From positions 1,736,001-1,800,000 of the forward strand of contig NZ_LT629792.1 in NCBI RefSeq assembly GCF_900106055.1: a stretch of 64,000 nt of DNA. Direction: 5' to 3'. Position numbers and translations under genes: made by a program. The notes under the pieces were generated by a model. That model was not told the origin of the DNA and did not search any database. It saw only the letters and a list, made by a program, of their open reading frames with translations. Position 1 is the stretch's first letter. Every line of letters starts with the position of its first letter. Positions 1 through 64,000 of this stretch are shown here, piece after piece. Origin of the DNA: Schaalia radingae (GTDB lineage Bacteria > Actinomycetota > Actinomycetes > Actinomycetales > Actinomycetaceae).

Positions 1-316
1 CGACTGTCAAGTCTGCAAAGGAGGTGACTGGCTGGATACCCGCATTGTTGACGAGAACGTCGATCTGCCCAAAATGCTGCGCAACATCGTCAACCATGGC
101 CTTGGCATCCGCCTCCGAGCAAACGTCGCCTGTCACCTGCCCCACAGTGGCGCCAAGTTCGCGCAAGTTCTCGGCTAGCTTGTTGCCTTGGTCATTTTCA
201 ACAAGTGAATGGACTATGACAGTTGCGCCGGCCCTGGCAACCTCATAAGAAATCCCTGTGCCTAGCTTGCCGTCGGCACCAGTAATGAGGACGACCTTGT
301 TCTGTAGTTCTTTCAT
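1..316 (-). CDS. Short-chain dehydrogenase/reductase, copy 1 (cut by window edge)
   Basis: This is the N-terminal 105 or so residues of the same SDR that is complete at 12013-12777. It holds the TGxxxGxG dinucleotide-binding motif and the NNAG motif, but the catalytic Tyr-Lys pair falls outside the window. The start codon overlaps the stop of the aldolase gene (ATGA), so the two are translationally coupled. The gene is cut only by the window edge and there is no sign of a break. Confidence 0.93.
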   Translation of the reverse strand, partial: MKELQNKVVLITGADGKLGTGISYEVARAGATVIVHSLVENDQGNKLAENLRELGATVGQVTGDVCSEADAKAMVDDVAQHFGQIDVLVNNAGIQPVTSFADLTV

Positions 317-936
317 GCGTGAATCAGCTCCACTCCTTCTGGGAATTTGGTTTTACTATCGCCAAGCAGCATCGCTTGGAAGGTATTCCTGGCTGCCTGT
401 TCGAGCAATGACGCGCGGCGGAACGCCATCTCGGGGTCTTCGCCCACAGTGCAGCTTCCGTGGTGCGATAAGACCACACAGTTGTGTTCTGTCATCTGGC
501 GAGCAGACTCATCGGCGAGCTCATCTGAGCCATTTGGGTAATACGGGACAACGCCTACTGACTTCACGTAAAGCGCGTCGTCCAGTGTAAAGAATCTAAT
601 CTTGTGTCCGAGTGCGCTCAGCAGGACGGTATTTTGCGGATGTAAATGAAATACCGAGTTCACGTCGTCGCGCGCTTCGTAGATCCTGTCGTGTAGCTTC
701 CATTCACTCGAAGGTCGGGTCTCGAACGGGCCAGTGTCACCAACAGTCATTTTCGCAAATGAGTCCCGCGTCAGTTCACCGAGCCATGTACCCGACTTCG
801 TAATGAAGTACTCGTTCGATCCAGGTAACCGGGCCGAGATATTTCCCCCCGAGCCCAGCACTAGTCCAGACGACACAGCAGAGCAGGCATGAATAATTAA
901 CCGATCTATCAGCCCCTCAGGTGTCTTATGTATCAT
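313..936 (-). CDS. Class II aldolase, copy 1
   Basis: Identical to the 207-residue aldolase at 12774-13397, where residues and role are described. It is intact, with Glu78 and the zinc-ligand histidines 97, 99 and 158/159. It follows the GntR gene by 20 bp and shares an ATGA overlap with the dehydrogenase downstream. If both copies are real and transcribed, the cell carries two doses of the enzyme that commits deoxypentulose 1-phosphate to DHAP. Confidence 0.9.
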   Translation of the reverse strand: MIHKTPEGLIDRLIIHACSAVSSGLVLGSGGNISARLPGSNEYFITKSGTWLGELTRDSFAKMTVGDTGPFETRPSSEWKLHDRIYEARDDVNSVFHLHPQNTVLLSALGHKIRFFTLDDALYVKSVGVVPYYPNGSDELADESARQMTEHNCVVLSHHGSCTVGEDPEMAFRRASLLEQAARNTFQAMLLGDSKTKFPEGVELIHA

Positions 937-956
937 TTCTCCCTCTTTTCATTGGT

Positions 957-1730
957 TCAATTCCGAACCCTCATCATCGAAAACTGGAACCTTCCCTCGC
1001 GAAAGAATGACCGCGCGTACAGGATAGGAAGGTGAGTTCTATCAAAATGCAACTGATGAAGCCCCAAGAAAGACTCATCACGGGCCTCCATCGAGAGTCC
1101 AAAGTCGCTTCCAACCACAGCGTGCACGTCCGTCGATGCGTATTTGATCGAATGACCCACGAGGTCGCAAAGGGTGAAAATCGACCCATGCATTTCCTCG
1201 ACATCGAACTCTGCAGGAAAGATTCCGGCTCGAATAACCTCGAAAGAAACCGCGACCATTGCTCCGTCAGCTTCGACCTCACGTCGAGTCTCAATAACTC
1301 TTTCCCCGTCGCCAAGCCGGAGAACGTCTCTCTCATCTTCGGTGGGCGTCCGAACGCATTTGTCCGTGTAGCGTATTGTGGGATCCATCCCGGCGTTAGC
1401 GATTGTTTGCGACATCGATGTCAACTCCGACAGGTTTGAAGCCATAACAGCCTGGGCATCCGTCACGAATGTTCCCGAGCCGTGCCGACGGATCACGAGG
1501 CCCTGAGCCGCTAACTCCTGTAACGCCGACCGCAAGGTGTTCCGCGAGACGCCCAACTCAGAAGCTAGCGTCGGCTCGGACGCCAGTGCTTCCCCCGGCT
1601 CCCACTCACCCGCGTAAATGCGGTTCCTTAATTCTGCCGCGACATCTGCCGCAGCTCCGAGGTTCGGAGTTCTCATTGCCGGCGGAGTCAAAGCCGTACC
1701 CGTTTGCGAGTAAATGGGCCGCGAGTTCAT
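957..1730 (-). CDS. GntR family regulator with UTRA domain, copy 1
   Basis: Identical to the regulator at 13418-14191. Being inside the amplified unit, regulator and operator copies rise together, so repression should stay balanced when the operon is duplicated. It starts 1 bp after the cupin gene ends, so it is co-transcribed with the operon it most likely controls. Confidence 0.92.
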   Translation of the reverse strand: MNSRPIYSQTGTALTPPAMRTPNLGAAADVAAELRNRIYAGEWEPGEALASEPTLASELGVSRNTLRSALQELAAQGLVIRRHGSGTFVTDAQAVMASNLSELTSMSQTIANAGMDPTIRYTDKCVRTPTEDERDVLRLGDGERVIETRREVEADGAMVAVSFEVIRAGIFPAEFDVEEMHGSIFTLCDLVGHSIKYASTDVHAVVGSDFGLSMEARDESFLGLHQLHFDRTHLPILYARSFFREGRFQFSMMRVRN

Positions 1731-1731
1731 G

Positions 1732-2184
1732 TCACTGTCCTTCGTGTAGTTTGGCGTGTAATGTTTCTATTCCATGCGCGGTCAACATCTCCTCACTTGC
1801 CAGTTCAAAACCGTCCCATGTGAAACCCGGTGCCATGGTTGTACCCAGTAGTGTCCATTCGCCCAACGACATCGAGCCCTGCCAGACGCCTGCCTCCACC
1901 ACGTGCTGGGGCCTCTGGCCCGCCCTCAGATCCATGCCGAGAATTACCTCTGACCTGCGACCCAAGTCATCAATCTGGACCAGGAGTAGAGGCGCTCCCG
2001 CATACCAGTGGTAGACCTCTGAACCGCTGAGCCTGTGGAGTTCTGACCACTGGTCGCCACCAACGAGGTAGTAGATCGCGGTGGAGTTATCATCGATAAA
2101 TGTCTGCCGGTGTAGGCCGCCTTCTTGGTCTAGCTCGGTAAGATCGAGTAGTTTGGCTACCTCGTCACGAGTCAACGGATTCAT
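1732..2184 (-). CDS. Cupin_5 (DUF985) family protein, copy 1
   Basis: Identical to the 150-residue cupin at 14193-14645. Its start lies 20 bp inside the end of the upstream permease gene, with a GAGG ribosome-binding sequence within the permease 3' end. The reading frame is intact. Confidence 0.88.
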   Translation of the reverse strand: MNPLTRDEVAKLLDLTELDQEGGLHRQTFIDDNSTAIYYLVGGDQWSELHRLSGSEVYHWYAGAPLLLVQIDDLGRRSEVILGMDLRAGQRPQHVVEAGVWQGSMSLGEWTLLGTTMAPGFTWDGFELASEEMLTAHGIETLHAKLHEGQ

Positions 2185-3082
2185 GGTCTGCTTCCTCTCT
2201 TGTCTTCCTAAAGTTGAAAGTGGTCAGCAAGAGTGCCAGTAGTGTCACAACATATGGAGCAGCATCTGTGACTTGGGTCGGAATCCCAACACCCTGCGCA
2301 CGAAAACCGATCGCCTCGGCAGCACCGAATAGTGTTGCCGCGCCGAGGACACCAATCGGGTGTGAACGTGCAAGCATGACGGAAACGACCGCGATCCAGC
2401 CACGACCAGCTGACATCTCTTCAGAAAACTGCACCACATTACCCAACGAGAGCTGCGCGCCTCCTAGGCCACACAGGAGCCCCGACAGGATAACTGCCGC
2501 ATACTTGTACGTAACTGGATTGACGCCGAGCGTTTGAGCGGCAAGTGGTTTCTCACCTACACCGCGGAGTCTGAGTCCTGCGGGCGTTCGGAAGATTACA
2601 ATCCAGAAGACGAAAACGAGAATGAACGCCAGATATCCAAGAATTGTTTGATTGAACAGTGCGTTGCCAACCCACGGAATATCCGCGAGCAACGGGATGC
2701 GATAGGTCTCCAGTCCGACGATTCGCGGATCAACGAATGTTCCCGAGGTGTTGAAAAGGCCAACCAACAGGAACGATGTGATTCCTGTTGCGAGAATATT
2801 CATTGCGACGCCCACGACGATCGGCTCTGCCCCTCGATTGACGCTTCCGTACGCCAAAATAAGTGTGAAGATTCCCGATGCGGTCATCGCACCAAGCGCA
2901 CCTAGGAGCGCACTCCCGGTGAAGTAGGACGTGGCAACCGCAAAGAACGCTCCTACCAAGAGCTGGCCCTCCAACGCGATATTGAAGATCCCCGCCTTGT
3001 CACAAATCAATCCACCGAGCGCGGCGAAAAGGATCGGAATTAACGCCCGAACGATTGAATCTATCAGCGCTGCATCAAACAT
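2165..3082 (-). CDS. Nucleoside-type ABC permease, second subunit, copy 1
   Basis: Identical to the 305-residue permease at 14626-15543. Its start codon shares a base with the stop codon of the larger permease gene, so translation of the two membrane subunits is coupled. Confidence 0.92.
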   Translation of the reverse strand: MFDAALIDSIVRALIPILFAALGGLICDKAGIFNIALEGQLLVGAFFAVATSYFTGSALLGALGAMTASGIFTLILAYGSVNRGAEPIVVGVAMNILATGITSFLLVGLFNTSGTFVDPRIVGLETYRIPLLADIPWVGNALFNQTILGYLAFILVFVFWIVIFRTPAGLRLRGVGEKPLAAQTLGVNPVTYKYAAVILSGLLCGLGGAQLSLGNVVQFSEEMSAGRGWIAVVSVMLARSHPIGVLGAATLFGAAEAIGFRAQGVGIPTQVTDAAPYVVTLLALLLTTFNFRKTREEADHESVDS

Positions 3083-4281
3083 TAATTCGCATTCCCTTCT
3101 GCAACGGCAACCGTTTCATCCGTAGGTTGCAATGCATCTGCATGATCGGACGCGTGCTCACGAGCGATACTTCTTCGACGCTTCTTGAAATTCGGCAAAG
3201 TGACCCTGAATACGATCAGGATAATTACGACACCTTGGATCACGGAGGCGATCTGCGGCGACATACCTAGTCCGCGACTCATCGCACTTGCGCCCGCCAT
3301 GATCGCGCCGAAGAATGCTCCAGCAGCAAGGACGGCAAACGGACGATACATCGCAAGCAATGCGACCATGAGCCCTGTCCAGGCATAGCCCGAAGACAGC
3401 AAGGCTCCGTCAATCAATCGCGTCTCTGGCGCTCCGATCGTCAGAAGTACTCCAACAAGACCGGCGATGCCACCAGAGAGCGTCATGACCTGGAGTGTCA
3501 GTTTCCGTTCGTGACCGCCACCATATTCGATGAATCTGGGATTTATTCCATTGATCCCCGATTCGTAGCCGAAGATGGTGTTCCTATTAACGTAGGCCAT
3601 CCCGACAACAACCAGCAGGATGATGACGAAAGACCAATTGATTGAACTACCGATCGTTGAAACCAAGTTGCCTCGACCCAGACCGTTAGATACCGATTGA
3701 CCGAGCCCAGAGTTTAATGGCAACAACATCGGAATCTGCACGTCGAGCCGGATTTGTTCGGTCGCTACCATCTGTGACGTCTGATCCTTCAAGGGGTATC
3801 GGATCATCCAAGAGGAGAAGAATCTTGCCGGGTAGGACAGTAGGAGCGAGGTGATAAGAATTGGCACCCCAGGCCAGAACTGTAGTACCGCCGACACCAA
3901 CGCCCACAGAGCGCCCCCCGCGATTCCTCCTAGAATTGCGCATATCATAACGATAATTCCGGGTCCCGGCATATATAGCGCAACTATGCCGCCGACCAAG
4001 CCACCCATGATCATCTGACCTTCGGTACCGATGTTCAAGATGCCGGATCGAAACGCGACAGCTGTTGCCATCGCCATACCGACAAGCGGGATCGCACGCT
4101 GGATTGTATTGGTAATTCCCGACGGAGAAAGAATTGATCCTTCAGCCATCGTTAAGTATGCCTCAACCGGGGAGTACCCAGCCAAGAGGATGAAGATAGC
4201 GCCAACGACAAAGGCCAACACGATTGACAGCGGAATTGGGCCGGTCAGCCAACGTACAAATGCATTACCGTTATTCCTCAT
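3082..4281 (-). CDS. Nucleoside-type ABC permease, first subunit, copy 1
   Basis: Identical to the 399-residue permease at 15543-16742. It overlaps the end of the ATPase gene by 11 bp. The reading frame is intact, with a long hydrophobic core and a charged C-terminal tail. Confidence 0.92.
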   Translation of the reverse strand: MRNNGNAFVRWLTGPIPLSIVLAFVVGAIFILLAGYSPVEAYLTMAEGSILSPSGITNTIQRAIPLVGMAMATAVAFRSGILNIGTEGQMIMGGLVGGIVALYMPGPGIIVMICAILGGIAGGALWALVSAVLQFWPGVPILITSLLLSYPARFFSSWMIRYPLKDQTSQMVATEQIRLDVQIPMLLPLNSGLGQSVSNGLGRGNLVSTIGSSINWSFVIILLVVVGMAYVNRNTIFGYESGINGINPRFIEYGGGHERKLTLQVMTLSGGIAGLVGVLLTIGAPETRLIDGALLSSGYAWTGLMVALLAMYRPFAVLAAGAFFGAIMAGASAMSRGLGMSPQIASVIQGVVIILIVFRVTLPNFKKRRRSIAREHASDHADALQPTDETVAVAEGNAN

Positions 4282-5791
4282 CTGACACCGTCCCTCCGGC
4301 CATCAATAGGCCAAGCTTGCTCTCAGTCGCCTCACTGACAGGCATTTGGGCAACGATTTCACCCTCGTACATCACGGCTACGCGGGTCGACAATGAGAGA
4401 ATTTCGCTCAGTTCGGCACTAATCAGAAGGATTCCGCCACCGGAATCGCGGTAATCGGTCAATGTAGAATGAATGAACTCAATTGCACCGATATCGACAC
4501 CTCTGGTTGGTTGTTCCGCAACTAGTAGTGGAGATTCGTGCTCCATCTCACGCGCAATGAGAATCTTCTGTAAGTTTCCACCCGACAGAGTCCCTACAGC
4601 GACATTTTCATTGGCAATCTTCACCGAAAATTTGTCGATGAGTCTCCGCGCAAACGACTTTCGCGCGGGAAGATCGATGATCCCCTTCCGCTTTGTGAGC
4701 TCCTCGCCGTAGTGGTGTCCCATGGCGAGGTTTTCCTCTGCTGAGGCCGTCGTCGCCGCGCCCACTCCCTGTCGATCCTCGGGGATGTACGCCAAACCCG
4801 CCTCACGCCGCGTTCGAACAGATGCGTTTGTGACTTCTTTGTCCATGACGGAGATCGAGCCGTGCTCCACTGGCGTCAAACCTGCGATTGCACTTGCAAG
4901 TTCTGTCTGGCCATTGCCAGCGACACCCGCGATACCAAGAATTTCACCCTGACGCACTGTTAGCGACAAGTCCTTAACCTTCGCTTGTTTTTGAGAATCG
5001 CGAACGCTGAGATTTTCAACTTTCAGGACAGGCCGGCCAGGGTCAAACTGCGAAGGAGCTTGAGTCAGATCAACATCACGACCAGTCATCGCCTGAGTCA
5101 CTGATTCGGGTGTCGCCTCAGACGTCTTCATCCGGGCAACCACACGTCCGTCACGCAAAACAGTCACGCGATCCGAAATATCCATCACCTCGCGCAGCTT
5201 ATGCGTAATGAGAATGATTGTCTGTCCCTGTTGCTTAAGATGGCGTAGCACGCCAAAAAGCTGATCCGTCTCCTGTGGTGTCAATACCGCGGTTGGTTCG
5301 TCCAGAATTAGCACCTTCGCACCGCGGTAGAGAACCTTGATGATCTCTGCGCGTTGGAGCAGACCCACCGGCGCATTTGCAACGCGCACGCGCGGATCCA
5401 CATCAAGCCCGAAGCGTGTCGCAAAATCTTCAACGATCTTGATCGCTTCCTCCCGGTCGATCAGCACACCCTTGGTCGGCTCCTTACGAAATACCACATT
5501 CTCGGCGACGGACATTGAGGGAAACATCTGGAATTCTTGGAACACCATTCCGATTCCAGCCCTGATCGCATCGAGCGGGCTCGAAAAGTGCACTTCCTTT
5601 CCTTCGAGGAAGATAGAGCCCTCATCGGGAGTGTAGAGGCCTGAAAGAATTGACATTAAGACTGACTTGCCGGCGCCATTTTCCCCCATGAGCGCATGGA
5701 TCTCTCCCTTCTTGACTGAAAAAGTCACGTCATCATTCGCGAGGACCCCGGGGAACTGCTTTGTAATGCCCCTCATCTCAACATCTAACAC
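4271..5791 (-). CDS. Double-domain ABC ATPase of a nucleoside importer, copy 1
   Basis: Identical to the 506-residue ATPase at 16732-18252. It starts with GTG behind an AGGAGG-type ribosome-binding site, 66 bp after the binding-protein stop codon and across the hairpin at 5818-5849. Both nucleotide-binding domains are intact. Confidence 0.95.
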   Translation of the reverse strand: MLDVEMRGITKQFPGVLANDDVTFSVKKGEIHALMGENGAGKSVLMSILSGLYTPDEGSIFLEGKEVHFSSPLDAIRAGIGMVFQEFQMFPSMSVAENVVFRKEPTKGVLIDREEAIKIVEDFATRFGLDVDPRVRVANAPVGLLQRAEIIKVLYRGAKVLILDEPTAVLTPQETDQLFGVLRHLKQQGQTIILITHKLREVMDISDRVTVLRDGRVVARMKTSEATPESVTQAMTGRDVDLTQAPSQFDPGRPVLKVENLSVRDSQKQAKVKDLSLTVRQGEILGIAGVAGNGQTELASAIAGLTPVEHGSISVMDKEVTNASVRTRREAGLAYIPEDRQGVGAATTASAEENLAMGHHYGEELTKRKGIIDLPARKSFARRLIDKFSVKIANENVAVGTLSGGNLQKILIAREMEHESPLLVAEQPTRGVDIGAIEFIHSTLTDYRDSGGGILLISAELSEILSLSTRVAVMYEGEIVAQMPVSEATESKLGLLMAGGTVSDEE

Positions 5792-5817
5792 TGCAACCCT
5801 CCTTTCTTTATAGACAA

Positions 5818-5849
5818 GGGAGGGGTCGAGAAGTGTTTCGACCCCTCCC
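5818..5849 (-). terminator. Intercistronic hairpin after the binding-protein gene, copy 1
   Basis: A perfect 12-bp stem (5818-5829 with 5838-5849) and an 8-base loop lie 8 bp after the stop codon of the lipoprotein gene and before the ATPase gene. No T-run follows, so it is more likely an mRNA-stabilising or partial-termination hairpin. Such hairpins are often seen after binding-protein genes in ABC operons and raise the binding protein over the membrane parts. Confidence 0.7.
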
Positions 5850-5856
5850 GATGGAT

Positions 5857-6924
5857 TTAGTTGAACTTGCCGGTAGCATCCGGCGGCGTGATTTCGCCGT
5901 CGATGATCTGCTGCTTTATCGTTGCAAGCTGCTCAACGACCTCCGGGTGCTCCATGACCGTGCATTGTGAATCCTCAGCACCAGGTGCGAGAGACACGAT
6001 GTCCATGCCACCCTCTGCAAGCCCGAAGGAACTAAATTGGTCGGCGGTGCCGGCATCGATGTCGGCAATTAGTTGCGGAATAAGAGTATCCATCAACTTC
6101 AGAGTGCCGTCACCTACACCGCCAGGAGTGAGCGGACACTGGTTGACGTCAACGCCGTAGCCTGTCACACCGCCCTCGCCTGTAGCCTCAAAGACTCCAC
6201 CGTTGGAGCCTGAAGCCACCGCGAAGATATGATCCACGTCTTGAGCCACAAGCGCAGCTGCCTGTTCCTTGGCACGCGCCGGATCTGAGAACGGGCTATC
6301 GCCTCCGATGAATAGTTGCTGATCGGCAACGTCCGGGTTTGCATCCTTTGCCCCCTGAGCGAACGCATCAGTGTAACGGTGGATGAATGGAATATCGACG
6401 GCACCGACAGACCCGATATTGTTGGTTTCCGTGAGCAGACCGGCCTCGTAACCGAGCAGGTAGGCCGCCTCGTGTTCGCGGAAGACCGCGCAATACATGT
6501 TTGGCGGGTACGGCTCGTCGGGGCAGTCATCAATATGGATGAACTTCTGATCGGGGTAACGCTCAGCGTACTCGAATGCCACGTCGGTGTACGAGAACGT
6601 AATCGTCACGATGTAATCAGGGCTCTCCGAAACAGCCTGATCCATGTTTTGACGGATCGAGGTCTGCTCAGAACTACCTTCATAAACCTTAGCTGTTCCG
6701 CCGTTCTGCTCCGCCGCTTGCTCAACGCCGATCTTGCCCGACTCTAGAAACTTGTTCACTCCAATAGGATCATTTGTCAGGTAGATGTAGGTCGGACCGC
6801 CCGATCCGCCTCCATCGCCTCCCGAACCAGCTTCACCTTCTTCGCTGCATGCTGCCAGTGACAGTGCAAGCGCCGCTGTGCCGACGAGTGCCGCCAGCTT
6901 GTACTTCGCCTTTGAAGTAACCAC
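5857..6924 (-). CDS. BMP/PnrA-like nucleoside-binding lipoprotein, copy 1
   Basis: Identical to the 355-residue lipoprotein at 18318-19385. It has a GTG start behind GGAGGA, 13 bp after the mtnA stop codon, and an intact lipobox with Cys26. Confidence 0.94.
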   Translation of the reverse strand: MVTSKAKYKLAALVGTAALALSLAACSEEGEAGSGGDGGGSGGPTYIYLTNDPIGVNKFLESGKIGVEQAAEQNGGTAKVYEGSSEQTSIRQNMDQAVSESPDYIVTITFSYTDVAFEYAERYPDQKFIHIDDCPDEPYPPNMYCAVFREHEAAYLLGYEAGLLTETNNIGSVGAVDIPFIHRYTDAFAQGAKDANPDVADQQLFIGGDSPFSDPARAKEQAAALVAQDVDHIFAVASGSNGGVFEATGEGGVTGYGVDVNQCPLTPGGVGDGTLKLMDTLIPQLIADIDAGTADQFSSFGLAEGGMDIVSLAPGAEDSQCTVMEHPEVVEQLATIKQQIIDGEITPPDATGKFN

Positions 6925-6937
6925 GATTTCCTCCTAA

Positions 6938-7966
6938 TTAGTTTGATCGTGTGCGAATGGGGCCTAGGGGAACCGTCGAGGGAGACTCTCCTCGATCAAC
7001 GCGTATCACTCTGCGATCAGTCACAATGGCCGTAATGTTCTCGTGCGGGGTGACGTCAAAAGCGGGATTAATCGCCTGAGTCTCCTCTGGAGCAGTGCGT
7101 ACCCCGTGGAAGTTCACAACCTCCTCGGTCCCGCGATCTTCGATTTCAATATCAGCACCCGTCTTCGTCTCCATGTCAATGGTGGATTCAGGAGCCACCA
7201 CGATCACAGGGAGGTTCATTGCCTTCGCCCCTAGAGACAGGGAGTAGGTTCCGATCTTGTTGGCGGTGTCGCCATTTGCCGTAATCCGGTCCGCGCCCGC
7301 GAAGAACGCCTGAGCGAAGCCTCTTCTGAGAAGAAACGGTCCCGCGGAATCGACAATAAGGCGATACGGAGCGCCCATCTGCTCGAGCTCCCACGCCGTC
7401 AGGCGCGAACCCTGAAGGAGCGGTCGCGTCTCAACAGGGAGTGCCTCCTTGAGCGTGCCACGCTCAAACATGGTTTGAATGACGCCGAGGGCCGTACCGC
7501 GCTCCACGCACGCCAACCCTCCCGTGTTACAAACGGTCATGATCGCGTGTTGACCTTCTCCAAGCAGCTCTTCTATAAGATCCGCGCCGTACTGCCCCAT
7601 GGAATAACACGAGGCAATATCCTCATCGCGAATCGCGAGCGCTTCTTCAAGGATCCTGTCTTTACCCTCGTTCGCGTATTCCATCACGCGCCTCACCCCC
7701 CACGAGAGATTGACTGCGGTTGGGCGTGCGTTTGCGAGCCTACGGGAGGCGTCCTCAAGCTCCGCACCTTTCAATCCTTGCTGCGCGATAAGAGCGACTC
7801 CCATACCGCCAGCAACTCCAAGAGCCGGCGCGCCTCGCACAGCAAGTCGCTTGATGTCGTTGATCAAATCGTCGAGCTCCGTCACAGTACGAACTTCGAG
7901 TTCGCCTGGAAGTTTGGTCTGATCGATGAGCTCGATATGCCCATCAACCCAATCAATAGTCCTCAT
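6938..7966 (-). CDS. mtnA: S-methyl-5-thioribose-1-phosphate isomerase, copy 1
   Basis: Identical to the 342-residue isomerase at 19399-20427. It is the first gene of the operon, with an ATG start behind a GGAGGT ribosome-binding site. The promoter and paired 10-mers just upstream (7984-8036) are also duplicated, so this copy should be expressed independently of copy 2. Confidence 0.95.
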   Translation of the reverse strand: MRTIDWVDGHIELIDQTKLPGELEVRTVTELDDLINDIKRLAVRGAPALGVAGGMGVALIAQQGLKGAELEDASRRLANARPTAVNLSWGVRRVMEYANEGKDRILEEALAIRDEDIASCYSMGQYGADLIEELLGEGQHAIMTVCNTGGLACVERGTALGVIQTMFERGTLKEALPVETRPLLQGSRLTAWELEQMGAPYRLIVDSAGPFLLRRGFAQAFFAGADRITANGDTANKIGTYSLSLGAKAMNLPVIVVAPESTIDMETKTGADIEIEDRGTEEVVNFHGVRTAPEETQAINPAFDVTPHENITAIVTDRRVIRVDRGESPSTVPLGPIRTRSN

Positions 7967-7983
7967 TGCCTACCTCCAATTTT

Positions 7984-8036
7984 CAAGTTGTTCTACAAGT
8001 ATTGCCCACGTGTGCTATCTTGTCAACAAGTTGTTC
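7984..8036 (-). promoter_or_regulatory. mtnA operon promoter with paired operator-like 10-mers, copy 1
   Basis: Read leftward, TTGACA (8026-8021), a 17-base spacer and AATACT (8003-7998) form a good sigma-A-type promoter about 30 bp before the mtnA start. The 10-mer CAAGTTGTTC occurs at 7984-7993, over the expected transcription start, and again at 8027-8036, just upstream of the -35 box, 43 bp apart. The second sits in an odd palindrome, AACAA-G-TTGTT. This is the layout of a repressor operator pair, and the GntR protein of the operon is the obvious candidate. A weaker rightward promoter (TTGTCA at 8020, TAACGC at 8043) may overlap it. Confidence 0.65.
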
Positions 8037-8089
8037 CACATCTAACGCTGATGTGAACAAGTCCAAACATCGTCGTTAAAGGATTCTCG

Positions 8090-8377
8090 ATGGATCAACA
8101 AACAATACTCGAAGCCTTCGGGTGGCTTGGCTCATTCCTTGTCGTCATGTCGCTCGTCCTGCCCAACCAGAAGAAGTTCCGATTCTGGAACCTAGTTGGA
8201 AGCGGCATCGCCGCCATCTATAATCTGCTCTTGGGCGTTTGGTCAATGGTCATCATGAACGCGGCCATCGTTATCATCGACGTCTATTGGCTCCATCGGC
8301 TCATCACCGAGGGCAGATCGACGCAACCCATTAGAATTGACAGCGAGCTCGATAGCAAGGCAACGCCAGAATCCTAG
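8090..8377 (+). CDS. Small membrane protein, YgjV/CBU_0592-like, copy 1
   Basis: A 95-residue protein with about three hydrophobic segments (roughly residues 8-25, 30-48 and 52-68) and a short polar C-terminal tail. The pattern of a GWLG motif, a polar NQKKFRFWN turn and a second glycine-rich helix resembles the small YgjV/CBU_0592-like membrane proteins, whose function is not established. It is transcribed away from mtnA across the shared operator region, so it may answer to the same regulator. An AAGGA sequence precedes the ATG. Confidence 0.6.
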   Translation: MDQQTILEAFGWLGSFLVVMSLVLPNQKKFRFWNLVGSGIAAIYNLLLGVWSMVIMNAAIVIIDVYWLHRLITEGRSTQPIRIDSELDSKATPES

Positions 8378-8949
8378 GGCGTCACCTCAGGTCTACTAAA
8401 CTGCGGGATCCACGACTCCCGATGAGAATGTGTCCGGAACGGGTCACCATCCATCATGCGCATCCGCTCGGCCAACCTGCAGGAGCACGGACTCTGGGCC
8501 CGAGTACAGCCGATGCCGAGTAGCGTGGCAAACTGCCCTCTCCCCGAAATTTCGATGAGACATCGCAGCTCATTTCCCGCTCCCGCAGCGCTTGAATTTC
8601 GCGGCGTCTTAGACGCCGTATAGGCAACCTCGCCGGGCGTCGACGCAAGGCCTGCCTCGCAGTCATCAAACCCATGAGCCTCCTCCACCAGCTATACTTA
8701 GCAGAGAAGGCCTGAACGAGCAGGAGCGTCGAGCGAATACTGACCGCCCCATGTATTTCTAGCATGTTGGTGGTGAGGTGCCGGAGAGGGCCGTCTTCGC
8801 CAGAGCCGCGCGTAATCTCAGATCAACCTATCCACATGTTCGTGGCTTCGATAGCAAGGGCACGACCTGCTCCGGCACGTCGGGTAGCGCAATGTGGCAG
8901 CGTCAGAGACTCGCTAGTCTTCTTCGCGACGGGAGTCACGAATGCCCGT
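8378..8949. other. Non-coding stretch before the insertion sequence, copy 1
   Basis: About 570 bp with no convincing gene: the short open frames on both strands overlap each other and have no recognisable domain. The only structure I see is a perfect 8-bp palindrome around one central base at 8602-8618 (CGGCGTCT-T-AGACGCCG), too tight to act as a normal terminator loop. It may be decayed coding sequence. Confidence 0.5.
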
Positions 8950-8954
8950 TACCT

Positions 8955-9191
8955 TGTTGACAGGTCCTGATTGGCGGGTGTTGATTGGGATTGTCGGCCA
9001 GCCGCCCTGGCATGGTGTCTTGCCCCTGTCTATCCAATGATCCGGGGGGGTGTTGCCACCAGGGTCGGTTGCCAGCATGTGATCGCTGATTAGGGGCTCG
9101 GCACCAAGGATGGATGCCTGTCGTAACGTGGATGTGAGGCGTGCTGTCTAGGCTCGGCCGACTTATGGTGCAAACCGAGAGGACAACTGCC
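8955..9191 (+). ncRNA. Candidate IS110 bridge RNA region, copy 1
   Basis: IS110-group elements are known to encode a bridge RNA in the non-coding end upstream of the recombinase. Here the roughly 240-bp left end is rich in short self-complementary stretches. It holds GGGGGGGTG at 9044-9052, which can pair with the terminal CACCCCCC at 10407-10414 of the element, as a donor-recognition guide would. The RNA limits and loops are not determined. Confidence 0.35.
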
Positions 9192-10391
9192 ATGAGAACT
9201 GACCGACCAGACATTTTTCTAGGACTGGACGTCGGCAAGACCGACCACTGGGCCTGCGCACTAACCGATTCCGGGCAGGTGTTATGGAATAAGACCCTGC
9301 CCAACAACGAACAAAAACTCACTGATATCTACACGAATCTGTCAGCGAAAGGCTCTGTGCTGGTGGTCGTGGATCAGCCGGCAACAATCGGCGCTCTCGC
9401 CATCGCGGTCGCCCAACATATGGGCATCGAGGTCGCCTACCTGCCGGGGCTGACCATGCGCCGGATCGCTGACCTATACCCGGGCGAGGCGAAGACTGAT
9501 GAAAAGGATGCGTTCATTATCGCTGACGCAGCCCGCAGCCTTCCCCACATCCTGCGACAGCTCACCAAGACCGACCAGGACGAGGCAGGACTGGCGATGC
9601 TCACCGGTTTCGACCTTGACCTCTCACAGCAGGTCAATCAAGTCTCCAACCGGATCCGCGGGCTGTTCACCCAAATCCACCCTGAACTGGAAAGAGTTCT
9701 CGGACCACGCCTGGAACATGACGCAATCCTCGAAGTGCTCGCTACCTGGCCAACCCCGCAGGCTCTACGCAAAGCCGGGCGAGCGAGAATCGATGCGAAA
9801 CTCAAAAAGCACGGAGCTCGCCGCCACACAGCATGGACCGAGGATATTCTTACCGCGCTAGCGAAGCAGTCGGTGACAGTCACCGGCACCGAAGCCGCGG
9901 GCCTTGTCATACCGCACCTGGCTCGCCAACTGTTGAGTCTGCACGCTCAACGCGCCGATGTTGCAACCGAGGTAGAGAAGATCGTGGCCACCCACCCTCT
10001 TTACCTGGTCCTGAGATCCATGCCCGGCATCGGTCTCAGGACCGCCGCCATGATCATCGCCGAGCTCTCCGGCAAGACATTTACCAGCTCCGCCGCCCTG
10101 GCCTCCTACGCTGGCCTGGCACCGACCACCCGACAGTCCGGGTCATCGATCAAGTCTGAACGAGTCAGCCACTCAGGCAACAAACGCCTCAAACGTGCCC
10201 TGTTCCTGTCAGCTTTCGCCGTGATCCGCACCGACCCGGTCAGCCGCACCTACTACGACCGCAAACGAGCACAAGGCAAACGACACAACCAAGCCATCAT
10301 CGCCCTCGCCCACCGCAGACTCACAGTCCTGTACGCCATGCTCCGAGACGGCACCCTCTACGACGTCCCCGACACCGCCCTGGCAGCTTGA
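9192..10391 (+). CDS. IS110-family transposase (DEDD recombinase), copy 1
   Basis: A 399-residue recombinase. The N-terminal RuvC-like DEDD domain opens with LGLDVGKTDH. The C-terminal Transposase_20 domain begins at MPGIGLRTAAMI and carries the serine-rich segment QSGSSIKSERVSHSGNKRLK, which should hold the catalytic serine. I chose the ATG at 9192, because translation from there gives the usual start (MRTDRPDIFLGLDVG). An in-frame GTG at 9141 would add 17 residues lying over the non-coding end. The gene is intact and probably active. Confidence 0.9.
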   Translation: MRTDRPDIFLGLDVGKTDHWACALTDSGQVLWNKTLPNNEQKLTDIYTNLSAKGSVLVVVDQPATIGALAIAVAQHMGIEVAYLPGLTMRRIADLYPGEAKTDEKDAFIIADAARSLPHILRQLTKTDQDEAGLAMLTGFDLDLSQQVNQVSNRIRGLFTQIHPELERVLGPRLEHDAILEVLATWPTPQALRKAGRARIDAKLKKHGARRHTAWTEDILTALAKQSVTVTGTEAAGLVIPHLARQLLSLHAQRADVATEVEKIVATHPLYLVLRSMPGIGLRTAAMIIAELSGKTFTSSAALASYAGLAPTTRQSGSSIKSERVSHSGNKRLKRALFLSAFAVIRTDPVSRTYYDRKRAQGKRHNQAIIALAHRRLTVLYAMLRDGTLYDVPDTALAA

Positions 10392-10439
10392 CACACAACA
10401 TAGGGGCACCCCCCAAAAAACCCATTTGTGGCGTCTAGC

Positions 10440-11210
10440 CTAGAGAGAGATCAAAGTGTTCAGTGACGCCTCGAGAGTTGCCTCAACCGCCTTCGCAACG
10501 ATGTCGCGATCTGGTTCATAGGACGTCATTGTCTCGTCCTCATCCTTTAATGGGTTGCCATCGATGGCGAGCACCGCACCCGCACGAACCCTGTGGATCG
10601 AGGCGGTAATGAGCAGTGCGGCCACTTCCATCTCAACGCCCATGACTCCGGCATCGCGCCACATAGCTTGGTCATTTCCAAGGATCGGACTTGGATAAAA
10701 GTTGGCGCTTGTCAGAACGAGACCCGCGTGGGCCGTCAGCCCAGAATCCTTTGCTTTTTCCACGAGCTTGGAGGTCACTTCCAGATCCGACACGGCTGGA
10801 TAATTCATAGGCACCACGAGCTCGGAGTAGCCGTCGCAACGTACCGCGCCTGTAGCAATTAAGAGGTCGCCGTCAACCACGTTTGGCTGAACACCACCTG
10901 CGGTGCCAGCGCGAACGATGAACTTCGCCCCACCCCGGCACAGCTCCTCGAAACAACACGCAGCGCCAGCCGCACCAACCCCGTGCGACACAACGGTGAC
11001 TTTCTTTCCGTTGTACGTTCCAGAGTACGAATGGTACTCACGGTTCTTGGCAATCGGCATGGCGTCATTAAGCAGACCCGCAGCTTTCTCGGCGCGCTTC
11101 GGATCACCAACAACGAGCACCCGATCGCTAAGTTCCGCAACCGGAATCTGCGTTAGGGCGAGCGTCTCGTCATGGCCCTGACGAATAGGTGTGTATACCT
11201 TCTTTGACAT
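10440..11210 (-). CDS. Nucleoside phosphorylase (NP-I family, Udp/DeoD-like)
   Basis: A 256-residue member of the nucleoside phosphorylase-I superfamily, which splits nucleosides with phosphate into base and pentose 1-phosphate. The phosphate-site motif GDPKRAEKA, the VSHGVGAAGA and RAGTAGGVQ glycine loops and the nucleoside-binding GVEMEVAALL are all present. I chose the ATG at 11210 behind TAGGAG, 15 bp after the MTA phosphorylase stop codon. A longer frame reaching 11252 would overlap that gene. It is the last gene of the operon, only 26 bp from the IS110 end, and probably widens the range of nucleosides used. Whether it prefers purines or uridine cannot be read from the sequence. Confidence 0.85.
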   Translation of the reverse strand: MSKKVYTPIRQGHDETLALTQIPVAELSDRVLVVGDPKRAEKAAGLLNDAMPIAKNREYHSYSGTYNGKKVTVVSHGVGAAGAACCFEELCRGGAKFIVRAGTAGGVQPNVVDGDLLIATGAVRCDGYSELVVPMNYPAVSDLEVTSKLVEKAKDSGLTAHAGLVLTSANFYPSPILGNDQAMWRDAGVMGVEMEVAALLITASIHRVRAGAVLAIDGNPLKDEDETMTSYEPDRDIVAKAVEATLEASLNTLISL

Positions 11211-11224
11211 GGAAACTCCTAAAT

Positions 11225-12019
11225 CTAAATATCTGTCAATGCTTCGTGGCACTGGCAGGAATCATCAACTTCTAACATTTCAACGAGAGTCGCGAGTGCC
11301 TTCTTGATGCGTGGCTGGCCGTCAGCGGTAGTACGCCAGACGAGTCCCGCAGTTACGGGATCGTCCTGCATACCCTCGACGCCAGCGTCGAGGTCCGATA
11401 CGAACGACAGGTTGCAGACGCACATGCCAAGCTCACGCGCGAGAGTTGTCTCTGGATGTTGTGTCATCGAGATCACAGAGAATCCCAGATTCTGGAAGAC
11501 CTGCGACTCTGCACGCGTCGAGAAACGCGGCCCCTGAATAACCACCGCCGTTCCCCCGTCGTGGAACTTCTCATCAAGCGCTCCGAGAGCGGCGACGGCC
11601 GAGTCGTGCAACCGCGGGCAATACGGATCCGCAACCGATACGTGCACAACGTTTGGCCCCTCGAAGAAGGTTTGGTCACGCCCCCACGTCCTATCAAAAT
11701 ATTGGTCCGTGATGACGAAATCTCCGGGAGCATAGTCGGCTCTCAAGGAACCCACAACCGATGACGTTACGAGCGTCGTCACTCCGAGATTGTCCATTGC
11801 CTTGAGGTTTGCTCGATAGTTGATGAGGTGCGGGGGGACCCCGTGGTCTTTACCGTGGCGGGTCATGAAGGCGACCTCCTTGCCGCCGATCTCACCAATC
11901 GAGACCTCCGAGGAGGGACGACCATACTCAGTGTCAACCGTTACGTGCTCTGGATCTTCTAGGAGCTCGTACAGCCCCGACCCTCCAATAATACCTACCT
12001 TTGGCATGTCATTCACCAT
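11225..12019 (-). CDS. mtnP: S-methyl-5'-thioadenosine phosphorylase family protein
   Basis: A 264-residue protein of the MTAP family, which converts methylthioadenosine (or 5'-deoxyadenosine) plus phosphate to adenine and the 5-substituted ribose 1-phosphate. Visible motifs are IGGSGLY (residues 11-17), the phosphate and substrate segment TRHGKDHGVPPHLINYRAN (53-71) and GPRFSTRAES (163-172). A D-x-D pair at 209/211 matches the aspartates that select 6-aminopurines, which argues for an adenosine-type rather than an inosine-type substrate. The start overlaps the dehydrogenase gene by 7 bp; a second ATG at codon 5 is also possible. It makes the substrate for MtnA, encoded at the head of the same operon. 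Confidence 0.88.
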   Translation of the reverse strand: MVNDMPKVGIIGGSGLYELLEDPEHVTVDTEYGRPSSEVSIGEIGGKEVAFMTRHGKDHGVPPHLINYRANLKAMDNLGVTTLVTSSVVGSLRADYAPGDFVITDQYFDRTWGRDQTFFEGPNVVHVSVADPYCPRLHDSAVAALGALDEKFHDGGTAVVIQGPRFSTRAESQVFQNLGFSVISMTQHPETTLARELGMCVCNLSFVSDLDAGVEGMQDDPVTAGLVWRTTADGQPRIKKALATLVEMLEVDDSCQCHEALTDI

Positions 12020-12777
12020 CCTGCTACAGCGGACATTCCTCCGTCTACTACGAGGTCATGTCCAGATATGAAACTGGCCGAGTCTGACGAGAGAAAGACG
12101 CAAGCTCGGCCAATGTCTTGCGGATTCGCAGTTCTTTGAAGTGGCACTCCAGCCATCCAGCTGTTGTAGCCGGCCGGCCAGCTTTCAGCGAGACTGCCGT
12201 CGCTGTCTATAAGTCCGGGTGAGACTGAGTTCGCGCGAATTCCGTATCGTCCAAGTTCGAGAGCCAGATTCCGAGTAAACATCTTGACGCCTGCCTTTGA
12301 AGCATCATAGTGCGCATGATTCATCGCCGGCACCGATGCCTCAACCGAGGCAATATTGATAACGCTCCCGGACACCTTCTTGTCGATCATGTGCGTTGTA
12401 ACAGCCTTCGAAACGATGAAAGTTCCGTTGAGGTTAACATCAACCACTTTTCTCCACTGCTCGACTGTCAAGTCTGCAAAGGAGGTGACTGGCTGGATAC
12501 CCGCATTGTTGACGAGAACGTCGATCTGCCCAAAATGCTGCGCAACATCGTCAACCATGGCCTTGGCATCCGCCTCCGAGCAAACGTCGCCTGTCACCTG
12601 CCCCACAGTGGCGCCAAGTTCGCGCAAGTTCTCGGCTAGCTTGTTGCCTTGGTCATTTTCAACAAGTGAATGGACTATGACAGTTGCGCCGGCCCTGGCA
12701 ACCTCATAAGAAATCCCTGTGCCTAGCTTGCCGTCGGCACCAGTAATGAGGACGACCTTGTTCTGTAGTTCTTTCAT
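12013..12777 (-). CDS. Short-chain dehydrogenase/reductase
   Basis: A 254-residue classical SDR. It shows TGADGKLGTG near residue 13 for NAD(P) binding, NNAG near 90, a catalytic serine at the start of SVEAS, the Tyr-x-x-x-Lys pair in HYDASKAG and the C-terminal GHDLVVDGG typical of FabG-like enzymes. Its substrate is unknown. In this operon it could reduce or oxidise the aldehyde released by the aldolase, or oxidise a sugar intermediate. The start overlaps the aldolase stop codon (ATGA), so the two products are probably made in step. Confidence 0.85.
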   Translation of the reverse strand: MKELQNKVVLITGADGKLGTGISYEVARAGATVIVHSLVENDQGNKLAENLRELGATVGQVTGDVCSEADAKAMVDDVAQHFGQIDVLVNNAGIQPVTSFADLTVEQWRKVVDVNLNGTFIVSKAVTTHMIDKKVSGSVINIASVEASVPAMNHAHYDASKAGVKMFTRNLALELGRYGIRANSVSPGLIDSDGSLAESWPAGYNSWMAGVPLQRTANPQDIGRACVFLSSDSASFISGHDLVVDGGMSAVAGW

Positions 12778-13397
12778 GCGTGAATCAGCTCCACTCCTTC
12801 TGGGAATTTGGTTTTACTATCGCCAAGCAGCATCGCTTGGAAGGTATTCCTGGCTGCCTGTTCGAGCAATGACGCGCGGCGGAACGCCATCTCGGGGTCT
12901 TCGCCCACAGTGCAGCTTCCGTGGTGCGATAAGACCACACAGTTGTGTTCTGTCATCTGGCGAGCAGACTCATCGGCGAGCTCATCTGAGCCATTTGGGT
13001 AATACGGGACAACGCCTACTGACTTCACGTAAAGCGCGTCGTCCAGTGTAAAGAATCTAATCTTGTGTCCGAGTGCGCTCAGCAGGACGGTATTTTGCGG
13101 ATGTAAATGAAATACCGAGTTCACGTCGTCGCGCGCTTCGTAGATCCTGTCGTGTAGCTTCCATTCACTCGAAGGTCGGGTCTCGAACGGGCCAGTGTCA
13201 CCAACAGTCATTTTCGCAAATGAGTCCCGCGTCAGTTCACCGAGCCATGTACCCGACTTCGTAATGAAGTACTCGTTCGATCCAGGTAACCGGGCCGAGA
13301 TATTTCCCCCCGAGCCCAGCACTAGTCCAGACGACACAGCAGAGCAGGCATGAATAATTAACCGATCTATCAGCCCCTCAGGTGTCTTATGTATCAT
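12774..13397 (-). CDS. Class II aldolase, probable 5-deoxy/methylthio-ribulose-1-P aldolase
   Basis: A 207-residue zinc aldolase of the FucA/AraD/MtnB fold. The phosphate loop GSGGNISAR (28-36), TKSG (46-49), a Glu78 matching the catalytic glutamate of fuculose-phosphate aldolase, His97 and His99 (HLHP) and His158/159 are all in place. The fold alone does not separate an aldolase from the MtnB dehydratase. The genes that follow MtnB in methionine salvage (enolase-phosphatase, dioxygenase) are absent, while mtnA and phosphorylases are present. I therefore infer retro-aldol cleavage of the ketopentose 1-phosphate to DHAP plus acetaldehyde or methylthioacetaldehyde. It starts 20 bp after the GntR gene. 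Confidence 0.82.
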   Translation of the reverse strand: MIHKTPEGLIDRLIIHACSAVSSGLVLGSGGNISARLPGSNEYFITKSGTWLGELTRDSFAKMTVGDTGPFETRPSSEWKLHDRIYEARDDVNSVFHLHPQNTVLLSALGHKIRFFTLDDALYVKSVGVVPYYPNGSDELADESARQMTEHNCVVLSHHGSCTVGEDPEMAFRRASLLEQAARNTFQAMLLGDSKTKFPEGVELIHA

Positions 13398-13417
13398 TTC
13401 TCCCTCTTTTCATTGGT

Positions 13418-14191
13418 TCAATTCCGAACCCTCATCATCGAAAACTGGAACCTTCCCTCGCGAAAGAATGACCGCGCGTACAGGATAGGAAGGTGAGTTC
13501 TATCAAAATGCAACTGATGAAGCCCCAAGAAAGACTCATCACGGGCCTCCATCGAGAGTCCAAAGTCGCTTCCAACCACAGCGTGCACGTCCGTCGATGC
13601 GTATTTGATCGAATGACCCACGAGGTCGCAAAGGGTGAAAATCGACCCATGCATTTCCTCGACATCGAACTCTGCAGGAAAGATTCCGGCTCGAATAACC
13701 TCGAAAGAAACCGCGACCATTGCTCCGTCAGCTTCGACCTCACGTCGAGTCTCAATAACTCTTTCCCCGTCGCCAAGCCGGAGAACGTCTCTCTCATCTT
13801 CGGTGGGCGTCCGAACGCATTTGTCCGTGTAGCGTATTGTGGGATCCATCCCGGCGTTAGCGATTGTTTGCGACATCGATGTCAACTCCGACAGGTTTGA
13901 AGCCATAACAGCCTGGGCATCCGTCACGAATGTTCCCGAGCCGTGCCGACGGATCACGAGGCCCTGAGCCGCTAACTCCTGTAACGCCGACCGCAAGGTG
14001 TTCCGCGAGACGCCCAACTCAGAAGCTAGCGTCGGCTCGGACGCCAGTGCTTCCCCCGGCTCCCACTCACCCGCGTAAATGCGGTTCCTTAATTCTGCCG
14101 CGACATCTGCCGCAGCTCCGAGGTTCGGAGTTCTCATTGCCGGCGGAGTCAAAGCCGTACCCGTTTGCGAGTAAATGGGCCGCGAGTTCAT
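13418..14191 (-). CDS. GntR family regulator with UTRA ligand domain (HutC type)
   Basis: A 257-residue regulator. Residues about 25-95 form the winged helix, with LASELGVSRNTLRSALQEL as the recognition region and the wing motif HGSGTFV. Residues about 110-245 form a UTRA domain, which usually binds a small phosphorylated sugar or related metabolite. It sits inside the operon, between the cupin and the aldolase, and is the only regulator in the unit. It probably represses the operon through the 10-mers flanking the mtnA promoter until a pathway intermediate binds. An internal ATG 18 codons later is an alternative start. Confidence 0.92.
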   Translation of the reverse strand: MNSRPIYSQTGTALTPPAMRTPNLGAAADVAAELRNRIYAGEWEPGEALASEPTLASELGVSRNTLRSALQELAAQGLVIRRHGSGTFVTDAQAVMASNLSELTSMSQTIANAGMDPTIRYTDKCVRTPTEDERDVLRLGDGERVIETRREVEADGAMVAVSFEVIRAGIFPAEFDVEEMHGSIFTLCDLVGHSIKYASTDVHAVVGSDFGLSMEARDESFLGLHQLHFDRTHLPILYARSFFREGRFQFSMMRVRN

Positions 14192-14192
14192 G

Positions 14193-14645
14193 TCACTGTC
14201 CTTCGTGTAGTTTGGCGTGTAATGTTTCTATTCCATGCGCGGTCAACATCTCCTCACTTGCCAGTTCAAAACCGTCCCATGTGAAACCCGGTGCCATGGT
14301 TGTACCCAGTAGTGTCCATTCGCCCAACGACATCGAGCCCTGCCAGACGCCTGCCTCCACCACGTGCTGGGGCCTCTGGCCCGCCCTCAGATCCATGCCG
14401 AGAATTACCTCTGACCTGCGACCCAAGTCATCAATCTGGACCAGGAGTAGAGGCGCTCCCGCATACCAGTGGTAGACCTCTGAACCGCTGAGCCTGTGGA
14501 GTTCTGACCACTGGTCGCCACCAACGAGGTAGTAGATCGCGGTGGAGTTATCATCGATAAATGTCTGCCGGTGTAGGCCGCCTTCTTGGTCTAGCTCGGT
14601 AAGATCGAGTAGTTTGGCTACCTCGTCACGAGTCAACGGATTCAT
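14193..14645 (-). CDS. Cupin_5 (DUF985) family protein
   Basis: A 150-residue single-domain cupin. The segments ASTAIYYLV-like (here STAIYYLVGGDQWSELHRL), EVYHWYAGAPL, GWQ-type VEAGVWQGS and the closing TTMAPGFTWDGFELA match the DUF985/cupin_5 pattern. Family members are small sugar- or metabolite-binding cupins, mostly without an assigned reaction. It may be an epimerase or a sensor-like accessory for the deoxypentose intermediates, but that is a guess from context. The gene begins inside the permease gene (20-bp overlap) and ends 1 bp before the regulator. Confidence 0.82.
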   Translation of the reverse strand: MNPLTRDEVAKLLDLTELDQEGGLHRQTFIDDNSTAIYYLVGGDQWSELHRLSGSEVYHWYAGAPLLLVQIDDLGRRSEVILGMDLRAGQRPQHVVEAGVWQGSMSLGEWTLLGTTMAPGFTWDGFELASEEMLTAHGIETLHAKLHEGQ

Positions 14646-15543
14646 GGTCTGCTTCCTCTCTTGTCTTCCTAAAGTTGAAAGTGGTCAGCAAGAGTGCCAG
14701 TAGTGTCACAACATATGGAGCAGCATCTGTGACTTGGGTCGGAATCCCAACACCCTGCGCACGAAAACCGATCGCCTCGGCAGCACCGAATAGTGTTGCC
14801 GCGCCGAGGACACCAATCGGGTGTGAACGTGCAAGCATGACGGAAACGACCGCGATCCAGCCACGACCAGCTGACATCTCTTCAGAAAACTGCACCACAT
14901 TACCCAACGAGAGCTGCGCGCCTCCTAGGCCACACAGGAGCCCCGACAGGATAACTGCCGCATACTTGTACGTAACTGGATTGACGCCGAGCGTTTGAGC
15001 GGCAAGTGGTTTCTCACCTACACCGCGGAGTCTGAGTCCTGCGGGCGTTCGGAAGATTACAATCCAGAAGACGAAAACGAGAATGAACGCCAGATATCCA
15101 AGAATTGTTTGATTGAACAGTGCGTTGCCAACCCACGGAATATCCGCGAGCAACGGGATGCGATAGGTCTCCAGTCCGACGATTCGCGGATCAACGAATG
15201 TTCCCGAGGTGTTGAAAAGGCCAACCAACAGGAACGATGTGATTCCTGTTGCGAGAATATTCATTGCGACGCCCACGACGATCGGCTCTGCCCCTCGATT
15301 GACGCTTCCGTACGCCAAAATAAGTGTGAAGATTCCCGATGCGGTCATCGCACCAAGCGCACCTAGGAGCGCACTCCCGGTGAAGTAGGACGTGGCAACC
15401 GCAAAGAACGCTCCTACCAAGAGCTGGCCCTCCAACGCGATATTGAAGATCCCCGCCTTGTCACAAATCAATCCACCGAGCGCGGCGAAAAGGATCGGAA
15501 TTAACGCCCGAACGATTGAATCTATCAGCGCTGCATCAAACAT
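14626..15543 (-). CDS. Nucleoside-type ABC permease, second subunit (YufQ-like)
   Basis: A 305-residue integral membrane protein of the BPD_transp_2 family (branched-chain amino acid, ribose and nucleoside permeases), with about eight to nine hydrophobic helices. The cytoplasmic loop GLRLRGVGEKPLAAQTLGVN is the coupling motif expected for the nucleoside subgroup that pairs with BMP-type binding proteins. It forms a heterodimer with the larger permease encoded just upstream, with which it shares one base. The upstream gene order (lipoprotein, ATPase, permease, permease) matches the Bacillus yufNOPQ/nupNOPQ layout. Confidence 0.9.
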   Translation of the reverse strand: MFDAALIDSIVRALIPILFAALGGLICDKAGIFNIALEGQLLVGAFFAVATSYFTGSALLGALGAMTASGIFTLILAYGSVNRGAEPIVVGVAMNILATGITSFLLVGLFNTSGTFVDPRIVGLETYRIPLLADIPWVGNALFNQTILGYLAFILVFVFWIVIFRTPAGLRLRGVGEKPLAAQTLGVNPVTYKYAAVILSGLLCGLGGAQLSLGNVVQFSEEMSAGRGWIAVVSVMLARSHPIGVLGAATLFGAAEAIGFRAQGVGIPTQVTDAAPYVVTLLALLLTTFNFRKTREEADHESVDS

Positions 15544-16742
15544 TAATTCGCATTCCCTTCTGCAACGGCAACCGTTTCATCCGTAGGTTGCAATGCATCT
15601 GCATGATCGGACGCGTGCTCACGAGCGATACTTCTTCGACGCTTCTTGAAATTCGGCAAAGTGACCCTGAATACGATCAGGATAATTACGACACCTTGGA
15701 TCACGGAGGCGATCTGCGGCGACATACCTAGTCCGCGACTCATCGCACTTGCGCCCGCCATGATCGCGCCGAAGAATGCTCCAGCAGCAAGGACGGCAAA
15801 CGGACGATACATCGCAAGCAATGCGACCATGAGCCCTGTCCAGGCATAGCCCGAAGACAGCAAGGCTCCGTCAATCAATCGCGTCTCTGGCGCTCCGATC
15901 GTCAGAAGTACTCCAACAAGACCGGCGATGCCACCAGAGAGCGTCATGACCTGGAGTGTCAGTTTCCGTTCGTGACCGCCACCATATTCGATGAATCTGG
16001 GATTTATTCCATTGATCCCCGATTCGTAGCCGAAGATGGTGTTCCTATTAACGTAGGCCATCCCGACAACAACCAGCAGGATGATGACGAAAGACCAATT
16101 GATTGAACTACCGATCGTTGAAACCAAGTTGCCTCGACCCAGACCGTTAGATACCGATTGACCGAGCCCAGAGTTTAATGGCAACAACATCGGAATCTGC
16201 ACGTCGAGCCGGATTTGTTCGGTCGCTACCATCTGTGACGTCTGATCCTTCAAGGGGTATCGGATCATCCAAGAGGAGAAGAATCTTGCCGGGTAGGACA
16301 GTAGGAGCGAGGTGATAAGAATTGGCACCCCAGGCCAGAACTGTAGTACCGCCGACACCAACGCCCACAGAGCGCCCCCCGCGATTCCTCCTAGAATTGC
16401 GCATATCATAACGATAATTCCGGGTCCCGGCATATATAGCGCAACTATGCCGCCGACCAAGCCACCCATGATCATCTGACCTTCGGTACCGATGTTCAAG
16501 ATGCCGGATCGAAACGCGACAGCTGTTGCCATCGCCATACCGACAAGCGGGATCGCACGCTGGATTGTATTGGTAATTCCCGACGGAGAAAGAATTGATC
16601 CTTCAGCCATCGTTAAGTATGCCTCAACCGGGGAGTACCCAGCCAAGAGGATGAAGATAGCGCCAACGACAAAGGCCAACACGATTGACAGCGGAATTGG
16701 GCCGGTCAGCCAACGTACAAATGCATTACCGTTATTCCTCAT
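15543..16742 (-). CDS. Nucleoside-type ABC permease, first subunit (YufP-like)
   Basis: A 399-residue membrane protein of the BPD_transp_2 family. It has an N-terminal helix near residues 14-36, about nine further helices and a charged C-terminal tail of about 35 residues rich in Arg, His and Asp. GTEGQMIMGGLVGG near residue 85 and GINPRFIEYGG near 245 match the nucleoside-permease subgroup; in that subgroup this first subunit is longer than the second because of an extended periplasmic loop, as here. It overlaps the ATPase gene by 11 bp, so its ribosome-binding site lies inside that gene. Confidence 0.9.
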   Translation of the reverse strand: MRNNGNAFVRWLTGPIPLSIVLAFVVGAIFILLAGYSPVEAYLTMAEGSILSPSGITNTIQRAIPLVGMAMATAVAFRSGILNIGTEGQMIMGGLVGGIVALYMPGPGIIVMICAILGGIAGGALWALVSAVLQFWPGVPILITSLLLSYPARFFSSWMIRYPLKDQTSQMVATEQIRLDVQIPMLLPLNSGLGQSVSNGLGRGNLVSTIGSSINWSFVIILLVVVGMAYVNRNTIFGYESGINGINPRFIEYGGGHERKLTLQVMTLSGGIAGLVGVLLTIGAPETRLIDGALLSSGYAWTGLMVALLAMYRPFAVLAAGAFFGAIMAGASAMSRGLGMSPQIASVIQGVVIILIVFRVTLPNFKKRRRSIAREHASDHADALQPTDETVAVAEGNAN

Positions 16743-18252
16743 CTGACACCGTCCCTCCGGCCATCAATAGGCCAAGCTTGCTCTCAGTCGCCTCACTGAC
16801 AGGCATTTGGGCAACGATTTCACCCTCGTACATCACGGCTACGCGGGTCGACAATGAGAGAATTTCGCTCAGTTCGGCACTAATCAGAAGGATTCCGCCA
16901 CCGGAATCGCGGTAATCGGTCAATGTAGAATGAATGAACTCAATTGCACCGATATCGACACCTCTGGTTGGTTGTTCCGCAACTAGTAGTGGAGATTCGT
17001 GCTCCATCTCACGCGCAATGAGAATCTTCTGTAAGTTTCCACCCGACAGAGTCCCTACAGCGACATTTTCATTGGCAATCTTCACCGAAAATTTGTCGAT
17101 GAGTCTCCGCGCAAACGACTTTCGCGCGGGAAGATCGATGATCCCCTTCCGCTTTGTGAGCTCCTCGCCGTAGTGGTGTCCCATGGCGAGGTTTTCCTCT
17201 GCTGAGGCCGTCGTCGCCGCGCCCACTCCCTGTCGATCCTCGGGGATGTACGCCAAACCCGCCTCACGCCGCGTTCGAACAGATGCGTTTGTGACTTCTT
17301 TGTCCATGACGGAGATCGAGCCGTGCTCCACTGGCGTCAAACCTGCGATTGCACTTGCAAGTTCTGTCTGGCCATTGCCAGCGACACCCGCGATACCAAG
17401 AATTTCACCCTGACGCACTGTTAGCGACAAGTCCTTAACCTTCGCTTGTTTTTGAGAATCGCGAACGCTGAGATTTTCAACTTTCAGGACAGGCCGGCCA
17501 GGGTCAAACTGCGAAGGAGCTTGAGTCAGATCAACATCACGACCAGTCATCGCCTGAGTCACTGATTCGGGTGTCGCCTCAGACGTCTTCATCCGGGCAA
17601 CCACACGTCCGTCACGCAAAACAGTCACGCGATCCGAAATATCCATCACCTCGCGCAGCTTATGCGTAATGAGAATGATTGTCTGTCCCTGTTGCTTAAG
17701 ATGGCGTAGCACGCCAAAAAGCTGATCCGTCTCCTGTGGTGTCAATACCGCGGTTGGTTCGTCCAGAATTAGCACCTTCGCACCGCGGTAGAGAACCTTG
17801 ATGATCTCTGCGCGTTGGAGCAGACCCACCGGCGCATTTGCAACGCGCACGCGCGGATCCACATCAAGCCCGAAGCGTGTCGCAAAATCTTCAACGATCT
17901 TGATCGCTTCCTCCCGGTCGATCAGCACACCCTTGGTCGGCTCCTTACGAAATACCACATTCTCGGCGACGGACATTGAGGGAAACATCTGGAATTCTTG
18001 GAACACCATTCCGATTCCAGCCCTGATCGCATCGAGCGGGCTCGAAAAGTGCACTTCCTTTCCTTCGAGGAAGATAGAGCCCTCATCGGGAGTGTAGAGG
18101 CCTGAAAGAATTGACATTAAGACTGACTTGCCGGCGCCATTTTCCCCCATGAGCGCATGGATCTCTCCCTTCTTGACTGAAAAAGTCACGTCATCATTCG
18201 CGAGGACCCCGGGGAACTGCTTTGTAATGCCCCTCATCTCAACATCTAACAC
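16732..18252 (-). CDS. Double-domain ABC ATPase of a nucleoside importer (YufO-like)
   Basis: A 506-residue ATPase made of two fused nucleotide-binding domains. The first has Walker A GENGAGKS (near 37-44) and Walker B VLILDEP, but its signature motif is degenerate (VGLLQRAEI). The second has a degenerate Walker A (GVAGNGQTE) but a full LSGGNLQK signature. This asymmetric pair of sites is normal in the RbsA/YufO group and drives a two-permease importer. It starts with GTG behind AGGAGG, right after the intercistronic hairpin. Confidence 0.95.
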   Translation of the reverse strand: MLDVEMRGITKQFPGVLANDDVTFSVKKGEIHALMGENGAGKSVLMSILSGLYTPDEGSIFLEGKEVHFSSPLDAIRAGIGMVFQEFQMFPSMSVAENVVFRKEPTKGVLIDREEAIKIVEDFATRFGLDVDPRVRVANAPVGLLQRAEIIKVLYRGAKVLILDEPTAVLTPQETDQLFGVLRHLKQQGQTIILITHKLREVMDISDRVTVLRDGRVVARMKTSEATPESVTQAMTGRDVDLTQAPSQFDPGRPVLKVENLSVRDSQKQAKVKDLSLTVRQGEILGIAGVAGNGQTELASAIAGLTPVEHGSISVMDKEVTNASVRTRREAGLAYIPEDRQGVGAATTASAEENLAMGHHYGEELTKRKGIIDLPARKSFARRLIDKFSVKIANENVAVGTLSGGNLQKILIAREMEHESPLLVAEQPTRGVDIGAIEFIHSTLTDYRDSGGGILLISAELSEILSLSTRVAVMYEGEIVAQMPVSEATESKLGLLMAGGTVSDEE

Positions 18253-18278
18253 TGCAACCCTCCTTTCTTTATAGACAA

Positions 18279-18310
18279 GGGAGGGGTCGAGAAGTGTTTC
18301 GACCCCTCCC
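18279..18310 (-). terminator. Intercistronic hairpin after the binding-protein gene, copy 2
   Basis: This repeats the perfect 12-bp stem and 8-base loop seen at 5818-5849. It lies between the lipoprotein stop codon and the ATPase ribosome-binding site and lacks a T-tract. An unrelated hairpin holds the same place in the sugar transporter operon at 52710-52758, which supports a role in setting subunit ratios. Confidence 0.7.
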
Positions 18311-18317
18311 GATGGAT

Positions 18318-19385
18318 TTAGTTGAACTTGCCGGTAGCATCCGGCGGCGTGATTTCGCCGTCGATGATCTGCTGCTTTATCGTTGCAAGCTGCTCAACGA
18401 CCTCCGGGTGCTCCATGACCGTGCATTGTGAATCCTCAGCACCAGGTGCGAGAGACACGATGTCCATGCCACCCTCTGCAAGCCCGAAGGAACTAAATTG
18501 GTCGGCGGTGCCGGCATCGATGTCGGCAATTAGTTGCGGAATAAGAGTATCCATCAACTTCAGAGTGCCGTCACCTACACCGCCAGGAGTGAGCGGACAC
18601 TGGTTGACGTCAACGCCGTAGCCTGTCACACCGCCCTCGCCTGTAGCCTCAAAGACTCCACCGTTGGAGCCTGAAGCCACCGCGAAGATATGATCCACGT
18701 CTTGAGCCACAAGCGCAGCTGCCTGTTCCTTGGCACGCGCCGGATCTGAGAACGGGCTATCGCCTCCGATGAATAGTTGCTGATCGGCAACGTCCGGGTT
18801 TGCATCCTTTGCCCCCTGAGCGAACGCATCAGTGTAACGGTGGATGAATGGAATATCGACGGCACCGACAGACCCGATATTGTTGGTTTCCGTGAGCAGA
18901 CCGGCCTCGTAACCGAGCAGGTAGGCCGCCTCGTGTTCGCGGAAGACCGCGCAATACATGTTTGGCGGGTACGGCTCGTCGGGGCAGTCATCAATATGGA
19001 TGAACTTCTGATCGGGGTAACGCTCAGCGTACTCGAATGCCACGTCGGTGTACGAGAACGTAATCGTCACGATGTAATCAGGGCTCTCCGAAACAGCCTG
19101 ATCCATGTTTTGACGGATCGAGGTCTGCTCAGAACTACCTTCATAAACCTTAGCTGTTCCGCCGTTCTGCTCCGCCGCTTGCTCAACGCCGATCTTGCCC
19201 GACTCTAGAAACTTGTTCACTCCAATAGGATCATTTGTCAGGTAGATGTAGGTCGGACCGCCCGATCCGCCTCCATCGCCTCCCGAACCAGCTTCACCTT
19301 CTTCGCTGCATGCTGCCAGTGACAGTGCAAGCGCCGCTGTGCCGACGAGTGCCGCCAGCTTGTACTTCGCCTTTGAAGTAACCAC
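18318..19385 (-). CDS. BMP/PnrA-like nucleoside-binding lipoprotein
   Basis: A 355-residue exported substrate-binding protein. The N-terminus has a Lys-rich n-region, a hydrophobic stretch and the lipobox LAAC with Cys26, followed by a Gly/Ser-rich linker. The mature part has the BMP family layout: YIYLTNDPIGV strand, DYIVTITFSYTDVAFEYAERYPDQKFIHID, then LGYEAGLLTETNNIGSVGAV and VASGSNGGVFEA. Known BMP proteins (Med/PnrA/BmpA, YufN) bind nucleosides. Here the neighbours suggest 5'-deoxyadenosine, methylthioadenosine or related nucleosides as ligand; that is inference. It lies 13 bp after mtnA. Confidence 0.92.
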   Translation of the reverse strand: MVTSKAKYKLAALVGTAALALSLAACSEEGEAGSGGDGGGSGGPTYIYLTNDPIGVNKFLESGKIGVEQAAEQNGGTAKVYEGSSEQTSIRQNMDQAVSESPDYIVTITFSYTDVAFEYAERYPDQKFIHIDDCPDEPYPPNMYCAVFREHEAAYLLGYEAGLLTETNNIGSVGAVDIPFIHRYTDAFAQGAKDANPDVADQQLFIGGDSPFSDPARAKEQAAALVAQDVDHIFAVASGSNGGVFEATGEGGVTGYGVDVNQCPLTPGGVGDGTLKLMDTLIPQLIADIDAGTADQFSSFGLAEGGMDIVSLAPGAEDSQCTVMEHPEVVEQLATIKQQIIDGEITPPDATGKFN

Positions 19386-19398
19386 GATTTCCTCCTAA

Positions 19399-20427
19399 TT
19401 AGTTTGATCGTGTGCGAATGGGGCCTAGGGGAACCGTCGAGGGAGACTCTCCTCGATCAACGCGTATCACTCTGCGATCAGTCACAATGGCCGTAATGTT
19501 CTCGTGCGGGGTGACGTCAAAAGCGGGATTAATCGCCTGAGTCTCCTCTGGAGCAGTGCGTACCCCGTGGAAGTTCACAACCTCCTCGGTCCCGCGATCT
19601 TCGATTTCAATATCAGCACCCGTCTTCGTCTCCATGTCAATGGTGGATTCAGGAGCCACCACGATCACAGGGAGGTTCATTGCCTTCGCCCCTAGAGACA
19701 GGGAGTAGGTTCCGATCTTGTTGGCGGTGTCGCCATTTGCCGTAATCCGGTCCGCGCCCGCGAAGAACGCCTGAGCGAAGCCTCTTCTGAGAAGAAACGG
19801 TCCCGCGGAATCGACAATAAGGCGATACGGAGCGCCCATCTGCTCGAGCTCCCACGCCGTCAGGCGCGAACCCTGAAGGAGCGGTCGCGTCTCAACAGGG
19901 AGTGCCTCCTTGAGCGTGCCACGCTCAAACATGGTTTGAATGACGCCGAGGGCCGTACCGCGCTCCACGCACGCCAACCCTCCCGTGTTACAAACGGTCA
20001 TGATCGCGTGTTGACCTTCTCCAAGCAGCTCTTCTATAAGATCCGCGCCGTACTGCCCCATGGAATAACACGAGGCAATATCCTCATCGCGAATCGCGAG
20101 CGCTTCTTCAAGGATCCTGTCTTTACCCTCGTTCGCGTATTCCATCACGCGCCTCACCCCCCACGAGAGATTGACTGCGGTTGGGCGTGCGTTTGCGAGC
20201 CTACGGGAGGCGTCCTCAAGCTCCGCACCTTTCAATCCTTGCTGCGCGATAAGAGCGACTCCCATACCGCCAGCAACTCCAAGAGCCGGCGCGCCTCGCA
20301 CAGCAAGTCGCTTGATGTCGTTGATCAAATCGTCGAGCTCCGTCACAGTACGAACTTCGAGTTCGCCTGGAAGTTTGGTCTGATCGATGAGCTCGATATG
20401 CCCATCAACCCAATCAATAGTCCTCAT
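19399..20427 (-). CDS. mtnA: S-methyl-5-thioribose-1-phosphate isomerase
   Basis: A 342-residue aldose-ketose isomerase of the eIF2B-like MtnA family, converting methylthioribose 1-phosphate (or 5-deoxyribose 1-phosphate) to the ribulose form. The substrate loop RGAPALGVAGG (44-54), the catalytic Cys146 in VCNTGGLA and Asp226 in GADRITANGDTANKIGT, which matches the proton-transfer aspartate, are all there. Length is normal for the family. It is the first gene of the operon, and its product links the two phosphorylases to the aldolase. No methylthioribose kinase gene is present, so the route must run through phosphorolysis. Confidence 0.95.
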   Translation of the reverse strand: MRTIDWVDGHIELIDQTKLPGELEVRTVTELDDLINDIKRLAVRGAPALGVAGGMGVALIAQQGLKGAELEDASRRLANARPTAVNLSWGVRRVMEYANEGKDRILEEALAIRDEDIASCYSMGQYGADLIEELLGEGQHAIMTVCNTGGLACVERGTALGVIQTMFERGTLKEALPVETRPLLQGSRLTAWELEQMGAPYRLIVDSAGPFLLRRGFAQAFFAGADRITANGDTANKIGTYSLSLGAKAMNLPVIVVAPESTIDMETKTGADIEIEDRGTEEVVNFHGVRTAPEETQAINPAFDVTPHENITAIVTDRRVIRVDRGESPSTVPLGPIRTRSN

Positions 20428-20444
20428 TGCCTACCTCCAATTTT

Positions 20445-20497
20445 CAAGTTGTTCTACAAGTATTGCCCACGTGTGCTATCTTGTCAACAAGTTGTTC
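20445..20497 (-). promoter_or_regulatory. mtnA operon promoter with paired operator-like 10-mers, copy 2
   Basis: Same layout as 7984-8036: leftward -35 TTGACA at 20487-20482, -10 AATACT at 20464-20459, and CAAGTTGTTC at 20445-20454 and 20488-20497. Copy 2 drives the only version of the operon that is complete within the window. Confidence 0.65.
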
Positions 20498-20550
20498 CAC
20501 ATCTAACGCTGATGTGAACAAGTCCAAACATCGTCGTTAAAGGATTCTCG

Positions 20551-20838
20551 ATGGATCAACAAACAATACTCGAAGCCTTCGGGTGGCTTGGCTCATTCCT
20601 TGTCGTCATGTCGCTCGTCCTGCCCAACCAGAAGAAGTTCCGATTCTGGAACCTAGTTGGAAGCGGCATCGCCGCCATCTATAATCTGCTCTTGGGCGTT
20701 TGGTCAATGGTCATCATGAACGCGGCCATCGTTATCATCGACGTCTATTGGCTCCATCGGCTCATCACCGAGGGCAGATCGACGCAACCCATTAGAATTG
20801 ACAGCGAGCTCGATAGCAAGGCAACGCCAGAATCCTAG
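20551..20838 (+). CDS. Small membrane protein, YgjV/CBU_0592-like, copy 2
   Basis: Identical to the 95-residue protein at 8090-8377: three hydrophobic segments, a basic NQKKFRFWN turn and an acidic tail. It is the only rightward gene of the unit apart from the transposase. No function is known. It could be an unrelated passenger trapped between operon and IS. Confidence 0.6.
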   Translation: MDQQTILEAFGWLGSFLVVMSLVLPNQKKFRFWNLVGSGIAAIYNLLLGVWSMVIMNAAIVIIDVYWLHRLITEGRSTQPIRIDSELDSKATPES

Positions 20839-21410
20839 GGCGTCACCTCAGGTCTACTAAACTGCGGGATCCACGACTCCCGATGAGAATGTGTCCGGAA
20901 CGGGTCACCATCCATCATGCGCATCCGCTCGGCCAACCTGCAGGAGCACGGACTCTGGGCCCGAGTACAGCCGATGCCGAGTAGCGTGGCAAACTGCCCT
21001 CTCCCCGAAATTTCGATGAGACATCGCAGCTCATTTCCCGCTCCCGCAGCGCTTGAATTTCGCGGCGTCTTAGACGCCGTATAGGCAACCTCGCCGGGCG
21101 TCGACGCAAGGCCTGCCTCGCAGTCATCAAACCCATGAGCCTCCTCCACCAGCTATACTTAGCAGAGAAGGCCTGAACGAGCAGGAGCGTCGAGCGAATA
21201 CTGACCGCCCCATGTATTTCTAGCATGTTGGTGGTGAGGTGCCGGAGAGGGCCGTCTTCGCCAGAGCCGCGCGTAATCTCAGATCAACCTATCCACATGT
21301 TCGTGGCTTCGATAGCAAGGGCACGACCTGCTCCGGCACGTCGGGTAGCGCAATGTGGCAGCGTCAGAGACTCGCTAGTCTTCTTCGCGACGGGAGTCAC
21401 GAATGCCCGT
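20839..21410. other. Non-coding stretch before the insertion sequence, copy 2
   Basis: The same 570 bp as 8378-8949, with the tight palindrome at 21063-21079. I see no gene, RNA or promoter that I can support. Confidence 0.5.
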
Positions 21411-21415
21411 TACCT

Positions 21416-21652
21416 TGTTGACAGGTCCTGATTGGCGGGTGTTGATTGGGATTGTCGGCCAGCCGCCCTGGCATGGTGTCTTGCCCCTGTCTATCCAATG
21501 ATCCGGGGGGGTGTTGCCACCAGGGTCGGTTGCCAGCATGTGATCGCTGATTAGGGGCTCGGCACCAAGGATGGATGCCTGTCGTAACGTGGATGTGAGG
21601 CGTGCTGTCTAGGCTCGGCCGACTTATGGTGCAAACCGAGAGGACAACTGCC
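21416..21652 (+). ncRNA. Candidate IS110 bridge RNA region, copy 2
   Basis: Same left-end sequence as copy 1, with the GGGGGGGTG guide candidate at 21505-21513 and the matching CACCCCCC at 22868-22875. Limits are undetermined. Confidence 0.35.
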
Positions 21653-22852
21653 ATGAGAACTGACCGACCAGACATTTTTCTAGGACTGGACGTCGGCAAG
21701 ACCGACCACTGGGCCTGCGCACTAACCGATTCCGGGCAGGTGTTATGGAATAAGACCCTGCCCAACAACGAACAAAAACTCACTGATATCTACACGAATC
21801 TGTCAGCGAAAGGCTCTGTGCTGGTGGTCGTGGATCAGCCGGCAACAATCGGCGCTCTCGCCATCGCGGTCGCCCAACATATGGGCATCGAGGTCGCCTA
21901 CCTGCCGGGGCTGACCATGCGCCGGATCGCTGACCTATACCCGGGCGAGGCGAAGACTGATGAAAAGGATGCGTTCATTATCGCTGACGCAGCCCGCAGC
22001 CTTCCCCACATCCTGCGACAGCTCACCAAGACCGACCAGGACGAGGCAGGACTGGCGATGCTCACCGGTTTCGACCTTGACCTCTCACAGCAGGTCAATC
22101 AAGTCTCCAACCGGATCCGCGGGCTGTTCACCCAAATCCACCCTGAACTGGAAAGAGTTCTCGGACCACGCCTGGAACATGACGCAATCCTCGAAGTGCT
22201 CGCTACCTGGCCAACCCCGCAGGCTCTACGCAAAGCCGGGCGAGCGAGAATCGATGCGAAACTCAAAAAGCACGGAGCTCGCCGCCACACAGCATGGACC
22301 GAGGATATTCTTACCGCGCTAGCGAAGCAGTCGGTGACAGTCACCGGCACCGAAGCCGCGGGCCTTGTCATACCGCACCTGGCTCGCCAACTGTTGAGTC
22401 TGCACGCTCAACGCGCCGATGTTGCAACCGAGGTAGAGAAGATCGTGGCCACCCACCCTCTTTACCTGGTCCTGAGATCCATGCCCGGCATCGGTCTCAG
22501 GACCGCCGCCATGATCATCGCCGAGCTCTCCGGCAAGACATTTACCAGCTCCGCCGCCCTGGCCTCCTACGCTGGCCTGGCACCGACCACCCGACAGTCC
22601 GGGTCATCGATCAAGTCTGAACGAGTCAGCCACTCAGGCAACAAACGCCTCAAACGTGCCCTGTTCCTGTCAGCTTTCGCCGTGATCCGCACCGACCCGG
22701 TCAGCCGCACCTACTACGACCGCAAACGAGCACAAGGCAAACGACACAACCAAGCCATCATCGCCCTCGCCCACCGCAGACTCACAGTCCTGTACGCCAT
22801 GCTCCGAGACGGCACCCTCTACGACGTCCCCGACACCGCCCTGGCAGCTTGA
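21653..22852 (+). CDS. IS110-family transposase (DEDD recombinase), copy 2
   Basis: Identical to the 399-residue transposase at 9192-10391, with both the DEDD and the Transposase_20 domains intact. Two identical flanking copies provide homology for unequal crossing-over, the simplest route to the tandem array. Confidence 0.9.
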   Translation: MRTDRPDIFLGLDVGKTDHWACALTDSGQVLWNKTLPNNEQKLTDIYTNLSAKGSVLVVVDQPATIGALAIAVAQHMGIEVAYLPGLTMRRIADLYPGEAKTDEKDAFIIADAARSLPHILRQLTKTDQDEAGLAMLTGFDLDLSQQVNQVSNRIRGLFTQIHPELERVLGPRLEHDAILEVLATWPTPQALRKAGRARIDAKLKKHGARRHTAWTEDILTALAKQSVTVTGTEAAGLVIPHLARQLLSLHAQRADVATEVEKIVATHPLYLVLRSMPGIGLRTAAMIIAELSGKTFTSSAALASYAGLAPTTRQSGSSIKSERVSHSGNKRLKRALFLSAFAVIRTDPVSRTYYDRKRAQGKRHNQAIIALAHRRLTVLYAMLRDGTLYDVPDTALAA

Positions 22853-22879
22853 CACACAACATAGGGGCACCCCCCTGTT

Positions 22880-23002
22880 CCCCAGGTTCGAACTCGGCAC
22901 TGTTTCATCGGCACAACAGACACACGGCTTAACAAATCCGCTGGTCAGAGACTTGTCACGAAGCAGCGTCCCCCTCGTAGATCACCGAAATCGAACCTCG
23001 GG
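22880..23002. repeat. Dispersed inverted-repeat element A (123 bp)
   Basis: Left end CCCCAGGTTCGAACTCGGC at 22880-22898. The right end, at 22985-23002, is its near complement (CCGAAATCGAACCTCGGG). The centre carries GCTGGTCA, as in elements B and F. A solo right-end-like copy (GATCGAACCTCGGGATCGGG) follows at 23042-23061. It lies between the IS110 right end and the methyltransferase gene. Confidence 0.75.
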
Positions 23003-23164
23003 ACTTAAGGGGGACGTCGGGCCACAGGGTGTGTCGTTGAGATCGAACCTCGGGATCGGGCGTCGGGGATGAAGAGCTGAGGGTATTCGCGAGTGCGCTA
23101 CACCCAACCTAATACGGCATAAGTTGGCACGTCAGAGCCCAGGAAGACACGTATCTCGTCGCAT

Positions 23165-24604
23165 TTGCCAGTGAAACTTACTCCTCAGCGCGCATTCGCA
23201 CAGGCAACAACGTCTCGCGCTCCAGCATTGGTGAGCCACGCCAGTGAGGGCGGCACTCGTTCTGCCCTTTATACATGTCAGGATAGGAGCGTGGTTTATT
23301 CGGATGCATCGCAAGTTTTCGGCGAGTTGATCAGCGGGGACGGCAAGAAACTCCTCTCCGAGATCACAGGTTTCCTGCCTGAAGGCCTCACCGTGCGCAC
23401 CGCTCAGCCGCACCTCAACACGCTCAATGCCAAGCTTCGATCCCGAGGATACGCGCCGGATCTGATCGCAGCGGCACTGACTTTGACGAGCCTACGAATC
23501 CAGGGCAAAGCGAAATTCGGTGAAGCAGCAGCCGATATGTTTTTTACTCGTGACGGGCTCGAACAGGCCACGCGCGGTGTCATTGCCGAACGCCACGCGG
23601 CGGCATTTGTACAGGCAGGGGCGCATGCAGTGGCGGACCTTGGGTGCGGGATCGGTTCGGATTCGCGAGCCTTCGCCCAAGCGGGATTAGGAGTTGAAGC
23701 CGTCGAACTGGACGCAACGACCGCAGCCATGGCCACCGCCAATCTCTCGAGTTACCCCACTGCACGCGTGCGGGTTGCTGACGTGACGGCGCTCGATATC
23801 GACACACTGCGCACAGACGGCGTGGATGCTCTCTTCGTTGACCCCTCCAGGAGGACCGGCGCTGCACGCGGTTCGCAACGCATTTACGATCCGGAACAGT
23901 GGTCTCCGCCCTTGTCACAGGCGATTTCCTGGGCCAAGACAATCGGTCGTGTCGCCATCAAAGTTGCTCCGGGAATCGAGCATGCCACGCTGCCGCCAAC
24001 CTGGCATGCGCAGTGGACCAGCGTCGACGGGGAACTGGTCGAAGCACTGCTCTACTCCCCCGCGATGGGGCTGCCAGCGGGCCGCTCCGCTTGTGTCATG
24101 CGGAGCGCTGCTTCCGGCACAGTGTTTTCGACGCTGATTGACGAGGGAGCCCGCGGAAACTGCGCTGCACGCGTTGCGCAGGCACCTGTCGGTGTCCTTG
24201 GCTCGATGCTCACTGAGCCCGATCCTGCAGTGATCCGGTCCGGAGGAATCGCCACGTTGGCCGAGCAATTCGGTGCACACCTCATTTCCGGTTCGATTGC
24301 TTACCTCACCGCAGACTCGCTACCCGCTGCCGAATGGTGGACACGGTTTGAGGTGTGCTCGGTGGTTCCTCTGCGAATGAAAGCCATCAAGAAGGCGCTT
24401 CGCGAATTCGACCCCAGCTCGGTTGAAATCAAGAAGCGCGGTGCTTCAATCGATACCGGAGCAATGCAGCGCGCTTTAGCCTCGGCGCTTTCTTCCGACT
24501 CGGATGGCGGTGAGATGACCGTTTTCGCAACACGGCTTGGCGACACTCACCGTGCAATCCTCACCCGTCGACTCGATCATGCAGGAAACCGCACTTCTCA
24601 TTAG
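23165..24604 (+). CDS. Class I SAM-dependent methyltransferase with THUMP-like C-terminus
   Basis: Up to 479 residues. Motif I DLGCGIG (158-164) binds S-adenosylmethionine and VDPSRR (225-230) is the motif IV region, preceded by a helical N-terminal domain. The C-terminal third matches the THUMP-like domain of a conserved actinobacterial methyltransferase family, probably acting on RNA; the target is unknown. The start is unsure. TTG at 23165 gives the longest frame, but GTG at 23291 (437 residues) lies closer to the usual family length and follows a TATACA box at 23270. It is the first backbone gene after the duplicated island. Confidence 0.8.
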   Translation: MPVKLTPQRAFAQATTSRAPALVSHASEGGTRSALYTCQDRSVVYSDASQVFGELISGDGKKLLSEITGFLPEGLTVRTAQPHLNTLNAKLRSRGYAPDLIAAALTLTSLRIQGKAKFGEAAADMFFTRDGLEQATRGVIAERHAAAFVQAGAHAVADLGCGIGSDSRAFAQAGLGVEAVELDATTAAMATANLSSYPTARVRVADVTALDIDTLRTDGVDALFVDPSRRTGAARGSQRIYDPEQWSPPLSQAISWAKTIGRVAIKVAPGIEHATLPPTWHAQWTSVDGELVEALLYSPAMGLPAGRSACVMRSAASGTVFSTLIDEGARGNCAARVAQAPVGVLGSMLTEPDPAVIRSGGIATLAEQFGAHLISGSIAYLTADSLPAAEWWTRFEVCSVVPLRMKAIKKALREFDPSSVEIKKRGASIDTGAMQRALASALSSDSDGGEMTVFATRLGDTHRAILTRRLDHAGNRTSH

Positions 24605-24605
24605 G

Positions 24606-24675
24606 TTCTAACCGCGTCATTCCTTTAGCTTCTAACCGCGTCATTCCTCTAGGCTCTGACCGCGTCATTGCTCAC
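24606..24675. repeat. 24-bp tandem repeat, three units
   Basis: The unit TTCTAACCGCGTCATTCC plus six bases occurs at 24606-24629 and 24630-24653, and a diverged third unit spans 24654-24675. The third unit is the 3' end of the DUF559 gene (its last residues and stop codon), so the repeat arose by local copying of that gene tail. It lies between convergent genes. Confidence 0.8.
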
Positions 24676-25905
24676 CTGACGCCTGGGGCGTCCACCTCGT
24701 TTCACTGTCTCGTATAGCCGAGACCGTTGCTCCACAGCGGCCCATACTTTGCCGATTACATGGTCGGGGTGGAAGAGATCCGACCAGGTCACACGCACGA
24801 CGATCCACCCTCGTTTTTCGAGGATGTGCTGGCGCCGCATTTGCTGAGCATAGGAATCTGATACTTCAAAGCGGTTGTCTCCGTACTTGGTATAGCCGTC
24901 GAACTCAATGGCGACTTTGGCTTTTTCGAGTGCCACGTCAATGTAGAAGCATCCGCCGAGTCGATCGGCAGGTGAGCGTACTTGGGTGGTCAGACCCGTA
25001 CAGCCGCCAGATTTCAACACCCACATAAGGGCCGCTTCACCAGTTGATTCGCATCCGGCATCACTATGCCTGCATATCCACTCGGCCCAGCGTCTGCGGC
25101 GAAACCCTTTCGGAAGCTGTCGAATCGCTCGTAGCCACGTCTCACGCACACGGCCTTCCTGCTTGCGCGAACGGTGCTCGACGCTCCGCTTGAACCCCGA
25201 CGTCCGATTCAGCGCACCGCACATCATCGCGAATGCGCACGGCAGAGGCGCCGTGAGAGCTGCCGTCAGGGCTGTTGCGTTCACCGATGTGCACCGCAAA
25301 ATCACGCACCGAGGCGAGCGACGGTGGCCACTTGGCAGCGCACGCCCCATCTGAAGGTCCAGCTGACGCGGTCTTTCGCTCATGAAGGACCGCGAGGAGT
25401 GCCGTCGGATCCGCGCCATTTTCACATGGACCGTCTGCCGCTGCGAACCTTCGCGTGCCAGCGACGCTGTCACCGATTCGCCACTGCGCTGCTCCCACCA
25501 GTAGATCACCCCTCCCTGGGTCCTGCACGATTCCAATCGAATCGTTCGCATGGTCGGAACAGCTTTTCCAGGTCGTGTGGGCACCAGCAGATGGACATCG
25601 CCGCTGAGTTCATATGTATACAAGCCGTGCACCAGTGCAGCCGATTCTCCAATCACGACTGCATCTCGGTAGGTCATGGCTGCTGCAATGATCCGCGACA
25701 GCTCAATGATTCGCCGTATTTTCCACGGCTCTGCAATGCCATCGAAAACGGCGGTCGACAGGTAAATTCCGCGCACGATCTGAATCAGTAAGCGCCCAGT
25801 TTCTGCCGCTACCTGCTTCGGGCGCTGCCGTCTCGACGTCTTGGCCATGTACCGTGCAACCCACCGCAGCGTTGGTGGACCGTGGCCGCCGTTGGCTGAC
25901 TCCAT
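24649..25905 (-). CDS. DUF559 endonuclease-like protein with AbiEi-type N-terminal region
   Basis: A 418-residue protein. The last 110 or so residues form a DUF559/very-short-patch-repair-like nuclease fold, with FYIDVALEKAKVAIEFDGYTKYGD giving the acidic and Lys/Glu active-site positions. The first 150 or so residues, with ESAALVHGLY, resemble the AbiEi-like regulator domain often fused to DUF559 in actinobacteria. I chose the ATG at 25905 behind AAGGAAGGG; the open frame continues upstream to 26070 without a better signal. Function is unproven; a role in defence or DNA repair is often suggested. It converges on the methyltransferase gene. Confidence 0.7.
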   Translation of the reverse strand: MESANGGHGPPTLRWVARYMAKTSRRQRPKQVAAETGRLLIQIVRGIYLSTAVFDGIAEPWKIRRIIELSRIIAAAMTYRDAVVIGESAALVHGLYTYELSGDVHLLVPTRPGKAVPTMRTIRLESCRTQGGVIYWWEQRSGESVTASLAREGSQRQTVHVKMARIRRHSSRSFMSERPRQLDLQMGRALPSGHRRSPRCVILRCTSVNATALTAALTAPLPCAFAMMCGALNRTSGFKRSVEHRSRKQEGRVRETWLRAIRQLPKGFRRRRWAEWICRHSDAGCESTGEAALMWVLKSGGCTGLTTQVRSPADRLGGCFYIDVALEKAKVAIEFDGYTKYGDNRFEVSDSYAQQMRRQHILEKRGWIVVRVTWSDLFHPDHVIGKVWAAVEQRSRLYETVKRGGRPRRQVSNDAVRA

Positions 25906-26118
25906 CGAGCCCTTCCTTTCACATTCGCGCATTCTGAGGCCGCCGCGTTGCCCGCTCCCCCCTCGTCGATTGAGCCAGTATGCGAGAGTACGGGCACGGA
26001 TGTTCAGCGGTCGCAAGCATCTGTGGAATCCGACCATCGACGAGGCAGACCTGTGGACAAGCGGGCGCACTGCCGTCTTTCAACTGTCACTCCTGCCCTA
26101 CTGACCTCTTCACTTCAT

Positions 26119-26242
26119 CCCCGAGCTTCGAATTCGATGCAGTTATTCACGCATTCTCAGGTATTTCCGGACGAAACCGCAGGTCACAGCCATCCACCCT
26201 CTTCATTCACCTCGAAAATCCCGTCGAATTCGAACCTCGGGG
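26119..26242. repeat. Dispersed inverted-repeat element E (124 bp)
   Basis: Left end CCCCGAGCTTCGAATTCGA at 26119-26137; right end TCGAATTCGAACCTCGGGG at 26224-26242. The arms agree at all but one or two positions and the match extends into flanking CATC/GATG. The centre has GCAGGTCAC. It lies between divergent genes, so it cannot be a plain terminator. The rest of 25906-26571 holds no gene that I can support. Confidence 0.75.
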
Positions 26243-26571
26243 ATGGGGAGGAAGGTGGCGCAAGAAGAAACAAGCGTAGTATCAACGGATCGAGGAGTCG
26301 CCGAACGCGAGCAGCCCCTGCCTGAATGCAATTGCCGCAACCGCGCCAAGCAGCCAGCTGCTCAACATCGACCCGCCCACGCGCCCGATCGCGATTGACG
26401 AAATTCGCCGAGTTGTCGCGCGCGCAGCCTTTCAGACTGAGACAATGATCCAGTTACTAATTCGCATGAGCGCGAGCACAACAGCCGGTGCGCACGGACA
26501 TCCCTTCAACCAAAACCAGCCGCACCAGCCACCACCCGCCCACGCGTTTCATCCACCGAAAGGCCGAGAAC

Positions 26572-27780
26572 ATGCACCTCACGTTCTCCTCGTCCGAACG
26601 ATCCACCATTGGCGTTGAATGGGAACTCCAGCTCATTGACAAGGATTCCAACGATCTGCGCCAGGCTGCCAACGCCATTCTGGACGCACCCGAAGCTCAG
26701 GTCGACGGCAAACTTCACCCCCACATTCAACGCGAGATGCTGCTCAACACCATCGAGATCACATCCGGAGCCCGGCACACGGTCGGTGAATGCATGCGCG
26801 ACATCACCGAGACGATCGAGCTTCTCCGACCGGTCACGGACCGCCTGCGCATCGAACTCGGCAGCGCCGGAACCCACCCGTTCGCCTCTCCAGCCTTCCA
26901 GCGCGTCACTGACTCAGAGCGCTACGCAGAGCTGGTTGAACGCACACAGTACTGGGGTCGTCAGATGCTCCTGTACGGCATCCACGTCCACGTCGGCGTC
27001 GAGTCGCGAGACAAAGTGCTCCCGCTTCAATCAGCCCTCGCCTCGCGCCTGGGACATATGCAGTCACTCGCAGCATCCTCGCCCTTCTGGTCAGGACGCG
27101 ACACCGGGTACGCCTCGAACCGCGCGATGGTTTTCCAGCAACTTCCCACGGCCGGCATCCCTCAACAGTTCGAACAGTGGGACCAGCTGGAAAAGTACGC
27201 CGCAGACATGATTCGCACCGGCATCATCGATGGTTTTGATGAGGTGCGCTGGGACGTGCGCCCCTCCCCCAAGCTCGGCACCGTGGAGAACCGCGTCTTC
27301 GATGCCGCCACCAACGCGACGGAGGTCGCAGCCCTTGCAGCACTGACACACTGCCTGGTCGAATGGTATTCACGCAAACTCGACGCCGGGGAGCAGATCG
27401 AGCCTATGCCGGAGTGGTTTGTCGCTGAGAACAAGTGGCGTTCAGCGCGTTACGGGATGGAAGCGATCCTCATTTTGGATGCGCATGGCAACGAAGAATT
27501 GGTCACCGACACGGTCGTTCGCATGCTGAACGATCTGGAGCCTGTGGCGAAAGACCTCAAATGCGCTGACGAGTTGGCAAGTATTGAGAAGATCCTCAAA
27601 CTCGGAGCGTCCTACCAGCGTCAACGCATCGTCGCTGAGAATGCACGGCACAACTCTCGCGAAGCGGTCACCGAGCTGCTGCTCGCCGAGATGCGTGCCG
27701 GCCGCCCGCTTAACCCGCTCGAGTTCCTCAACACCCGCTCCAAGGGTGCTCCGAGCACGGACCGAGACTCCAAGAAGTAG
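26572..27780 (+). CDS. YbdK-type carboxylate-amine ligase (GCS2 family)
   Basis: A 402-residue member of the glutamate-cysteine ligase family 2. IGVEWELQLID at the N-terminus gives the metal-binding acidic residues. AGTHPFA, YGIHVHVGVESRDK and DVRPSPKLGTVENRVFDA are the other family blocks. Members make weak gamma-glutamyl-type ligations in vitro, and the natural substrate is unclear. I chose the ATG at 26572 because it places IGVEWE near the N-terminus; the frame extends 28 codons further without homology. It converges on tsaD with a 60-bp gap. Confidence 0.85.
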   Translation: MHLTFSSSERSTIGVEWELQLIDKDSNDLRQAANAILDAPEAQVDGKLHPHIQREMLLNTIEITSGARHTVGECMRDITETIELLRPVTDRLRIELGSAGTHPFASPAFQRVTDSERYAELVERTQYWGRQMLLYGIHVHVGVESRDKVLPLQSALASRLGHMQSLAASSPFWSGRDTGYASNRAMVFQQLPTAGIPQQFEQWDQLEKYAADMIRTGIIDGFDEVRWDVRPSPKLGTVENRVFDAATNATEVAALAALTHCLVEWYSRKLDAGEQIEPMPEWFVAENKWRSARYGMEAILILDAHGNEELVTDTVVRMLNDLEPVAKDLKCADELASIEKILKLGASYQRQRIVAENARHNSREAVTELLLAEMRAGRPLNPLEFLNTRSKGAPSTDRDSKK

Positions 27781-27840
27781 TGTTTTTCGCCTCTCGGCGT
27801 GCTGCTGTCAGCATTGCCGAGGGCGACCTTCTGCCTCGCA

Positions 27841-28953
27841 TCACCGGTTAGGTGAACAACATTCGTACTCGGAGACCACTGCCATGTCGGCGTTTGTCGG
27901 CGCCATCCACGTCTGAGTCAACGGCATCGCAGAATCCGGTGAAAAGTCCCAGTCCGATGGCGCCGCACCACCGGCAACGAGACGAGCTCCCAGTGCCGCG
28001 ATCTGCGCCCCGTTGTCAGTGCAAAAACGCATGGGAGGCATACGCACAGTCAGCCCCGCGCCCTCGGCGCGCTCCTGGATCAGCTGGCGAAGCCGCGAGT
28101 TGGCTGAGAAACCTCCGCCGATCACAATGGTGTCGCACCCCGTATCGAGGCATGCCCTCACCGTTTTGGCGGTCAGCGAGTCATTGACCGCTTCGGAAAA
28201 GCCGGCACAGATATCTTCTGCCCGAAGCTCAGCGCCGCGAGCCTTCTCTCCCTCGACGTATCGGGCGACTGCGGTCTTCAACCCTGAGAAACTGAAATCG
28301 TAGCGGTAACGGTCCTTGTCTTTAACGGCGTGGAGGCCTCGTGGAAAACGAATGGCGTCGCGGTCTCCTTGCTGAGACAGGCGATCCACGTGCGGCCCTC
28401 CAGGGTAGGGCAGCCCGAGCAGACGGCCAACCTTGTCAAAAGCCTCACCTGCAGCGTCGTCCAGTGTGCCTCCGAGTTCACGCACGCCATCGACCCAGTT
28501 CTCGACGAGCAGGATGTTGGAGTGTCCGCCCGAGACAACAAGACCGATAAAGCGCTCCGGCAGAGGACCTTCAGCCAGCCCGTCTACCGCCATATGCCCG
28601 ATGACATGGTTGACTCCGTACAGTGGCTTATCGAGTGCCAATGCCAGCGATTTTGCCGCGCAGATTCCCACTGTCAGAGATCCAACCAGTCCTGGACCTG
28701 CACTGACGGCAATGGCATCTACATCGGATAGCGAGGCGCCTCCCTCGTGCAATGCACTGTCGAGGGTCGGAATGAAAGATTCCAGGTGTGCGCGTGACGC
28801 AATTTCGGGGATGATTCCGCCGTACCGAGCGTATTCGTCCATCGATGTGGCGGTGCGGTCGATCAGCAGCTCAGTTCCGCGTACCAGTGCCACACCGGTT
28901 TCGTCGCATGTCGATTCGATTCCAAGAATGAGGGGTTCAGATTCGCCAGTCAC
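27841..28953 (-). CDS. tsaD: tRNA N6-threonylcarbamoyladenosine transferase subunit TsaD
   Basis: The catalytic subunit that moves threonylcarbamoyl onto A37 of ANN-decoding tRNAs, working with TsaB and TsaE (encoded at 35300-36692). ILGIESTCDETGVALV opens the ASKHA ATPase fold, HVIGHMA supplies the metal-binding histidines, and FSFSGLKTAV and IGGGFSANSRLR are conserved. I chose the GTG at 28953 (370 residues), because a TACAAT box ends 7 bp upstream and the conserved core begins seven codons in. A longer frame to 29004 has no support. Confidence 0.94.
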   Translation of the reverse strand: MTGESEPLILGIESTCDETGVALVRGTELLIDRTATSMDEYARYGGIIPEIASRAHLESFIPTLDSALHEGGASLSDVDAIAVSAGPGLVGSLTVGICAAKSLALALDKPLYGVNHVIGHMAVDGLAEGPLPERFIGLVVSGGHSNILLVENWVDGVRELGGTLDDAAGEAFDKVGRLLGLPYPGGPHVDRLSQQGDRDAIRFPRGLHAVKDKDRYRYDFSFSGLKTAVARYVEGEKARGAELRAEDICAGFSEAVNDSLTAKTVRACLDTGCDTIVIGGGFSANSRLRQLIQERAEGAGLTVRMPPMRFCTDNGAQIAALGARLVAGGAAPSDWDFSPDSAMPLTQTWMAPTNADMAVVSEYECCSPNR

Positions 28954-28960
28954 AGACGCG

Positions 28961-28966
28961 ATTGTA
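28961..28966 (-). promoter_or_regulatory. -10 box of probable leaderless tsaD mRNA
   Basis: TACAAT on the minus strand, 7 bases before the GTG start. Transcription would begin at or next to the start codon, and no Shine-Dalgarno sequence is seen. Confidence 0.55.
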
Positions 28967-29030
28967 GCCCCTGCGCGCCCTGATGACGATTTTGCACACC
29001 TCAACAGCGACGAGGGTGGCCGACGAAGCT

Positions 29031-30449
29031 CTATTTGTCGGTGATGAAAGTGTCAATGAGCAGCCTCGTATCCGCGTATCGGTCCTCATCCGTGGCTGAC
29101 CCGTAGACGAAAAGAAGATACTCGTCGGAACTATCTGCTCGATAGGCGGTGACGATGTTGAACAGGTCCGGGATTGAGCCGGTTTTGACTCCGTACACAT
29201 GCGGATCGTACTGCGGCTTGTCGGGGTCCAGGAAGTAGTTCGTGTTTTTCCATTGATACTCGCCCGTGGAGGTCTGAACTGACGCTGCGGGCATTGCGAC
29301 AATATCGCGGAACCACTGTTTGGTCATGAGTGCGGTCACCACGCGCGAAACGTCCCGCACAGTCGATCGGTCAACGGTGTTCAGACCTGAGGGCTCGGAG
29401 ATGTGCGTATCGTTGTAGCCGTGGTCCGCTAGGAATTGCGCCAGCCCCTCGACGTAGGAAGCGAGGGCGTCCTGTGGCGCAGCCTGTTCATTATTAAGCA
29501 GGTCGCGGCCGGTTCCCACGGCTATTGCATATGCCGCGTCATTGCCTGAGGGCAGCAGCAACCCCGTGAGCAGTTCGCGCAACGTGTACTCGCCCGGCAC
29601 GATTCCAGCGAGTGAGGAGTTGTCGGGCGGCATCAAAAGTGTTTCCTCATCGACACTGAGAACATCGTCGAGGGAGAGCCTACTCACGGCGTATTCAACG
29701 GTGAAGAGCTTCTGAGTACTGGCAGCACTGACGGCGCGATCAATCTGTTCGGCCGCGATCAGGTCGCCGGTTTGGGCATCCATCACCTGCCAGCTCGCAG
29801 CAGTTGTAGCCACTGCAGGGTGGTCGAACGGGTCGTGCGCGATGGGCATGTTTTCAGCCGATTGCGACTGGTTGGCTGTCACGTCGACTGCTCGCGCCGG
29901 CTCGACGTTATCGTCACTGGCCGACTGGCTCGCGGCTGCTGGCGTGTTTTCCACCTGTGCACGCAGCGCACTGATGGTGGGACTGTCCCATGCCAACGCT
30001 ACCGCGACAAGGATGCTGGCCAGCAGGCAAATTCCCACGCGTGTCGTCACCGTTGCGATGGTTGCACCTGCCGAATGGGAAGTGTGCGCCGGGAAGCGTT
30101 TGTGATCCGCGTACGCACTGTCACTGCCGGTCGAATCGCTTTCTTTAGGTGAGACAGGCCGAAGGGGAAATGGACCAGGCCGTTCACAGGTCGGGTCATC
30201 CCAAGGTTGCGGCGGATAGGAGGCCGGCATCTCGGAGTCTGTGCTACCTCGGAGTTGCTCACCTCCCTCGGCACTGTCCGCGCTTGTTGTGCTGGTAATG
30301 CTGGAAGAACCGTCAGGGTCGGCAGCGCTGGTCGTACCGGCGGCGGTCTTCGGATCGGTGCGAAGTGCAAGCGGATCAGGTAAAGGGCGCCGCGCTTTCC
30401 TGCCGATGCGTGTGTGTTGGCGCCCGCCCGCTGATAGGAATATCGGCAT
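29031..30449 (-). CDS. D-alanyl-D-alanine carboxypeptidase (S11 family, membrane-anchored)
   Basis: A 472-residue penicillin-binding protein that trims the peptide stems of peptidoglycan. The three active-site motifs are STQK (244-247), SGN (301-303) and KTG (422-424). One membrane helix (about 136-154) separates a long, proline- and serine-rich cytoplasmic N-terminal region from the extracellular enzyme. I chose the ATG at 30449 behind GGAGGT rather than the upstream frame to 30470. The 130-residue cytoplasmic tail is unusual for the family and may be a regulatory or phosphorylated region. Confidence 0.88.
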   Translation of the reverse strand: MPIFLSAGGRQHTRIGRKARRPLPDPLALRTDPKTAAGTTSAADPDGSSSITSTTSADSAEGGEQLRGSTDSEMPASYPPQPWDDPTCERPGPFPLRPVSPKESDSTGSDSAYADHKRFPAHTSHSAGATIATVTTRVGICLLASILVAVALAWDSPTISALRAQVENTPAAASQSASDDNVEPARAVDVTANQSQSAENMPIAHDPFDHPAVATTAASWQVMDAQTGDLIAAEQIDRAVSAASTQKLFTVEYAVSRLSLDDVLSVDEETLLMPPDNSSLAGIVPGEYTLRELLTGLLLPSGNDAAYAIAVGTGRDLLNNEQAAPQDALASYVEGLAQFLADHGYNDTHISEPSGLNTVDRSTVRDVSRVVTALMTKQWFRDIVAMPAASVQTSTGEYQWKNTNYFLDPDKPQYDPHVYGVKTGSIPDLFNIVTAYRADSSDEYLLFVYGSATDEDRYADTRLLIDTFITDK

Positions 30450-30559
30450 CGCCAACACCTCCGTTCGCATGCGTCACCGGCACTGCCAATGCGTCGATTG
30501 TATTATGCGTGTTCCCTGCGGCCGCGACACCACCCGGTGACGAACCGCATCCACCCGCG

Positions 30560-30745
30560 CCTCAAGCCCCAGACACAAGCCCCGAGCCCTGCCCCAGTCC
30601 AAGTCCTAGGGCCCCGAGCCCAATTACACGTCCCCCTGTTCTAGAGCCAGTCCAGTACAAATGCCAGCGTTCGTACCCATCCCGACCCAGTCGTATCTCA
30701 CCCCAGTCCCGTCCCAGTCCCGTCCCAGTCCCGTCCCAGTCCCCC
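30560..30745. repeat. C-rich simple-sequence tract with 11-bp tandem repeats
   Basis: A strongly strand-asymmetric C-rich stretch. Its last part (about 30702-30745) is roughly four tandem copies of the 11-mer CCCAGTCCCGT, running straight into the left arm of element B. No gene is credible in 30471-31027. Confidence 0.8.
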
Positions 30746-30865
30746 AGGTTCGAATTCGGCATCGACGAGGGCGACTCGACGAGGCTGATCACGATAAAAG
30801 CGCTGGTCACAAGCTTCCTGCTTCGATCACACCGATTCAAACCGCGCCGAATTCGAACCTCGGGG
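30742..30865. repeat. Dispersed inverted-repeat element B (124 bp)
   Basis: Left end CCCCAGGTTCGAATTCGGC at 30742-30760; right end GCCGAATTCGAACCTCGGGG at 30846-30865. The centre has GCTGGTCAC at 30802. The octamer GACGAGGG lies just inside the left arm (30764-30771). It lies between two genes pointing the same way, dacC-like and sdhB. Confidence 0.78.
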
Positions 30866-31027
30866 TACGGGAGGGTGCGGCACTGACGCAGCAGGGTTGA
30901 GTTCGGCAGCATGGTTGGACCCAGCAGCATAGTTGGGTCCGAGGTCACGCAGGCTTTGCGCGCACAGAAGGGAAAGCACAGACAGCAGCGTCAGCGTAGG
31001 TGACAGGATCGAGGGCGGCAGCATGAA

Positions 31028-31061
31028 GGGCGGGAGCCAAGTTTTCACTTGGCTCCCGCCC
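31028..31061 (-). terminator. Stem-loop downstream of sdhB
   Basis: A perfect 14-bp G+C-rich stem (31028-31041 with 31048-31061) and a 6-base loop lie 62 bp beyond the sdhB stop codon. The T-run is poor, but stem strength and place suit the end of the sdhCAB transcript. Confidence 0.7.
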
Positions 31062-31123
31062 CCAACTGCAAGACTCTGGCACCTGTCGGGGCTACTGCCC
31101 CATGGGTGACAGGTCCTCGAAGT

Positions 31124-31867
31124 TTACAACCCCTTGAACAGTGCCTTTCCGAGCTGACGGTTCAGCGTGGAGATCACATCCAACGGGATCTGCTTCGGGC
31201 AGACAGCCGCGCACTCGCCGATGTTGGTGCAAGCGCCAAAGCCTTCAGCGTCCATCTGGTTAAGCATCGCGTTGACGCGCTTGAGGTTCTCCGGCTTACC
31301 TTGCGGCAGCAGGTTCAAGTGCGTGACCTTCGCGGAGGTGAACAACATGGCCGATGCATTCGGGCATGCAGCCACACACGCACCGCAGCCAATGCAGGCA
31401 GCAGCTTCGAACGCCTTGTCTGCATCCTGCTTCGGGATCGGCGTGGCGTGCGCATCCGGCGCAGCACCCGTGTTGACGGAAATGTAGCCGCCAGCCTGGA
31501 TGATGCGGTCGAAAGCAGAACGGTTCACGACCAGGTCGCGAATAACCGGGAAACCGTTGGCACGCCACGGCTCGATGGTGATGGTGTCGCCATCGTTGAA
31601 GTGACGCATGTGCAGCTGACATGTGGTCGTCACCTCGGGTCCGTGAGCGATGCCGTTGATGACCAGGCCGCACTGACCGCAGATGCCTTCACGGCAGTCC
31701 GAGTCAAATGCAATCGGTTCTTCCCCGCGTTCGAAGAGTTCTTCGTTGAGAATGTCGAGCATTTCGAGGAATGAGGATTCCTCGGATACTCCGCGGACTT
31801 CGTACTCGTGCATGGCACCGGGGTCCTCGGGCCCGTTTTGGCGCCAGATTCTTAATGTCAGGTTCAC
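31124..31867 (-). CDS. sdhB: Succinate dehydrogenase/fumarate reductase iron-sulfur subunit
   Basis: A 247-residue protein that carries electrons from the flavin subunit to the membrane quinone site. The N-terminal ferredoxin-like domain has CREGICGQC with a distal Cys (TTTCQL) for the [2Fe-2S] cluster. The C-terminal domain has [12 protein letters not shown] and [13 protein letters not shown] for the [4Fe-4S] and [3Fe-4S] clusters. It overlaps sdhA by 4 bp and is the last gene of sdhCAB. Confidence 0.96.
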
Positions 31868-33843
31868 TTGTAGCTCCGCTGTTTCAGCTCGATGTTGTTG
31901 TAGATCAGATCTTCCTTGTGCAGGATTGGGGGCTGCCCCTCACCGGTCCACTCCCAAGCGGCGACGTACAGGAACTTGTCGTCGTGACGAAGTGCCTCGC
32001 CCTCGGGTGTCTGGGACTCTGCGCGGAAGTGGCCGCCACACGATTCCTCGCGGTGCAACGCATCCACGCACATGAGCTCGCCCAGCTCCATGAAGTCAGC
32101 GACGCGACCGGCGCGCTCCAGGGACTGGTTGAGTTCTCCGACTGACCGTCCGGGCACACGCACGTTTGCCCAGAAGTCCTGGCGCAACTTACGGATCATA
32201 TCGATCGCCTTGCGCAGGCCTTCCTCGGTACGCTCCATGCCGCAGTATTCCCACATGATGTGGCCGAGTTCCTTGTGGAAGGAGTCCACCGAGCGGTTGC
32301 CTCCCACTGCCATCAGGCGATCGATCTTGTCCTGTGCTTCCTTCATCGCTGCCACAACGTCCGGGCTGGCCTCGTCAAGCTTCGGCAGGCCGAAAGCGTG
32401 CGCCAGGTAGTCGTTGATGGTGTTGGGCAGAACGAAGTAGCCATCTGACAAGCCCTGCATCAGTGCCGATGCACCCAGTCGGTTAGCACCGTGGTCGGAG
32501 AAGTTCGCTTCACCTGCCACGTACAGACCATCGAGGTTCGACTCGAGGTCGTAGTCAACCCACAGGCCGCCCATGGTGTAGTGCACTGCCGGGTAAATAC
32601 GCATCGGAACGTCGTACGGGTTGTCACCGGTGATGCGCTCGTACATGTCGAACAGGTTGCCGTACTTGGCGCTGACGGCTTCGCGCCCCATACGCTCGAT
32701 GGCTTCTGAAAAGTCCAGGTACACGCCACGGGCCACGCCTTGAATCTCAGGTCCGACACCGCGACCTTCGTCGCACATGTTCTTCGCCTGGCGCGACGCG
32801 ATATCGCGGGGAACGAGGTTACCGAATGAGGGGTAGATGCGTTCGAGGTAGTAGTCGCGATCTTCCTCCGGAATCTCGCGAGGATCCTTCTTGCAGTCTT
32901 CCTTCTTTTTCGGCACCCAGATGCGACCGTCGTTTCGCAGGGATTCACTCATCAGTGTCAGCTTGGATTGCTGATCGCCATGCTGAGGAATACAGGTCGG
33001 GTGGATCTGCGTGAAGCACGGGTTCGCGAAGTATGCGCCCTTACGGTGTGCACGCCAGATGGCGGTTGCATTGCAGCCCATTGCGTTGGTTGACAGGAAG
33101 AACACGTTGCCGTATCCGCCGGTCGCCAACACGACTGCGTCAGCCACGTACGGTTCCAGCTCGCCGGTGGTCATATCGCGAGCGACGATGCCACGAGCCT
33201 TGCCGTCAGAGACGATCAGTTCGACCATTTCATGACGTGAGTGCTCGATGACGGTTCCTGCCGCAACCTGACGCTCCAGCGCCTGGTAGGCACCGATCAG
33301 CAGCTGCTGACCTGTCTGGCCACGTGCGTAGAACGTACGGGATACCTGCACACCACCGAAGGAGCGGTTGTCCAGAAGACCGCCGTACTCGCGTGCGAAC
33401 GGCACGCCCTGCGCGACACACTGGTCAATGATGTTGGCGCTGACTTCTGCCAGTCGATACACGTTTGTTTCACGGGCGCGGTAGTCACCACCCTTGACCG
33501 TGTCGTAGAACAGCCTGTAGACCGAGTCGTTGTCGTTGCGGTAGTTCTTTGCCGCGTTGATGCCACCTTGAGCAGCAATGGAGTGTGCTCGACGGGCGGA
33601 ATCCTGATAGAAGAACACGTCGACGTGGTAGCCCATTTCGCCCAGCGACGCGGCAGCGGCGCCGCCCGCCAGACCGGTTCCCACGATGATGACGTGAAGT
33701 TTGCGTCGGTTTGCAGGGTTGACGAGGGCTGCGGAGAATTTCCGCTGCTCCCAGCATTGTGACAACGGCACGTCCAGAGGCGCTTTCGTGTCGGCAATGG
33801 CGTCGCCCTCGCGATACAAGCCTGCTATTAATGTCTCACTCAT
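31864..33843 (-). CDS. sdhA: Succinate dehydrogenase/fumarate reductase flavoprotein subunit
   Basis: A 659-residue FAD protein that oxidises succinate or reduces fumarate. [11 protein letters not shown] (54-64) binds FAD and [11 protein letters not shown] holds His87, the expected covalent FAD ligand. [16 protein letters not shown] and the C-terminal segment with [10 protein letters not shown] line the active site. The length fits the actinobacterial/B. subtilis-like form that works with a single cytochrome b anchor. It lies between sdhC and sdhB. Confidence 0.96.
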
Positions 33844-33864
33844 TTTGTATCTGTGCCTTACCTA

Positions 33865-34566
33865 CTAGGAGATCATGCCAACCGCGATGGCAACCGGAGG
33901 AGCCATGAACATGACAAAGATGAGGCCGCCAATGAGCCCTGACAGAATCACCATGACTTTGCGGGTGTTGGAGCGCACCCACCCCAGGGTTTGAAATGCC
34001 GACCAGAAGCCGTGGCTGACGTGCAGGCAGGCAGCGCCTACGAACACGACATACACCAATACCATCAACGGATTCTGGAAGGTCGCAACCATTCGCTCAT
34101 AAGGCGTGCTCTCGAGGGCGAAGCCGGTGCGCACCACACCCATCGTGAAATGCAGGATGTGGAAGACGATGCCGATCAGCAGCAATACTGCCGTCACGCG
34201 CATGGTGCGTGCCGCATACGCAACTGCCGCGTCTTTCTTGACGACGTAGCGTGTGGGGCGTGCTCGGCGTGAACGCAGCCAGACGTGAGCGGCGGATGCA
34301 ACGTGAATGACCAGGAAGAGGATCATTGCAGCGCGGAATACCCAGATAAATCCGCCGTAAGGGAAGATTGGAACGAACGCTTCACCCTTCAGCCAGTGGG
34401 CGTAGTGATCGTACGCCTCTTGACCGAGGAACATTTTCAGGTTGCCGTACGAGTGGAACAGCAAGAATATTACGAAGACCAGACCGGAGACCGCCATCAG
34501 TTGTTTCATGAACACTGACGTGGTCCACGCATGTCGCTTCTTCGTCACAACAGTTTTCGTGGCCAT
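33865..34566 (-). CDS. sdhC: Succinate dehydrogenase cytochrome b subunit
   Basis: A 233-residue membrane anchor with five hydrophobic helices. Histidines in or near the helices (HSYG, HVASAAH, HILH, HVSHGFW) can bind two hemes, as in the Bacillus-type enzyme; no sdhD is needed, and none is present. The ATG at 34566 follows a TAGGCT box by 6 bases and lacks a Shine-Dalgarno sequence, so the sdh mRNA is probably leaderless. Confidence 0.93.
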   Translation of the reverse strand: MATKTVVTKKRHAWTTSVFMKQLMAVSGLVFVIFLLFHSYGNLKMFLGQEAYDHYAHWLKGEAFVPIFPYGGFIWVFRAAMILFLVIHVASAAHVWLRSRRARPTRYVVKKDAAVAYAARTMRVTAVLLLIGIVFHILHFTMGVVRTGFALESTPYERMVATFQNPLMVLVYVVFVGAACLHVSHGFWSAFQTLGWVRSNTRKVMVILSGLIGGLIFVMFMAPPVAIAVGMIS

Positions 34567-34572
34567 GGCTTT

Positions 34573-34578
34573 AGCCTA
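34573..34578 (-). promoter_or_regulatory. -10 box of probable leaderless sdhCAB mRNA
   Basis: TAGGCT on the minus strand ends 6 bases before the sdhC ATG, the same spacing as for coaA, alr and the ROK kinase gene. No clear -35 box is visible. Confidence 0.5.
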
Positions 34579-34765
34579 TCGACCTGACACGGCCATCACG
34601 CCCAAACCGCCACCCATTTTTCCGCCCTTCCTACCTTGAGGAGGACGTTTTTGGCTTATTTTCGCGCCTGCGTCGCCTCGCGCTACCGGCCGTTTCCGCG
34701 TTGTCACCACAGCAGCGACCGTGTGGCGCCCACTGCGAACCACGCAATTAGGCAACCCATAACTT

Positions 34766-35299
34766 TCAAATATGACGGAAGTCCCGGTTAGCGGCGAGTG
34801 CGCGCATCGTGATGGCATCTTCGAGCGGGTGATGGAAGTAGCGAGGGACTCGTCCCATTGCATCGAACCCTGCATTCTCATAAAGGCGCTGGGCAGCGAC
34901 GTTCGACGAACGTACTTCCAGGAAAATTCGTTCAGCACCAGCCGACCAGGCGCCCTCCATGAGCCGATTGAGCAGTTCGCGCCCAATCCCTCGGCCGCGC
35001 CACGCGCGGGTCACACCGATCGTCATGATGTCGGCGTCAGGACCAATCCGCACTCCGCCGTATCCCACGGGTTCCGCCGCAGACTTCTCAGATCCGCCAG
35101 CCTGAGCGAGCAGGTACAACCGTCCGGGTGCACGCAGTTCCTGTTCGATCATGGTGCTGGTCCACGGGTCTTCGGCAAAAATGTCGCGTTCGAGGGTTTC
35201 CATGATGGCAGCGTCGCCCTCGCCCATGGGTCGAAAATTGACGAGGGGGATCTGCTCACTGGTGTCGTGCGCGGGCGCACTGTCAGGCGAATTGGCCAT
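34766..35299 (-). CDS. rimI: Ribosomal protein S18 N-alanine acetyltransferase RimI
   Basis: A 177-residue GNAT enzyme. The acetyl-CoA loop is VTRAWRGRGIGRELL, and FLEVRSSNVAAQRLYENAGF is the RimI hallmark. The first 20 or so residues are an extra polar extension. It follows tsaB directly (stop and start adjacent), the usual tsaE-tsaB-rimI order. The substrate range could include proteins other than S18. Confidence 0.9.
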   Translation of the reverse strand: MANSPDSAPAHDTSEQIPLVNFRPMGEGDAAIMETLERDIFAEDPWTSTMIEQELRAPGRLYLLAQAGGSEKSAAEPVGYGGVRIGPDADIMTIGVTRAWRGRGIGRELLNRLMEGAWSAGAERIFLEVRSSNVAAQRLYENAGFDAMGRVPRYFHHPLEDAITMRALAANRDFRHI

Positions 35300-35995
35300 T
35301 TACATGCGTTCGGGACGCTGTCCGTGGATGTCGGGGCGGCGCAGGTACAGGGGCTGCGTGTCCAGTGTGTCCTCTAAGCCGCGTTCGAGGCGGGAGCGGA
35401 CAATTCGGCTGGCCACGGACACATCGAAGGGAGTCACAGGCACTGTCTGGACGGCTGAAAGAGCTTCCTCAGCGAAAGACGGAAGTGTTCCGGTGGTCAC
35501 CAGCATGGAGGCGCTGGCCTGCAGTTCGTTCGCCAACGTGCGCACTGGCCCCACCGTCGGCTCGGTGATGGTGGCTACATCGTCGGGACCTTGAGCTTCG
35601 TACTGTGCCCAGTACATTTCATGACGGCGAGCATCCGTCGCCACGATCACACGCTGATCTGGTGGCAAAAGGTCCAGGCCGGCTCGGGCAATCATGTCCA
35701 GGGAGCACACACCGTACAGCGGGATGCCGGCTGCGCGCGCAATGGTGCGTGCACTGACCAAGCCGGCTCGCAAACCTGTGAAGGGTGCCGGACCGGTTCC
35801 CACGATAGCGGCATCGATATCATCCGAGTTTAAAGGCCCTTCGATACCTGCTTCGGCTAGCACCTGGTGGATGAGTGGCGCAATGGATTCGGCATGGTGG
35901 CGAGCAGAGTCATTGGAGGCATACAGCGTTGGTTCACCCTCGCGGACAAGCGCGATGGTGGTAGCGCCGGAGGTGTCAATACAAAGGTCAGTCAC
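35300..35995 (-). CDS. tsaB: tRNA threonylcarbamoyladenosine biosynthesis protein TsaB
   Basis: A 231-residue non-catalytic partner of TsaD. CIDTSGATTIALV opens the ASKHA-like fold, VGTGPAPFTGLRAGLVSARTIA is the family signature, and ATDARRHEMYWAQY follows. It overlaps tsaE by 8 bp and abuts rimI, so the three are one transcript. Confidence 0.94.
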   Translation of the reverse strand: MTDLCIDTSGATTIALVREGEPTLYASNDSARHHAESIAPLIHQVLAEAGIEGPLNSDDIDAAIVGTGPAPFTGLRAGLVSARTIARAAGIPLYGVCSLDMIARAGLDLLPPDQRVIVATDARRHEMYWAQYEAQGPDDVATITEPTVGPVRTLANELQASASMLVTTGTLPSFAEEALSAVQTVPVTPFDVSVASRIVRSRLERGLEDTLDTQPLYLRRPDIHGQRPERM

Positions 35996-36692
35996 GGTGG
36001 GATCCTACTTCGTCGTGTAAGTCAGTGGTGGGCGCGTCCAGTCCTGCGAGCGCCCGAGCCTTTTCATCCAGGTCATCGAGTACGCCAGCCCAGCGGGTTC
36101 CATGCAAAATGAAGGTCAGCGTGCGTTCGCCACTGTCGATATCTTCCAGATTGATCACGTCGTGATGCGTCTGAGCGTCGGCGTGGATATCTGCCTCACC
36201 GGCCTGACCGCCGGCGTGAGCGTCTGTGTGACGGCCTAAGTGAGCATCTGTGCCCTCATCGTCACCGCCGGCAGCGGTTCCTTCGGCGCGTTCGATCACG
36301 ATTTCCAGCCGATCATCCGACAACTGCTCGGTCTTGCCTTCGCCCCACTCGATAACCGTGACCGTGTCGTGCGCAGTGGAGTCCAAGTCTACGGTTTCCA
36401 GATCATCCAGGTCGGTGATGCGGTAGGCATCAGCATGGACGAGGGCGAGCCCGCCCTCGTCCAACGGCGGGTGGATACGGCTGACGGTAAATGTCGGAGA
36501 CGTGACGTGGCCACGCACATTCAGTCCCTGCCCAATCCCCTGCGTCAGCGTGGTTTTTCCCGCACCCAATGGGCCGTTGAGCATGATGACGTCGCCTGCG
36601 CGCAGTGTGCTGGCCAACGCTTTGCCAATGGCTCGCGTATGGTCGGCGCTGGTGACGTGAATTGTCGATTCCTGAATCTGAGTCATCTCCAC
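35988..36692 (-). CDS. tsaE: tRNA threonylcarbamoyladenosine biosynthesis ATPase TsaE, His/Asp-rich insertion
   Basis: The ATPase that regenerates the TsaB-TsaD complex. Walker A GPLGAGKT (40-47), SPTFTVSR and DAYRITDLDDL are conserved. At 234 residues it is much longer than the usual 150-170. The excess is a hydrophilic insertion at about residues 138-189, rich in Asp, Ala, Gly and six histidines, placed between the last strands of the fold. It could be a disordered loop or a metal-binding segment. Two GACGAGGG octamers, inverted and 8 bp apart, lie in the gene at PLDEGGLALVHAD. Confidence 0.93.
   Translation of the reverse strand: MEMTQIQESTIHVTSADHTRAIGKALASTLRAGDVIMLNGPLGAGKTTLTQGIGQGLNVRGHVTSPTFTVSRIHPPLDEGGLALVHADAYRITDLDDLETVDLDSTAHDTVTVIEWGEGKTEQLSDDRLEIVIERAEGTAAGGDDEGTDAHLGRHTDAHAGGQAGEADIHADAQTHHDVINLEDIDSGERTLTFILHGTRWAGVLDDLDEKARALAGLDAPTTDLHDEVGSHRD
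36438..36461. repeat. Inverted pair of the backbone octamer GACGAGGG (type example)
   Basis: GACGAGGG at 36438 and its complement at 36454 form an inverted pair inside tsaE. The octamer recurs on the plus strand at 24140, 29009, 30764, 33721, 35240, 38106, 39591, 41531, 46607, 48692 and 57584. On the minus strand it starts at 25961, 38491, 39508, 41391, 50511, 55803, 59743 and 61458. Flanks lean to TTG or ATG before and CGAC after. I found none in 1-22875. Confidence 0.85.
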
Positions 36693-36701
36693 GATCTTTC
36701 G

Positions 36702-38003
36702 TTACGGGCGTGCAGTGGCCGGGATATACACGCGGGGTACACGCGGCCCGATACGCGTCACGATTTCATAGTTGATGGTGTCTGCAACCTGAGCCCACTC
36801 GTCGGCAAGTGGAACGTCCGGCGTGTCGGGGTCATCCGGGTTTCCAAACAGAATGACTCGACTGCCAACCGGTGCGGGTGGCTCATGGTATTGGCCAAGA
36901 TCGGGTCCTTGTTCGCCAGGCTGGGCGTTTTCAGCGTCGCTCACCGGTCCAAGGTCGATCATGAACTGGTCCATGCAGATCCGGCCGACCGCGTGGGTAC
37001 GGATGGTGCCCGTCGGGGTGATCACGCTGACTGGCCCCGCATTCGAAGCTGCGCGAGGTACTCCATCGCCGTAGCCGATCGGCACTAAACCGAGCCATCG
37101 TGGCCCAGGTGTTGTCCATGTACCTCCATAGGAGACGGCCTGATCCCCCTCGACAATCTTGATCATCTCGAGGTTTGCTTCCAGGCGCATGGCAGGCCTG
37201 AAGTGGAGGTCGCGAGCGGTGCGCTGAGCGGGGTTGGGGCTCAGACCATACAGGCCGATACCGTCGCGCACCATGTCGAAGCATGCGCGTTCATGCCACA
37301 GGATCGCGGAGGTTGCACCGACGTGGCGGATACGTGGGTGGATCCCGGCGTCGGCCAGAATCTCCAGGCCGGCGTCGAAGCGGTCCAGCTGAGTGGCAGT
37401 GGCGCTCAGTCCTTCCGGGGAGTCTTCATCGGCGCGAGCCAGATGTGTCCAGGCTGCAACGACATCAACCGTCTGGTCCTGGACACTCATCGCCAATGCT
37501 GACGCCAGGGCCGGCAGCGTTGACAGGGTGGCTCCGGCTCGGGACATTCCGGTGTCGATCTTGACGTGGACGCGTGCAGTCTTGCCGGCCTCCCGGGCAC
37601 TGGCTGCCAGACGGGCGAGTGTGGACACTACCGACACGGACACGTCAATGTCATCATCTATCGCGCCGCGCCACGTGGTGTCGCTGGGGCCGAGCCACGT
37701 CAGAATATGGACGTCGTCGCGCGAGTATCCTGCCCGGTCGAGGACGGCTCGCACGCGCCGCGCCTCTGCCAGCTGGGCTGCGCCAAACCAGGTGAATCCA
37801 ACGCGGGCTGCTGCCAATGTGACCTGAGCGAGCCCGTGCCCGTAGGCATCTGCCTTCACGATCGCCATGTGTTGACACGTGGGACCATCCTGGCGCAAAA
37901 CGGCAGCGTTATGCTCGATGGCACCCAGGTCGATGACAGCGCGGGAGGGGTACTCTTCCACTGCGATGGAGTCACATTCACCGACTGATTCGTTCAACAA
38001 CAC
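36702..38003 (-). CDS. alr: Alanine racemase
   Basis: A 433-residue PLP enzyme that makes D-alanine for the cell wall. Lys50 in VKADAYGHG binds PLP, KIDTGMSRAG is conserved, and the catalytic tyrosine lies in VPIGYGDGVPR. About 35 extra residues (AENAQPGEQGPDLGQYHEP) interrupt the C-terminal beta domain. The GTG at 38003 follows an AATACT box by 6 bases, so a leaderless start is likely. The gene ends 9 bp before tsaE, as in many actinobacteria, where alr precedes the tsa genes. Confidence 0.94.
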   Translation of the reverse strand: MLLNESVGECDSIAVEEYPSRAVIDLGAIEHNAAVLRQDGPTCQHMAIVKADAYGHGLAQVTLAAARVGFTWFGAAQLAEARRVRAVLDRAGYSRDDVHILTWLGPSDTTWRGAIDDDIDVSVSVVSTLARLAASAREAGKTARVHVKIDTGMSRAGATLSTLPALASALAMSVQDQTVDVVAAWTHLARADEDSPEGLSATATQLDRFDAGLEILADAGIHPRIRHVGATSAILWHERACFDMVRDGIGLYGLSPNPAQRTARDLHFRPAMRLEANLEMIKIVEGDQAVSYGGTWTTPGPRWLGLVPIGYGDGVPRAASNAGPVSVITPTGTIRTHAVGRICMDQFMIDLGPVSDAENAQPGEQGPDLGQYHEPPAPVGSRVILFGNPDDPDTPDVPLADEWAQVADTINYEIVTRIGPRVPRVYIPATARP

Positions 38004-38009
38004 GCCTTT

Positions 38010-38015
38010 AGTATT
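38010..38015 (-). promoter_or_regulatory. -10 box of probable leaderless alr mRNA
   Basis: AATACT on the minus strand, 6 bases before the GTG start of alr. The same hexamer serves as -10 box of the mtnA promoter. Confidence 0.45.
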
Positions 38016-38072
38016 GCACTGCTGGTCGCCGGTACATATTCACGCGACTGTGCGCTGCGTTATAAGAGCTGT

Positions 38073-39872
38073 TCACGAGGCCGTCGTCCGTTGCAGTACA
38101 GTGCCGACGAGGGGGCTGATTGCCGCAGCAATGTCGGCTGCACCGATTGGATGTCCCCCACCGAATGTGCTGATCACCCCATGGTGTGCGCGGTCCTGGC
38201 CGATCGGTCTGCTCGGGTTCTTGGCCTCGCGGAGTTTAGCGACGTCCTCGGCATCGCTGCGCGTGTCGGATGGACTGGTACGCGTGCTGCGCGCACCGCT
38301 TGCTTGGATCCCTGCCTGCGCGTGCAGCCACACCGCAGCGCCCACTGCTCCTACGCGGCGAGCCGCTGTATCGACCGCACACTGGGGATTAGCCAGCACT
38401 GCACCGATCACGCCAGCCAGAACATCTCCTGAGCCGGCCACACCGGTCCAGCCACACGATTCAGCGTTGACCGCAAGCAGCGGTAGACCGCCCTCGTCAA
38501 TCGCACAGATTACCGTTGTTGCGCCTTTGAGAACGACGGTCGCCCCACTCGCGCGCGCCAGCTCAGCTGCCCAATGAGCAGGGCAGGAGTCGATGTCAGT
38601 ACGGCTGGGCGAACGGTCAGTCAGCGCATCAAGCAATGTCGCTGCCTCCCCCGCATGGGGTGTGAGCACTGCTGAGGACATGTCACATGTCTCACTCAGC
38701 TCCACCACCAGAGGTAATGCTGACGCGTCAATGACCGTCGGCAGGTGCTGGTTCAGCGTGTCAATGATGACATCTCGGGCATGGCTCAAGCGCTCGTCAT
38801 CGATTCCGCATCCGACAACTACTGACTGCGCGCATCCGGTGCCGCACACGATGTCGGGAAACCTCATCAGGGCAAGGGTACGCACCGAGGCGGTCGAATC
38901 AAGGCGAATCATCCCAACACCCACGCCATGTGCGCCGCTGACGGCGAGCACTCCGGCTCCCGGGTAGGTTTCGGATCCGCTGCAGATGCTCACAACACCG
39001 CGTGTGTACTTGTGATCGAGGCGGCCAGGGGCGCGCATGCATCTTCGAGCATCCGCGCATGTCAGCACACGCACCGTCGCGTGTGGTCGGGCATCGAATT
39101 CGCCTTGAGTGTACTCGTCAGGCCGAGCAGCCCTATCGGCTTGCGAAAGGTCCCCAGCAAGTCCCCTGCCGCCACTGCCAGCTTGTTCCAGATCAGCGGC
39201 AAGGCCCAGATCCACCACGTCAATACTTCCTGCGCGGTAGCACGCAGGAGGCAGTACCAGTGGAGTCTTCAGCGCACCCATCGTGACAGTTCGCGTCGCA
39301 TGAACTGCATGGGTCGGACACGCTCCATCAGCGCTCCCCACCCCTGTTGGCACATCCACCGCCACGACGAGCGCACCAGTTTTCTGCACCTGTTCATTGA
39401 CGGCGTCCACGAGTCGAGCGAGCGGTTCGCGCAACGCACCCTTCAGTCCCGTTCCGCACAACCCGTCGATCCAGATGTCGGTTGGCGGTAGATCCGCGCA
39501 TAGGTCCCCCTCGTCCATCGATGCGGAAATTATGCGCGCACCGGCCTGGCGTGCTGTTTCAAGGGCACGAGGGTGTGGGTGGTCCGATATGACGAGGGCG
39601 ACCGCCGCGCCAACGCTTTCTGGCAAGGCCACATAAGACAGGGCATACAGGGCATCTCCACCGTTGTCTCCGCCGCCAACCAACGCTGTGACCCGCACCG
39701 TTGCCCCGTCAGCCGGACACATCTCCAGCACTGCATCAGCCACGCCGCGAGCTGCCTTGCGCATGAGCCGGTCGGGGTCATCCTCGCGGCAGGCACGATC
39801 CACATGCACCGCTTCAGCTTCGCGCACAACCTCAGGTGTATAGGCTGTCACGTCATCAGCGTCATGCATCAT
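38073..39872 (-). CDS. nnr: Bifunctional NAD(P)HX epimerase/ADP-dependent dehydratase
   Basis: A 599-residue fusion that repairs hydrated NAD(P)H. The N-terminal half is the YjeF_N epimerase (VGGGDNGGDALYA; DIWIDGLCGTGLKG). The C-terminal half is the ribokinase-like YjeF_C dehydratase (VGMIRLD, TPHAGEAATLL, GSGDVLAGVIGA). Low-conservation loops around 240-270 and near the C-terminus lengthen it beyond the usual 500 or so. The start overlaps the glmS stop codon (ATGA). Confidence 0.92.
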   Translation of the reverse strand: MMHDADDVTAYTPEVVREAEAVHVDRACREDDPDRLMRKAARGVADAVLEMCPADGATVRVTALVGGGDNGGDALYALSYVALPESVGAAVALVISDHPHPRALETARQAGARIISASMDEGDLCADLPPTDIWIDGLCGTGLKGALREPLARLVDAVNEQVQKTGALVVAVDVPTGVGSADGACPTHAVHATRTVTMGALKTPLVLPPACYRAGSIDVVDLGLAADLEQAGSGGRGLAGDLSQADRAARPDEYTQGEFDARPHATVRVLTCADARRCMRAPGRLDHKYTRGVVSICSGSETYPGAGVLAVSGAHGVGVGMIRLDSTASVRTLALMRFPDIVCGTGCAQSVVVGCGIDDERLSHARDVIIDTLNQHLPTVIDASALPLVVELSETCDMSSAVLTPHAGEAATLLDALTDRSPSRTDIDSCPAHWAAELARASGATVVLKGATTVICAIDEGGLPLLAVNAESCGWTGVAGSGDVLAGVIGAVLANPQCAVDTAARRVGAVGAAVWLHAQAGIQASGARSTRTSPSDTRSDAEDVAKLREAKNPSRPIGQDRAHHGVISTFGGGHPIGAADIAAAISPLVGTVLQRTTAS

Positions 39873-41842
39873 TCAACGGTCACTGACTTGGCCAGGTTGC
39901 GCGGCTGATCGACATCCAGCCCCTTCGCGCCTGCGAGTTCACAGGCCAGAATCTGGAGTGGGATCACCGTCAGAAGTGGTGCGTACAACGTGGGAGCGGG
40001 CGGGATCCGGAAGATCACATCTGCACATTCGTCAGCCGAATGGTCATCTTGCTCGGCCACCACCAATGTCCGAGCGCCGCGAGCGCGCACCTCCTGAATA
40101 TTGGAGACCACTTTGCGGTGCAGTTCGGGGCGGCGAGGCGTGGGCAGAACCACCACCACGATCTGCCCATCTTCAATCAGTGAAATCGGGCCATGCTTGA
40201 GCTCGCCGGCGGCGAACCCTTCGGCGTGGATGTAGCACAGTTCCTTCAGTTTCAGCGCACCTTCAAGGGCGGTGGGGAAACCGACGTGGCGGCCCAGATA
40301 GATCATCGATTCGACATCGGTCAACGAACGCGCAACGTCGCGAATCTGGTCCCAGCCGCTGATGATCGTGCTGATTTTCGAGGGAATCGCAAAGAGCTTG
40401 TCCATGTAATCTGCGATTTCATCGGGGTACTTGTTGCCGCGCACCTGCGCCAGATACAGCCCCAAAATATACGTCGCTGCGATCTGCGCGGTGTACGCCT
40501 TCGTGGAGGCAACCGCGATCTCCGGGCCGGCATGTGTCAGCAGCACAGCGTCTGATTCACGAGAAATCGTGGAGCCAGGCGTGTTGACCAGTGCGATCAC
40601 GCGGGCGCCCTGCTCGCGGGCGTGACGAATCGCCATGATGGTATCCATCGTTTCCCCCGACTGAGAAATGGCGACAACAAGCGTCTTTTCGGACACAACC
40701 GGGTCGCGATAACGGAACTCGTGAGCCAGCTCGACTTCCACGGGGATGCGGCACCAATGTTCGATCGCATATCGCGCCACCTGCCCGGCGTGAGCGGCAC
40801 TGCCACAGGCAACAATGATCATCTTGTCCACGCTGCGCAGTACGCTTTCCGGAATGCGCAGTTCGTCCAACGACAGTTTGCCTGAGGCATCCATCCGCCC
40901 GGCCAGTGTCTGCTCAACCGCTCCGGGTTCTTCATGGATTTCCTTTTCCATGAACGTGCCAAAGCCTTCTTTTGTCACCGGTCGACGCGAGTAGTCACCT
41001 TCCAGCTTCTTCGGCTCGGTAACAGCGCCATCCTGGTCAATAATCGTCACGTGCTGCGCGGTGACAAGGGCGAGCTGGTCCTGCCCCACTTCGATGACAT
41101 CAGTAGTGAATTCGCTGAAAGCAAGCACGTCGGAGCCGAGGAAGTTCTCCCCTTCACCGAGTCCGATCACCAGAGGCGATGAGCGTCGTGCCGCCACGAT
41201 CACGCCCGGTGCATCATCACAGATCGCCAGCAAAGTGAACGTGCCGCTGATCTGCTCAGTTGCCGCGCGCATGGCGCCCACGAGGCGTTGCGCACCATCG
41301 CGTTGTTCTGCCGGTACGCCTGTCAGATCTTCCGACCAGCGCGGCGCGGTGGATGTACTTGCCACGCGGTCAGCCGAGGTGCCGACACCTCCCTCGTCAA
41401 TGGGCAATCCGGAGTACAGACGCCCGATGAGGTGCGCGACGACTTCGGTGTCGGTGTCGGATTCAAAGGTTTCGCCCGCTGCGGCAAGCTGCGTTCGTAA
41501 TGCGTCGGCGTTTTCGATAATTCCGTTATGGACGAGGGCGACTTTCCCATCCGCGGATGTATGCGGGTGTGCGTTGGCAACGCTCGGCTGGCCATGTGTT
41601 GCCCAGCGGGTGTGGCCGATCGCCTCAATAGCATCGTCGGGACGCTGACTGTCAATCTGCGCACGCAACTGGGACAATTTTCCGACCGCGCGGATGACTG
41701 TGGGTTTGGGCCGGTCGGCCGATCCGAGTGCGACTCCAGCTGAGTCGTACCCGCGGTATTCCAGATTTGCCAGGCCCTTCATGACAACGTCAAGCGGGCG
41801 CTGGGAGGGGACTTCCCCCACGTATCCAACAATTCCACACAT
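39869..41842 (-). CDS. glmS: Glutamine-fructose-6-phosphate aminotransferase (isomerising)
   Basis: Makes glucosamine 6-phosphate, the first step to UDP-GlcNAc; glmM lies nearby. Cys2, freed by Met removal, is the glutaminase nucleophile (MCGIVGYVG), which fixes the start at 41842 rather than further upstream. TRWATHG, HNGIIEN, the two SIS domains (SQSGETMDT) and the C-terminal DQPRNLAKSVTVE are present. At 657 residues it is about 40 longer than usual, owing to an insertion around IDEGGVGTSADRVAS in the glutaminase domain. It overlaps nnr by 4 bp. Confidence 0.95.
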   Translation of the reverse strand: MCGIVGYVGEVPSQRPLDVVMKGLANLEYRGYDSAGVALGSADRPKPTVIRAVGKLSQLRAQIDSQRPDDAIEAIGHTRWATHGQPSVANAHPHTSADGKVALVHNGIIENADALRTQLAAAGETFESDTDTEVVAHLIGRLYSGLPIDEGGVGTSADRVASTSTAPRWSEDLTGVPAEQRDGAQRLVGAMRAATEQISGTFTLLAICDDAPGVIVAARRSSPLVIGLGEGENFLGSDVLAFSEFTTDVIEVGQDQLALVTAQHVTIIDQDGAVTEPKKLEGDYSRRPVTKEGFGTFMEKEIHEEPGAVEQTLAGRMDASGKLSLDELRIPESVLRSVDKMIIVACGSAAHAGQVARYAIEHWCRIPVEVELAHEFRYRDPVVSEKTLVVAISQSGETMDTIMAIRHAREQGARVIALVNTPGSTISRESDAVLLTHAGPEIAVASTKAYTAQIAATYILGLYLAQVRGNKYPDEIADYMDKLFAIPSKISTIISGWDQIRDVARSLTDVESMIYLGRHVGFPTALEGALKLKELCYIHAEGFAAGELKHGPISLIEDGQIVVVVLPTPRRPELHRKVVSNIQEVRARGARTLVVAEQDDHSADECADVIFRIPPAPTLYAPLLTVIPLQILACELAGAKGLDVDQPRNLAKSVTVE

Positions 41843-42135
41843 ATTAGACATTTCAACACACGCAGGGGGCGATCGGGAGTTTTTGACGCCCGTGGCGTCG
41901 ACTCGCGTGCCATGAGTGGGATGCATGGCAGTGGGGATCGGCCCGCGTCGTCTTGCTCCAGCTGGCCGTCAGGTATGTGGGTGCAAGACGGACGCAAGGG
42001 GACAGGCAGTTGTGAGCGCTCGCGGGGCATGACCATCGGGTCCTCGTGATCGGAGCCACGCGACCAGCGCATCCAAGATTGCTCACAGACCGCCACATTC
42101 ACGTCAAATCCCTGCATTGGACCGCTGTATTAGGG

Positions 42136-42141
42136 GACAAT
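42136..42141 (+). promoter_or_regulatory. -10 box of probable leaderless coaA mRNA
   Basis: GACAAT, 6 bases before the GTG at 42148. The region 41843-42147 between the divergent glmS and coaA genes holds no other feature that I can support. Confidence 0.45.
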
Positions 42142-42147
42142 GGCGCC

Positions 42148-43104
42148 GTGATCTTTAATGACGAGTCCGCCCGAGCACAAGGCCCATTTTCATCGTTTAG
42201 CCGTGAGCACTGGAAAAAACTGGCCGCGCGCACGCCCCTGCCGCTGACCGACGAGGACATCTCACAGCTGGCATCCTTGGGCGATCCCATCGACATGAAC
42301 GAGGTTGACGCCATTTACCGGCCGTTGTGCGCGCTGTTGCAGGTCTACATACAAGGACGGTATCTGCGGGCACGCGCACGGGCCGACTTCCTCGAAGAGG
42401 ATGCGCCTGTGACACCTTTCGTCATCGGTATCGCTGGGTCGGTTGCGGTTGGCAAATCCACTGTTGCTCGCCTGTTGCAGCTCCTGTTGTCGCGATCACC
42501 GCACACGCCTCGGGTCGACCTGGTGGCCACAGATGGCTTCCTTTTGCCCAACGCGGTCTTGGAAGAGCGAGGAATCCTGGCACGTAAGGGATTCCCTGAA
42601 TCGTACGACCGCGGAGCGCTGCTGAACTTTGTCGCGTCGGTGAAGGCGGGCATTTCCCCTCTGCAGGTTCCTGTTTATTCGCATGTCACATACGATATTC
42701 GTCCCGATAAGTTCACCACGATCGAGCATCCGGAAGTCTTGATCGTTGAAGGGCTGAACGTGTTACAGCCGCCTCGTACCCATCCTGGCGGCCTCGGTTT
42801 AGCGGTATCAGACTACTTTGATTTCTCCATCTACGTGGACGCGCGTGAGGATGACATTGAGCAGTGGTACGTCGACCGATTCGCGCAGCTTCGTTCGACC
42901 TCCTTCCAACGTGAGGATTCCTTCTTCCGCACCTATGCGGGCTTGAGTGATTCTGAAGCAGAGGCCACTGCTCGGATGGTGTGGCACGCTATCAACTTGC
43001 CGAACCTGTACGAGAACATTTTGCCGACACGCGAACGCGCCACGCTGATTTTCACCAAGGGCGCCGATCACCGGGTCGAATCCCTTCATTTGCGCAAGGA
43101 ATAG
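42148..43104 (+). CDS. coaA: Pantothenate kinase, type I
   Basis: A 318-residue kinase for the first step of coenzyme A synthesis. The P-loop is GIAGSVAVGKST, followed by VATDGFLLPN, the KGFPESYD motif and VPVYSHVTYDI. EVLIVEGLNVLQ and the C-terminal NLPNLYENILPTRERA are typical of CoaA. I chose the GTG at 42148, because the upstream 34 codons lack homology and a GACAAT box stands 6 bases before it. Confidence 0.94.
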   Translation: MIFNDESARAQGPFSSFSREHWKKLAARTPLPLTDEDISQLASLGDPIDMNEVDAIYRPLCALLQVYIQGRYLRARARADFLEEDAPVTPFVIGIAGSVAVGKSTVARLLQLLLSRSPHTPRVDLVATDGFLLPNAVLEERGILARKGFPESYDRGALLNFVASVKAGISPLQVPVYSHVTYDIRPDKFTTIEHPEVLIVEGLNVLQPPRTHPGGLGLAVSDYFDFSIYVDAREDDIEQWYVDRFAQLRSTSFQREDSFFRTYAGLSDSEAEATARMVWHAINLPNLYENILPTRERATLIFTKGADHRVESLHLRKE

Positions 43105-43171
43105 CACCCCCTCGCTCCGGTTAGGATCTGAGCCAGTCGAGCTCTACCATCCGTACCGTCCTCCCCCAGTT

Positions 43172-43294
43172 CCCCAGGTTCGAACTCGGCACGCATTTGG
43201 CCAGGCACGGACAGATACTGCAGCTATTGATGCAGCTCAGCGCCGAGGCAAGTCGCCCTCGGCAATAAGACGGACGCCGAATTCGAACCTGGGG
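43172..43294. repeat. Dispersed inverted-repeat element C (123 bp)
   Basis: Left end CCCCAGGTTCGAACTCGGC at 43172-43190; right end GCCGAATTCGAACCTGGGG at 43276-43294. The arms match at all but one position. It lies between the convergent coaA and glmM genes. The remaining parts of 43105-43594 show no gene. Confidence 0.8.
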
Positions 43295-43594
43295 GACGGG
43301 GCGGGCGAGGCAGACAGGGACAGCGGTAAGAAATGAGGCTGCGCCACTGACGGCACTCAGACGCGCCCCGATGCGCAGATGGCTAGCGCGTGATGCAGCG
43401 CCCGAAGTGGCAGCGCTACGAATCTGGCACGGCTACCCCCGCACCTTCAGTTCATTACGGTCGGACGACCACCGATTCTCCAGCGCAGTTAGTCCAGCTT
43501 AGTCAGCCTAAGGCAGCAGAACCAGTGCTCTCGCTCCAGCACCGCTCAACCAGCTGCTCCTCCAGGCCTGAAGACCGTTACATCTCAGGGCCGT

Positions 43595-44944
43595 CTACAG
43601 TGCGAGGCGATCACGCACCACATCGGCCAGGTGCTGCGCAATCCTGTCAGCCTCATCCTCACTGGCCGCTTCAACCATGACACGGACGAGCGGTTCGGTA
43701 CCGGATGGGCGCATCACCACGCGACCCGTCTCCCCCAACGTCTTCTCAGCAGCGGCAACCTCGTCGGCCAACGCCTGATCGTCATGGAGGCGAGCCTTGT
43801 CCACGCCGGACACGTTGATCAAAGTCTGTGGCAAGCGTTCGATCGGCGCGGTCAGATCAGCCAGATCGCGACCGCTTTCATGCACGAGGCGAGCCAGCAA
43901 CATTGACGTCAAAACACCATCCCCCGTCGTGGCATGATGGCGCGCGATGACATGTCCGGACTGCTCACCACCCAACGCGAACCCGCCCTCAATCATTGCT
44001 TCGAGGACATAGCGGTCACCCACTGCCGTCTGAACAGTGGTGATACCAGCTTTCTCCATTGCAAGTTTCAGGCCAAGGTTCGACATGATGGTGACGACCA
44101 GTGTGTCGTGGTCAAGTTCGCCCGCCTCGTGCATGGCGAGGGCAAGGGCGCCCATTATCTTGTCGCCGTCAATCAAATTGCCACGACGATCAATGGCTAG
44201 ACATCTGTCAGCATCGCCATCATAGGCGACGCCGAAGTCCGCACCTGATGCAACGGTCACCGCCTGAATCTGCTCGGGATGCGTTGAACCGCAGTTATCG
44301 TTAATGTTGCGCCCGTCAGGTGATGAGTTCATGACCACGACGTCGGCGCCGGCCTCACGCAGGGCCTGTGGCCCGATGTCAGAGGCGCCGCCATTCGCGC
44401 AGTCCACTGCGATTCGCACGCCATGCAGATCAGAGCCGACAGAGGTGACGAGGTGCTCAATGTAGGAGTGCTTGGCCCAATCATCGTCGTAGTGGACCTC
44501 ACCGACTGCCGCGCCTGTTGGGCGATCCCAGTCCGCGCCGAGAAGTTTCTCAATGCCGTCTTCGACCGAGTCAGCCAGTTTGAAGCCGCCCCGGGCAAAA
44601 AACTTAATGCCGTTATCCGGCATGGGATTGTGTGAGGCGGAAATCATGACGCCGAGGTCAACATTTTCTGCCGCTGTCAGATGTGCCACTGTCGGCGTGG
44701 ACACCACGCCAATGCGCGTGACGTCCATACCTGATGCCGCCAAGCCAGCCGAAATTGCGTGATCGAGGAATTCGCCGGAAATACGCGTATCACGGCCAAT
44801 TATCGCTCGAGGCTTGTCGCCATTTTTCTTCGGACCACCAGCAATATGCCGAGCCGCTGCTTCACCCAGTTCCAAAGCAAGCTGTGCGGTGAGCTCGCCG
44901 TTGGCCAGCCCGCGCACCCCATCAGTTCCAAATAGTCGCGGCAT
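43595..44944 (-). CDS. glmM: Phosphoglucosamine mutase
   Basis: A 449-residue alpha-D-phosphohexomutase turning glucosamine 6-phosphate into the 1-phosphate. FGTDGVRG opens the protein, SASHNPMPDNGIKFF holds the serine that is phosphorylated, DGDADRC binds Mg2+, and RPSGTEPLVRVMVEA is the C-terminal phosphate site. An AGGAG sequence precedes the start. It lies downstream of rplM-rpsI, the common actinobacterial order. Confidence 0.95.
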   Translation of the reverse strand: MPRLFGTDGVRGLANGELTAQLALELGEAAARHIAGGPKKNGDKPRAIIGRDTRISGEFLDHAISAGLAASGMDVTRIGVVSTPTVAHLTAAENVDLGVMISASHNPMPDNGIKFFARGGFKLADSVEDGIEKLLGADWDRPTGAAVGEVHYDDDWAKHSYIEHLVTSVGSDLHGVRIAVDCANGGASDIGPQALREAGADVVVMNSSPDGRNINDNCGSTHPEQIQAVTVASGADFGVAYDGDADRCLAIDRRGNLIDGDKIMGALALAMHEAGELDHDTLVVTIMSNLGLKLAMEKAGITTVQTAVGDRYVLEAMIEGGFALGGEQSGHVIARHHATTGDGVLTSMLLARLVHESGRDLADLTAPIERLPQTLINVSGVDKARLHDDQALADEVAAAEKTLGETGRVVMRPSGTEPLVRVMVEAASEDEADRIAQHLADVVRDRLAL

Positions 44945-45136
44945 CACATTGCTCCTGTTTCGTTCTTTTCACGGGCGGCAGCTCACTTCTTGCTGGGTCA
45001 CCGCACGAGCATTATCTGCACACAGCCTAATCCGTCGCGACGCGAACCTCTGGTTGATTCACGGTCCTGTTCGAGTTTGCCCGTGATATTCGAACTTTTT
45101 GCACAGTTGCTCACGAGTCATTCGGAACCAGCACGA

Positions 45137-45176
45137 AAGGGGTGAGACAGGCACTCTCGTGCCCACCTCACCCCTT
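45137..45176 (-). terminator. Stem-loop between rpsI and glmM
   Basis: An outer 10-bp stem (45137-45146 with 45167-45176) encloses an inner 5-bp stem (45150-45154 with 45159-45163). It stands about 180 bp beyond the rpsI stop codon and 190 bp before glmM. No T-run is seen. The rest of 44945-45357 shows no gene. Confidence 0.5.
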
Positions 45177-45357
45177 CGGTGATGACTTTGTGCTCACTGG
45201 CTCAGCTCCGTGCCTTGCGCTACACGTTTCATCTTCAACGCTCGCACCATGCACGTGCACCGAACCAGCTCAGGTTCCTTCGGATCGCTTCACGCACCCG
45301 ATTAAACGGCGACTCGCGCGGACCCCCTCGAACCCGATCAGCAGGAAAGAAAACCGA

Positions 45358-45849
45358 TTAACGCTTCGAGTACTGAGGCGCCTTACGGGCCTTCTTCAAG
45401 CCGGCCTTCTTACGCTCCGTGGCGCGTGCGTCACGGGTCAGGAAGCCAGCCTTCTTCAAAGCCGGACGGTTTGCTTCGCGGTCGATCTCGTTGAGAGCAC
45501 GCGCAATGCCCAGTCGCAGAGCGCCTGCCTGGCCGGAGATGCCACCGCCGTTGATGCGGGCGATGACGTCGAAACGGCCGTCAAGGTCGAGCAGTGTGAA
45601 AGGAGACTTCACGAGCTGCTGGTGCAGCTTATTCGGGAAGTAGTCCTCCAGTGTGCGTCCGTTGACCTTCCACTGGCCGGTGCCGGGAATCAGACGGACT
45701 CGAGCAACAGCTTCCTTGCGGCGACCAAGTCCCGCGCCAGGTGCGGTCACGGATTGGCCAGCGCCTTGAGGTGCTGTTGCGGTTTCAGTTGTGTATGAGC
45801 TGGGGACGGTTTCTTCGTCCAGCTCTTCGATCTGCGTGGTGTCAGCCAC
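45358..45849 (-). CDS. rpsI: 30S ribosomal protein S9
   Basis: A 163-residue S9. The conserved body starts at [13 protein letters not shown] (near residue 41) and ends in [12 protein letters not shown], whose basic tail reaches the P-site tRNA. The first 40 residues are an acidic and Ala/Thr-rich extension. The GTG at 45849 follows GAGGAGA. The open frame runs further up but overlaps rplM. It is co-transcribed with rplM. Confidence 0.95.
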
Positions 45850-45892
45850 AGTTCTCCTCAGTGCAGTTCGTGGGCTCAGAAGCGCGACGCGC

Positions 45893-46336
45893 TCACTGGG
45901 CGACCTGGGTGATTTCGAATTTCTCTGGCGTCTGGCCGGCATGCGGATGCTCGCTGCCTGCGTACACATGCAGCTTGCGCAGTTGCTGACGGCCGAGTGA
46001 GTTGTGAGGAAGCATGCCTTTAACGGCAATTTCCACGACGCGCTCCGGATGTTCGGCAAGCATTTGGCGGTAGCTGGTAGCCCGCAGGCCACCCGGATAA
46101 CCCGAGTGATGGTAGGCCATCTTCTGGTCCAGCTTGTTACCAGTCAGCACGACTTTGTCCGCGTTGATGACGACGACGTAATCGCCTTGATCCATATGCG
46201 GAGCGAACGTCGGCTTATGCTTCCCACGAAGGAGGGCGGCGACTTGAGACGCCAAACGACCAAGGACGACACCGGTAGCGTCAATGACGTACCACTTCTT
46301 CTCAGTGTCCCCCGGCTTGGGTGAATAGGTGCGCAC
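45893..46336 (-). CDS. rplM: 50S ribosomal protein L13
   Basis: A 147-residue L13 with [33 protein letters not shown] and [13 protein letters not shown] chose the GTG at 46336, which gives the usual [10 protein letters not shown] start. An ATG at 46375 would add 13 residues without known homology. It lies 43 bp before rpsI. Confidence 0.93.
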
Positions 46337-46384
46337 GGGCGTAACCTTCAATTCTTTCGATCTAAGAGCAAACATCACCACCAC

Positions 46385-46822
46385 TTATTGGTGGAACGCT
46401 TGCTCGCATTGCGATTCGGTTCGCGCGAGTCGTTGGCACATACCGGGCGAGTGGGAAAAGCCCCAAGTAGCGCTAACGCACAGCGTCGTTAAGTCTATCG
46501 ACCTGGAGGCACCCTGGTCAAAGTTATTCCCTCACTGTGGGCAATTCCTCATTGCACGTGGCCCACCGCGTTGCCCGGCGCGCGCTTCGTTCAGATTTTC
46601 ATGCCCGACGAGGGCGGCCGGCGGCGCACACTGCTGCCACACCAATGGTCTTGGCTGACGGTGGCGCACTGTCCATCGGGATTACCCACCACAACTGACA
46701 CGTGTTAGTATTGTGGCCTACGTGACGAGCACAGTGGTTGTGACCGTTTGCGTAGTGATTTGTATCAGGTTCTGCGCTGAGCCTGATATGCGTTTTTATT
46801 CACCGATTTAAGGAAGACCGTT
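46385..46822. other. Intergenic region between rplM and the glycosidase gene
   Basis: It carries the divergent promoters of the rplM-rpsI operon and of the glycosidase gene, but I cannot place -35/-10 boxes with confidence. It includes one GACGAGGG octamer at 46607-46614. AAGGAAG just before 46823 is the glycosidase ribosome-binding site. No gene is seen. Confidence 0.5.
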
Positions 46823-49800
46823 ATGGCAAAGACGCATCGGATCGCCGCCCTTTTCACGGTGCCTGCCTTGTGCGCGGGAATCAGTGTGGTGGGATCAGTG
46901 CCGACATACGCTGCCCCGGACTCATCGCTGGCTCCGTATCATCCCACCATGTTGTGGGCAACGTCTGAAGAAACTCAGGGCGAAGTTGCTCCAAACGGGC
47001 CGATATCTGCACTGGTAGATGACGATTCAGGGAAAGCTGCCCAGGACGTGTCATTTTGGACATCCCAGTGGAAAGGCACCGAGGAAGACTTCCCGCACGC
47101 ACTGGCCTTCGCCAATCCCAGACCTGACCAGGAGCTGTGCGGCGTTCAATACACTGCGCGCCCCACATATGGCGCAGTCGAAGGAGCCGGAAATGCGCCC
47201 GGTTCATTCCAGCTGTATTCATTCGAATCTGCCCCGACAAATCCGCGGCAAGGCGGTGACGAAGCCTTCAACGCCTGGAAACAGGGACTGGACAGTTCCA
47301 CCATGGAGGCAGGCACACTCCTGTCACGCGGAGCACTCAAAGGAGTCAACGATCCCCAGACCATTTCATTTCCGCCCACGAAAGCACAGGCCTTTTCATT
47401 GGTGGGTCTGCGCGCAGTGGCAGAGGACAAGAAAGGCATGTCAGGATCCGATCTCAAGTTGATCCCCTGCCAGCCTCAGTTCACTGATCCGGGCGAAGGA
47501 AGCGGTGACAACCTTGCCGCCGATTTCTTCGTTGACCAGCTTCCCTTTGGGGAGCCAGGCGAACCTGTCACATTCGATCCGGCCACTCATACATACATCG
47601 CACACGCCTACTATCACACGGATCAGATTTCAATCCGCGTCCGTCCTGCTGATCCCACTGCTTCCGTCAGCGTTAACGGTTTACCGGCGGACAGCGACGG
47701 ACGCGTATCCAACCTCGTGGTGCGCGAAGGCATGAACGCCTTCACGGCGACCATCACAGCAGGAGGGCAACGCGCTACCTACGTTGTCAACGTCACGAAA
47801 CACAACACCGATTTCCGCGGGAATGTCCTGATCGATGCCGCCGCCACCATCAATGGAGGCAGTGAAGCGGAAATCAGTGCGCTGACCGATCAGAACATGG
47901 CCACCGGGTGGACAGTTTCCCCTCTGAAGAAGAGCGACGAGTGGAGCGACAACACCACTGGTTTCCAACTCGATCTTGACCAGCCGCGCTACGTGCACCG
48001 CGTGAGCGCATGGGGCTGGCCGCAGATGCCCGCCAATGCGCCCGGCTGGCACGGCGGCTCTTCCGTTGCGATTGCTGTTCAAGCCGATGACGGCGCCCCG
48101 TGGCAGACCATCATCACGCATGCCTCACTGACCCGTGATTCTGGCGGACTGTGGTACTGGGACTTCAACCAGTACCACCAGGCAAAACACATCCGCGTGT
48201 GGCTCAACACCGCTACTGAGCCGCAGCAGCAGCCAGGAAATCCCGGTAACCAGGCAACAGGCATGTCGGTGTACGAAGCCGAGGTGTGGGGTCTGCCCGC
48301 CGGTCATACGCCTCCCGAGATTGCACCCAACGAGCACTCTGACATTTATCGCGGTTTTGACCCCGGCGACGGAAAGTGGGGCGTGAACCGCGCTCAGACT
48401 CTGGCGCTGCAATACGGCGTGATGCTGCCAGCCTGGATTCCCTCCGAAGGCTACGGTCGCGGCGCATTCGACGCACGCGAATCACGTCTGACCGGCGGCG
48501 CATTCCCGATGTTCTATGACATGCCTTTGTTCAACACTCCCGTGATGGAACAGATTGGCGAGGGAACCCCCTGGGCATTCGCCAAGGCTCCAGCTGGCGG
48601 CAACGGCATTCAGGACGCCGGCGAGCCTCACATTTTCCTCACCGATGCGATGAAGCCCTACGCCGACACCCTGATCGACATTCAGTACGGTGACGAGGGC
48701 GGCTTCAGCCACGCCGAGTCTGACGCATTCGGCCGATGGTTCGAATGGTCAAAAGAGAACATCCCGGGAGCCGTCGTGCACTCCAACCAGTACAACGCAG
48801 CTGACTGGGGCCAGCCGGCAAACATGGAGTATTACGTGCAAAACGCTCAGCCTGATCTGCTGTCGTGGGATACCTATTACTACGGATCCAACTGGGGGTC
48901 GGCACCCTCGAGCGTTGTTCACGACATGCTGGGCAACAATATGTGGAAGACTCAGCGTCAGGCCGCCCTCGCCGGTCTTACTGGTGACGGTACAAGCCCG
49001 ATCCTGTACGGCCAGTATCTGGACTACAACTGGGACGCCAACGTGTCCGAGTCTCAAAAAGCCGTCGTCCCTTCGCTCGGTCTTGCCACCGGTCAAAAGT
49101 GGTTTGGGCTGTTCCGTATGGAATACAACGGCTACGATCGCTCCTCGATCATCGATCAGGATGGCGCGCCTACCCGCTCCTTCTACGAATTCAGCAGAAT
49201 TTTCAAGGACCTGACTGGGCTGGGCAAGTACGCAGTTGCTCTGAACTCAACATACGTTGGCATCAACGCCGGTGAATACGCGGACCGTCCTCAGGCACCC
49301 AACGTATCGGGTTACGCACTGGGAGCATTTGGCGAGGGCGACGGCAAGGCCGCCAATAAGGCGGTAGGCATCACCGGAATGGACGTCACCAATACCGGAA
49401 CGGTCAATGACGGTAAACCGGGCGATGTTGTGGTCGGTTACTTTGAGAAGCTGCCCGGGCTTGATGCCGCGAAGACCGAGGAGATCTTTGGCAAGACCAC
49501 TCAGGATCCGCGCGCTTTCATGGTGGTCAATGCTCTGACCGGCACAACGCGTTGGCCTTCTTACGGCTTGAGCACCCGAACCGATGACGGCTCATATGCG
49601 CAAACCGCTCAGGACGTCACACTGCATGTGGAGAAACCTTTTGACAACGCGAAACTCATGATGGTTGATCCGAACACTTTTGAAGCTCAGCCCGCGCCAT
49701 TGACGCAGTCTCGCAGCGCAGATTCTGATTTAACGGTGACGCTGTCCAATATCGGTGGCGGTCAGGCTCGCCTGCTGTACTGGGTCGGCGAGTCTCCGAC

Positions 49801-50065
49801 TGCCAACCAGGGCACGCAGACCGATCCTCAGTCTGCTGACACCCAGAGAGCCCAGTCATCACAAAGCGATGGCTCTGCGCAATCCCTTCCTGCGACCACC
49901 GGCGTGTCGCCCGATCAACAGCGCAAATCAAGCTCCAATTCAGGGAGCTTCCTGGCGCAATCGGGCGCATCAGCACAGGTGATTCCGTTTTCTCTGATGG
50001 TTCTCGGGGCAGGAGCGGTCAGCATCTACGCTGCACGCAGGCGTTCCTTTGCTGTCAGACCATAG
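46823..50065 (+). CDS. Secreted multidomain glycosidase-like protein, probably wall-anchored
   Basis: A 1080-residue surface protein. A signal peptide (1-31) is followed by a unique region, a cadherin-like beta-sandwich (about 245-330, ending in TYVVNVTK), a discoidin/F5-8C-like domain (about 335-500) and a probable TIM-barrel enzyme domain (about 510-830). In the last, YGDEGGFS, HSNQYN and WDTYYYGSN look like active-site segments. The C-terminus has a Ser/Gln linker, LAQSG, a hydrophobic helix and an Arg-rich tail, resembling a sortase signal in which Thr is replaced by Ser. The glycoside hydrolase family is not recognised. The sugar transporter and LacI gene nearby suggest a host glycan as substrate. 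Confidence 0.7.
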   Translation: MAKTHRIAALFTVPALCAGISVVGSVPTYAAPDSSLAPYHPTMLWATSEETQGEVAPNGPISALVDDDSGKAAQDVSFWTSQWKGTEEDFPHALAFANPRPDQELCGVQYTARPTYGAVEGAGNAPGSFQLYSFESAPTNPRQGGDEAFNAWKQGLDSSTMEAGTLLSRGALKGVNDPQTISFPPTKAQAFSLVGLRAVAEDKKGMSGSDLKLIPCQPQFTDPGEGSGDNLAADFFVDQLPFGEPGEPVTFDPATHTYIAHAYYHTDQISIRVRPADPTASVSVNGLPADSDGRVSNLVVREGMNAFTATITAGGQRATYVVNVTKHNTDFRGNVLIDAAATINGGSEAEISALTDQNMATGWTVSPLKKSDEWSDNTTGFQLDLDQPRYVHRVSAWGWPQMPANAPGWHGGSSVAIAVQADDGAPWQTIITHASLTRDSGGLWYWDFNQYHQAKHIRVWLNTATEPQQQPGNPGNQATGMSVYEAEVWGLPAGHTPPEIAPNEHSDIYRGFDPGDGKWGVNRAQTLALQYGVMLPAWIPSEGYGRGAFDARESRLTGGAFPMFYDMPLFNTPVMEQIGEGTPWAFAKAPAGGNGIQDAGEPHIFLTDAMKPYADTLIDIQYGDEGGFSHAESDAFGRWFEWSKENIPGAVVHSNQYNAADWGQPANMEYYVQNAQPDLLSWDTYYYGSNWGSAPSSVVHDMLGNNMWKTQRQAALAGLTGDGTSPILYGQYLDYNWDANVSESQKAVVPSLGLATGQKWFGLFRMEYNGYDRSSIIDQDGAPTRSFYEFSRIFKDLTGLGKYAVALNSTYVGINAGEYADRPQAPNVSGYALGAFGEGDGKAANKAVGITGMDVTNTGTVNDGKPGDVVVGYFEKLPGLDAAKTEEIFGKTTQDPRAFMVVNALTGTTRWPSYGLSTRTDDGSYAQTAQDVTLHVEKPFDNAKLMMVDPNTFEAQPAPLTQSRSADSDLTVTLSNIGGGQARLLYWVGESPTANQGTQTDPQSADTQRAQSSQSDGSAQSLPATTGVSPDQQRKSSSNSGSFLAQSGASAQVIPFSLMVLGAGAVSIYAARRRSFAVRP

Positions 50066-50112
50066 GTTGGCCGCACATCGGAGCCGTCTTCGGCTTCGAC
50101 TGTGAACGGTCA

Positions 50113-50152
50113 GGCCCCCGTTTAAGCAAGCACCTCTTCTTAAACGAGGGCC
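50113..50152 (+). terminator. Terminator of the glycosidase gene
   Basis: A 14-bp stem with one mismatch (50113-50126 with 50139-50152) followed by TTCTTCC, 48 bp after the stop codon. Confidence 0.75.
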
Positions 50153-50244
50153 TTCTTCCGCCCCGTGTTTCGTCGTATCCATGCGCCGTGCGGCACCCAT
50201 GGTTGCTTTTCCTCTCTCGCCTTTCTCCCCCATTTCTTTCATCC

Positions 50245-50367
50245 CCCCAGGTTCGAACTCGACGCGCCTTTAGCAGGGTAGGCACCGCCACCTACGCGCT
50301 GACCAGCGTCGATACGGGCCCCATGCTGTTGCAGCACAGCGTAGCGCCGCCGAATTCGAACCTGGGG
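50245..50367. repeat. Dispersed inverted-repeat element D (123 bp)
   Basis: Left end CCCCAGGTTCGAACTCGAC at 50245-50263; right end GCCGAATTCGAACCTGGGG at 50349-50367. The centre has a GCTGACCAGC palindrome instead of GCTGGTCAC. It lies between convergent genes. The rest of 50153-50793 has one octamer (50511) and the terminator at 50674, but no gene. Confidence 0.77.
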
Positions 50368-50673
50368 AGCGGGAAGAAGCGTGCTGCAGATGCGACGCTG
50401 ACCGCCCGCACCGTCCATGTGCCCCTCCTGTCGATCTCGAGGCGCGCTCGCCCGACAGTGGGAGACCCCTCGGAGCGTTCATGCAGGCCAGCCGATTGCG
50501 ACCGTAGTCGCCCTCGTCCATGGTTCGTCGTAAACGACACATGGGGCGGGGCAGGAAAGTCCGTGCCCGCACACCCCGGGGAACACTCAACACGACGTAT
50601 CGCAAAGGCTCGCACGAAGGGCCGCAGATGTCGTCGCCCACGCGCGGGCTGCCTCGATCGTGGCGGAAAGAAG

Positions 50674-50708
50674 AAGCTGCACGTGAACCTGTGATTCACG
50701 TGCAGCTT
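50674..50708 (-). terminator. Terminator of the sugar ABC operon
   Basis: A perfect 14-bp stem (50674-50687 with 50695-50708) with a 7-base loop. On the minus strand it is followed by CTTCTTCTTTCC, a U-rich tail. It lies 86 bp after the last permease gene. Confidence 0.85.
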
Positions 50709-50793
50709 GAGTGCGAACCGGCCTGCTCAACGAGCCCGGCAGATCCGCGTCCGCCGCAGCATCCCTTCCGGGACGAACCGGGTCAGATGCAGT

Positions 50794-51735
50794 TCAGAAC
50801 TTCAGGCCGCCTGCTTCAATGCCGCGGAAGAAGTACTTCTGAGAAAACATGAAGACCACAACGACCGGCACGAGGGCGACGACCGCTCCGGCCAGAACCA
50901 ACTGGTAGCTCGTGCCCTGCGGGGAATTCTGAATGGCTGACAGGGTCACCATGAGTGTCTGATTCTTCGGGCTGGGCAGCATGATCAGTGGCAGCAGGAA
51001 GTCAGACCACGCGCCGATAAAGCTTGTCAGGCCGACAACCGTTAGGGTGCCGCGAACCTGGGGCAGAAAGATCGTCCAGAAACGACGCAACTCGCCTGCA
51101 CCATCGATCAGTGCTGCGTCTTCGATCTCGTCTGGGATTCCCATGAAGGCCGCGCGCATCAGAAGGATCTGGAATGGGCCAATAAGAATTGGCAGCCACA
51201 CTCCCAGCAGATGATCGTACAGTCCGACGTGCACCATCATTGAGAACAGCGACAGCATGATGGATTCAAGCGGAAAGATCATTGCCGACAACACCACGAA
51301 GTACATGATGTTTCGCCCTGTCCATCCGCGCCTGGACAACATGTAGCCGCCCAGGCATGAGAGCACCATGTTGGATGTCACCAGCAGCGCTGCCACAATT
51401 GCCGAGTTACGGATGGACAGCAAAATGTTGGTGCGCTCAAACAGGCGCGCAAAGGATTCCAGCGACCAGTCCTGCGGAAAGAGCGTTGCCCCCTGGCCGA
51501 AGACGGGCTCACCTGGGGCTTTGAATGCGACAAGCAGAGGCAGCAAGAGTGGGCCGACCAGCAGGCACGCCACAATGATGAGGACCGCGTAGCGTCCAAC
51601 GAGGCGCCACCCGCGTATTTGCCGGGATGCGACCTGGCGGCCCTGGCGTTCAAGTTTGCGGCGGTGGCGGTACTCGCTGAGTTTGCTGGTGTGAGGCGCA
51701 GTCGCGACAGGTGTGTGCGTGGGTGAATGAGTCAT
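50794..51735 (-). CDS. Sugar ABC transporter permease (MalG/CUT1 type)
   Basis: A 313-residue membrane protein with six hydrophobic helices. The cytoplasmic coupling loop EDAALIDGAGELRRFWTIFLP is the EAA motif of the carbohydrate-uptake 1 family. It pairs with the permease encoded upstream, with which it shares one base. No ATPase gene is nearby, so a shared MsmK-type ATPase from elsewhere must power it. Confidence 0.92.
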   Translation of the reverse strand: MTHSPTHTPVATAPHTSKLSEYRHRRKLERQGRQVASRQIRGWRLVGRYAVLIIVACLLVGPLLLPLLVAFKAPGEPVFGQGATLFPQDWSLESFARLFERTNILLSIRNSAIVAALLVTSNMVLSCLGGYMLSRRGWTGRNIMYFVVLSAMIFPLESIMLSLFSMMVHVGLYDHLLGVWLPILIGPFQILLMRAAFMGIPDEIEDAALIDGAGELRRFWTIFLPQVRGTLTVVGLTSFIGAWSDFLLPLIMLPSPKNQTLMVTLSAIQNSPQGTSYQLVLAGAVVALVPVVVVFMFSQKYFFRGIEAGGLKF

Positions 51736-52649
51736 TATGCTTCCGCCTTGTTCTGCAGCCTCTGTGAGGCAATGATGAATCCGAATGTGATCAGGAACAG
51801 GAACACCGAAGCGGCGTCGCCTTGTCCCAGTGATCCAAACGTTGGGTCCATGATTCGGTTACGGATATACATGGTCAGGGTCTGTGTGGGCGAGTTCGTT
51901 CCGCCCAGCAGATATACCTCGGTGAAGATTTTCAGTGATCCGATCGTCGACAGGACACCGACCAGGTACATCATGACCCGCACGCCCGGCACGGTGACCG
52001 TCAGGAAGCGGCGGACGCTGCCTGCACCGTCAATTTCGGCTGCTTCGTATAAGGACTGATCAACGTTGGTTAATGCAGCCAGATACAGGATCATGTAGTA
52101 CGGCAACCCCTGCCACAAGGTGATGATCATTGCGCAGATGAGGATCAGCCACTCGTTGGACAGGAAGGGAATGGGCGACTGGATCAGCCCGATACCTTCG
52201 AAAAAGGAGTTCAGCGGGCCTTTCTGGTCCAGGATGTATCGCCACGCCAGTGAGATGACGACAAGCGAGCAGATCGCCGGCACGTAGTAGATGGCACGGA
52301 AGAAGCCGATTCCCGGCACGTGTTGGCGCACCAGCAGTGCCAGCAGCAGCGGCAGCAGCACCATCAGGGGAACAACGCACAGCGCGTAGATCACGGAGTT
52401 GCGTGTGGCTTCCCAGAACACCGGGTCGGAGAAAATGTGCGCGTAATTGTCAATTCCGTTGAAGCGTCCGAGCCTGCCAAGTGGTTTCGTCTTGGTGAAG
52501 GACGTCACGACCGTGTTGATGAATGGGTAGATATAGAAAGTGATAATACACAGCACGGGGATTGTGACCCACAGCCACGGCACCCACCATTTTCGGAACC
52601 GTGCTGCGCCATTGAGACTACGCGCGCTTGTCTTCTTCTGAGTCGCCAT
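51735..52649 (-). CDS. Sugar ABC transporter permease (MalF/CUT1 type)
   Basis: A 304-residue membrane protein with six helices and the EAA loop YEAAEIDGAGSVRRFLTVTVP. It is the partner of the downstream permease. It follows the binding-protein gene after 131 bp containing a strong hairpin. Confidence 0.92.
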   Translation of the reverse strand: MATQKKTSARSLNGAARFRKWWVPWLWVTIPVLCIITFYIYPFINTVVTSFTKTKPLGRLGRFNGIDNYAHIFSDPVFWEATRNSVIYALCVVPLMVLLPLLLALLVRQHVPGIGFFRAIYYVPAICSLVVISLAWRYILDQKGPLNSFFEGIGLIQSPIPFLSNEWLILICAMIITLWQGLPYYMILYLAALTNVDQSLYEAAEIDGAGSVRRFLTVTVPGVRVMMYLVGVLSTIGSLKIFTEVYLLGGTNSPTQTLTMYIRNRIMDPTFGSLGQGDAASVFLFLITFGFIIASQRLQNKAEA

Positions 52650-52709
52650 GAGTGCTATCCTCCATCACTCTGGGTACGCTTCGTTCGTAAAAGTGGACCG
52701 CGTCAGGCG

Positions 52710-52758
52710 GTGTGGGCTTATTCATGGTGGTCATGTATTGACCTGAATAAGCCCACAC
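52710..52758 (-). terminator. Intercistronic hairpin after the sugar-binding-protein gene
   Basis: A perfect 15-bp stem (52710-52724 with 52744-52758) and a 19-base loop between the binding-protein stop codon and the first permease gene. There is no T-tract. It matches in place, not in sequence, the hairpin of the nucleoside importer operon. Confidence 0.72.
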
Positions 52759-52780
52759 ACGCTTCGCTGGTTCCGGATAA

Positions 52781-54178
52781 TTAGGAGTTCAGATCGTCCA
52801 GCAGCTGGTTCATTTGTTCTTGAGCAGTCTTCAGTGCATCCTCTGGGCTGACTTCGCCGCGGATGGCCTGGTTGACGTTGTCGACCAGCGCTTTCTGAAC
52901 TGAACCGGTGACGTAGAAGACGTCCAAGTATGCTTCTGCGTCTTTAGCGGCATTTGCGGCCTGTTCGTATGCAGCCTTGAAGACAGGATCCTGTGCAACC
53001 TCCGGCGGGTTTTCCATGATCTTGTCGAGTGCCTCGGTAGCAGCCGGGAAGACGATTGCTCCACCGTCATGTGCCCAGGCGTATTCGTTTTCGGCGTTCG
53101 TGATGAACTCGGCCCATTTCATCGCCAGCGGCGCGTTCTGGGTGGTCACGGAGATGCCGACGTACTGGCCTTCATAGACAGGTTTGATACCTTCGTTTGT
53201 TGGGAACGGGCCGACACCTGTTGCTTCGTAGACCTGCGGGTTGTTGTCTTTAATGGCTTTCAGGAACGAGGCGTTCGGAGTGCCGAATGCGAGGTTTCCA
53301 TTGGAATAGGCCTTGGACGGGTCGGGCTCGCCGGTCAGGGAGTCTTTCGGGATGGCGTTGGTCTTGTACAGTTCCGCCATCTTGGTGACGTATCGGACTG
53401 CATCTGCATTATCTGCGAAGTCAAACTCAGTGTGGTCATCGTTGAGCAGTTGCACGCCCATTCCATGCAGCTGCGCAACCAGGTACCAGTCTGGTGATCC
53501 GTAGATGCCATAGTCGCCGTTTCCGGCTGCCCCCACCTTGGCTGCCGCGTCCAGCAGGTCGTCCATTGTCGAGGGCGCCTTTTCCGGATCCAGTCCGGAA
53601 CGTTGGAAGACGTCCTTGTTGTATGTGGTGATGTAGGGGCCGAAGTACCAGGGCAGCGCGGTGTGATGATCCTGAGCGCCGAGGTTCGTTGAGTTCCAGA
53701 TGGTTTCAACGAACTTGTCACCGATCTGGGGTGCTTTGACGTCAAAGTCCATCAGCAAATTGGCTTTGGACAGCGCCAGGATGGATGACGATGCCACGTT
53801 GACGACGTCTGCCATCTTGCAGTTTGTTGCCTGGGATGTGATGGCCTGGTCGAAGTCTGTACCTCCGCCCTGGTCGGTCCATTTGATGGTGGTCCCCGGG
53901 TTTGCCTCTTCGAATTCCTTGATCTTGGCTTGGAAGAAGTCGGCGAAATCGGTTTGCAGGCCCTGTGTCTGGAAGGTGATTTCGCCTTCCACTTTCGAAG
54001 TGTCAACAACGCTGCCGTCAACGTTGCCTTCTGGAATGTCGCAGGCAACGTCGGGCGTTGGGATGCCACTGGCTGATGATGTTCCGCTCTCTTCAGCTCC
54101 GCCTCCACACGCTGTTAATGACAGGCATGAAACGGCAAGCACCCCAAGGGCGCCGCGTGTTGCTCGTGTCAATCTCAT
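52781..54178 (-). CDS. Extracellular sugar-binding lipoprotein (family 1)
   Basis: A 465-residue ABC solute-binding lipoprotein. The signal peptide ends in the lipobox LTAC (Cys24), followed by a short polar linker. The mature protein has the family 1 fold: NPGTTIKWTDQGG-like strand, DVVNVASSSILAL, LPWYFGPYITTYNKDVF and FPTNEGIKPVYEGQYVGIS. The ligand is probably an oligosaccharide freed by the nearby glycosidase; that is inference. The LacI-type operator lies 60 bp upstream. Confidence 0.92.
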   Translation of the reverse strand: MRLTRATRGALGVLAVSCLSLTACGGGAEESGTSSASGIPTPDVACDIPEGNVDGSVVDTSKVEGEITFQTQGLQTDFADFFQAKIKEFEEANPGTTIKWTDQGGGTDFDQAITSQATNCKMADVVNVASSSILALSKANLLMDFDVKAPQIGDKFVETIWNSTNLGAQDHHTALPWYFGPYITTYNKDVFQRSGLDPEKAPSTMDDLLDAAAKVGAAGNGDYGIYGSPDWYLVAQLHGMGVQLLNDDHTEFDFADNADAVRYVTKMAELYKTNAIPKDSLTGEPDPSKAYSNGNLAFGTPNASFLKAIKDNNPQVYEATGVGPFPTNEGIKPVYEGQYVGISVTTQNAPLAMKWAEFITNAENEYAWAHDGGAIVFPAATEALDKIMENPPEVAQDPVFKAAYEQAANAAKDAEAYLDVFYVTGSVQKALVDNVNQAIRGEVSPEDALKTAQEQMNQLLDDLNS

Positions 54179-54237
54179 TTAAAGACCTCCATTGGTCGAG
54201 AAGAAAGCCAGCCGGCTGCGTGCCGGTTGACGTCTCT

Positions 54238-54255
54238 CTAACTATCTCGTGTTAG
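54238..54255 (-). promoter_or_regulatory. LacI-type operator at the sugar ABC operon
   Basis: Read on the minus strand, CTAACACGAGATAGTTAG, an imperfect palindrome 60 bp before the binding-protein start. It agrees at 16 of 18 positions with the site at 54631-54648 in front of the LacI gene. Confidence 0.75.
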
Positions 54256-54630
54256 GTGACAGTGAAAGAATAAGACATTTTTACGGTTTTCACTAACGCC
54301 AGAGGTCTCACTTTGATTACGACCGGCGACAAAACCGGTACGTCAGACTTTAACGCTCATCACGTTTCCGCACGTTTTCGATCGGAAATATCGTGCGCGG
54401 CACACCCCGCACCCACCCACCGTTTCTCACCGTCGATCACAAATGTAAGAAACCTCACACCACGCACTCTGGCACCTCAAAATCAGATGCAATTCCCGCG
54501 CGTTCGGCCAGCTGTACGCATCGACGCCCTGCATATCCAGACGATAGTCCACACTCCGGCCAGGCCACGTCAATCCAGCTTCATACAGCACATCCACGAA
54601 AGGGCCAATACCCAAATATCTTTTCCAGAA
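54256..54630. other. Divergent intergenic region of the sugar locus
   Basis: About 375 bp between the two operators. It should hold promoters for both directions, but no box is clear enough to mark. The short frames here are not convincing genes. Confidence 0.4.
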
Positions 54631-54648
54631 CTAACACGATATAGTTAC
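54631..54648 (+). promoter_or_regulatory. LacI-type operator at the regulator's own promoter
   Basis: CTAACACGATATAGTTAC, near-identical to the site at 54238-54255 and 68 bp before the regulator start. It points to autoregulation. TATAGT inside the site could be the -10 box. Confidence 0.72.
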
Positions 54649-54715
54649 TGTGTTACCGCTCAGAGCTGCGTCGCTCTGGCTGACTTCGCGGTACTTTTTC
54701 TTGAAGGAATTCACC

Positions 54716-55753
54716 ATGACACGGACAACTCGGGCTGATGTCGCTCGGAAAGCAGGCGTCGCACCATCCACCGTCTCTCTTATACTCAACGGCCACGGGC
54801 ACGAAGTCAAGATTGCACCAGCTACGATCGAGCACGTCACGAACGTCGCCCGTGAAATGAACTACGTCCCCAACGCTGCGGCACGATCACTGAGGCGAGG
54901 ATCCACCAACATCATCGCTTTGATCATGGCTGAACTGCCGGAAGACCCGTTCGTGCCGGTCGTCCACAAAGTACTGACCACAGCCATGATTGAGGTTCAA
55001 CGTCGCGGCTACCTTCTTCTGCCGCTCTTCCAACCTGAGGGCGATGCCGCCAACCGCCGTTTCATTCAATCGGTGCTCTCCGATATTCAACTGGCAGGTG
55101 CAATCTGCGAGACCACCTCCACCCAGCAGTTCGTTGGTCCCCTGCTCAGCCAGCTCGACATTCCAGTGATGTGGATGTCGATGATTGAAACCTCGAACCA
55201 TTTCGGCGGAGTGGGCCTCGTCAGCATTGATGAAGGAACAGGAGTCCGGGAAATCCTCAGCGACCTCGACGCCACGGACACGTCACGGGCCCTGTACCTT
55301 GCAGGCCCCAACATCAACCACTTCCGTCAGGTACCTGTCCTCGAGCATTTCCAGGACCGCGCAGAGTTTCTTTCCCTGCCCACCTGGAGTGCTCACGACT
55401 CGTACGAGGCCTGCATGCGCATGCTCACCGCCCACCCCGACATTGATTCAGTATGGTGCGCTGATGACACACAGGCACCGGGCGTCTTCTCCGCTGCACG
55501 CGACCTGGGTAAGCATGTCCCCAACGATCTGTCCATCATCGGCTTCGGCGATCACAATGCGCACGAAGACAATTCCATGGGCCTGACCACGGTGATGTGG
55601 CCACTGCAGGACATGACGGCAACCGCTGTCAGCCAGCTCATCGACTCGATTTCAACGCCCAAAGCTGAGCACACAGCTCGCGAGCCTCACCACACGCGCG
55701 TCAGTACCACACCCACGTGGCGCACCAGTGCCAAGCGCATTCACAAAAATTAG
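54716..55753 (+). CDS. LacI family transcriptional regulator
   Basis: A 345-residue repressor. Residues 1-60 form the helix-turn-helix and hinge (TRADVARKAGVAPSTVSLILNG, then YVPNAAARSLRRG). The rest is a periplasmic-binding-protein-like effector domain (STNIIALIMAEL; SIIGFGDHNAHED). The ATG at 54716 follows GAAGGA. The frame runs 22 codons upstream over the operator, which is unlikely to be translated. It most likely represses the sugar transporter and itself until the imported sugar binds. Confidence 0.93.
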   Translation: MTRTTRADVARKAGVAPSTVSLILNGHGHEVKIAPATIEHVTNVAREMNYVPNAAARSLRRGSTNIIALIMAELPEDPFVPVVHKVLTTAMIEVQRRGYLLLPLFQPEGDAANRRFIQSVLSDIQLAGAICETTSTQQFVGPLLSQLDIPVMWMSMIETSNHFGGVGLVSIDEGTGVREILSDLDATDTSRALYLAGPNINHFRQVPVLEHFQDRAEFLSLPTWSAHDSYEACMRMLTAHPDIDSVWCADDTQAPGVFSAARDLGKHVPNDLSIIGFGDHNAHEDNSMGLTTVMWPLQDMTATAVSQLIDSISTPKAEHTAREPHHTRVSTTPTWRTSAKRIHKN

Positions 55754-55865
55754 GCACCACCATCCTCCACTCCGACGGGCCCGACTCAGGAAGCCCGAGC
55801 CGCCCTCGTCCATCCTGAATCCCAACGAAGCCGGTCATCTGCAACACGGCAGCAAAACAGTCCAC

Positions 55866-56771
55866 CTAGCAGCAGCCCAAAGAGCGGACCGCGCGGGTCT
55901 GCTGCGCGCGCTGTGCCCACTGATCGGCAGGCGGATAGTCCACGTGCGCCAAAGTCAAGCCATGCGCCGGAGCCAGCGGAGCGGCTGCCTCACGCGAACG
56001 CTCATCCAGCAGATGTCTCATCCACGCCGGCGAGCGGCGGCCTGTCCCCACGTCAATCAGTGCTCCCACCAGGGATCGCACCATTGAGTGGCAAAAAGCG
56101 TCAGCATGGACGCGCACCAGGATCGGCGACGTTTCCCCCGCTGCCACGACGTCCAGCTGGCGGAGCGTACGGATCGTGGTCGCGCCCTCACGCGGCTTGC
56201 AAAAGGACAGAAAATCATGCTCACCGATGACGCTGGAAGCAGCTTCAGCCATGGCTTCCAAATTAAGCGTCTGGCGTGCAGGAACCGTCCAGATGCGTCG
56301 CCCGGAAAAGGGGTCACTGTCCGCGCGCTGGTCAAGCAGCCGGTACACATAGTGACGCCCCACAGCGCTGAAACGCGCATCGAAGGTTTCCGGCACGCGA
56401 TGAGAACTCAGAAGCGCAACGTCGCAGTACCCTCTCGGCGACACCAGCCCGTGCGCCTTCATGAAATCACCGTGCGCGCGGGTAAGCAGAGAGGCCAGAC
56501 GGTCAACCAGCGCATCTTCGGGTGTGCGCGAGGACCTTCCCGGAAGGCTGTCCCACACCTGCGCCGGCAGGTCGACGTGAGCCACCTGATGATCTGCGTG
56601 CACTCCCGCATCGGTGCGTCCCGCCACAGTCACCGCCACTTCCTGGCGGGCGATCAGCGACAGGGCTCGAACCAGTTCACCTTCCACGGTGCGTAGTCCG
56701 GGCTGTGCGGCCCAGCCGTGGAAGAAGGTGCCGTCGTATGCCAGGTCAAGCCGCGCCCTCACAGTGTCCAT
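55866..56771 (-). CDS. truA: tRNA pseudouridine(38-40) synthase TruA
   Basis: A 301-residue enzyme that makes pseudouridine in the anticodon stem. The catalytic Asp54 is in GRTDAGVHA, and YVYRLLD and VRSLVGALIDVGTG are conserved. A C-terminal Gln/Arg-rich tail of about 20 residues exceeds the family core. It overlaps the ROK kinase gene by 13 bp and lies downstream of the rpoA-rplQ group. Confidence 0.95.
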   Translation of the reverse strand: MDTVRARLDLAYDGTFFHGWAAQPGLRTVEGELVRALSLIARQEVAVTVAGRTDAGVHADHQVAHVDLPAQVWDSLPGRSSRTPEDALVDRLASLLTRAHGDFMKAHGLVSPRGYCDVALLSSHRVPETFDARFSAVGRHYVYRLLDQRADSDPFSGRRIWTVPARQTLNLEAMAEAASSVIGEHDFLSFCKPREGATTIRTLRQLDVVAAGETSPILVRVHADAFCHSMVRSLVGALIDVGTGRRSPAWMRHLLDERSREAAAPLAPAHGLTLAHVDYPPADQWAQRAQQTRAVRSLGCC

Positions 56772-57508
56772 GCGCGAACACCGCCGATGATGCCGGCGTC
56801 ATTGGGAACGATCACCACGTCGTCACCGAGTTTGGCCCGGTTCATCGCCGTGACGCGTTTCGAGTTTCCACCACCCAGGTACAGGCGATCCCACACGTAC
56901 ATCGGGCGCAGGCCGTCGATCACTCGGCGCACTCGTCGAGACCAGTGCGCGTCTCCCAGCCGGAGGCGTTCATGCTCGCCAATGTAGTCGTCATAGGTCA
57001 GTCCCCATCGCACAAATCCCTGCGATACTTCCACGTGCGGCGCGAGCACACCTGAATCGAAAACCGCGTTTCCCAGCCCGGTCCCCAGGGTCACGATCAT
57101 TTCGAGGCCCGTGCCCGTGATGACACCTGCGCCGGCCACTTCAGCGTCGTTGAGCACCAGTGTCGGCATGCCCAGAGCAGCTTCAAGTGCCCGTCCCATG
57201 TCGAAGTTGGCCCATTGCTCGACCAGTTCAGGCAGGATCCGTGATCGCGGGCCGTCACGCGTGATGTAGTGCGGAGTCGTGATGACCACTCCGTGGCGCA
57301 GCATGCCAGGCATTCCCATCGTGACGCGCGTGGCGGCAGGCAGTTGCGCGGCAAGGTCCTGTGTGGTCTTGACGAGCAGTTCGGGAGGGAGCGGGTAGGG
57401 CGTGGGCGTGCGCACCGGCGATGCGGTCAGCGTTCCGCGCGAGTCGAGCACTGAGGCTTTGATTCCGCCCCCGCCGCAGTCGACAGCGAGGGTCATCTCT
57501 TCAGACAT
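56759..57508 (-). CDS. ROK-family sugar kinase, PpgK-like
   Basis: A 249-residue kinase. VDCGGGGIKASVLD is the phosphate-binding loop, followed by MGMPGML, LNDAEVAGAG with the catalytic aspartate and LGTGLGNAVF. Length and layout suit polyphosphate glucokinases of actinobacteria, though a general ROK hexokinase is also possible. The zinc-binding Cys motif of typical ROK proteins is absent, as in PpgK. I chose the ATG at 57508, with a TATGCT box 6 bases upstream. Confidence 0.72.
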   Translation of the reverse strand: MSEEMTLAVDCGGGGIKASVLDSRGTLTASPVRTPTPYPLPPELLVKTTQDLAAQLPAATRVTMGMPGMLRHGVVITTPHYITRDGPRSRILPELVEQWANFDMGRALEAALGMPTLVLNDAEVAGAGVITGTGLEMIVTLGTGLGNAVFDSGVLAPHVEVSQGFVRWGLTYDDYIGEHERLRLGDAHWSRRVRRVIDGLRPMYVWDRLYLGGGNSKRVTAMNRAKLGDDVVIVPNDAGIIGGVRAWTL

Positions 57509-57514
57509 GTTCTT

Positions 57515-57520
57515 AGCATA
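57515..57520 (-). promoter_or_regulatory. -10 box of probable leaderless ROK kinase mRNA
   Basis: TATGCT on the minus strand, 6 bases before the ATG at 57508; no Shine-Dalgarno sequence is present. Confidence 0.5.
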
Positions 57521-57626
57521 ATGGCTTGCTCTCACCTCGGGTTTCCAACGAGCTGTCCGCCCCACGCCAGCTTCCTGTTCATTGACGAGGGCGACCCATC
57601 CGCGGCTCTACCCCTCCCCTGCATGT

Positions 57627-57751
57627 CCCCAACTGTCGAACTCGCGTGAACTCTGCGGGGTCACCGACTGGCCTGCAACACATCCGTGCTGGTCACAGCA
57701 ATTTCGGGTCGGGTTCGTGCTGCGCGGCCCCAGTGAGATCGACAGTTGGGG
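57627..57751. repeat. Dispersed inverted-repeat element F (125 bp, variant arms)
   Basis: Left arm CCCCAACTGTCGAACTC at 57627-57643; right arm GAGATCGACAGTTGGGG at 57735-57751. The arms pair at 16 of 17 positions although their sequence differs from the other elements (ACTG for GGTT), so the changes are compensatory. The centre GCTGGTCAC (57688) stands at the same distance from the left end as in A and B. Confidence 0.78.
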
Positions 57752-57826
57752 AACGAGGGGCGAGTGCACACGGGCTCCACCTAAAGAGCATCCGACACGG
57801 CCGGCACACCAACCGCGCGAATACAC

Positions 57827-57865
57827 GGAAGCTGGGTAAACCCACACGGGGTTTACCCAGCTTCC
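57827..57865 (-). terminator. Terminator of the rplQ end of the ribosomal operon
   Basis: A perfect 17-bp stem (57827-57843 with 57849-57865) with a 5-base loop, 78 bp beyond the rplQ stop codon and directly after element F. Confidence 0.85.
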
Positions 57866-57942
57866 GATCAGCCATCCGCTGGACTGGTCACCGCTCAATC
57901 AGCGCAGTGCCAGTCAGATCAGCAGGTCACGACGGTGCATGA

Positions 57943-58518
57943 CTACTTGGCAGCTTCCTCAGCTTCGGTTTCAGCTTTGTCGTCAGCTGACTCCTGTGAA
58001 GCGGCTTCGTCAGCAGCCGGCTCGGCTGTTTCTGCTGCTTCAGCTTCGGTCTCGGCCTTTTCGTCAGCCTTGCCGGTCGCCTTGGAATCCTTACCGGACT
58101 TTGCAGCAGCCTTCGAAGCGGTACGCTCAGCGTCGGCAACGACAGCCTTCTTCTCGACTTTCTCCATGACAAGCTCAATACGAGCCATCGGAGCATTGTC
58201 GCCGCGGCGCGGCCCCAGCTTGGTGATGCGGGTGTAGCCACCGTTGCGCTCTGGATCCATGGCCGGAACGACCTCGTCGAACAGCATGTACAGGACATCC
58301 TTGTTCGGGATCTTGCGGGCAACCGTACGGCGAGCGTGAATGTCGCCGCGCTTTGCCTTAGTGACCAGCTTTTCAACGTACGGCTGCAGCGCGCGGGCCT
58401 TGGCCTCGGTCGTGGTGATCGCACGGTGTTCGATCAGTTGAGCAGCAAGGTTAGCCAACAGCAGCTTCTGGTGCGCTGGGCTGCCACCCAAACGTGGGCC
58501 CTTCTTAGGGGTGGGCAT
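57943..58518 (-). CDS. rplQ: 50S ribosomal protein L17 with acidic C-terminal tail
   Basis: A 191-residue L17. The core (about 1-118) includes [18 protein letters not shown] and [15 protein letters not shown] tail of about 70 residues follows, made almost only of Ala, Glu, Asp, Lys and Thr. Such tails occur in actinobacterial L17 but vary in length; this one is long. It follows rpoA by about 85 bp. Confidence 0.95.
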
Positions 58519-58602
58519 GAGTTTCTCCTACACAGTTTGTTTGGGCGTCCTCGTCCATCGATGACGGCCGCTGGAGGCGGCACGGACGCAAAGTGGATTC
58601 GA

Positions 58603-59604
58603 TCAGAAAGACTGGTCGTCACTGAACTGAACGTTTCCGGCGTCTTCTCCGCCGGCGCGTTCAGGCATGACTGCATCCTTGAGGGTCATACCCAAGGATG
58701 CCAAGGCTTCCTTGATCTCCTCGATGGACTTGGTTCCGAAGTTGCGGATATCCAGCAGGTCAGCCTCAGAGTGGGCAACGAGTTCACCCACGGTGAGGAT
58801 GCCGCGTCGACGCAGCGCGTTGTACGAACGGGACTGCAGGTTCAGGCTTTCGATCGGCAAGGCCAGGTCTTGCGCAAGGGTCTCATCGGTAGTCGATGGG
58901 CCCACTTCGATGCCTTCTGCTTCCTCGTTCAGTTCACGCATGAGGCCGAAGAGCTCCACCAGGGTGCTTCCGGCTGACGCGAGAGCATCGCGCGGACTGA
59001 TAGCTGGCTTGGTTTCCACATCGATGATCAGACGATCAAAGTCGGTGCGTTGCTCGACACGGGTGGCCTCCACCTTGTATGTCACTTTGAGCACCGGCGA
59101 GTAGATCGAATCGATCGGGATGCGGGAGATCTCAGCTTGCGGATCCTTGTTCTGAGCAGCGGAAACGTAGCCACGGCCACGCTCAACCGTCAGTTCAATC
59201 TCGAGCTTGCCCTTCTCATTGAGCGTTGCCAGATGAAGGTCAGGGTTGTGGATTTCCACGCCTGCAGGAGGAGTGATATCCCCTGCGACGACCTCACCGG
59301 GGCCAGCCTTGCGCAGGTACATCACGACAGGCTCATCCTCTTCAGAGGACAGAACGATGTCTTTGATGTTCAGGATGATCTCAGCGACGTCTTCCTTCAC
59401 GCCTTCCACCGTGTGGAATTCGTGTGGCACACCGTCAATGCGGATCGAGGTGACCGCTGCGCCCGGAATGGACGACAGCAATGTACGGCGCAGGGAGTTA
59501 CCCAGTGTGTATCCAAACCCAGGCTCGAGTGGCTCAAGAGTGAAACGGGAGCGGTAATCGCTCACCTTCTCCTCTGAGAGGATGGGGCGTTCTGCAATGA
59601 GCAC
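58603..59604 (-). CDS. rpoA: RNA polymerase alpha subunit
   Basis: A 333-residue alpha subunit. The N-terminal dimerisation domain has [20 protein letters not shown]. The C-terminal domain ([28 protein letters not shown]) binds upstream promoter DNA. I chose the GTG at 59604 behind AAAGGA, which gives [12 protein letters not shown], the usual start; an in-frame ATG eight codons up is less likely. A 162-bp gap with one GACGAGGG octamer separates it from rpsK, and rpsD is not present. Confidence 0.95.
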
Positions 59605-59765
59605 GTCTTGGTCCTTTCTTTCCGACAACCGCTATATGATGTCGGATTTGTGGTCCCGTCACGCGAACAGTGACGGAAAAAACAGGGTGCAGATGGTTCC
59701 CACTTGTGTGGGAACATCGTGACGTGGGACGCGGACGGGTCGCCCTCGTCCCTCACACGGGTCTT

Positions 59766-60173
59766 TCAGACGCGGCGACGTTTCGGGGGACGTGCACCGT
59801 TGTGAGCCTGCGGAGTGACATCCTGAATGGATCCAACCTCAAGACCAGCGGCCTGCAGCGAACGAATCGCCGTTTCGCGGCCGGAGCCCGGGCCCTTGAC
59901 GAAAACGTCAACCTTCTTCATGCCCTGTTCCTGCGCGCGACGTGCTGCAGCCTCAGCGGCAAGCTGAGCGGCGAACGGGGTGGACTTACGTGAGCCCTTG
60001 AAACCGACCTGACCGGACGATGACCATGACAGGACAGCGCCGGTGGGATCGGTGATGGAGACGATCGTGTTATTGAACGTCGACTTGATGAACGCCTTGC
60101 CGTGCGTGACGTTCTTGCGCTCTTTACGACGCGGCTTACGCGCCGAAGATGAGCGAGTAGACTTGACAGCCAT
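59766..60173 (-). CDS. rpsK: 30S ribosomal protein S11
   Basis: A 135-residue S11 with the family blocks [35 protein letters not shown] and the C-terminal [12 protein letters not shown]. The N-terminus is basic and Ser-rich, as in other actinobacteria. It follows rpsM by 53 bp. Confidence 0.96.
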
Positions 60174-60226
60174 TGATTTTCCTTTTGAAGTCGAGGGGGC
60201 CAGGTTTCATCACCCAGCTCTATGAG

Positions 60227-60604
60227 TTACTTGGTGGCTTTCTTCTTGCCAGCCACGGTGCGCTTGGGTCCTTTACGGGTACGCGCATTTGTCTTCGTCC
60301 GCTGACCATGAACAGGCAGGCCAAAACGGTGGCGCATGCCCTGGTAGCATCCGATCTCGATCTTGCGGCGGATATCGGCTTGGACCTCACGACGCAAGTC
60401 GCCTTCGACCTTAAAGTTGGCCTCGATGTAGTCGCGCAGCTTGACCATATCTTCTTCACTGGCGTCGCGTACGCGAAGGTCGGGGCTGACCCCGGTTGCT
60501 TCAAGTGTTTCCTTGGCGCGGGTGCGTCCCACACCGTAAATGTAAGTAAGCGCAATCTCCATCCGCTTTTCACGGGGGAGGTCAACGCCGGCAATACGTG
60601 CCAT
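60227..60604 (-). CDS. rpsM: 30S ribosomal protein S13
   Basis: A 125-residue S13 with [13 protein letters not shown] at the N-terminus, [10 protein letters not shown], and [20 protein letters not shown] near the basic tail. I chose the ATG at 60604; the open frame has another ATG five codons up without homology. It follows rpmJ by 155 bp. Confidence 0.96.
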
Positions 60605-60759
60605 GACTTTTCTCCACATGGTTTTCGGAGGTCGTCACCCCGTCTCTGATCCATCAATCAGCCCCGGCCTCCGAACCAGGGGTCCCGCTTGCGCGGTCGA
60701 CGGTGTGCTGTGGGCAAATCGCCCGCCAGTGGCTCACTGCCACTGAGCAGCTACGGCTT

Positions 60760-60873
60760 TCAGCCTTGACGCTGCTTGTGCCTGGGGTTGTCGCAAATAA
60801 CCATGACGTTGCCGTGGCGACGAATCACCTTGCACTTGTCACAGATCTTCTTGACACTAGGCTTGACCTTCAT
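60760..60873 (-). CDS. rpmJ: 50S ribosomal protein L36
   Basis: A 37-residue protein too short for most gene calls: [20 protein letters not shown], then [17 protein letters not shown]. The C-x-x-C...C-x4-H zinc ribbon is complete (the C+ form of L36). It lies between infA and rpsM in the standard order. Confidence 0.96.
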
Positions 60874-60914
60874 GGTGCACCTCCACGTCGCCAGGCGACG
60901 CTTGTTGTGTCGGT

Positions 60915-61136
60915 TTACTTGTATCGGTAGACGATTCGACCCTTTTCAAGGTCATACGGGCTGAGCTCGACGACTACGCGGTCTTCAGGCAGGATACGAA
61001 TGTAGTGCTGACGCATCTTTCCTGAGATGTATCCCAGAACTTCGTGACCGTTGGTGAGCTCAACACGAAACATCGCGTTCGGCAACGCCTCAATAACGGT
61101 GCCTTCGACCTCAATAACTCCGTCTTTCTTCGCCAT
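60915..61136 (-). CDS. infA: Translation initiation factor IF-1
   Basis: A 73-residue OB-fold protein starting [20 protein letters not shown] and ending in [12 protein letters not shown], full length and typical. The 242 bp up to map hold no gene; a promoter for the infA-rpsM group is expected there but not resolved. Confidence 0.97.
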
Positions 61137-61378
61137 GTCCTCCGTCTATCCTCTACGTTTGTCAGTAGGGCTCACGGCCGAAACCGTGGCGGGCGTTTCC
61201 CTCGCCAATCGGCAAGAAAGTCAGCCCGACTGTCCATTCTAGAGGAGGATGCAACGCCGGTGAAGCCCATTCAGTGGGATATCCCTCACGCGCCGGACTC
61301 GAGTTGCCTTCCATATTGAGGAGGGCGACGCCTGGAGCGCCGATCACACAGCAATCAGAAATACGCAGGCTGCGTGTA

Positions 61379-62230
61379 TCAGTCCAGTGAAATGGGGGTT
61401 ACTCGGTAAGGAGCCAGGCCCTCTACCCCACCGTCTGGCGCAGTCAGGACTGAAATGCCCTCGTCCATGATGGCAACGGAGTGCTCCCAGTGCGCGGCAT
61501 CGCTGTGATCCAGTGTGTGCACGGTCCACCCGTCAGCTTCGGTGCGCGTCGCAGGATTGCCCGACACGAGGATGGGTTCGACCGCCAGCACCATACCTGG
61601 CTTCAGACGCGGGCTGATCCCGGTCGCACGGTAGTTCAACACGTCGGGCGGTTGATGCATCGCCGTTCCGATGCCGTGTCCGCCGAATTCTTCAACGATC
61701 TGTGCTTCCCACCCGAACGTGTCCCGGTAATCCTCGCAGGTGTCTTCAACAGCTTGTCCCACCGCGCTGACGCGGCGAGCTGAAGCCAACGATGCGATCG
61801 CACGCCACATAGCAGCGCGCGTCACTTCGTTGAGTTCACGCCGGCGCTGAGATGCGGCCTGTTCATCGCCCACAATCATGGAGAACGCGGCATCACCGTG
61901 CCAGCCGCGGCCGTGGTGCGTCACGTAGGCTCCGCAGTCGAAGGAGACGATGTCGCCGTTGCGCAGGACATCATCATTCGGAATGCCGTGCACAACAGTG
62001 TCATTGACGCTGATACAGACCGTCGCCGGGTAACCGAAGTAGTTCAGGAAATTCGAGGTCGCTCCCGCCTGGGAAATCACTTCGGCACTGATGCGGTCCA
62101 GTTCCGTCAATGTGACGCCTGGTTGAGCCGCGCGGCGCAGTGCTGCGTGGATATCCGCCACGATCAAACCTGCGCGACGCATCTGCAGAATCTGATCCCT
62201 GGTTTTCAGCTCAATACGCGCGTGACCCAT
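61379..62230 (-). CDS. map: Methionine aminopeptidase, type I
   Basis: A 283-residue metallopeptidase that removes N-terminal methionine. The metal ligands can be placed in VSFDCGAY, the GWHGDAAFS block (second Asp), FGGHGIGTAMHQPP (His) and the C-terminal glutamates (LAVEPIL; HWEHSVAI). It lies 5 bp after adk and carries a GACGAGGG octamer within IMDEGISVL near its 3' end. Confidence 0.95.
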   Translation of the reverse strand: MGHARIELKTRDQILQMRRAGLIVADIHAALRRAAQPGVTLTELDRISAEVISQAGATSNFLNYFGYPATVCISVNDTVVHGIPNDDVLRNGDIVSFDCGAYVTHHGRGWHGDAAFSMIVGDEQAASQRRRELNEVTRAAMWRAIASLASARRVSAVGQAVEDTCEDYRDTFGWEAQIVEEFGGHGIGTAMHQPPDVLNYRATGISPRLKPGMVLAVEPILVSGNPATRTEADGWTVHTLDHSDAAHWEHSVAIMDEGISVLTAPDGGVEGLAPYRVTPISLD

Positions 62231-62235
62231 CGTCC

Positions 62236-63066
62236 TCAGCGACCTTCTGAGACCGAAGCATCCGCATTTGCCGAGGCAGCAGCGCCGCCCTGGTCAGACG
62301 AGCTGGAGCTGGCAGGCTCCGAAGCCTCAGCTGGGTCATCTTCGGGGAATTCTTCCGCCCCGCAGCACTCTCCTTCACCGTTTTGGTGGGCTTCGAACCA
62401 CGGATCACGAGGATCGTCGAGGGTGGCCTGGCCGCCCGTCACCTCATCCGCGCCGGCACCGTCCGCTGAGTCAGCACCGCTCCCGGAGCCGGCACCGTTC
62501 AGTGAATCGAGAATGGCAAAAATGCGTTCGCTGACTTCTTCGACCGACCCGTTCGCATCGACTGCTTCGAGCAGATCCTGATCGACATAGTACGTGGCGA
62601 CCGGCTCAGTTTGCGTATGGTAAACCGCCAGGCGATGACGGATAACCGGCTCAGTGTCGTCTGAGCGGTGCTGTTCGGTTGCGCGCTTGAGCATGCGGTG
62701 CACAACCTGATCTTCATCCGCCTGAAGCTCGATCACCACGTCAAGTTCGGTTCCCAGGTCAGCGAGCGTGTCACGCAAAGCATGTGCCTGCTCAACAGTG
62801 CGCGGATAGCCATCGAGCAGGAAGCCCTCAGCGGCATCAGGCGCCTTCAGGCGAGCATGCACCATCGGGTTGATGACCGAGTCGGGAACAAGTTCGCCGC
62901 GATCCATGTAGGACTGTGCGAGGATGCCGAGTTCCGTCTGTTCGGCAATGTTGGCGCGGAAAATTTCCCCTGTTGAAATGGCCGGGATGCCGAGTTTGCA
63001 TGCAATTATGCTTGCTTGAGTTCCTTTGCCCGCTCCAGGAGGACCGAGCAGGATAATAGCTGTCAT
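62236..63066 (-). CDS. adk: Adenylate kinase with long acidic C-terminal tail
   Basis: The core (residues 1-190) has the P-loop GPPGAGKGTQ (8-17), the NMP-binding STGEIFRANI (31-40), GFLLDGYPRT (81-90) and a short LID without zinc cysteines, as in mycobacterial Adk. About 87 further residues follow, rich in Gly, Ala, Ser, Asp and Glu and containing a Cys-Cys pair (GECCGAEEF). The tail is not part of the family fold and looks disordered. It overlaps secY by 4 bp. Confidence 0.93.
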   Translation of the reverse strand: MTAIILLGPPGAGKGTQASIIACKLGIPAISTGEIFRANIAEQTELGILAQSYMDRGELVPDSVINPMVHARLKAPDAAEGFLLDGYPRTVEQAHALRDTLADLGTELDVVIELQADEDQVVHRMLKRATEQHRSDDTEPVIRHRLAVYHTQTEPVATYYVDQDLLEAVDANGSVEEVSERIFAILDSLNGAGSGSGADSADGAGADEVTGGQATLDDPRDPWFEAHQNGEGECCGAEEFPEDDPAEASEPASSSSSDQGGAAASANADASVSEGR

Positions 63067-64000
63067 CGAAGGAATCCCTCGTAATGATGCTGTTCGAGCT
63101 GAGTGTTGATTTCTTTCACGGTCTGCAGGCCGACGCCGACCATAATCAGCAGCGTGGTACCACCGAACGGCATCTGTCCATTCTGCAGACCGAGTGGGAT
63201 CATCATCAGCGACGGTACAAGGGCGACAATCATCAGGTAGAACGCACCCGCCGTGGTAATGCGGTTCATGACGTAACGCAGGAATTCAGCGGTCGGGCGT
63301 CCAGCACGGTACCCCACGATGAAACCGCCGTAGCGTTTCATGTTGTCGGCAACCTCGTCCGGGTTGAAGGTGATGGAAGTGTAGAAGAATGCGAAGCCGA
63401 GGATCATCAGGGCGTACAGCACGAGGTAGAGCCATGACTGGTGGTTGAAGTTTGAACGCACCCACTGCACCCACGTCGATTCTGGTGAGCCAAAGTTCGC
63501 CATCATCACCGGCATAGCCAGGATCGATGACGCGAAGATGACGGGGATAACGCCCGACATATTGATCTTCAGCGGGATGTATGTCGAGGAACCGCCGTAC
63601 ATGCGGCGGCCGATCATGCGCTTGGCGTACTGAACGGGGATTCGGCGCTGTGATTGCTCGATGTAGACAATGGCAAGTGCGACTACGAGGATCATGCCGA
63701 CAATTGCGGCAACTTTGCCCCAGCCGCCACCTTGTCCGATCGAGAACAACTGAGCAGGCATACGAGCGGTGATCGACGTGAAGATCAGCAGTGACATGCC
63801 ATTGCCGATGCCACGCTCAGTGATCAATTCACCCAGCCACATGATGACGGCGGTACCCGCGGTCATAACAACGATCATCACGAGGTACATGGGGATGGAC
63901 CGGTCAGCTATGATGTCGTGCTGGCAGCCGGGGAACATGTTGCCCGAGCGCGCCATGTACACCATGGTGGTCGACTGCAGTACGCCGAGGAAGATTGTGC
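63063..64000 (-). CDS. secY: Protein translocase subunit SecY (5' part outside window)
   Basis: The C-terminal 310 or so residues of the SecY channel. ITERGIGNGMSLLIF, YVEQSQRRIPVQYAKR-like (here YIEQSQRRIPVQYAKRM), NMSGVIPVIFASS and AFFYTSITFNPDEVADNMKRYGGF are family landmarks. The reading frame continues past the window edge, so the methionine at 63965 is internal, not the start. It heads the adk-map group. Confidence 0.96.
   Translation of the reverse strand, partial: TIFLGVLQSTTMVYMARSGNMFPGCQHDIIADRSIPMYLVMIVVMTAGTAVIMWLGELITERGIGNGMSLLIFTSITARMPAQLFSIGQGGGWGKVAAIVGMILVVALAIVYIEQSQRRIPVQYAKRMIGRRMYGGSSTYIPLKINMSGVIPVIFASSILAMPVMMANFGSPESTWVQWVRSNFNHQSWLYLVLYALMILGFAFFYTSITFNPDEVADNMKRYGGFIVGYRAGRPTAEFLRYVMNRITTAGAFYLMIVALVPSLMMIPLGLQNGQMPFGGTTLLIMVGVGLQTVKEINTQLEQHHYEGFLR

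What the first reader, a model, noticed from the sequence alone, without database searches (positions are those of the whole stretch)
10440..20427. Nucleoside importer joined to a complete DHAP-shunt operon
One operon encodes a BMP-type nucleoside ABC importer, MTA phosphorylase, a second nucleoside phosphorylase, MtnA, a class II aldolase, an SDR, a cupin and a GntR/UTRA regulator. MtnA plus class II aldolase is the known core of the DHAP shunt, which disposes of the 5'-deoxyadenosine and methylthioadenosine by-products of SAM enzymes. Here phosphorylases replace the nucleosidase and kinase, and a dedicated importer makes it look like a catabolic pathway for scavenged 5'-modified nucleosides. 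The later enzymes of methionine salvage are missing. I do not know of this combination being described in Actinomycetaceae.
Basis: partly seen in the sequence, partly recalled or inferred. Interest (0 to 1): 0.85.

Follow-up and report, generated by a model that had tools for sequence, protein, structure and literature searches.

The report
Duplicated operon, likely for 5'-deoxynucleosides
An Actinomycetaceae bacterium carries two identical, mobile-element-flanked copies of an operon that looks built to import leftover 5'-deoxy nucleosides, by-products of common cell chemistry, and use them as food by a variant of a known pathway.

Summary
The operon is real and as described: MtnA, BMP lipoprotein, ABC ATPase, two permeases, DUF985 cupin, GntR/UTRA regulator, class II aldolase, SDR, MTA-phosphorylase-like enzyme and a second nucleoside phosphorylase, all on the minus strand. 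A close importer lipoprotein occurs in 4 of 213 family genomes searched: this one and three Actinotignum. Six congeners have the same locus without the unit.

Best reading: a DHAP-shunt version for imported 5'-deoxynucleosides. The genome has a separate BMP importer beside cdd, a pyrimidine phosphorylase, deoC and PNP for ordinary nucleosides. The second phosphorylase resembles Plasmodium PNP, which also uses 5'-methylthioinosine, and almost equally a streptococcal uridine phosphorylase, but lacks the histidine both have at the 5'-OH site; its base is uncertain. Some relatives add a deaminase-like gene or an aldolase-SDR fusion.

The phosphorylase variant of the shunt and shunt operons with transporters are in print. 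New are the two-phosphorylase, BMP-importer, SDR and cupin arrangement and its duplication. Substrates are inferred; no activity was tested.

The parts
10440..11252 (-). second nucleoside phosphorylase (PNP2), NP-I family, Plasmodium-PNP-like, aliphatic residue at the 5'-OH His position
   Evidence: PF01048; Plasmodium PNP leads the PDB matches by phmmer and fold, with S. pyogenes uridine phosphorylase level by profile; His position
11225..12019 (-). MTA-phosphorylase-like enzyme (MTAP/MtnP)
   Evidence: TIGR01694 258.8 bits, cut-off 274.9; aligns to Sulfolobus and human MTAP with FS and DxD motifs kept
12013..12777 (-). short-chain dehydrogenase; proposed aldehyde dehydrogenase/reductase
   Evidence: PF13561; adjacent to aldolase; relatives with an aldolase-SDR fusion
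12774..13397 (-). class II aldolase, proposed 5-deoxyribulose-1-phosphate aldolase
   Evidence: PF00596; FucA and DrdA (6btd) relatives in PDB; E78, H97, H99, H159 invariant in 23 aligned sequences
13418..14191 (-). GntR/UTRA regulator
   Evidence: PF00392 + PF07702
14193..14645 (-). cupin, DUF985/Cupin_5, function unknown
   Evidence: PF06172; 1znp, 1yud relatives, no function given
14626..15543 (-). ABC permease 2
   Evidence: PF02653
15543..16742 (-). ABC permease 1
   Evidence: PF02653
16732..18252 (-). ABC ATPase, two ABC domains
   Evidence: PF00005, 2 stretches
18318..19385 (-). BMP/PnrA-type nucleoside-binding lipoprotein
   Evidence: PF02608; nearest folds bind guanosine, adenosine, uridine; five of six contact residues invariant among 11 relatives
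19399..20427 (-). MtnA, 5-(methylthio/deoxy)ribose-1-phosphate isomerase
   Evidence: TIGR00512 359 bits over cut-off 279
20445..20501 (-). candidate promoter (TTGACA-17 bp-AATACT) between two direct repeats TGTRGAACAACTTG, candidate GntR operator
   Evidence: similar repeats lie upstream of MtnA in Actinotignum
20551..20838 (+). divergent small membrane protein, 95 aa, YgjV-like (below Pfam cut-off)
   Evidence: found in L009, L010, L011, L136, L137, 5 of 16 loci scanned; PF10688 21.5 bits, cut-off 23.5
8946..10414 (+). IS110-family element, copy 2 of 3 (transposase 9141-10391)
   Evidence: PF01548 + PF02371; boundaries
21407..22875 (+). IS110-family element, copy 3 of 3 (transposase 21602-22852)
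1..8945 (-). first copy of the operon unit, part inside the window (aldolase 313-936 to MtnA 6938-7966); rest at window -2046 to 0
   Evidence: 100% identical, 10,992 bp each

Best explanation
The operon is a mobile, amplified catabolic island for 5'-deoxy and 5'-methylthio purine nucleosides taken from outside the cell. The lipoprotein and ABC transporter import the nucleoside. Two phosphorylases split off the base: the MTAP-like enzyme takes the adenine kinds (5'-deoxyadenosine, MTA), and the Plasmodium-PNP-like enzyme probably takes the 6-oxopurine kinds (5'-deoxyinosine, methylthioinosine). Both give 5-deoxyribose 1-phosphate or its methylthio form. MtnA isomerises that to the ribulose 1-phosphate, and the class II aldolase splits it into DHAP, which enters glycolysis, and acetaldehyde or methylthioacetaldehyde. 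The SDR reduces or oxidises the aldehyde. The GntR/UTRA protein represses the operon from sites around the MtnA promoter until substrate is present. Shown here: genes, order, conservation, duplication, motif loss. Inferred: all substrates, aldolase cleavage, SDR role, repression. The cupin and the small membrane protein have no assigned step.
For: Core enzymes present and colinear. Same 11-gene order in 3 of 3 Actinotignum loci; the same 11 genes, rearranged, in a Bifidobacteriaceae MAG, and 10 of the 11 in an Arachnia contig whose fetched locus begins at the lipoprotein gene, so MtnA was not seen. Close MtnA (over 400 bits) and close PNP2 (over 250 bits) occur in the same 4 genomes in two searches of 396 genomes of the order. 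Ordinary nucleosides are served elsewhere: BMP importer, cdd, pyrimidine phosphorylase, deoC and PUNP at 448-459 kb, plus DeoD and MTAN. PNP2: 117 of the 120 best-scoring of 824 homologs, the window's own among them, have L/I/V/M where PfPNP and the genome's own DeoD have His; in PfPNP, His7Phe and His7Ser shift preference towards methylthioinosine (PMC3885546). The PfPNP acid Asp206 is kept (D231) but is absent from the S. pyogenes uridine phosphorylase. A TRZ/ATZ-type amidohydrolase, the group that holds the MTA and 5'-deoxyadenosine deaminases, sits in 5 of 11 PNP2 loci. An aldolase-SDR fusion of the RhaEW kind sits beside MTAP, PNP2 and the importer in L136; RhaEW is a shown aldolase plus aldehyde dehydrogenase (PMC3870299). 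Urine holds MTA, MTI, 5dAdo, 5'-deoxyinosine (PMC10986504).
Against: PfPNP Tyr160, which its authors find critical for methylthioinosine, is Phe (F185) here, as in enzymes that prefer inosine, and His7Ala in PfPNP did not shift the preference (ratio 2.2 against 1.6). By profile PNP2 is as close to S. pyogenes uridine phosphorylase (217.1 bits, 38% identity in Foldseek) as to Plasmodium PNP (218.1 bits, 33-37%), so its base is uncertain. The MTAP-like protein falls under the MTAP cut-off, and PNP2 far under every cut-off. The amidohydrolases score best with chlorohydrolase/TRZ-ATZ models and stay under the deaminase cut-offs (e.g. 276 against 522; only 3 of the 5 were scanned). The aldolase belongs to a wide actinobacterial family; 56 of 85 tree rows show no MtnA-like gene (60 bits or more) in the locus fetched, though some loci are cut short. 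No such amidohydrolase was found in this genome (no positive control). The L136 fusion's SDR domain is only 25% identical to the operon's SDR.
Confidence: 0.67

Rival explanations
1. The operon degrades ordinary purine or pyrimidine nucleosides: the phosphorylases give ribose 1-phosphate, MtnA makes ribulose 1-phosphate, and the aldolase yields DHAP and glycolaldehyde, which the SDR reduces or oxidises.
For: The lipoprotein's nearest solved relatives bind common nucleosides. NCBI has a haloarchaeal ribulose-1-phosphate aldolase family that the aldolase matches weakly (62 bits, cut-off 300). A streptococcal uridine phosphorylase is as close to PNP2 by profile as Plasmodium PNP, and Foldseek ranks uridine phosphorylases high. 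PNP2 has Phe at PfPNP Tyr160, as inosine-preferring enzymes do.
Against: A classical nucleoside locus with its own BMP importer exists in the same genome, with DeoD and MTAN elsewhere. PNP2 lost the 5'-OH-site histidine. The MTAP-like enzyme keeps hydrophobic residues like Sulfolobus MTAP where the 5' group lies (roles recalled).
Confidence: 0.11
2. It disposes of 5'-deoxyadenosine and MTA made inside the cell by SAM enzymes; the importer only recaptures what leaks out.
For: Disposal is the role proposed for the related three-gene clusters (PMC6079011, passages seen).
Against: The genome has an MTAN, no other member of its genus has a close copy of the lipoprotein among the 213 family genomes searched, and a four-gene importer plus regulator is costly for disposal. 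In E. coli the shunt was found to be neither detoxification nor significant sulfur salvage but to allow carbon use (PMC10986504, passages seen).
Confidence: 0.12
3. The substrate is another 5'-modified nucleoside, for example a 5'-halogenated, 5'-acyl or antibiotic-type nucleoside, with the cupin or SDR acting on the side group.
For: [quoted passage not shown] The cupin and SDR recur in the close relatives but have no step in the plain shunt.
Against: No gene seen in the neighbourhood points to a particular modified nucleoside; the MTAP and amidohydrolase partners point to adenine nucleosides.
Confidence: 0.07
4. The class II protein is a methylthioribulose-1-phosphate dehydratase and the operon is a piece of methionine salvage.
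For: Class II aldolases and MtnB share a family.
Against: MtnB score 56 bits against cut-off 137; no ARD found in the genome; the glutamate aligned with that of DrdA in PSSE is invariant in 23 sequences.
Confidence: 0.03

Closest known systems
DHAP shunt of E. coli ATCC 25922 (mtnK, mtnA, ald2, putative transporter, MtnR)
   Same: MtnA plus class II aldolase; transporter in the operon; own regulator; patchy, island-borne
   Different: E. coli uses nucleosidase plus kinase; here two phosphorylases, a BMP ABC nucleoside importer, GntR/UTRA instead of the DeoR-type MtnR, plus SDR and cupin
Phosphorylase (MtnP) variant of the DHAP shunt / 5-deoxyribose disposal clusters (Beaudoin 2018, e.g. Clostridium phytofermentans)
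   Same: MTAP-like phosphorylase, MtnA-like isomerase, FucA-like aldolase; some clusters with sugar transporters
   Different: Here a second, Plasmodium-PNP-like phosphorylase, a BMP-type importer, SDR, cupin and UTRA regulator
5'-Fluorodeoxyadenosine path of Streptomyces cattleya (as mentioned in PMC6079011)
   Same: 5'-substituted adenosine converted to DHAP and a substituted acetaldehyde
   Different: Biosynthetic setting, no importer-linked operon (both recalled)
RhaEW bifunctional L-rhamnulose-1-phosphate aldolase/L-lactaldehyde dehydrogenase
   Same: Class II aldolase and SDR acting in series; a RhaEW-type fusion stands among the operon's orthologs in G144 (L136)
   Different: In the window the two are separate proteins with low identity to the fusion
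Plasmodium falciparum PNP
   Same: Among the closest solved folds and sequences to PNP2; Asp206, Met183, Arg45 equivalents kept
   Different: His7 replaced by Leu, Tyr160 by Phe; S. pyogenes uridine phosphorylase scores as high by profile
PnrA/BmpD/Lbp nucleoside-binding lipoproteins
   Same: Fold, lipoprotein-type N-terminus, base-stacking Phe and ribose-binding Asp/Lys
   Different: 27% identity or less in the fold search; ligand untested

Membership tests
DHAP shunt | MtnA-type isomerase | tested here: met
   TIGR00512 359 bits, cut-off 279
DHAP shunt | class II (FucA/Ald2/DrdA-like) aldolase in the same operon | tested here: met
   PF00596; DrdA 6btd at 62.6 bits; E78, H97, H99, H159 invariant in 23 sequences
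DHAP shunt | entry step: nucleosidase plus kinase, or MTA/5dAdo phosphorylase | tested here: met
   MTAP-like enzyme with MTAP motifs, but score slightly under cut-off
DHAP shunt | lack of later methionine-salvage enzymes (seen in many carriers) | tested here: met
   no ARD found in genome; no MtnB over cut-off
DHAP shunt | cleavage of 5-deoxyribulose 1-phosphate to DHAP and acetaldehyde | not testable with these tools
   needs purified enzyme
S-methyl-5'-thioadenosine phosphorylase (TIGR01694) | score over curated cut-off | tested here: not met
   258.8 against 274.9; the L136 ortholog passes with 288.6
uridine phosphorylase (TIGR01718) | score over curated cut-off | tested here: not met
   PNP2 174.5 against 280.3
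Plasmodium-type PNP/MTI phosphorylase | general acid Asp206 and Met183, Arg45 | tested here: met
   D231, M208, R71; R71 and M208 invariant and D231 in at least 90% of the 47 rows of A2
Plasmodium-type PNP/MTI phosphorylase | Tyr160 for the 5'-methylthio group | tested here: not met
   F185 at that place
PnrA-like nucleoside-binding protein | fold and base/ribose contact residues | tested here: met
   F59, D132, F212, D259, K276 invariant in the 11 rows of A3; the sixth (PnrA F206) is F in the operon type and M or I in L047, L050, L071; PnrA numbers partly recalled; fold match 7x0r, 6shu, 6yab
PnrA-like nucleoside-binding protein | ligand | not testable with these tools
   needs binding assay
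composite (IS-bounded) mobile unit | cargo between two copies of one IS | tested here: met
   three IS110 copies bound two cargo copies
composite (IS-bounded) mobile unit | transposition of the whole unit | not testable with these tools
   no second insertion seen; IS110-type ends have no inverted repeats to check (recalled)

The most novel reading that the evidence does not exclude
A dual-specificity 5'-deoxynucleoside eating operon: one importer feeding two complementary phosphorylases, one for 6-aminopurine (MTA, 5'-deoxyadenosine) and one for 6-oxopurine (5'-deoxyinosine, methylthioinosine) substrates, so that it can use the whole set of 5'-deoxynucleosides reported from urine. It spreads between host-associated Actinomycetales and, in this strain, has been amplified in tandem between IS110 elements, as expected if extra gene dose pays. 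PNP2 would head a large actinobacterial family of 5'-deoxynucleoside phosphorylases now often labelled uridine phosphorylase. (Lowered from 0.38 on rechecking, because the profile search puts a true uridine phosphorylase level with Plasmodium PNP.)
Probability: 0.35. Interest if true: 0.66.

Novelty: new variant of a known kind. Interest (0 to 1): 0.52.

Why it matters
5'-Deoxynucleosides are by-products of SAM enzymes and are reported to build up in urine, yet I saw no dedicated, characterised uptake system for them in the papers looked at: the E. coli shunt operon carries only a putative permease. If the reading is right, this gives a named binding protein to test, a new phosphorylase specificity class (a histidine-to-aliphatic change that flags 5'-deoxy substrates in sequence databases), and a case of gene amplification around a nutrient-scavenging operon. 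Actinotignum, which carries the same operon, is a genus found in the urinary tract (recalled), which makes the ecological question directly testable.

Tried and rejected
Methionine salvage: rejected, no ARD found and no MtnB over cut-off. Plain uridine phosphorylase for the second phosphorylase: thought unlikely on the cut-off, the kept PfPNP acid Asp and the lost 5'-OH-site histidine, but not excluded, since S. pyogenes uridine phosphorylase scores level by profile. Common ancestry of all MtnA-linked aldolases: not settled; in a FastTree of 85 rows the window groups with the three Actinotignum sequences (100) and more weakly (82) with L046 and L048, a join the program flags as long branches meeting. 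Vitamin B6 transporter: NCBI's putative B6 ABC models are the best hits for lipoprotein and permeases, but 58 against 400, 172 against 465 and 112 against 400 bits, so not filed there; the genome's other BMP lipoprotein also hits that model (91 bits). Which aldolase residue near position 120 acts as acid was considered; the alignments gave no firm answer and nothing is claimed. An IS110 tandem-amplification precedent was searched (listing of 8 of 27 only) and none was read. Naming the organism through its alanine racemase gave only distant named hits, Schaalia, Actinomyces and Sanguibacter at 53-55% (best 120 of 7601). A palindrome scan of the whole window gave 27 matches with up to 2 mismatches against 10.9 expected, inflated by the duplication; not used. 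Paper searches for the combination; none of the listed titles or abstract beginnings describes it; one search listed only 20 of 20,670 papers, and the library lacks most subscription journals.

Dropped rows: L135, L151, L152 and L153 were left out as the same contigs as L048, L078, L075 and L080. The operator scan did not include L009, a near-copy of L010; the operator pattern was chosen after looking at the sequences. Searches hid SDR, GntR and ATPase hits under 60 bits, one search hits under 50 bits. One search kept the best 80 of 111 confirmed stretches.

Full report
WHAT IS THERE. The window is bases 1,736,001-1,800,000 of a single 2,430,193-bp contig, G000. Between 10440 and 20427 on the minus strand lie eleven genes in transcription order: MtnA, BMP lipoprotein, ABC ATPase, two permeases, DUF985 cupin, GntR/UTRA regulator, class II aldolase, SDR, MTAP-like phosphorylase, and a second NP-I phosphorylase called PNP2 here. 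Six of the ten junctions overlap and the other gaps are 1-65 bp, so one transcript is likely. A twelfth gene, a 95-aa membrane protein, is divergent at 20551-20838 + and was found beside MtnA in L009, L010, L011, L136 and L137, 5 of 16 loci scanned.

DUPLICATION. Window 1-10414 equals 12462-22875 exactly. With the flanking stretch L003, the structure is IS110 - unit - IS110 - unit - IS110: IS copies at window -3515 to -2047, 8946 to 10414 and 21407 to 22875, the last two identical and the first differing by one G in a run; the two units are 10,992 bp each and identical. The element was found three times in the genome, all here, and is of the IS110 family. GC is 0.549 for the operon against 0.589-0.595 for the flanks. 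The simplest origin is an IS-unit-IS arrangement followed by unequal crossing-over between the IS copies (inference). An assembly error is not excluded but is unlikely in a single-contig genome.

ACQUISITION. In 6 of 6 congeners taken from the sample, both flanks are found in the same order with no IS match in the 16-kb regions fetched. In L155 the conserved blocks on the two sides are about 0.6 kb apart; in G000 the same blocks are about 27 kb apart, which fits two units and three IS copies. MtnA was found in none of these 6 congeners. In the 213 genomes of the family searched, a close lipoprotein (E at most 1e-60) occurs in 4: this genome and three of one other genus. The coordinates of those three equal the Actinotignum contigs, so the family is Actinomycetaceae. 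A further member may carry the set or part of it: Trueperella sp. LYQ143 has a 63% aldolase and a 57% PNP2 homolog whose longest contigs have the same length, 180,442; its genes were not fetched and no Trueperella turned up by name.

RELATED LOCI. The aldolase brought in 80 loci, the best of 111. The same 11 genes in the same order stand in all three Actinotignum loci (L009, L010, L011; the first two near-copies), with proteins 72-90% identical in L010 and the small divergent protein 66%. The same 11 genes, rearranged, stand in a Bifidobacteriaceae MAG (L048). An Arachnia locus (L046) has 10 of the 11, MtnA not seen because the fetched locus starts at the lipoprotein, plus an amidohydrolase. 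L136 (G144; contig length equal to that of a Cellulomonas fimi protein's longest contig) has MtnA, importer, cupin, PNP2 and MTAP, with a RhaEW-type aldolase-SDR fusion, another SDR and an amidohydrolase, and no homolog of the separate aldolase or of the regulator in the fetched 20 kb. Modestobacter excelsi (L044) has importer, cupin, SDR, GntR and MtnA, no MTAP, beside a second, more distant MtnA-PNP2-aldolase set. A simpler kind (importer, distant MtnA, PNP2, aldolase) stands in L047, L050 and L071. In two searches of 396 genomes of the order, MtnA over 400 bits and PNP2 over 250 bits occur in the same four: G000, G084, G144, G239; in G239 they lie on different contigs, MtnA near a contig end.

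WHICH NUCLEOSIDES. Three lines point to 5'-modified nucleosides. First, the genome has another BMP importer, at 448 kb, followed by cytidine deaminase, pyrimidine-nucleoside phosphorylase and deoC, with a phosphohexomutase-like gene and PUNP on the opposite strand, and further DeoD and MTAN genes; ordinary nucleosides do not need the present operon. Second, the phosphorylases. The MTAP-like enzyme keeps the FS and DxD motifs of MTAP and a hydrophobic stretch like that of Sulfolobus MTAP where ordinary PNPs bind the 5'-OH (which residues do what is recalled). PNP2 is closest to Plasmodium PNP by phmmer and Foldseek (model pLDDT 92.1); by profile S. pyogenes uridine phosphorylase is level with it (217.1 against 218.1 bits) and has slightly higher identity in Foldseek (38% against 33-37%). 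It keeps the PfPNP acid (D231), which that uridine phosphorylase lacks, but where both enzymes and the genome's own DeoD have the 5'-OH-site histidine it has Leu. Of the 120 best of 824 homologs, the window's own included, 117 have L, I, V or M there, two have Cys and in one the place falls before the start. In PfPNP, changing this histidine to Phe or Ser lowered the inosine/methylthioinosine ratio of kcat/Km from 1.6 to 0.3 or 0.1, but Ala gave 2.2 (PMC3885546, tables seen through passages). Against this, PfPNP Tyr160, critical for the methylthio group, is Phe here (F185), so 5'-deoxyinosine may be a better guess than MTI. Third, 5 of 11 loci with PNP2 carry an amidohydrolase of the TRZ/ATZ group, as expected if PNP2 takes deaminated nucleosides; of the three scanned, all score with the MTA/SAH-deaminase and 5'-deoxyadenosine-deaminase models but below their cut-offs and below the chlorohydrolase or TRZ/ATZ models. 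No such gene was found in G000 (no positive control).

IMPORTER. The lipoprotein model (pLDDT 85.2) is closest to Lbp with guanosine, BmpD with adenosine and PnrA with uridine or adenosine. Five PnrA stacking and ribose-binding residues (F36, D110, F186, D238, K260; numbers partly recalled, partly from passages of PMC7093131) are invariant in 11 aligned lipoproteins, while the F206 place varies in the simpler kind. It is thus very likely a nucleoside binder; 5'-deoxy preference is not shown.

ALDOLASE AND SDR. The aldolase's nearest solved relatives are FucA and DrdA; in 23 aligned sequences E78, H97, H99 and H159 are invariant (their roles as acid/base and zinc ligands are recalled). RhaEW is a shown L-rhamnulose-1-phosphate aldolase joined to an SDR lactaldehyde dehydrogenase (PMC3870299, passages); its use in L136, and again near MtnA in L139 (2 of 24 loci), suggests that the operon's SDR acts on the aldehyde released by the aldolase, although the two SDRs share only 25% identity. 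The cupin (1znp and 1yud relatives) has no assigned role; an anomer- or isomer-handling role is only a guess.

REGULATION. Upstream of MtnA, TTGACA and AATACT are 17 bp apart (20487-20482 and 20464-20459), flanked by direct repeats TGTGGAACAACTTG (20501-20488) and TGTAGAACAACTTG (20458-20445). The second repeat's core stands upstream of MtnA in L010 and L011, and the first with one or two changes. A looser form (TTG-N5-YAACW) stands within about 220 bp upstream of MtnA in 6 of the 7 loci scanned that have a close MtnA, not in L137; 8 of the 20 hits of that pattern in the 11 sequences scanned lie there, the rest elsewhere. The looser pattern was drawn up after seeing the sequences. A binding site of the GntR/UTRA protein is the likely meaning.

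WHAT IS ALREADY KNOWN. Beaudoin et al. 2018 (PMC6079011, abstract and passages) showed 5-deoxyribose salvage by Bacillus thuringiensis enzymes and listed clusters with MTA-phosphorylase-like instead of kinase genes, some with sugar transporters, in six phyla. The 2024 E. [quoted passage not shown] The 2025 paper (PMC12632272, abstract and passages) shows the E. coli shunt operon with a putative transporter under MtnR and CRP. So the pathway, its phosphorylase entry and the presence of transporters are not new. I saw no description of a BMP importer with two phosphorylases, SDR and cupin in the listings, and none of the IS110-bounded duplication; the library misses most subscription journals.

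VERDICT. It is a new variant of a known kind. On rechecking, the odds of the best reading (0.68 to 0.67) and of the boldest one (0.38 to 0.35) were lowered slightly for the uridine-phosphorylase tie.

Noticed in passing
window -3515 to 22875: Perfect tandem duplication of the operon between three direct IS110-family elements; only three copies of the element found in the genome.
   Followed up: yes
G000 448-459 kb (L179): A second BMP-type importer followed by cdd, pyrimidine phosphorylase and deoC, with a phosphohexomutase-like gene and PUNP on the other strand: an ordinary-nucleoside locus.
   Followed up: partly
P0121-P0240: A large phosphorylase family, in several source records labelled uridine phosphorylase, with an aliphatic residue instead of the 5'-OH-site histidine in 117 of 120 listed; perhaps misnamed.
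   Followed up: partly
P0005 and P0125: Trueperella sp. LYQ143 has a 63% aldolase and a 57% PNP2 homolog on contigs of the same length (180,442), so another Actinomycetaceae member may carry the set.
   Followed up: no
L059, L064, L068, L072, L073, L076 (Leucobacter): MtnA (281-302 bits) with a GntR gene, the aldolase and another kind of ABC ATPase (202-211 bits): perhaps a sugar-importing version of the shunt.
   Followed up: no
L139: A RhaEW-type aldolase-SDR fusion (567 bits) near MtnA and a GntR gene, in genome G172; one search lists its MtnA match with one TAG inside although a 354-aa open frame is also given.
   Followed up: no
L044: Modestobacter excelsi carries two differing MtnA sets side by side (112 and 448 bits).
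   Followed up: partly
L060, L075, L078, L080: GntR, distant MtnA and aldolase clusters in Arthrobacter, Brevibacterium and Ruania; in L060 with a purine-nucleoside phosphorylase over its cut-off, PNP2 and an amidohydrolase.
   Followed up: partly
window 20839-21406 and 8378-8945: About 570 bp between the small membrane-protein gene and the IS element, inside the repeated unit; small open frames there were not examined.
   Followed up: no
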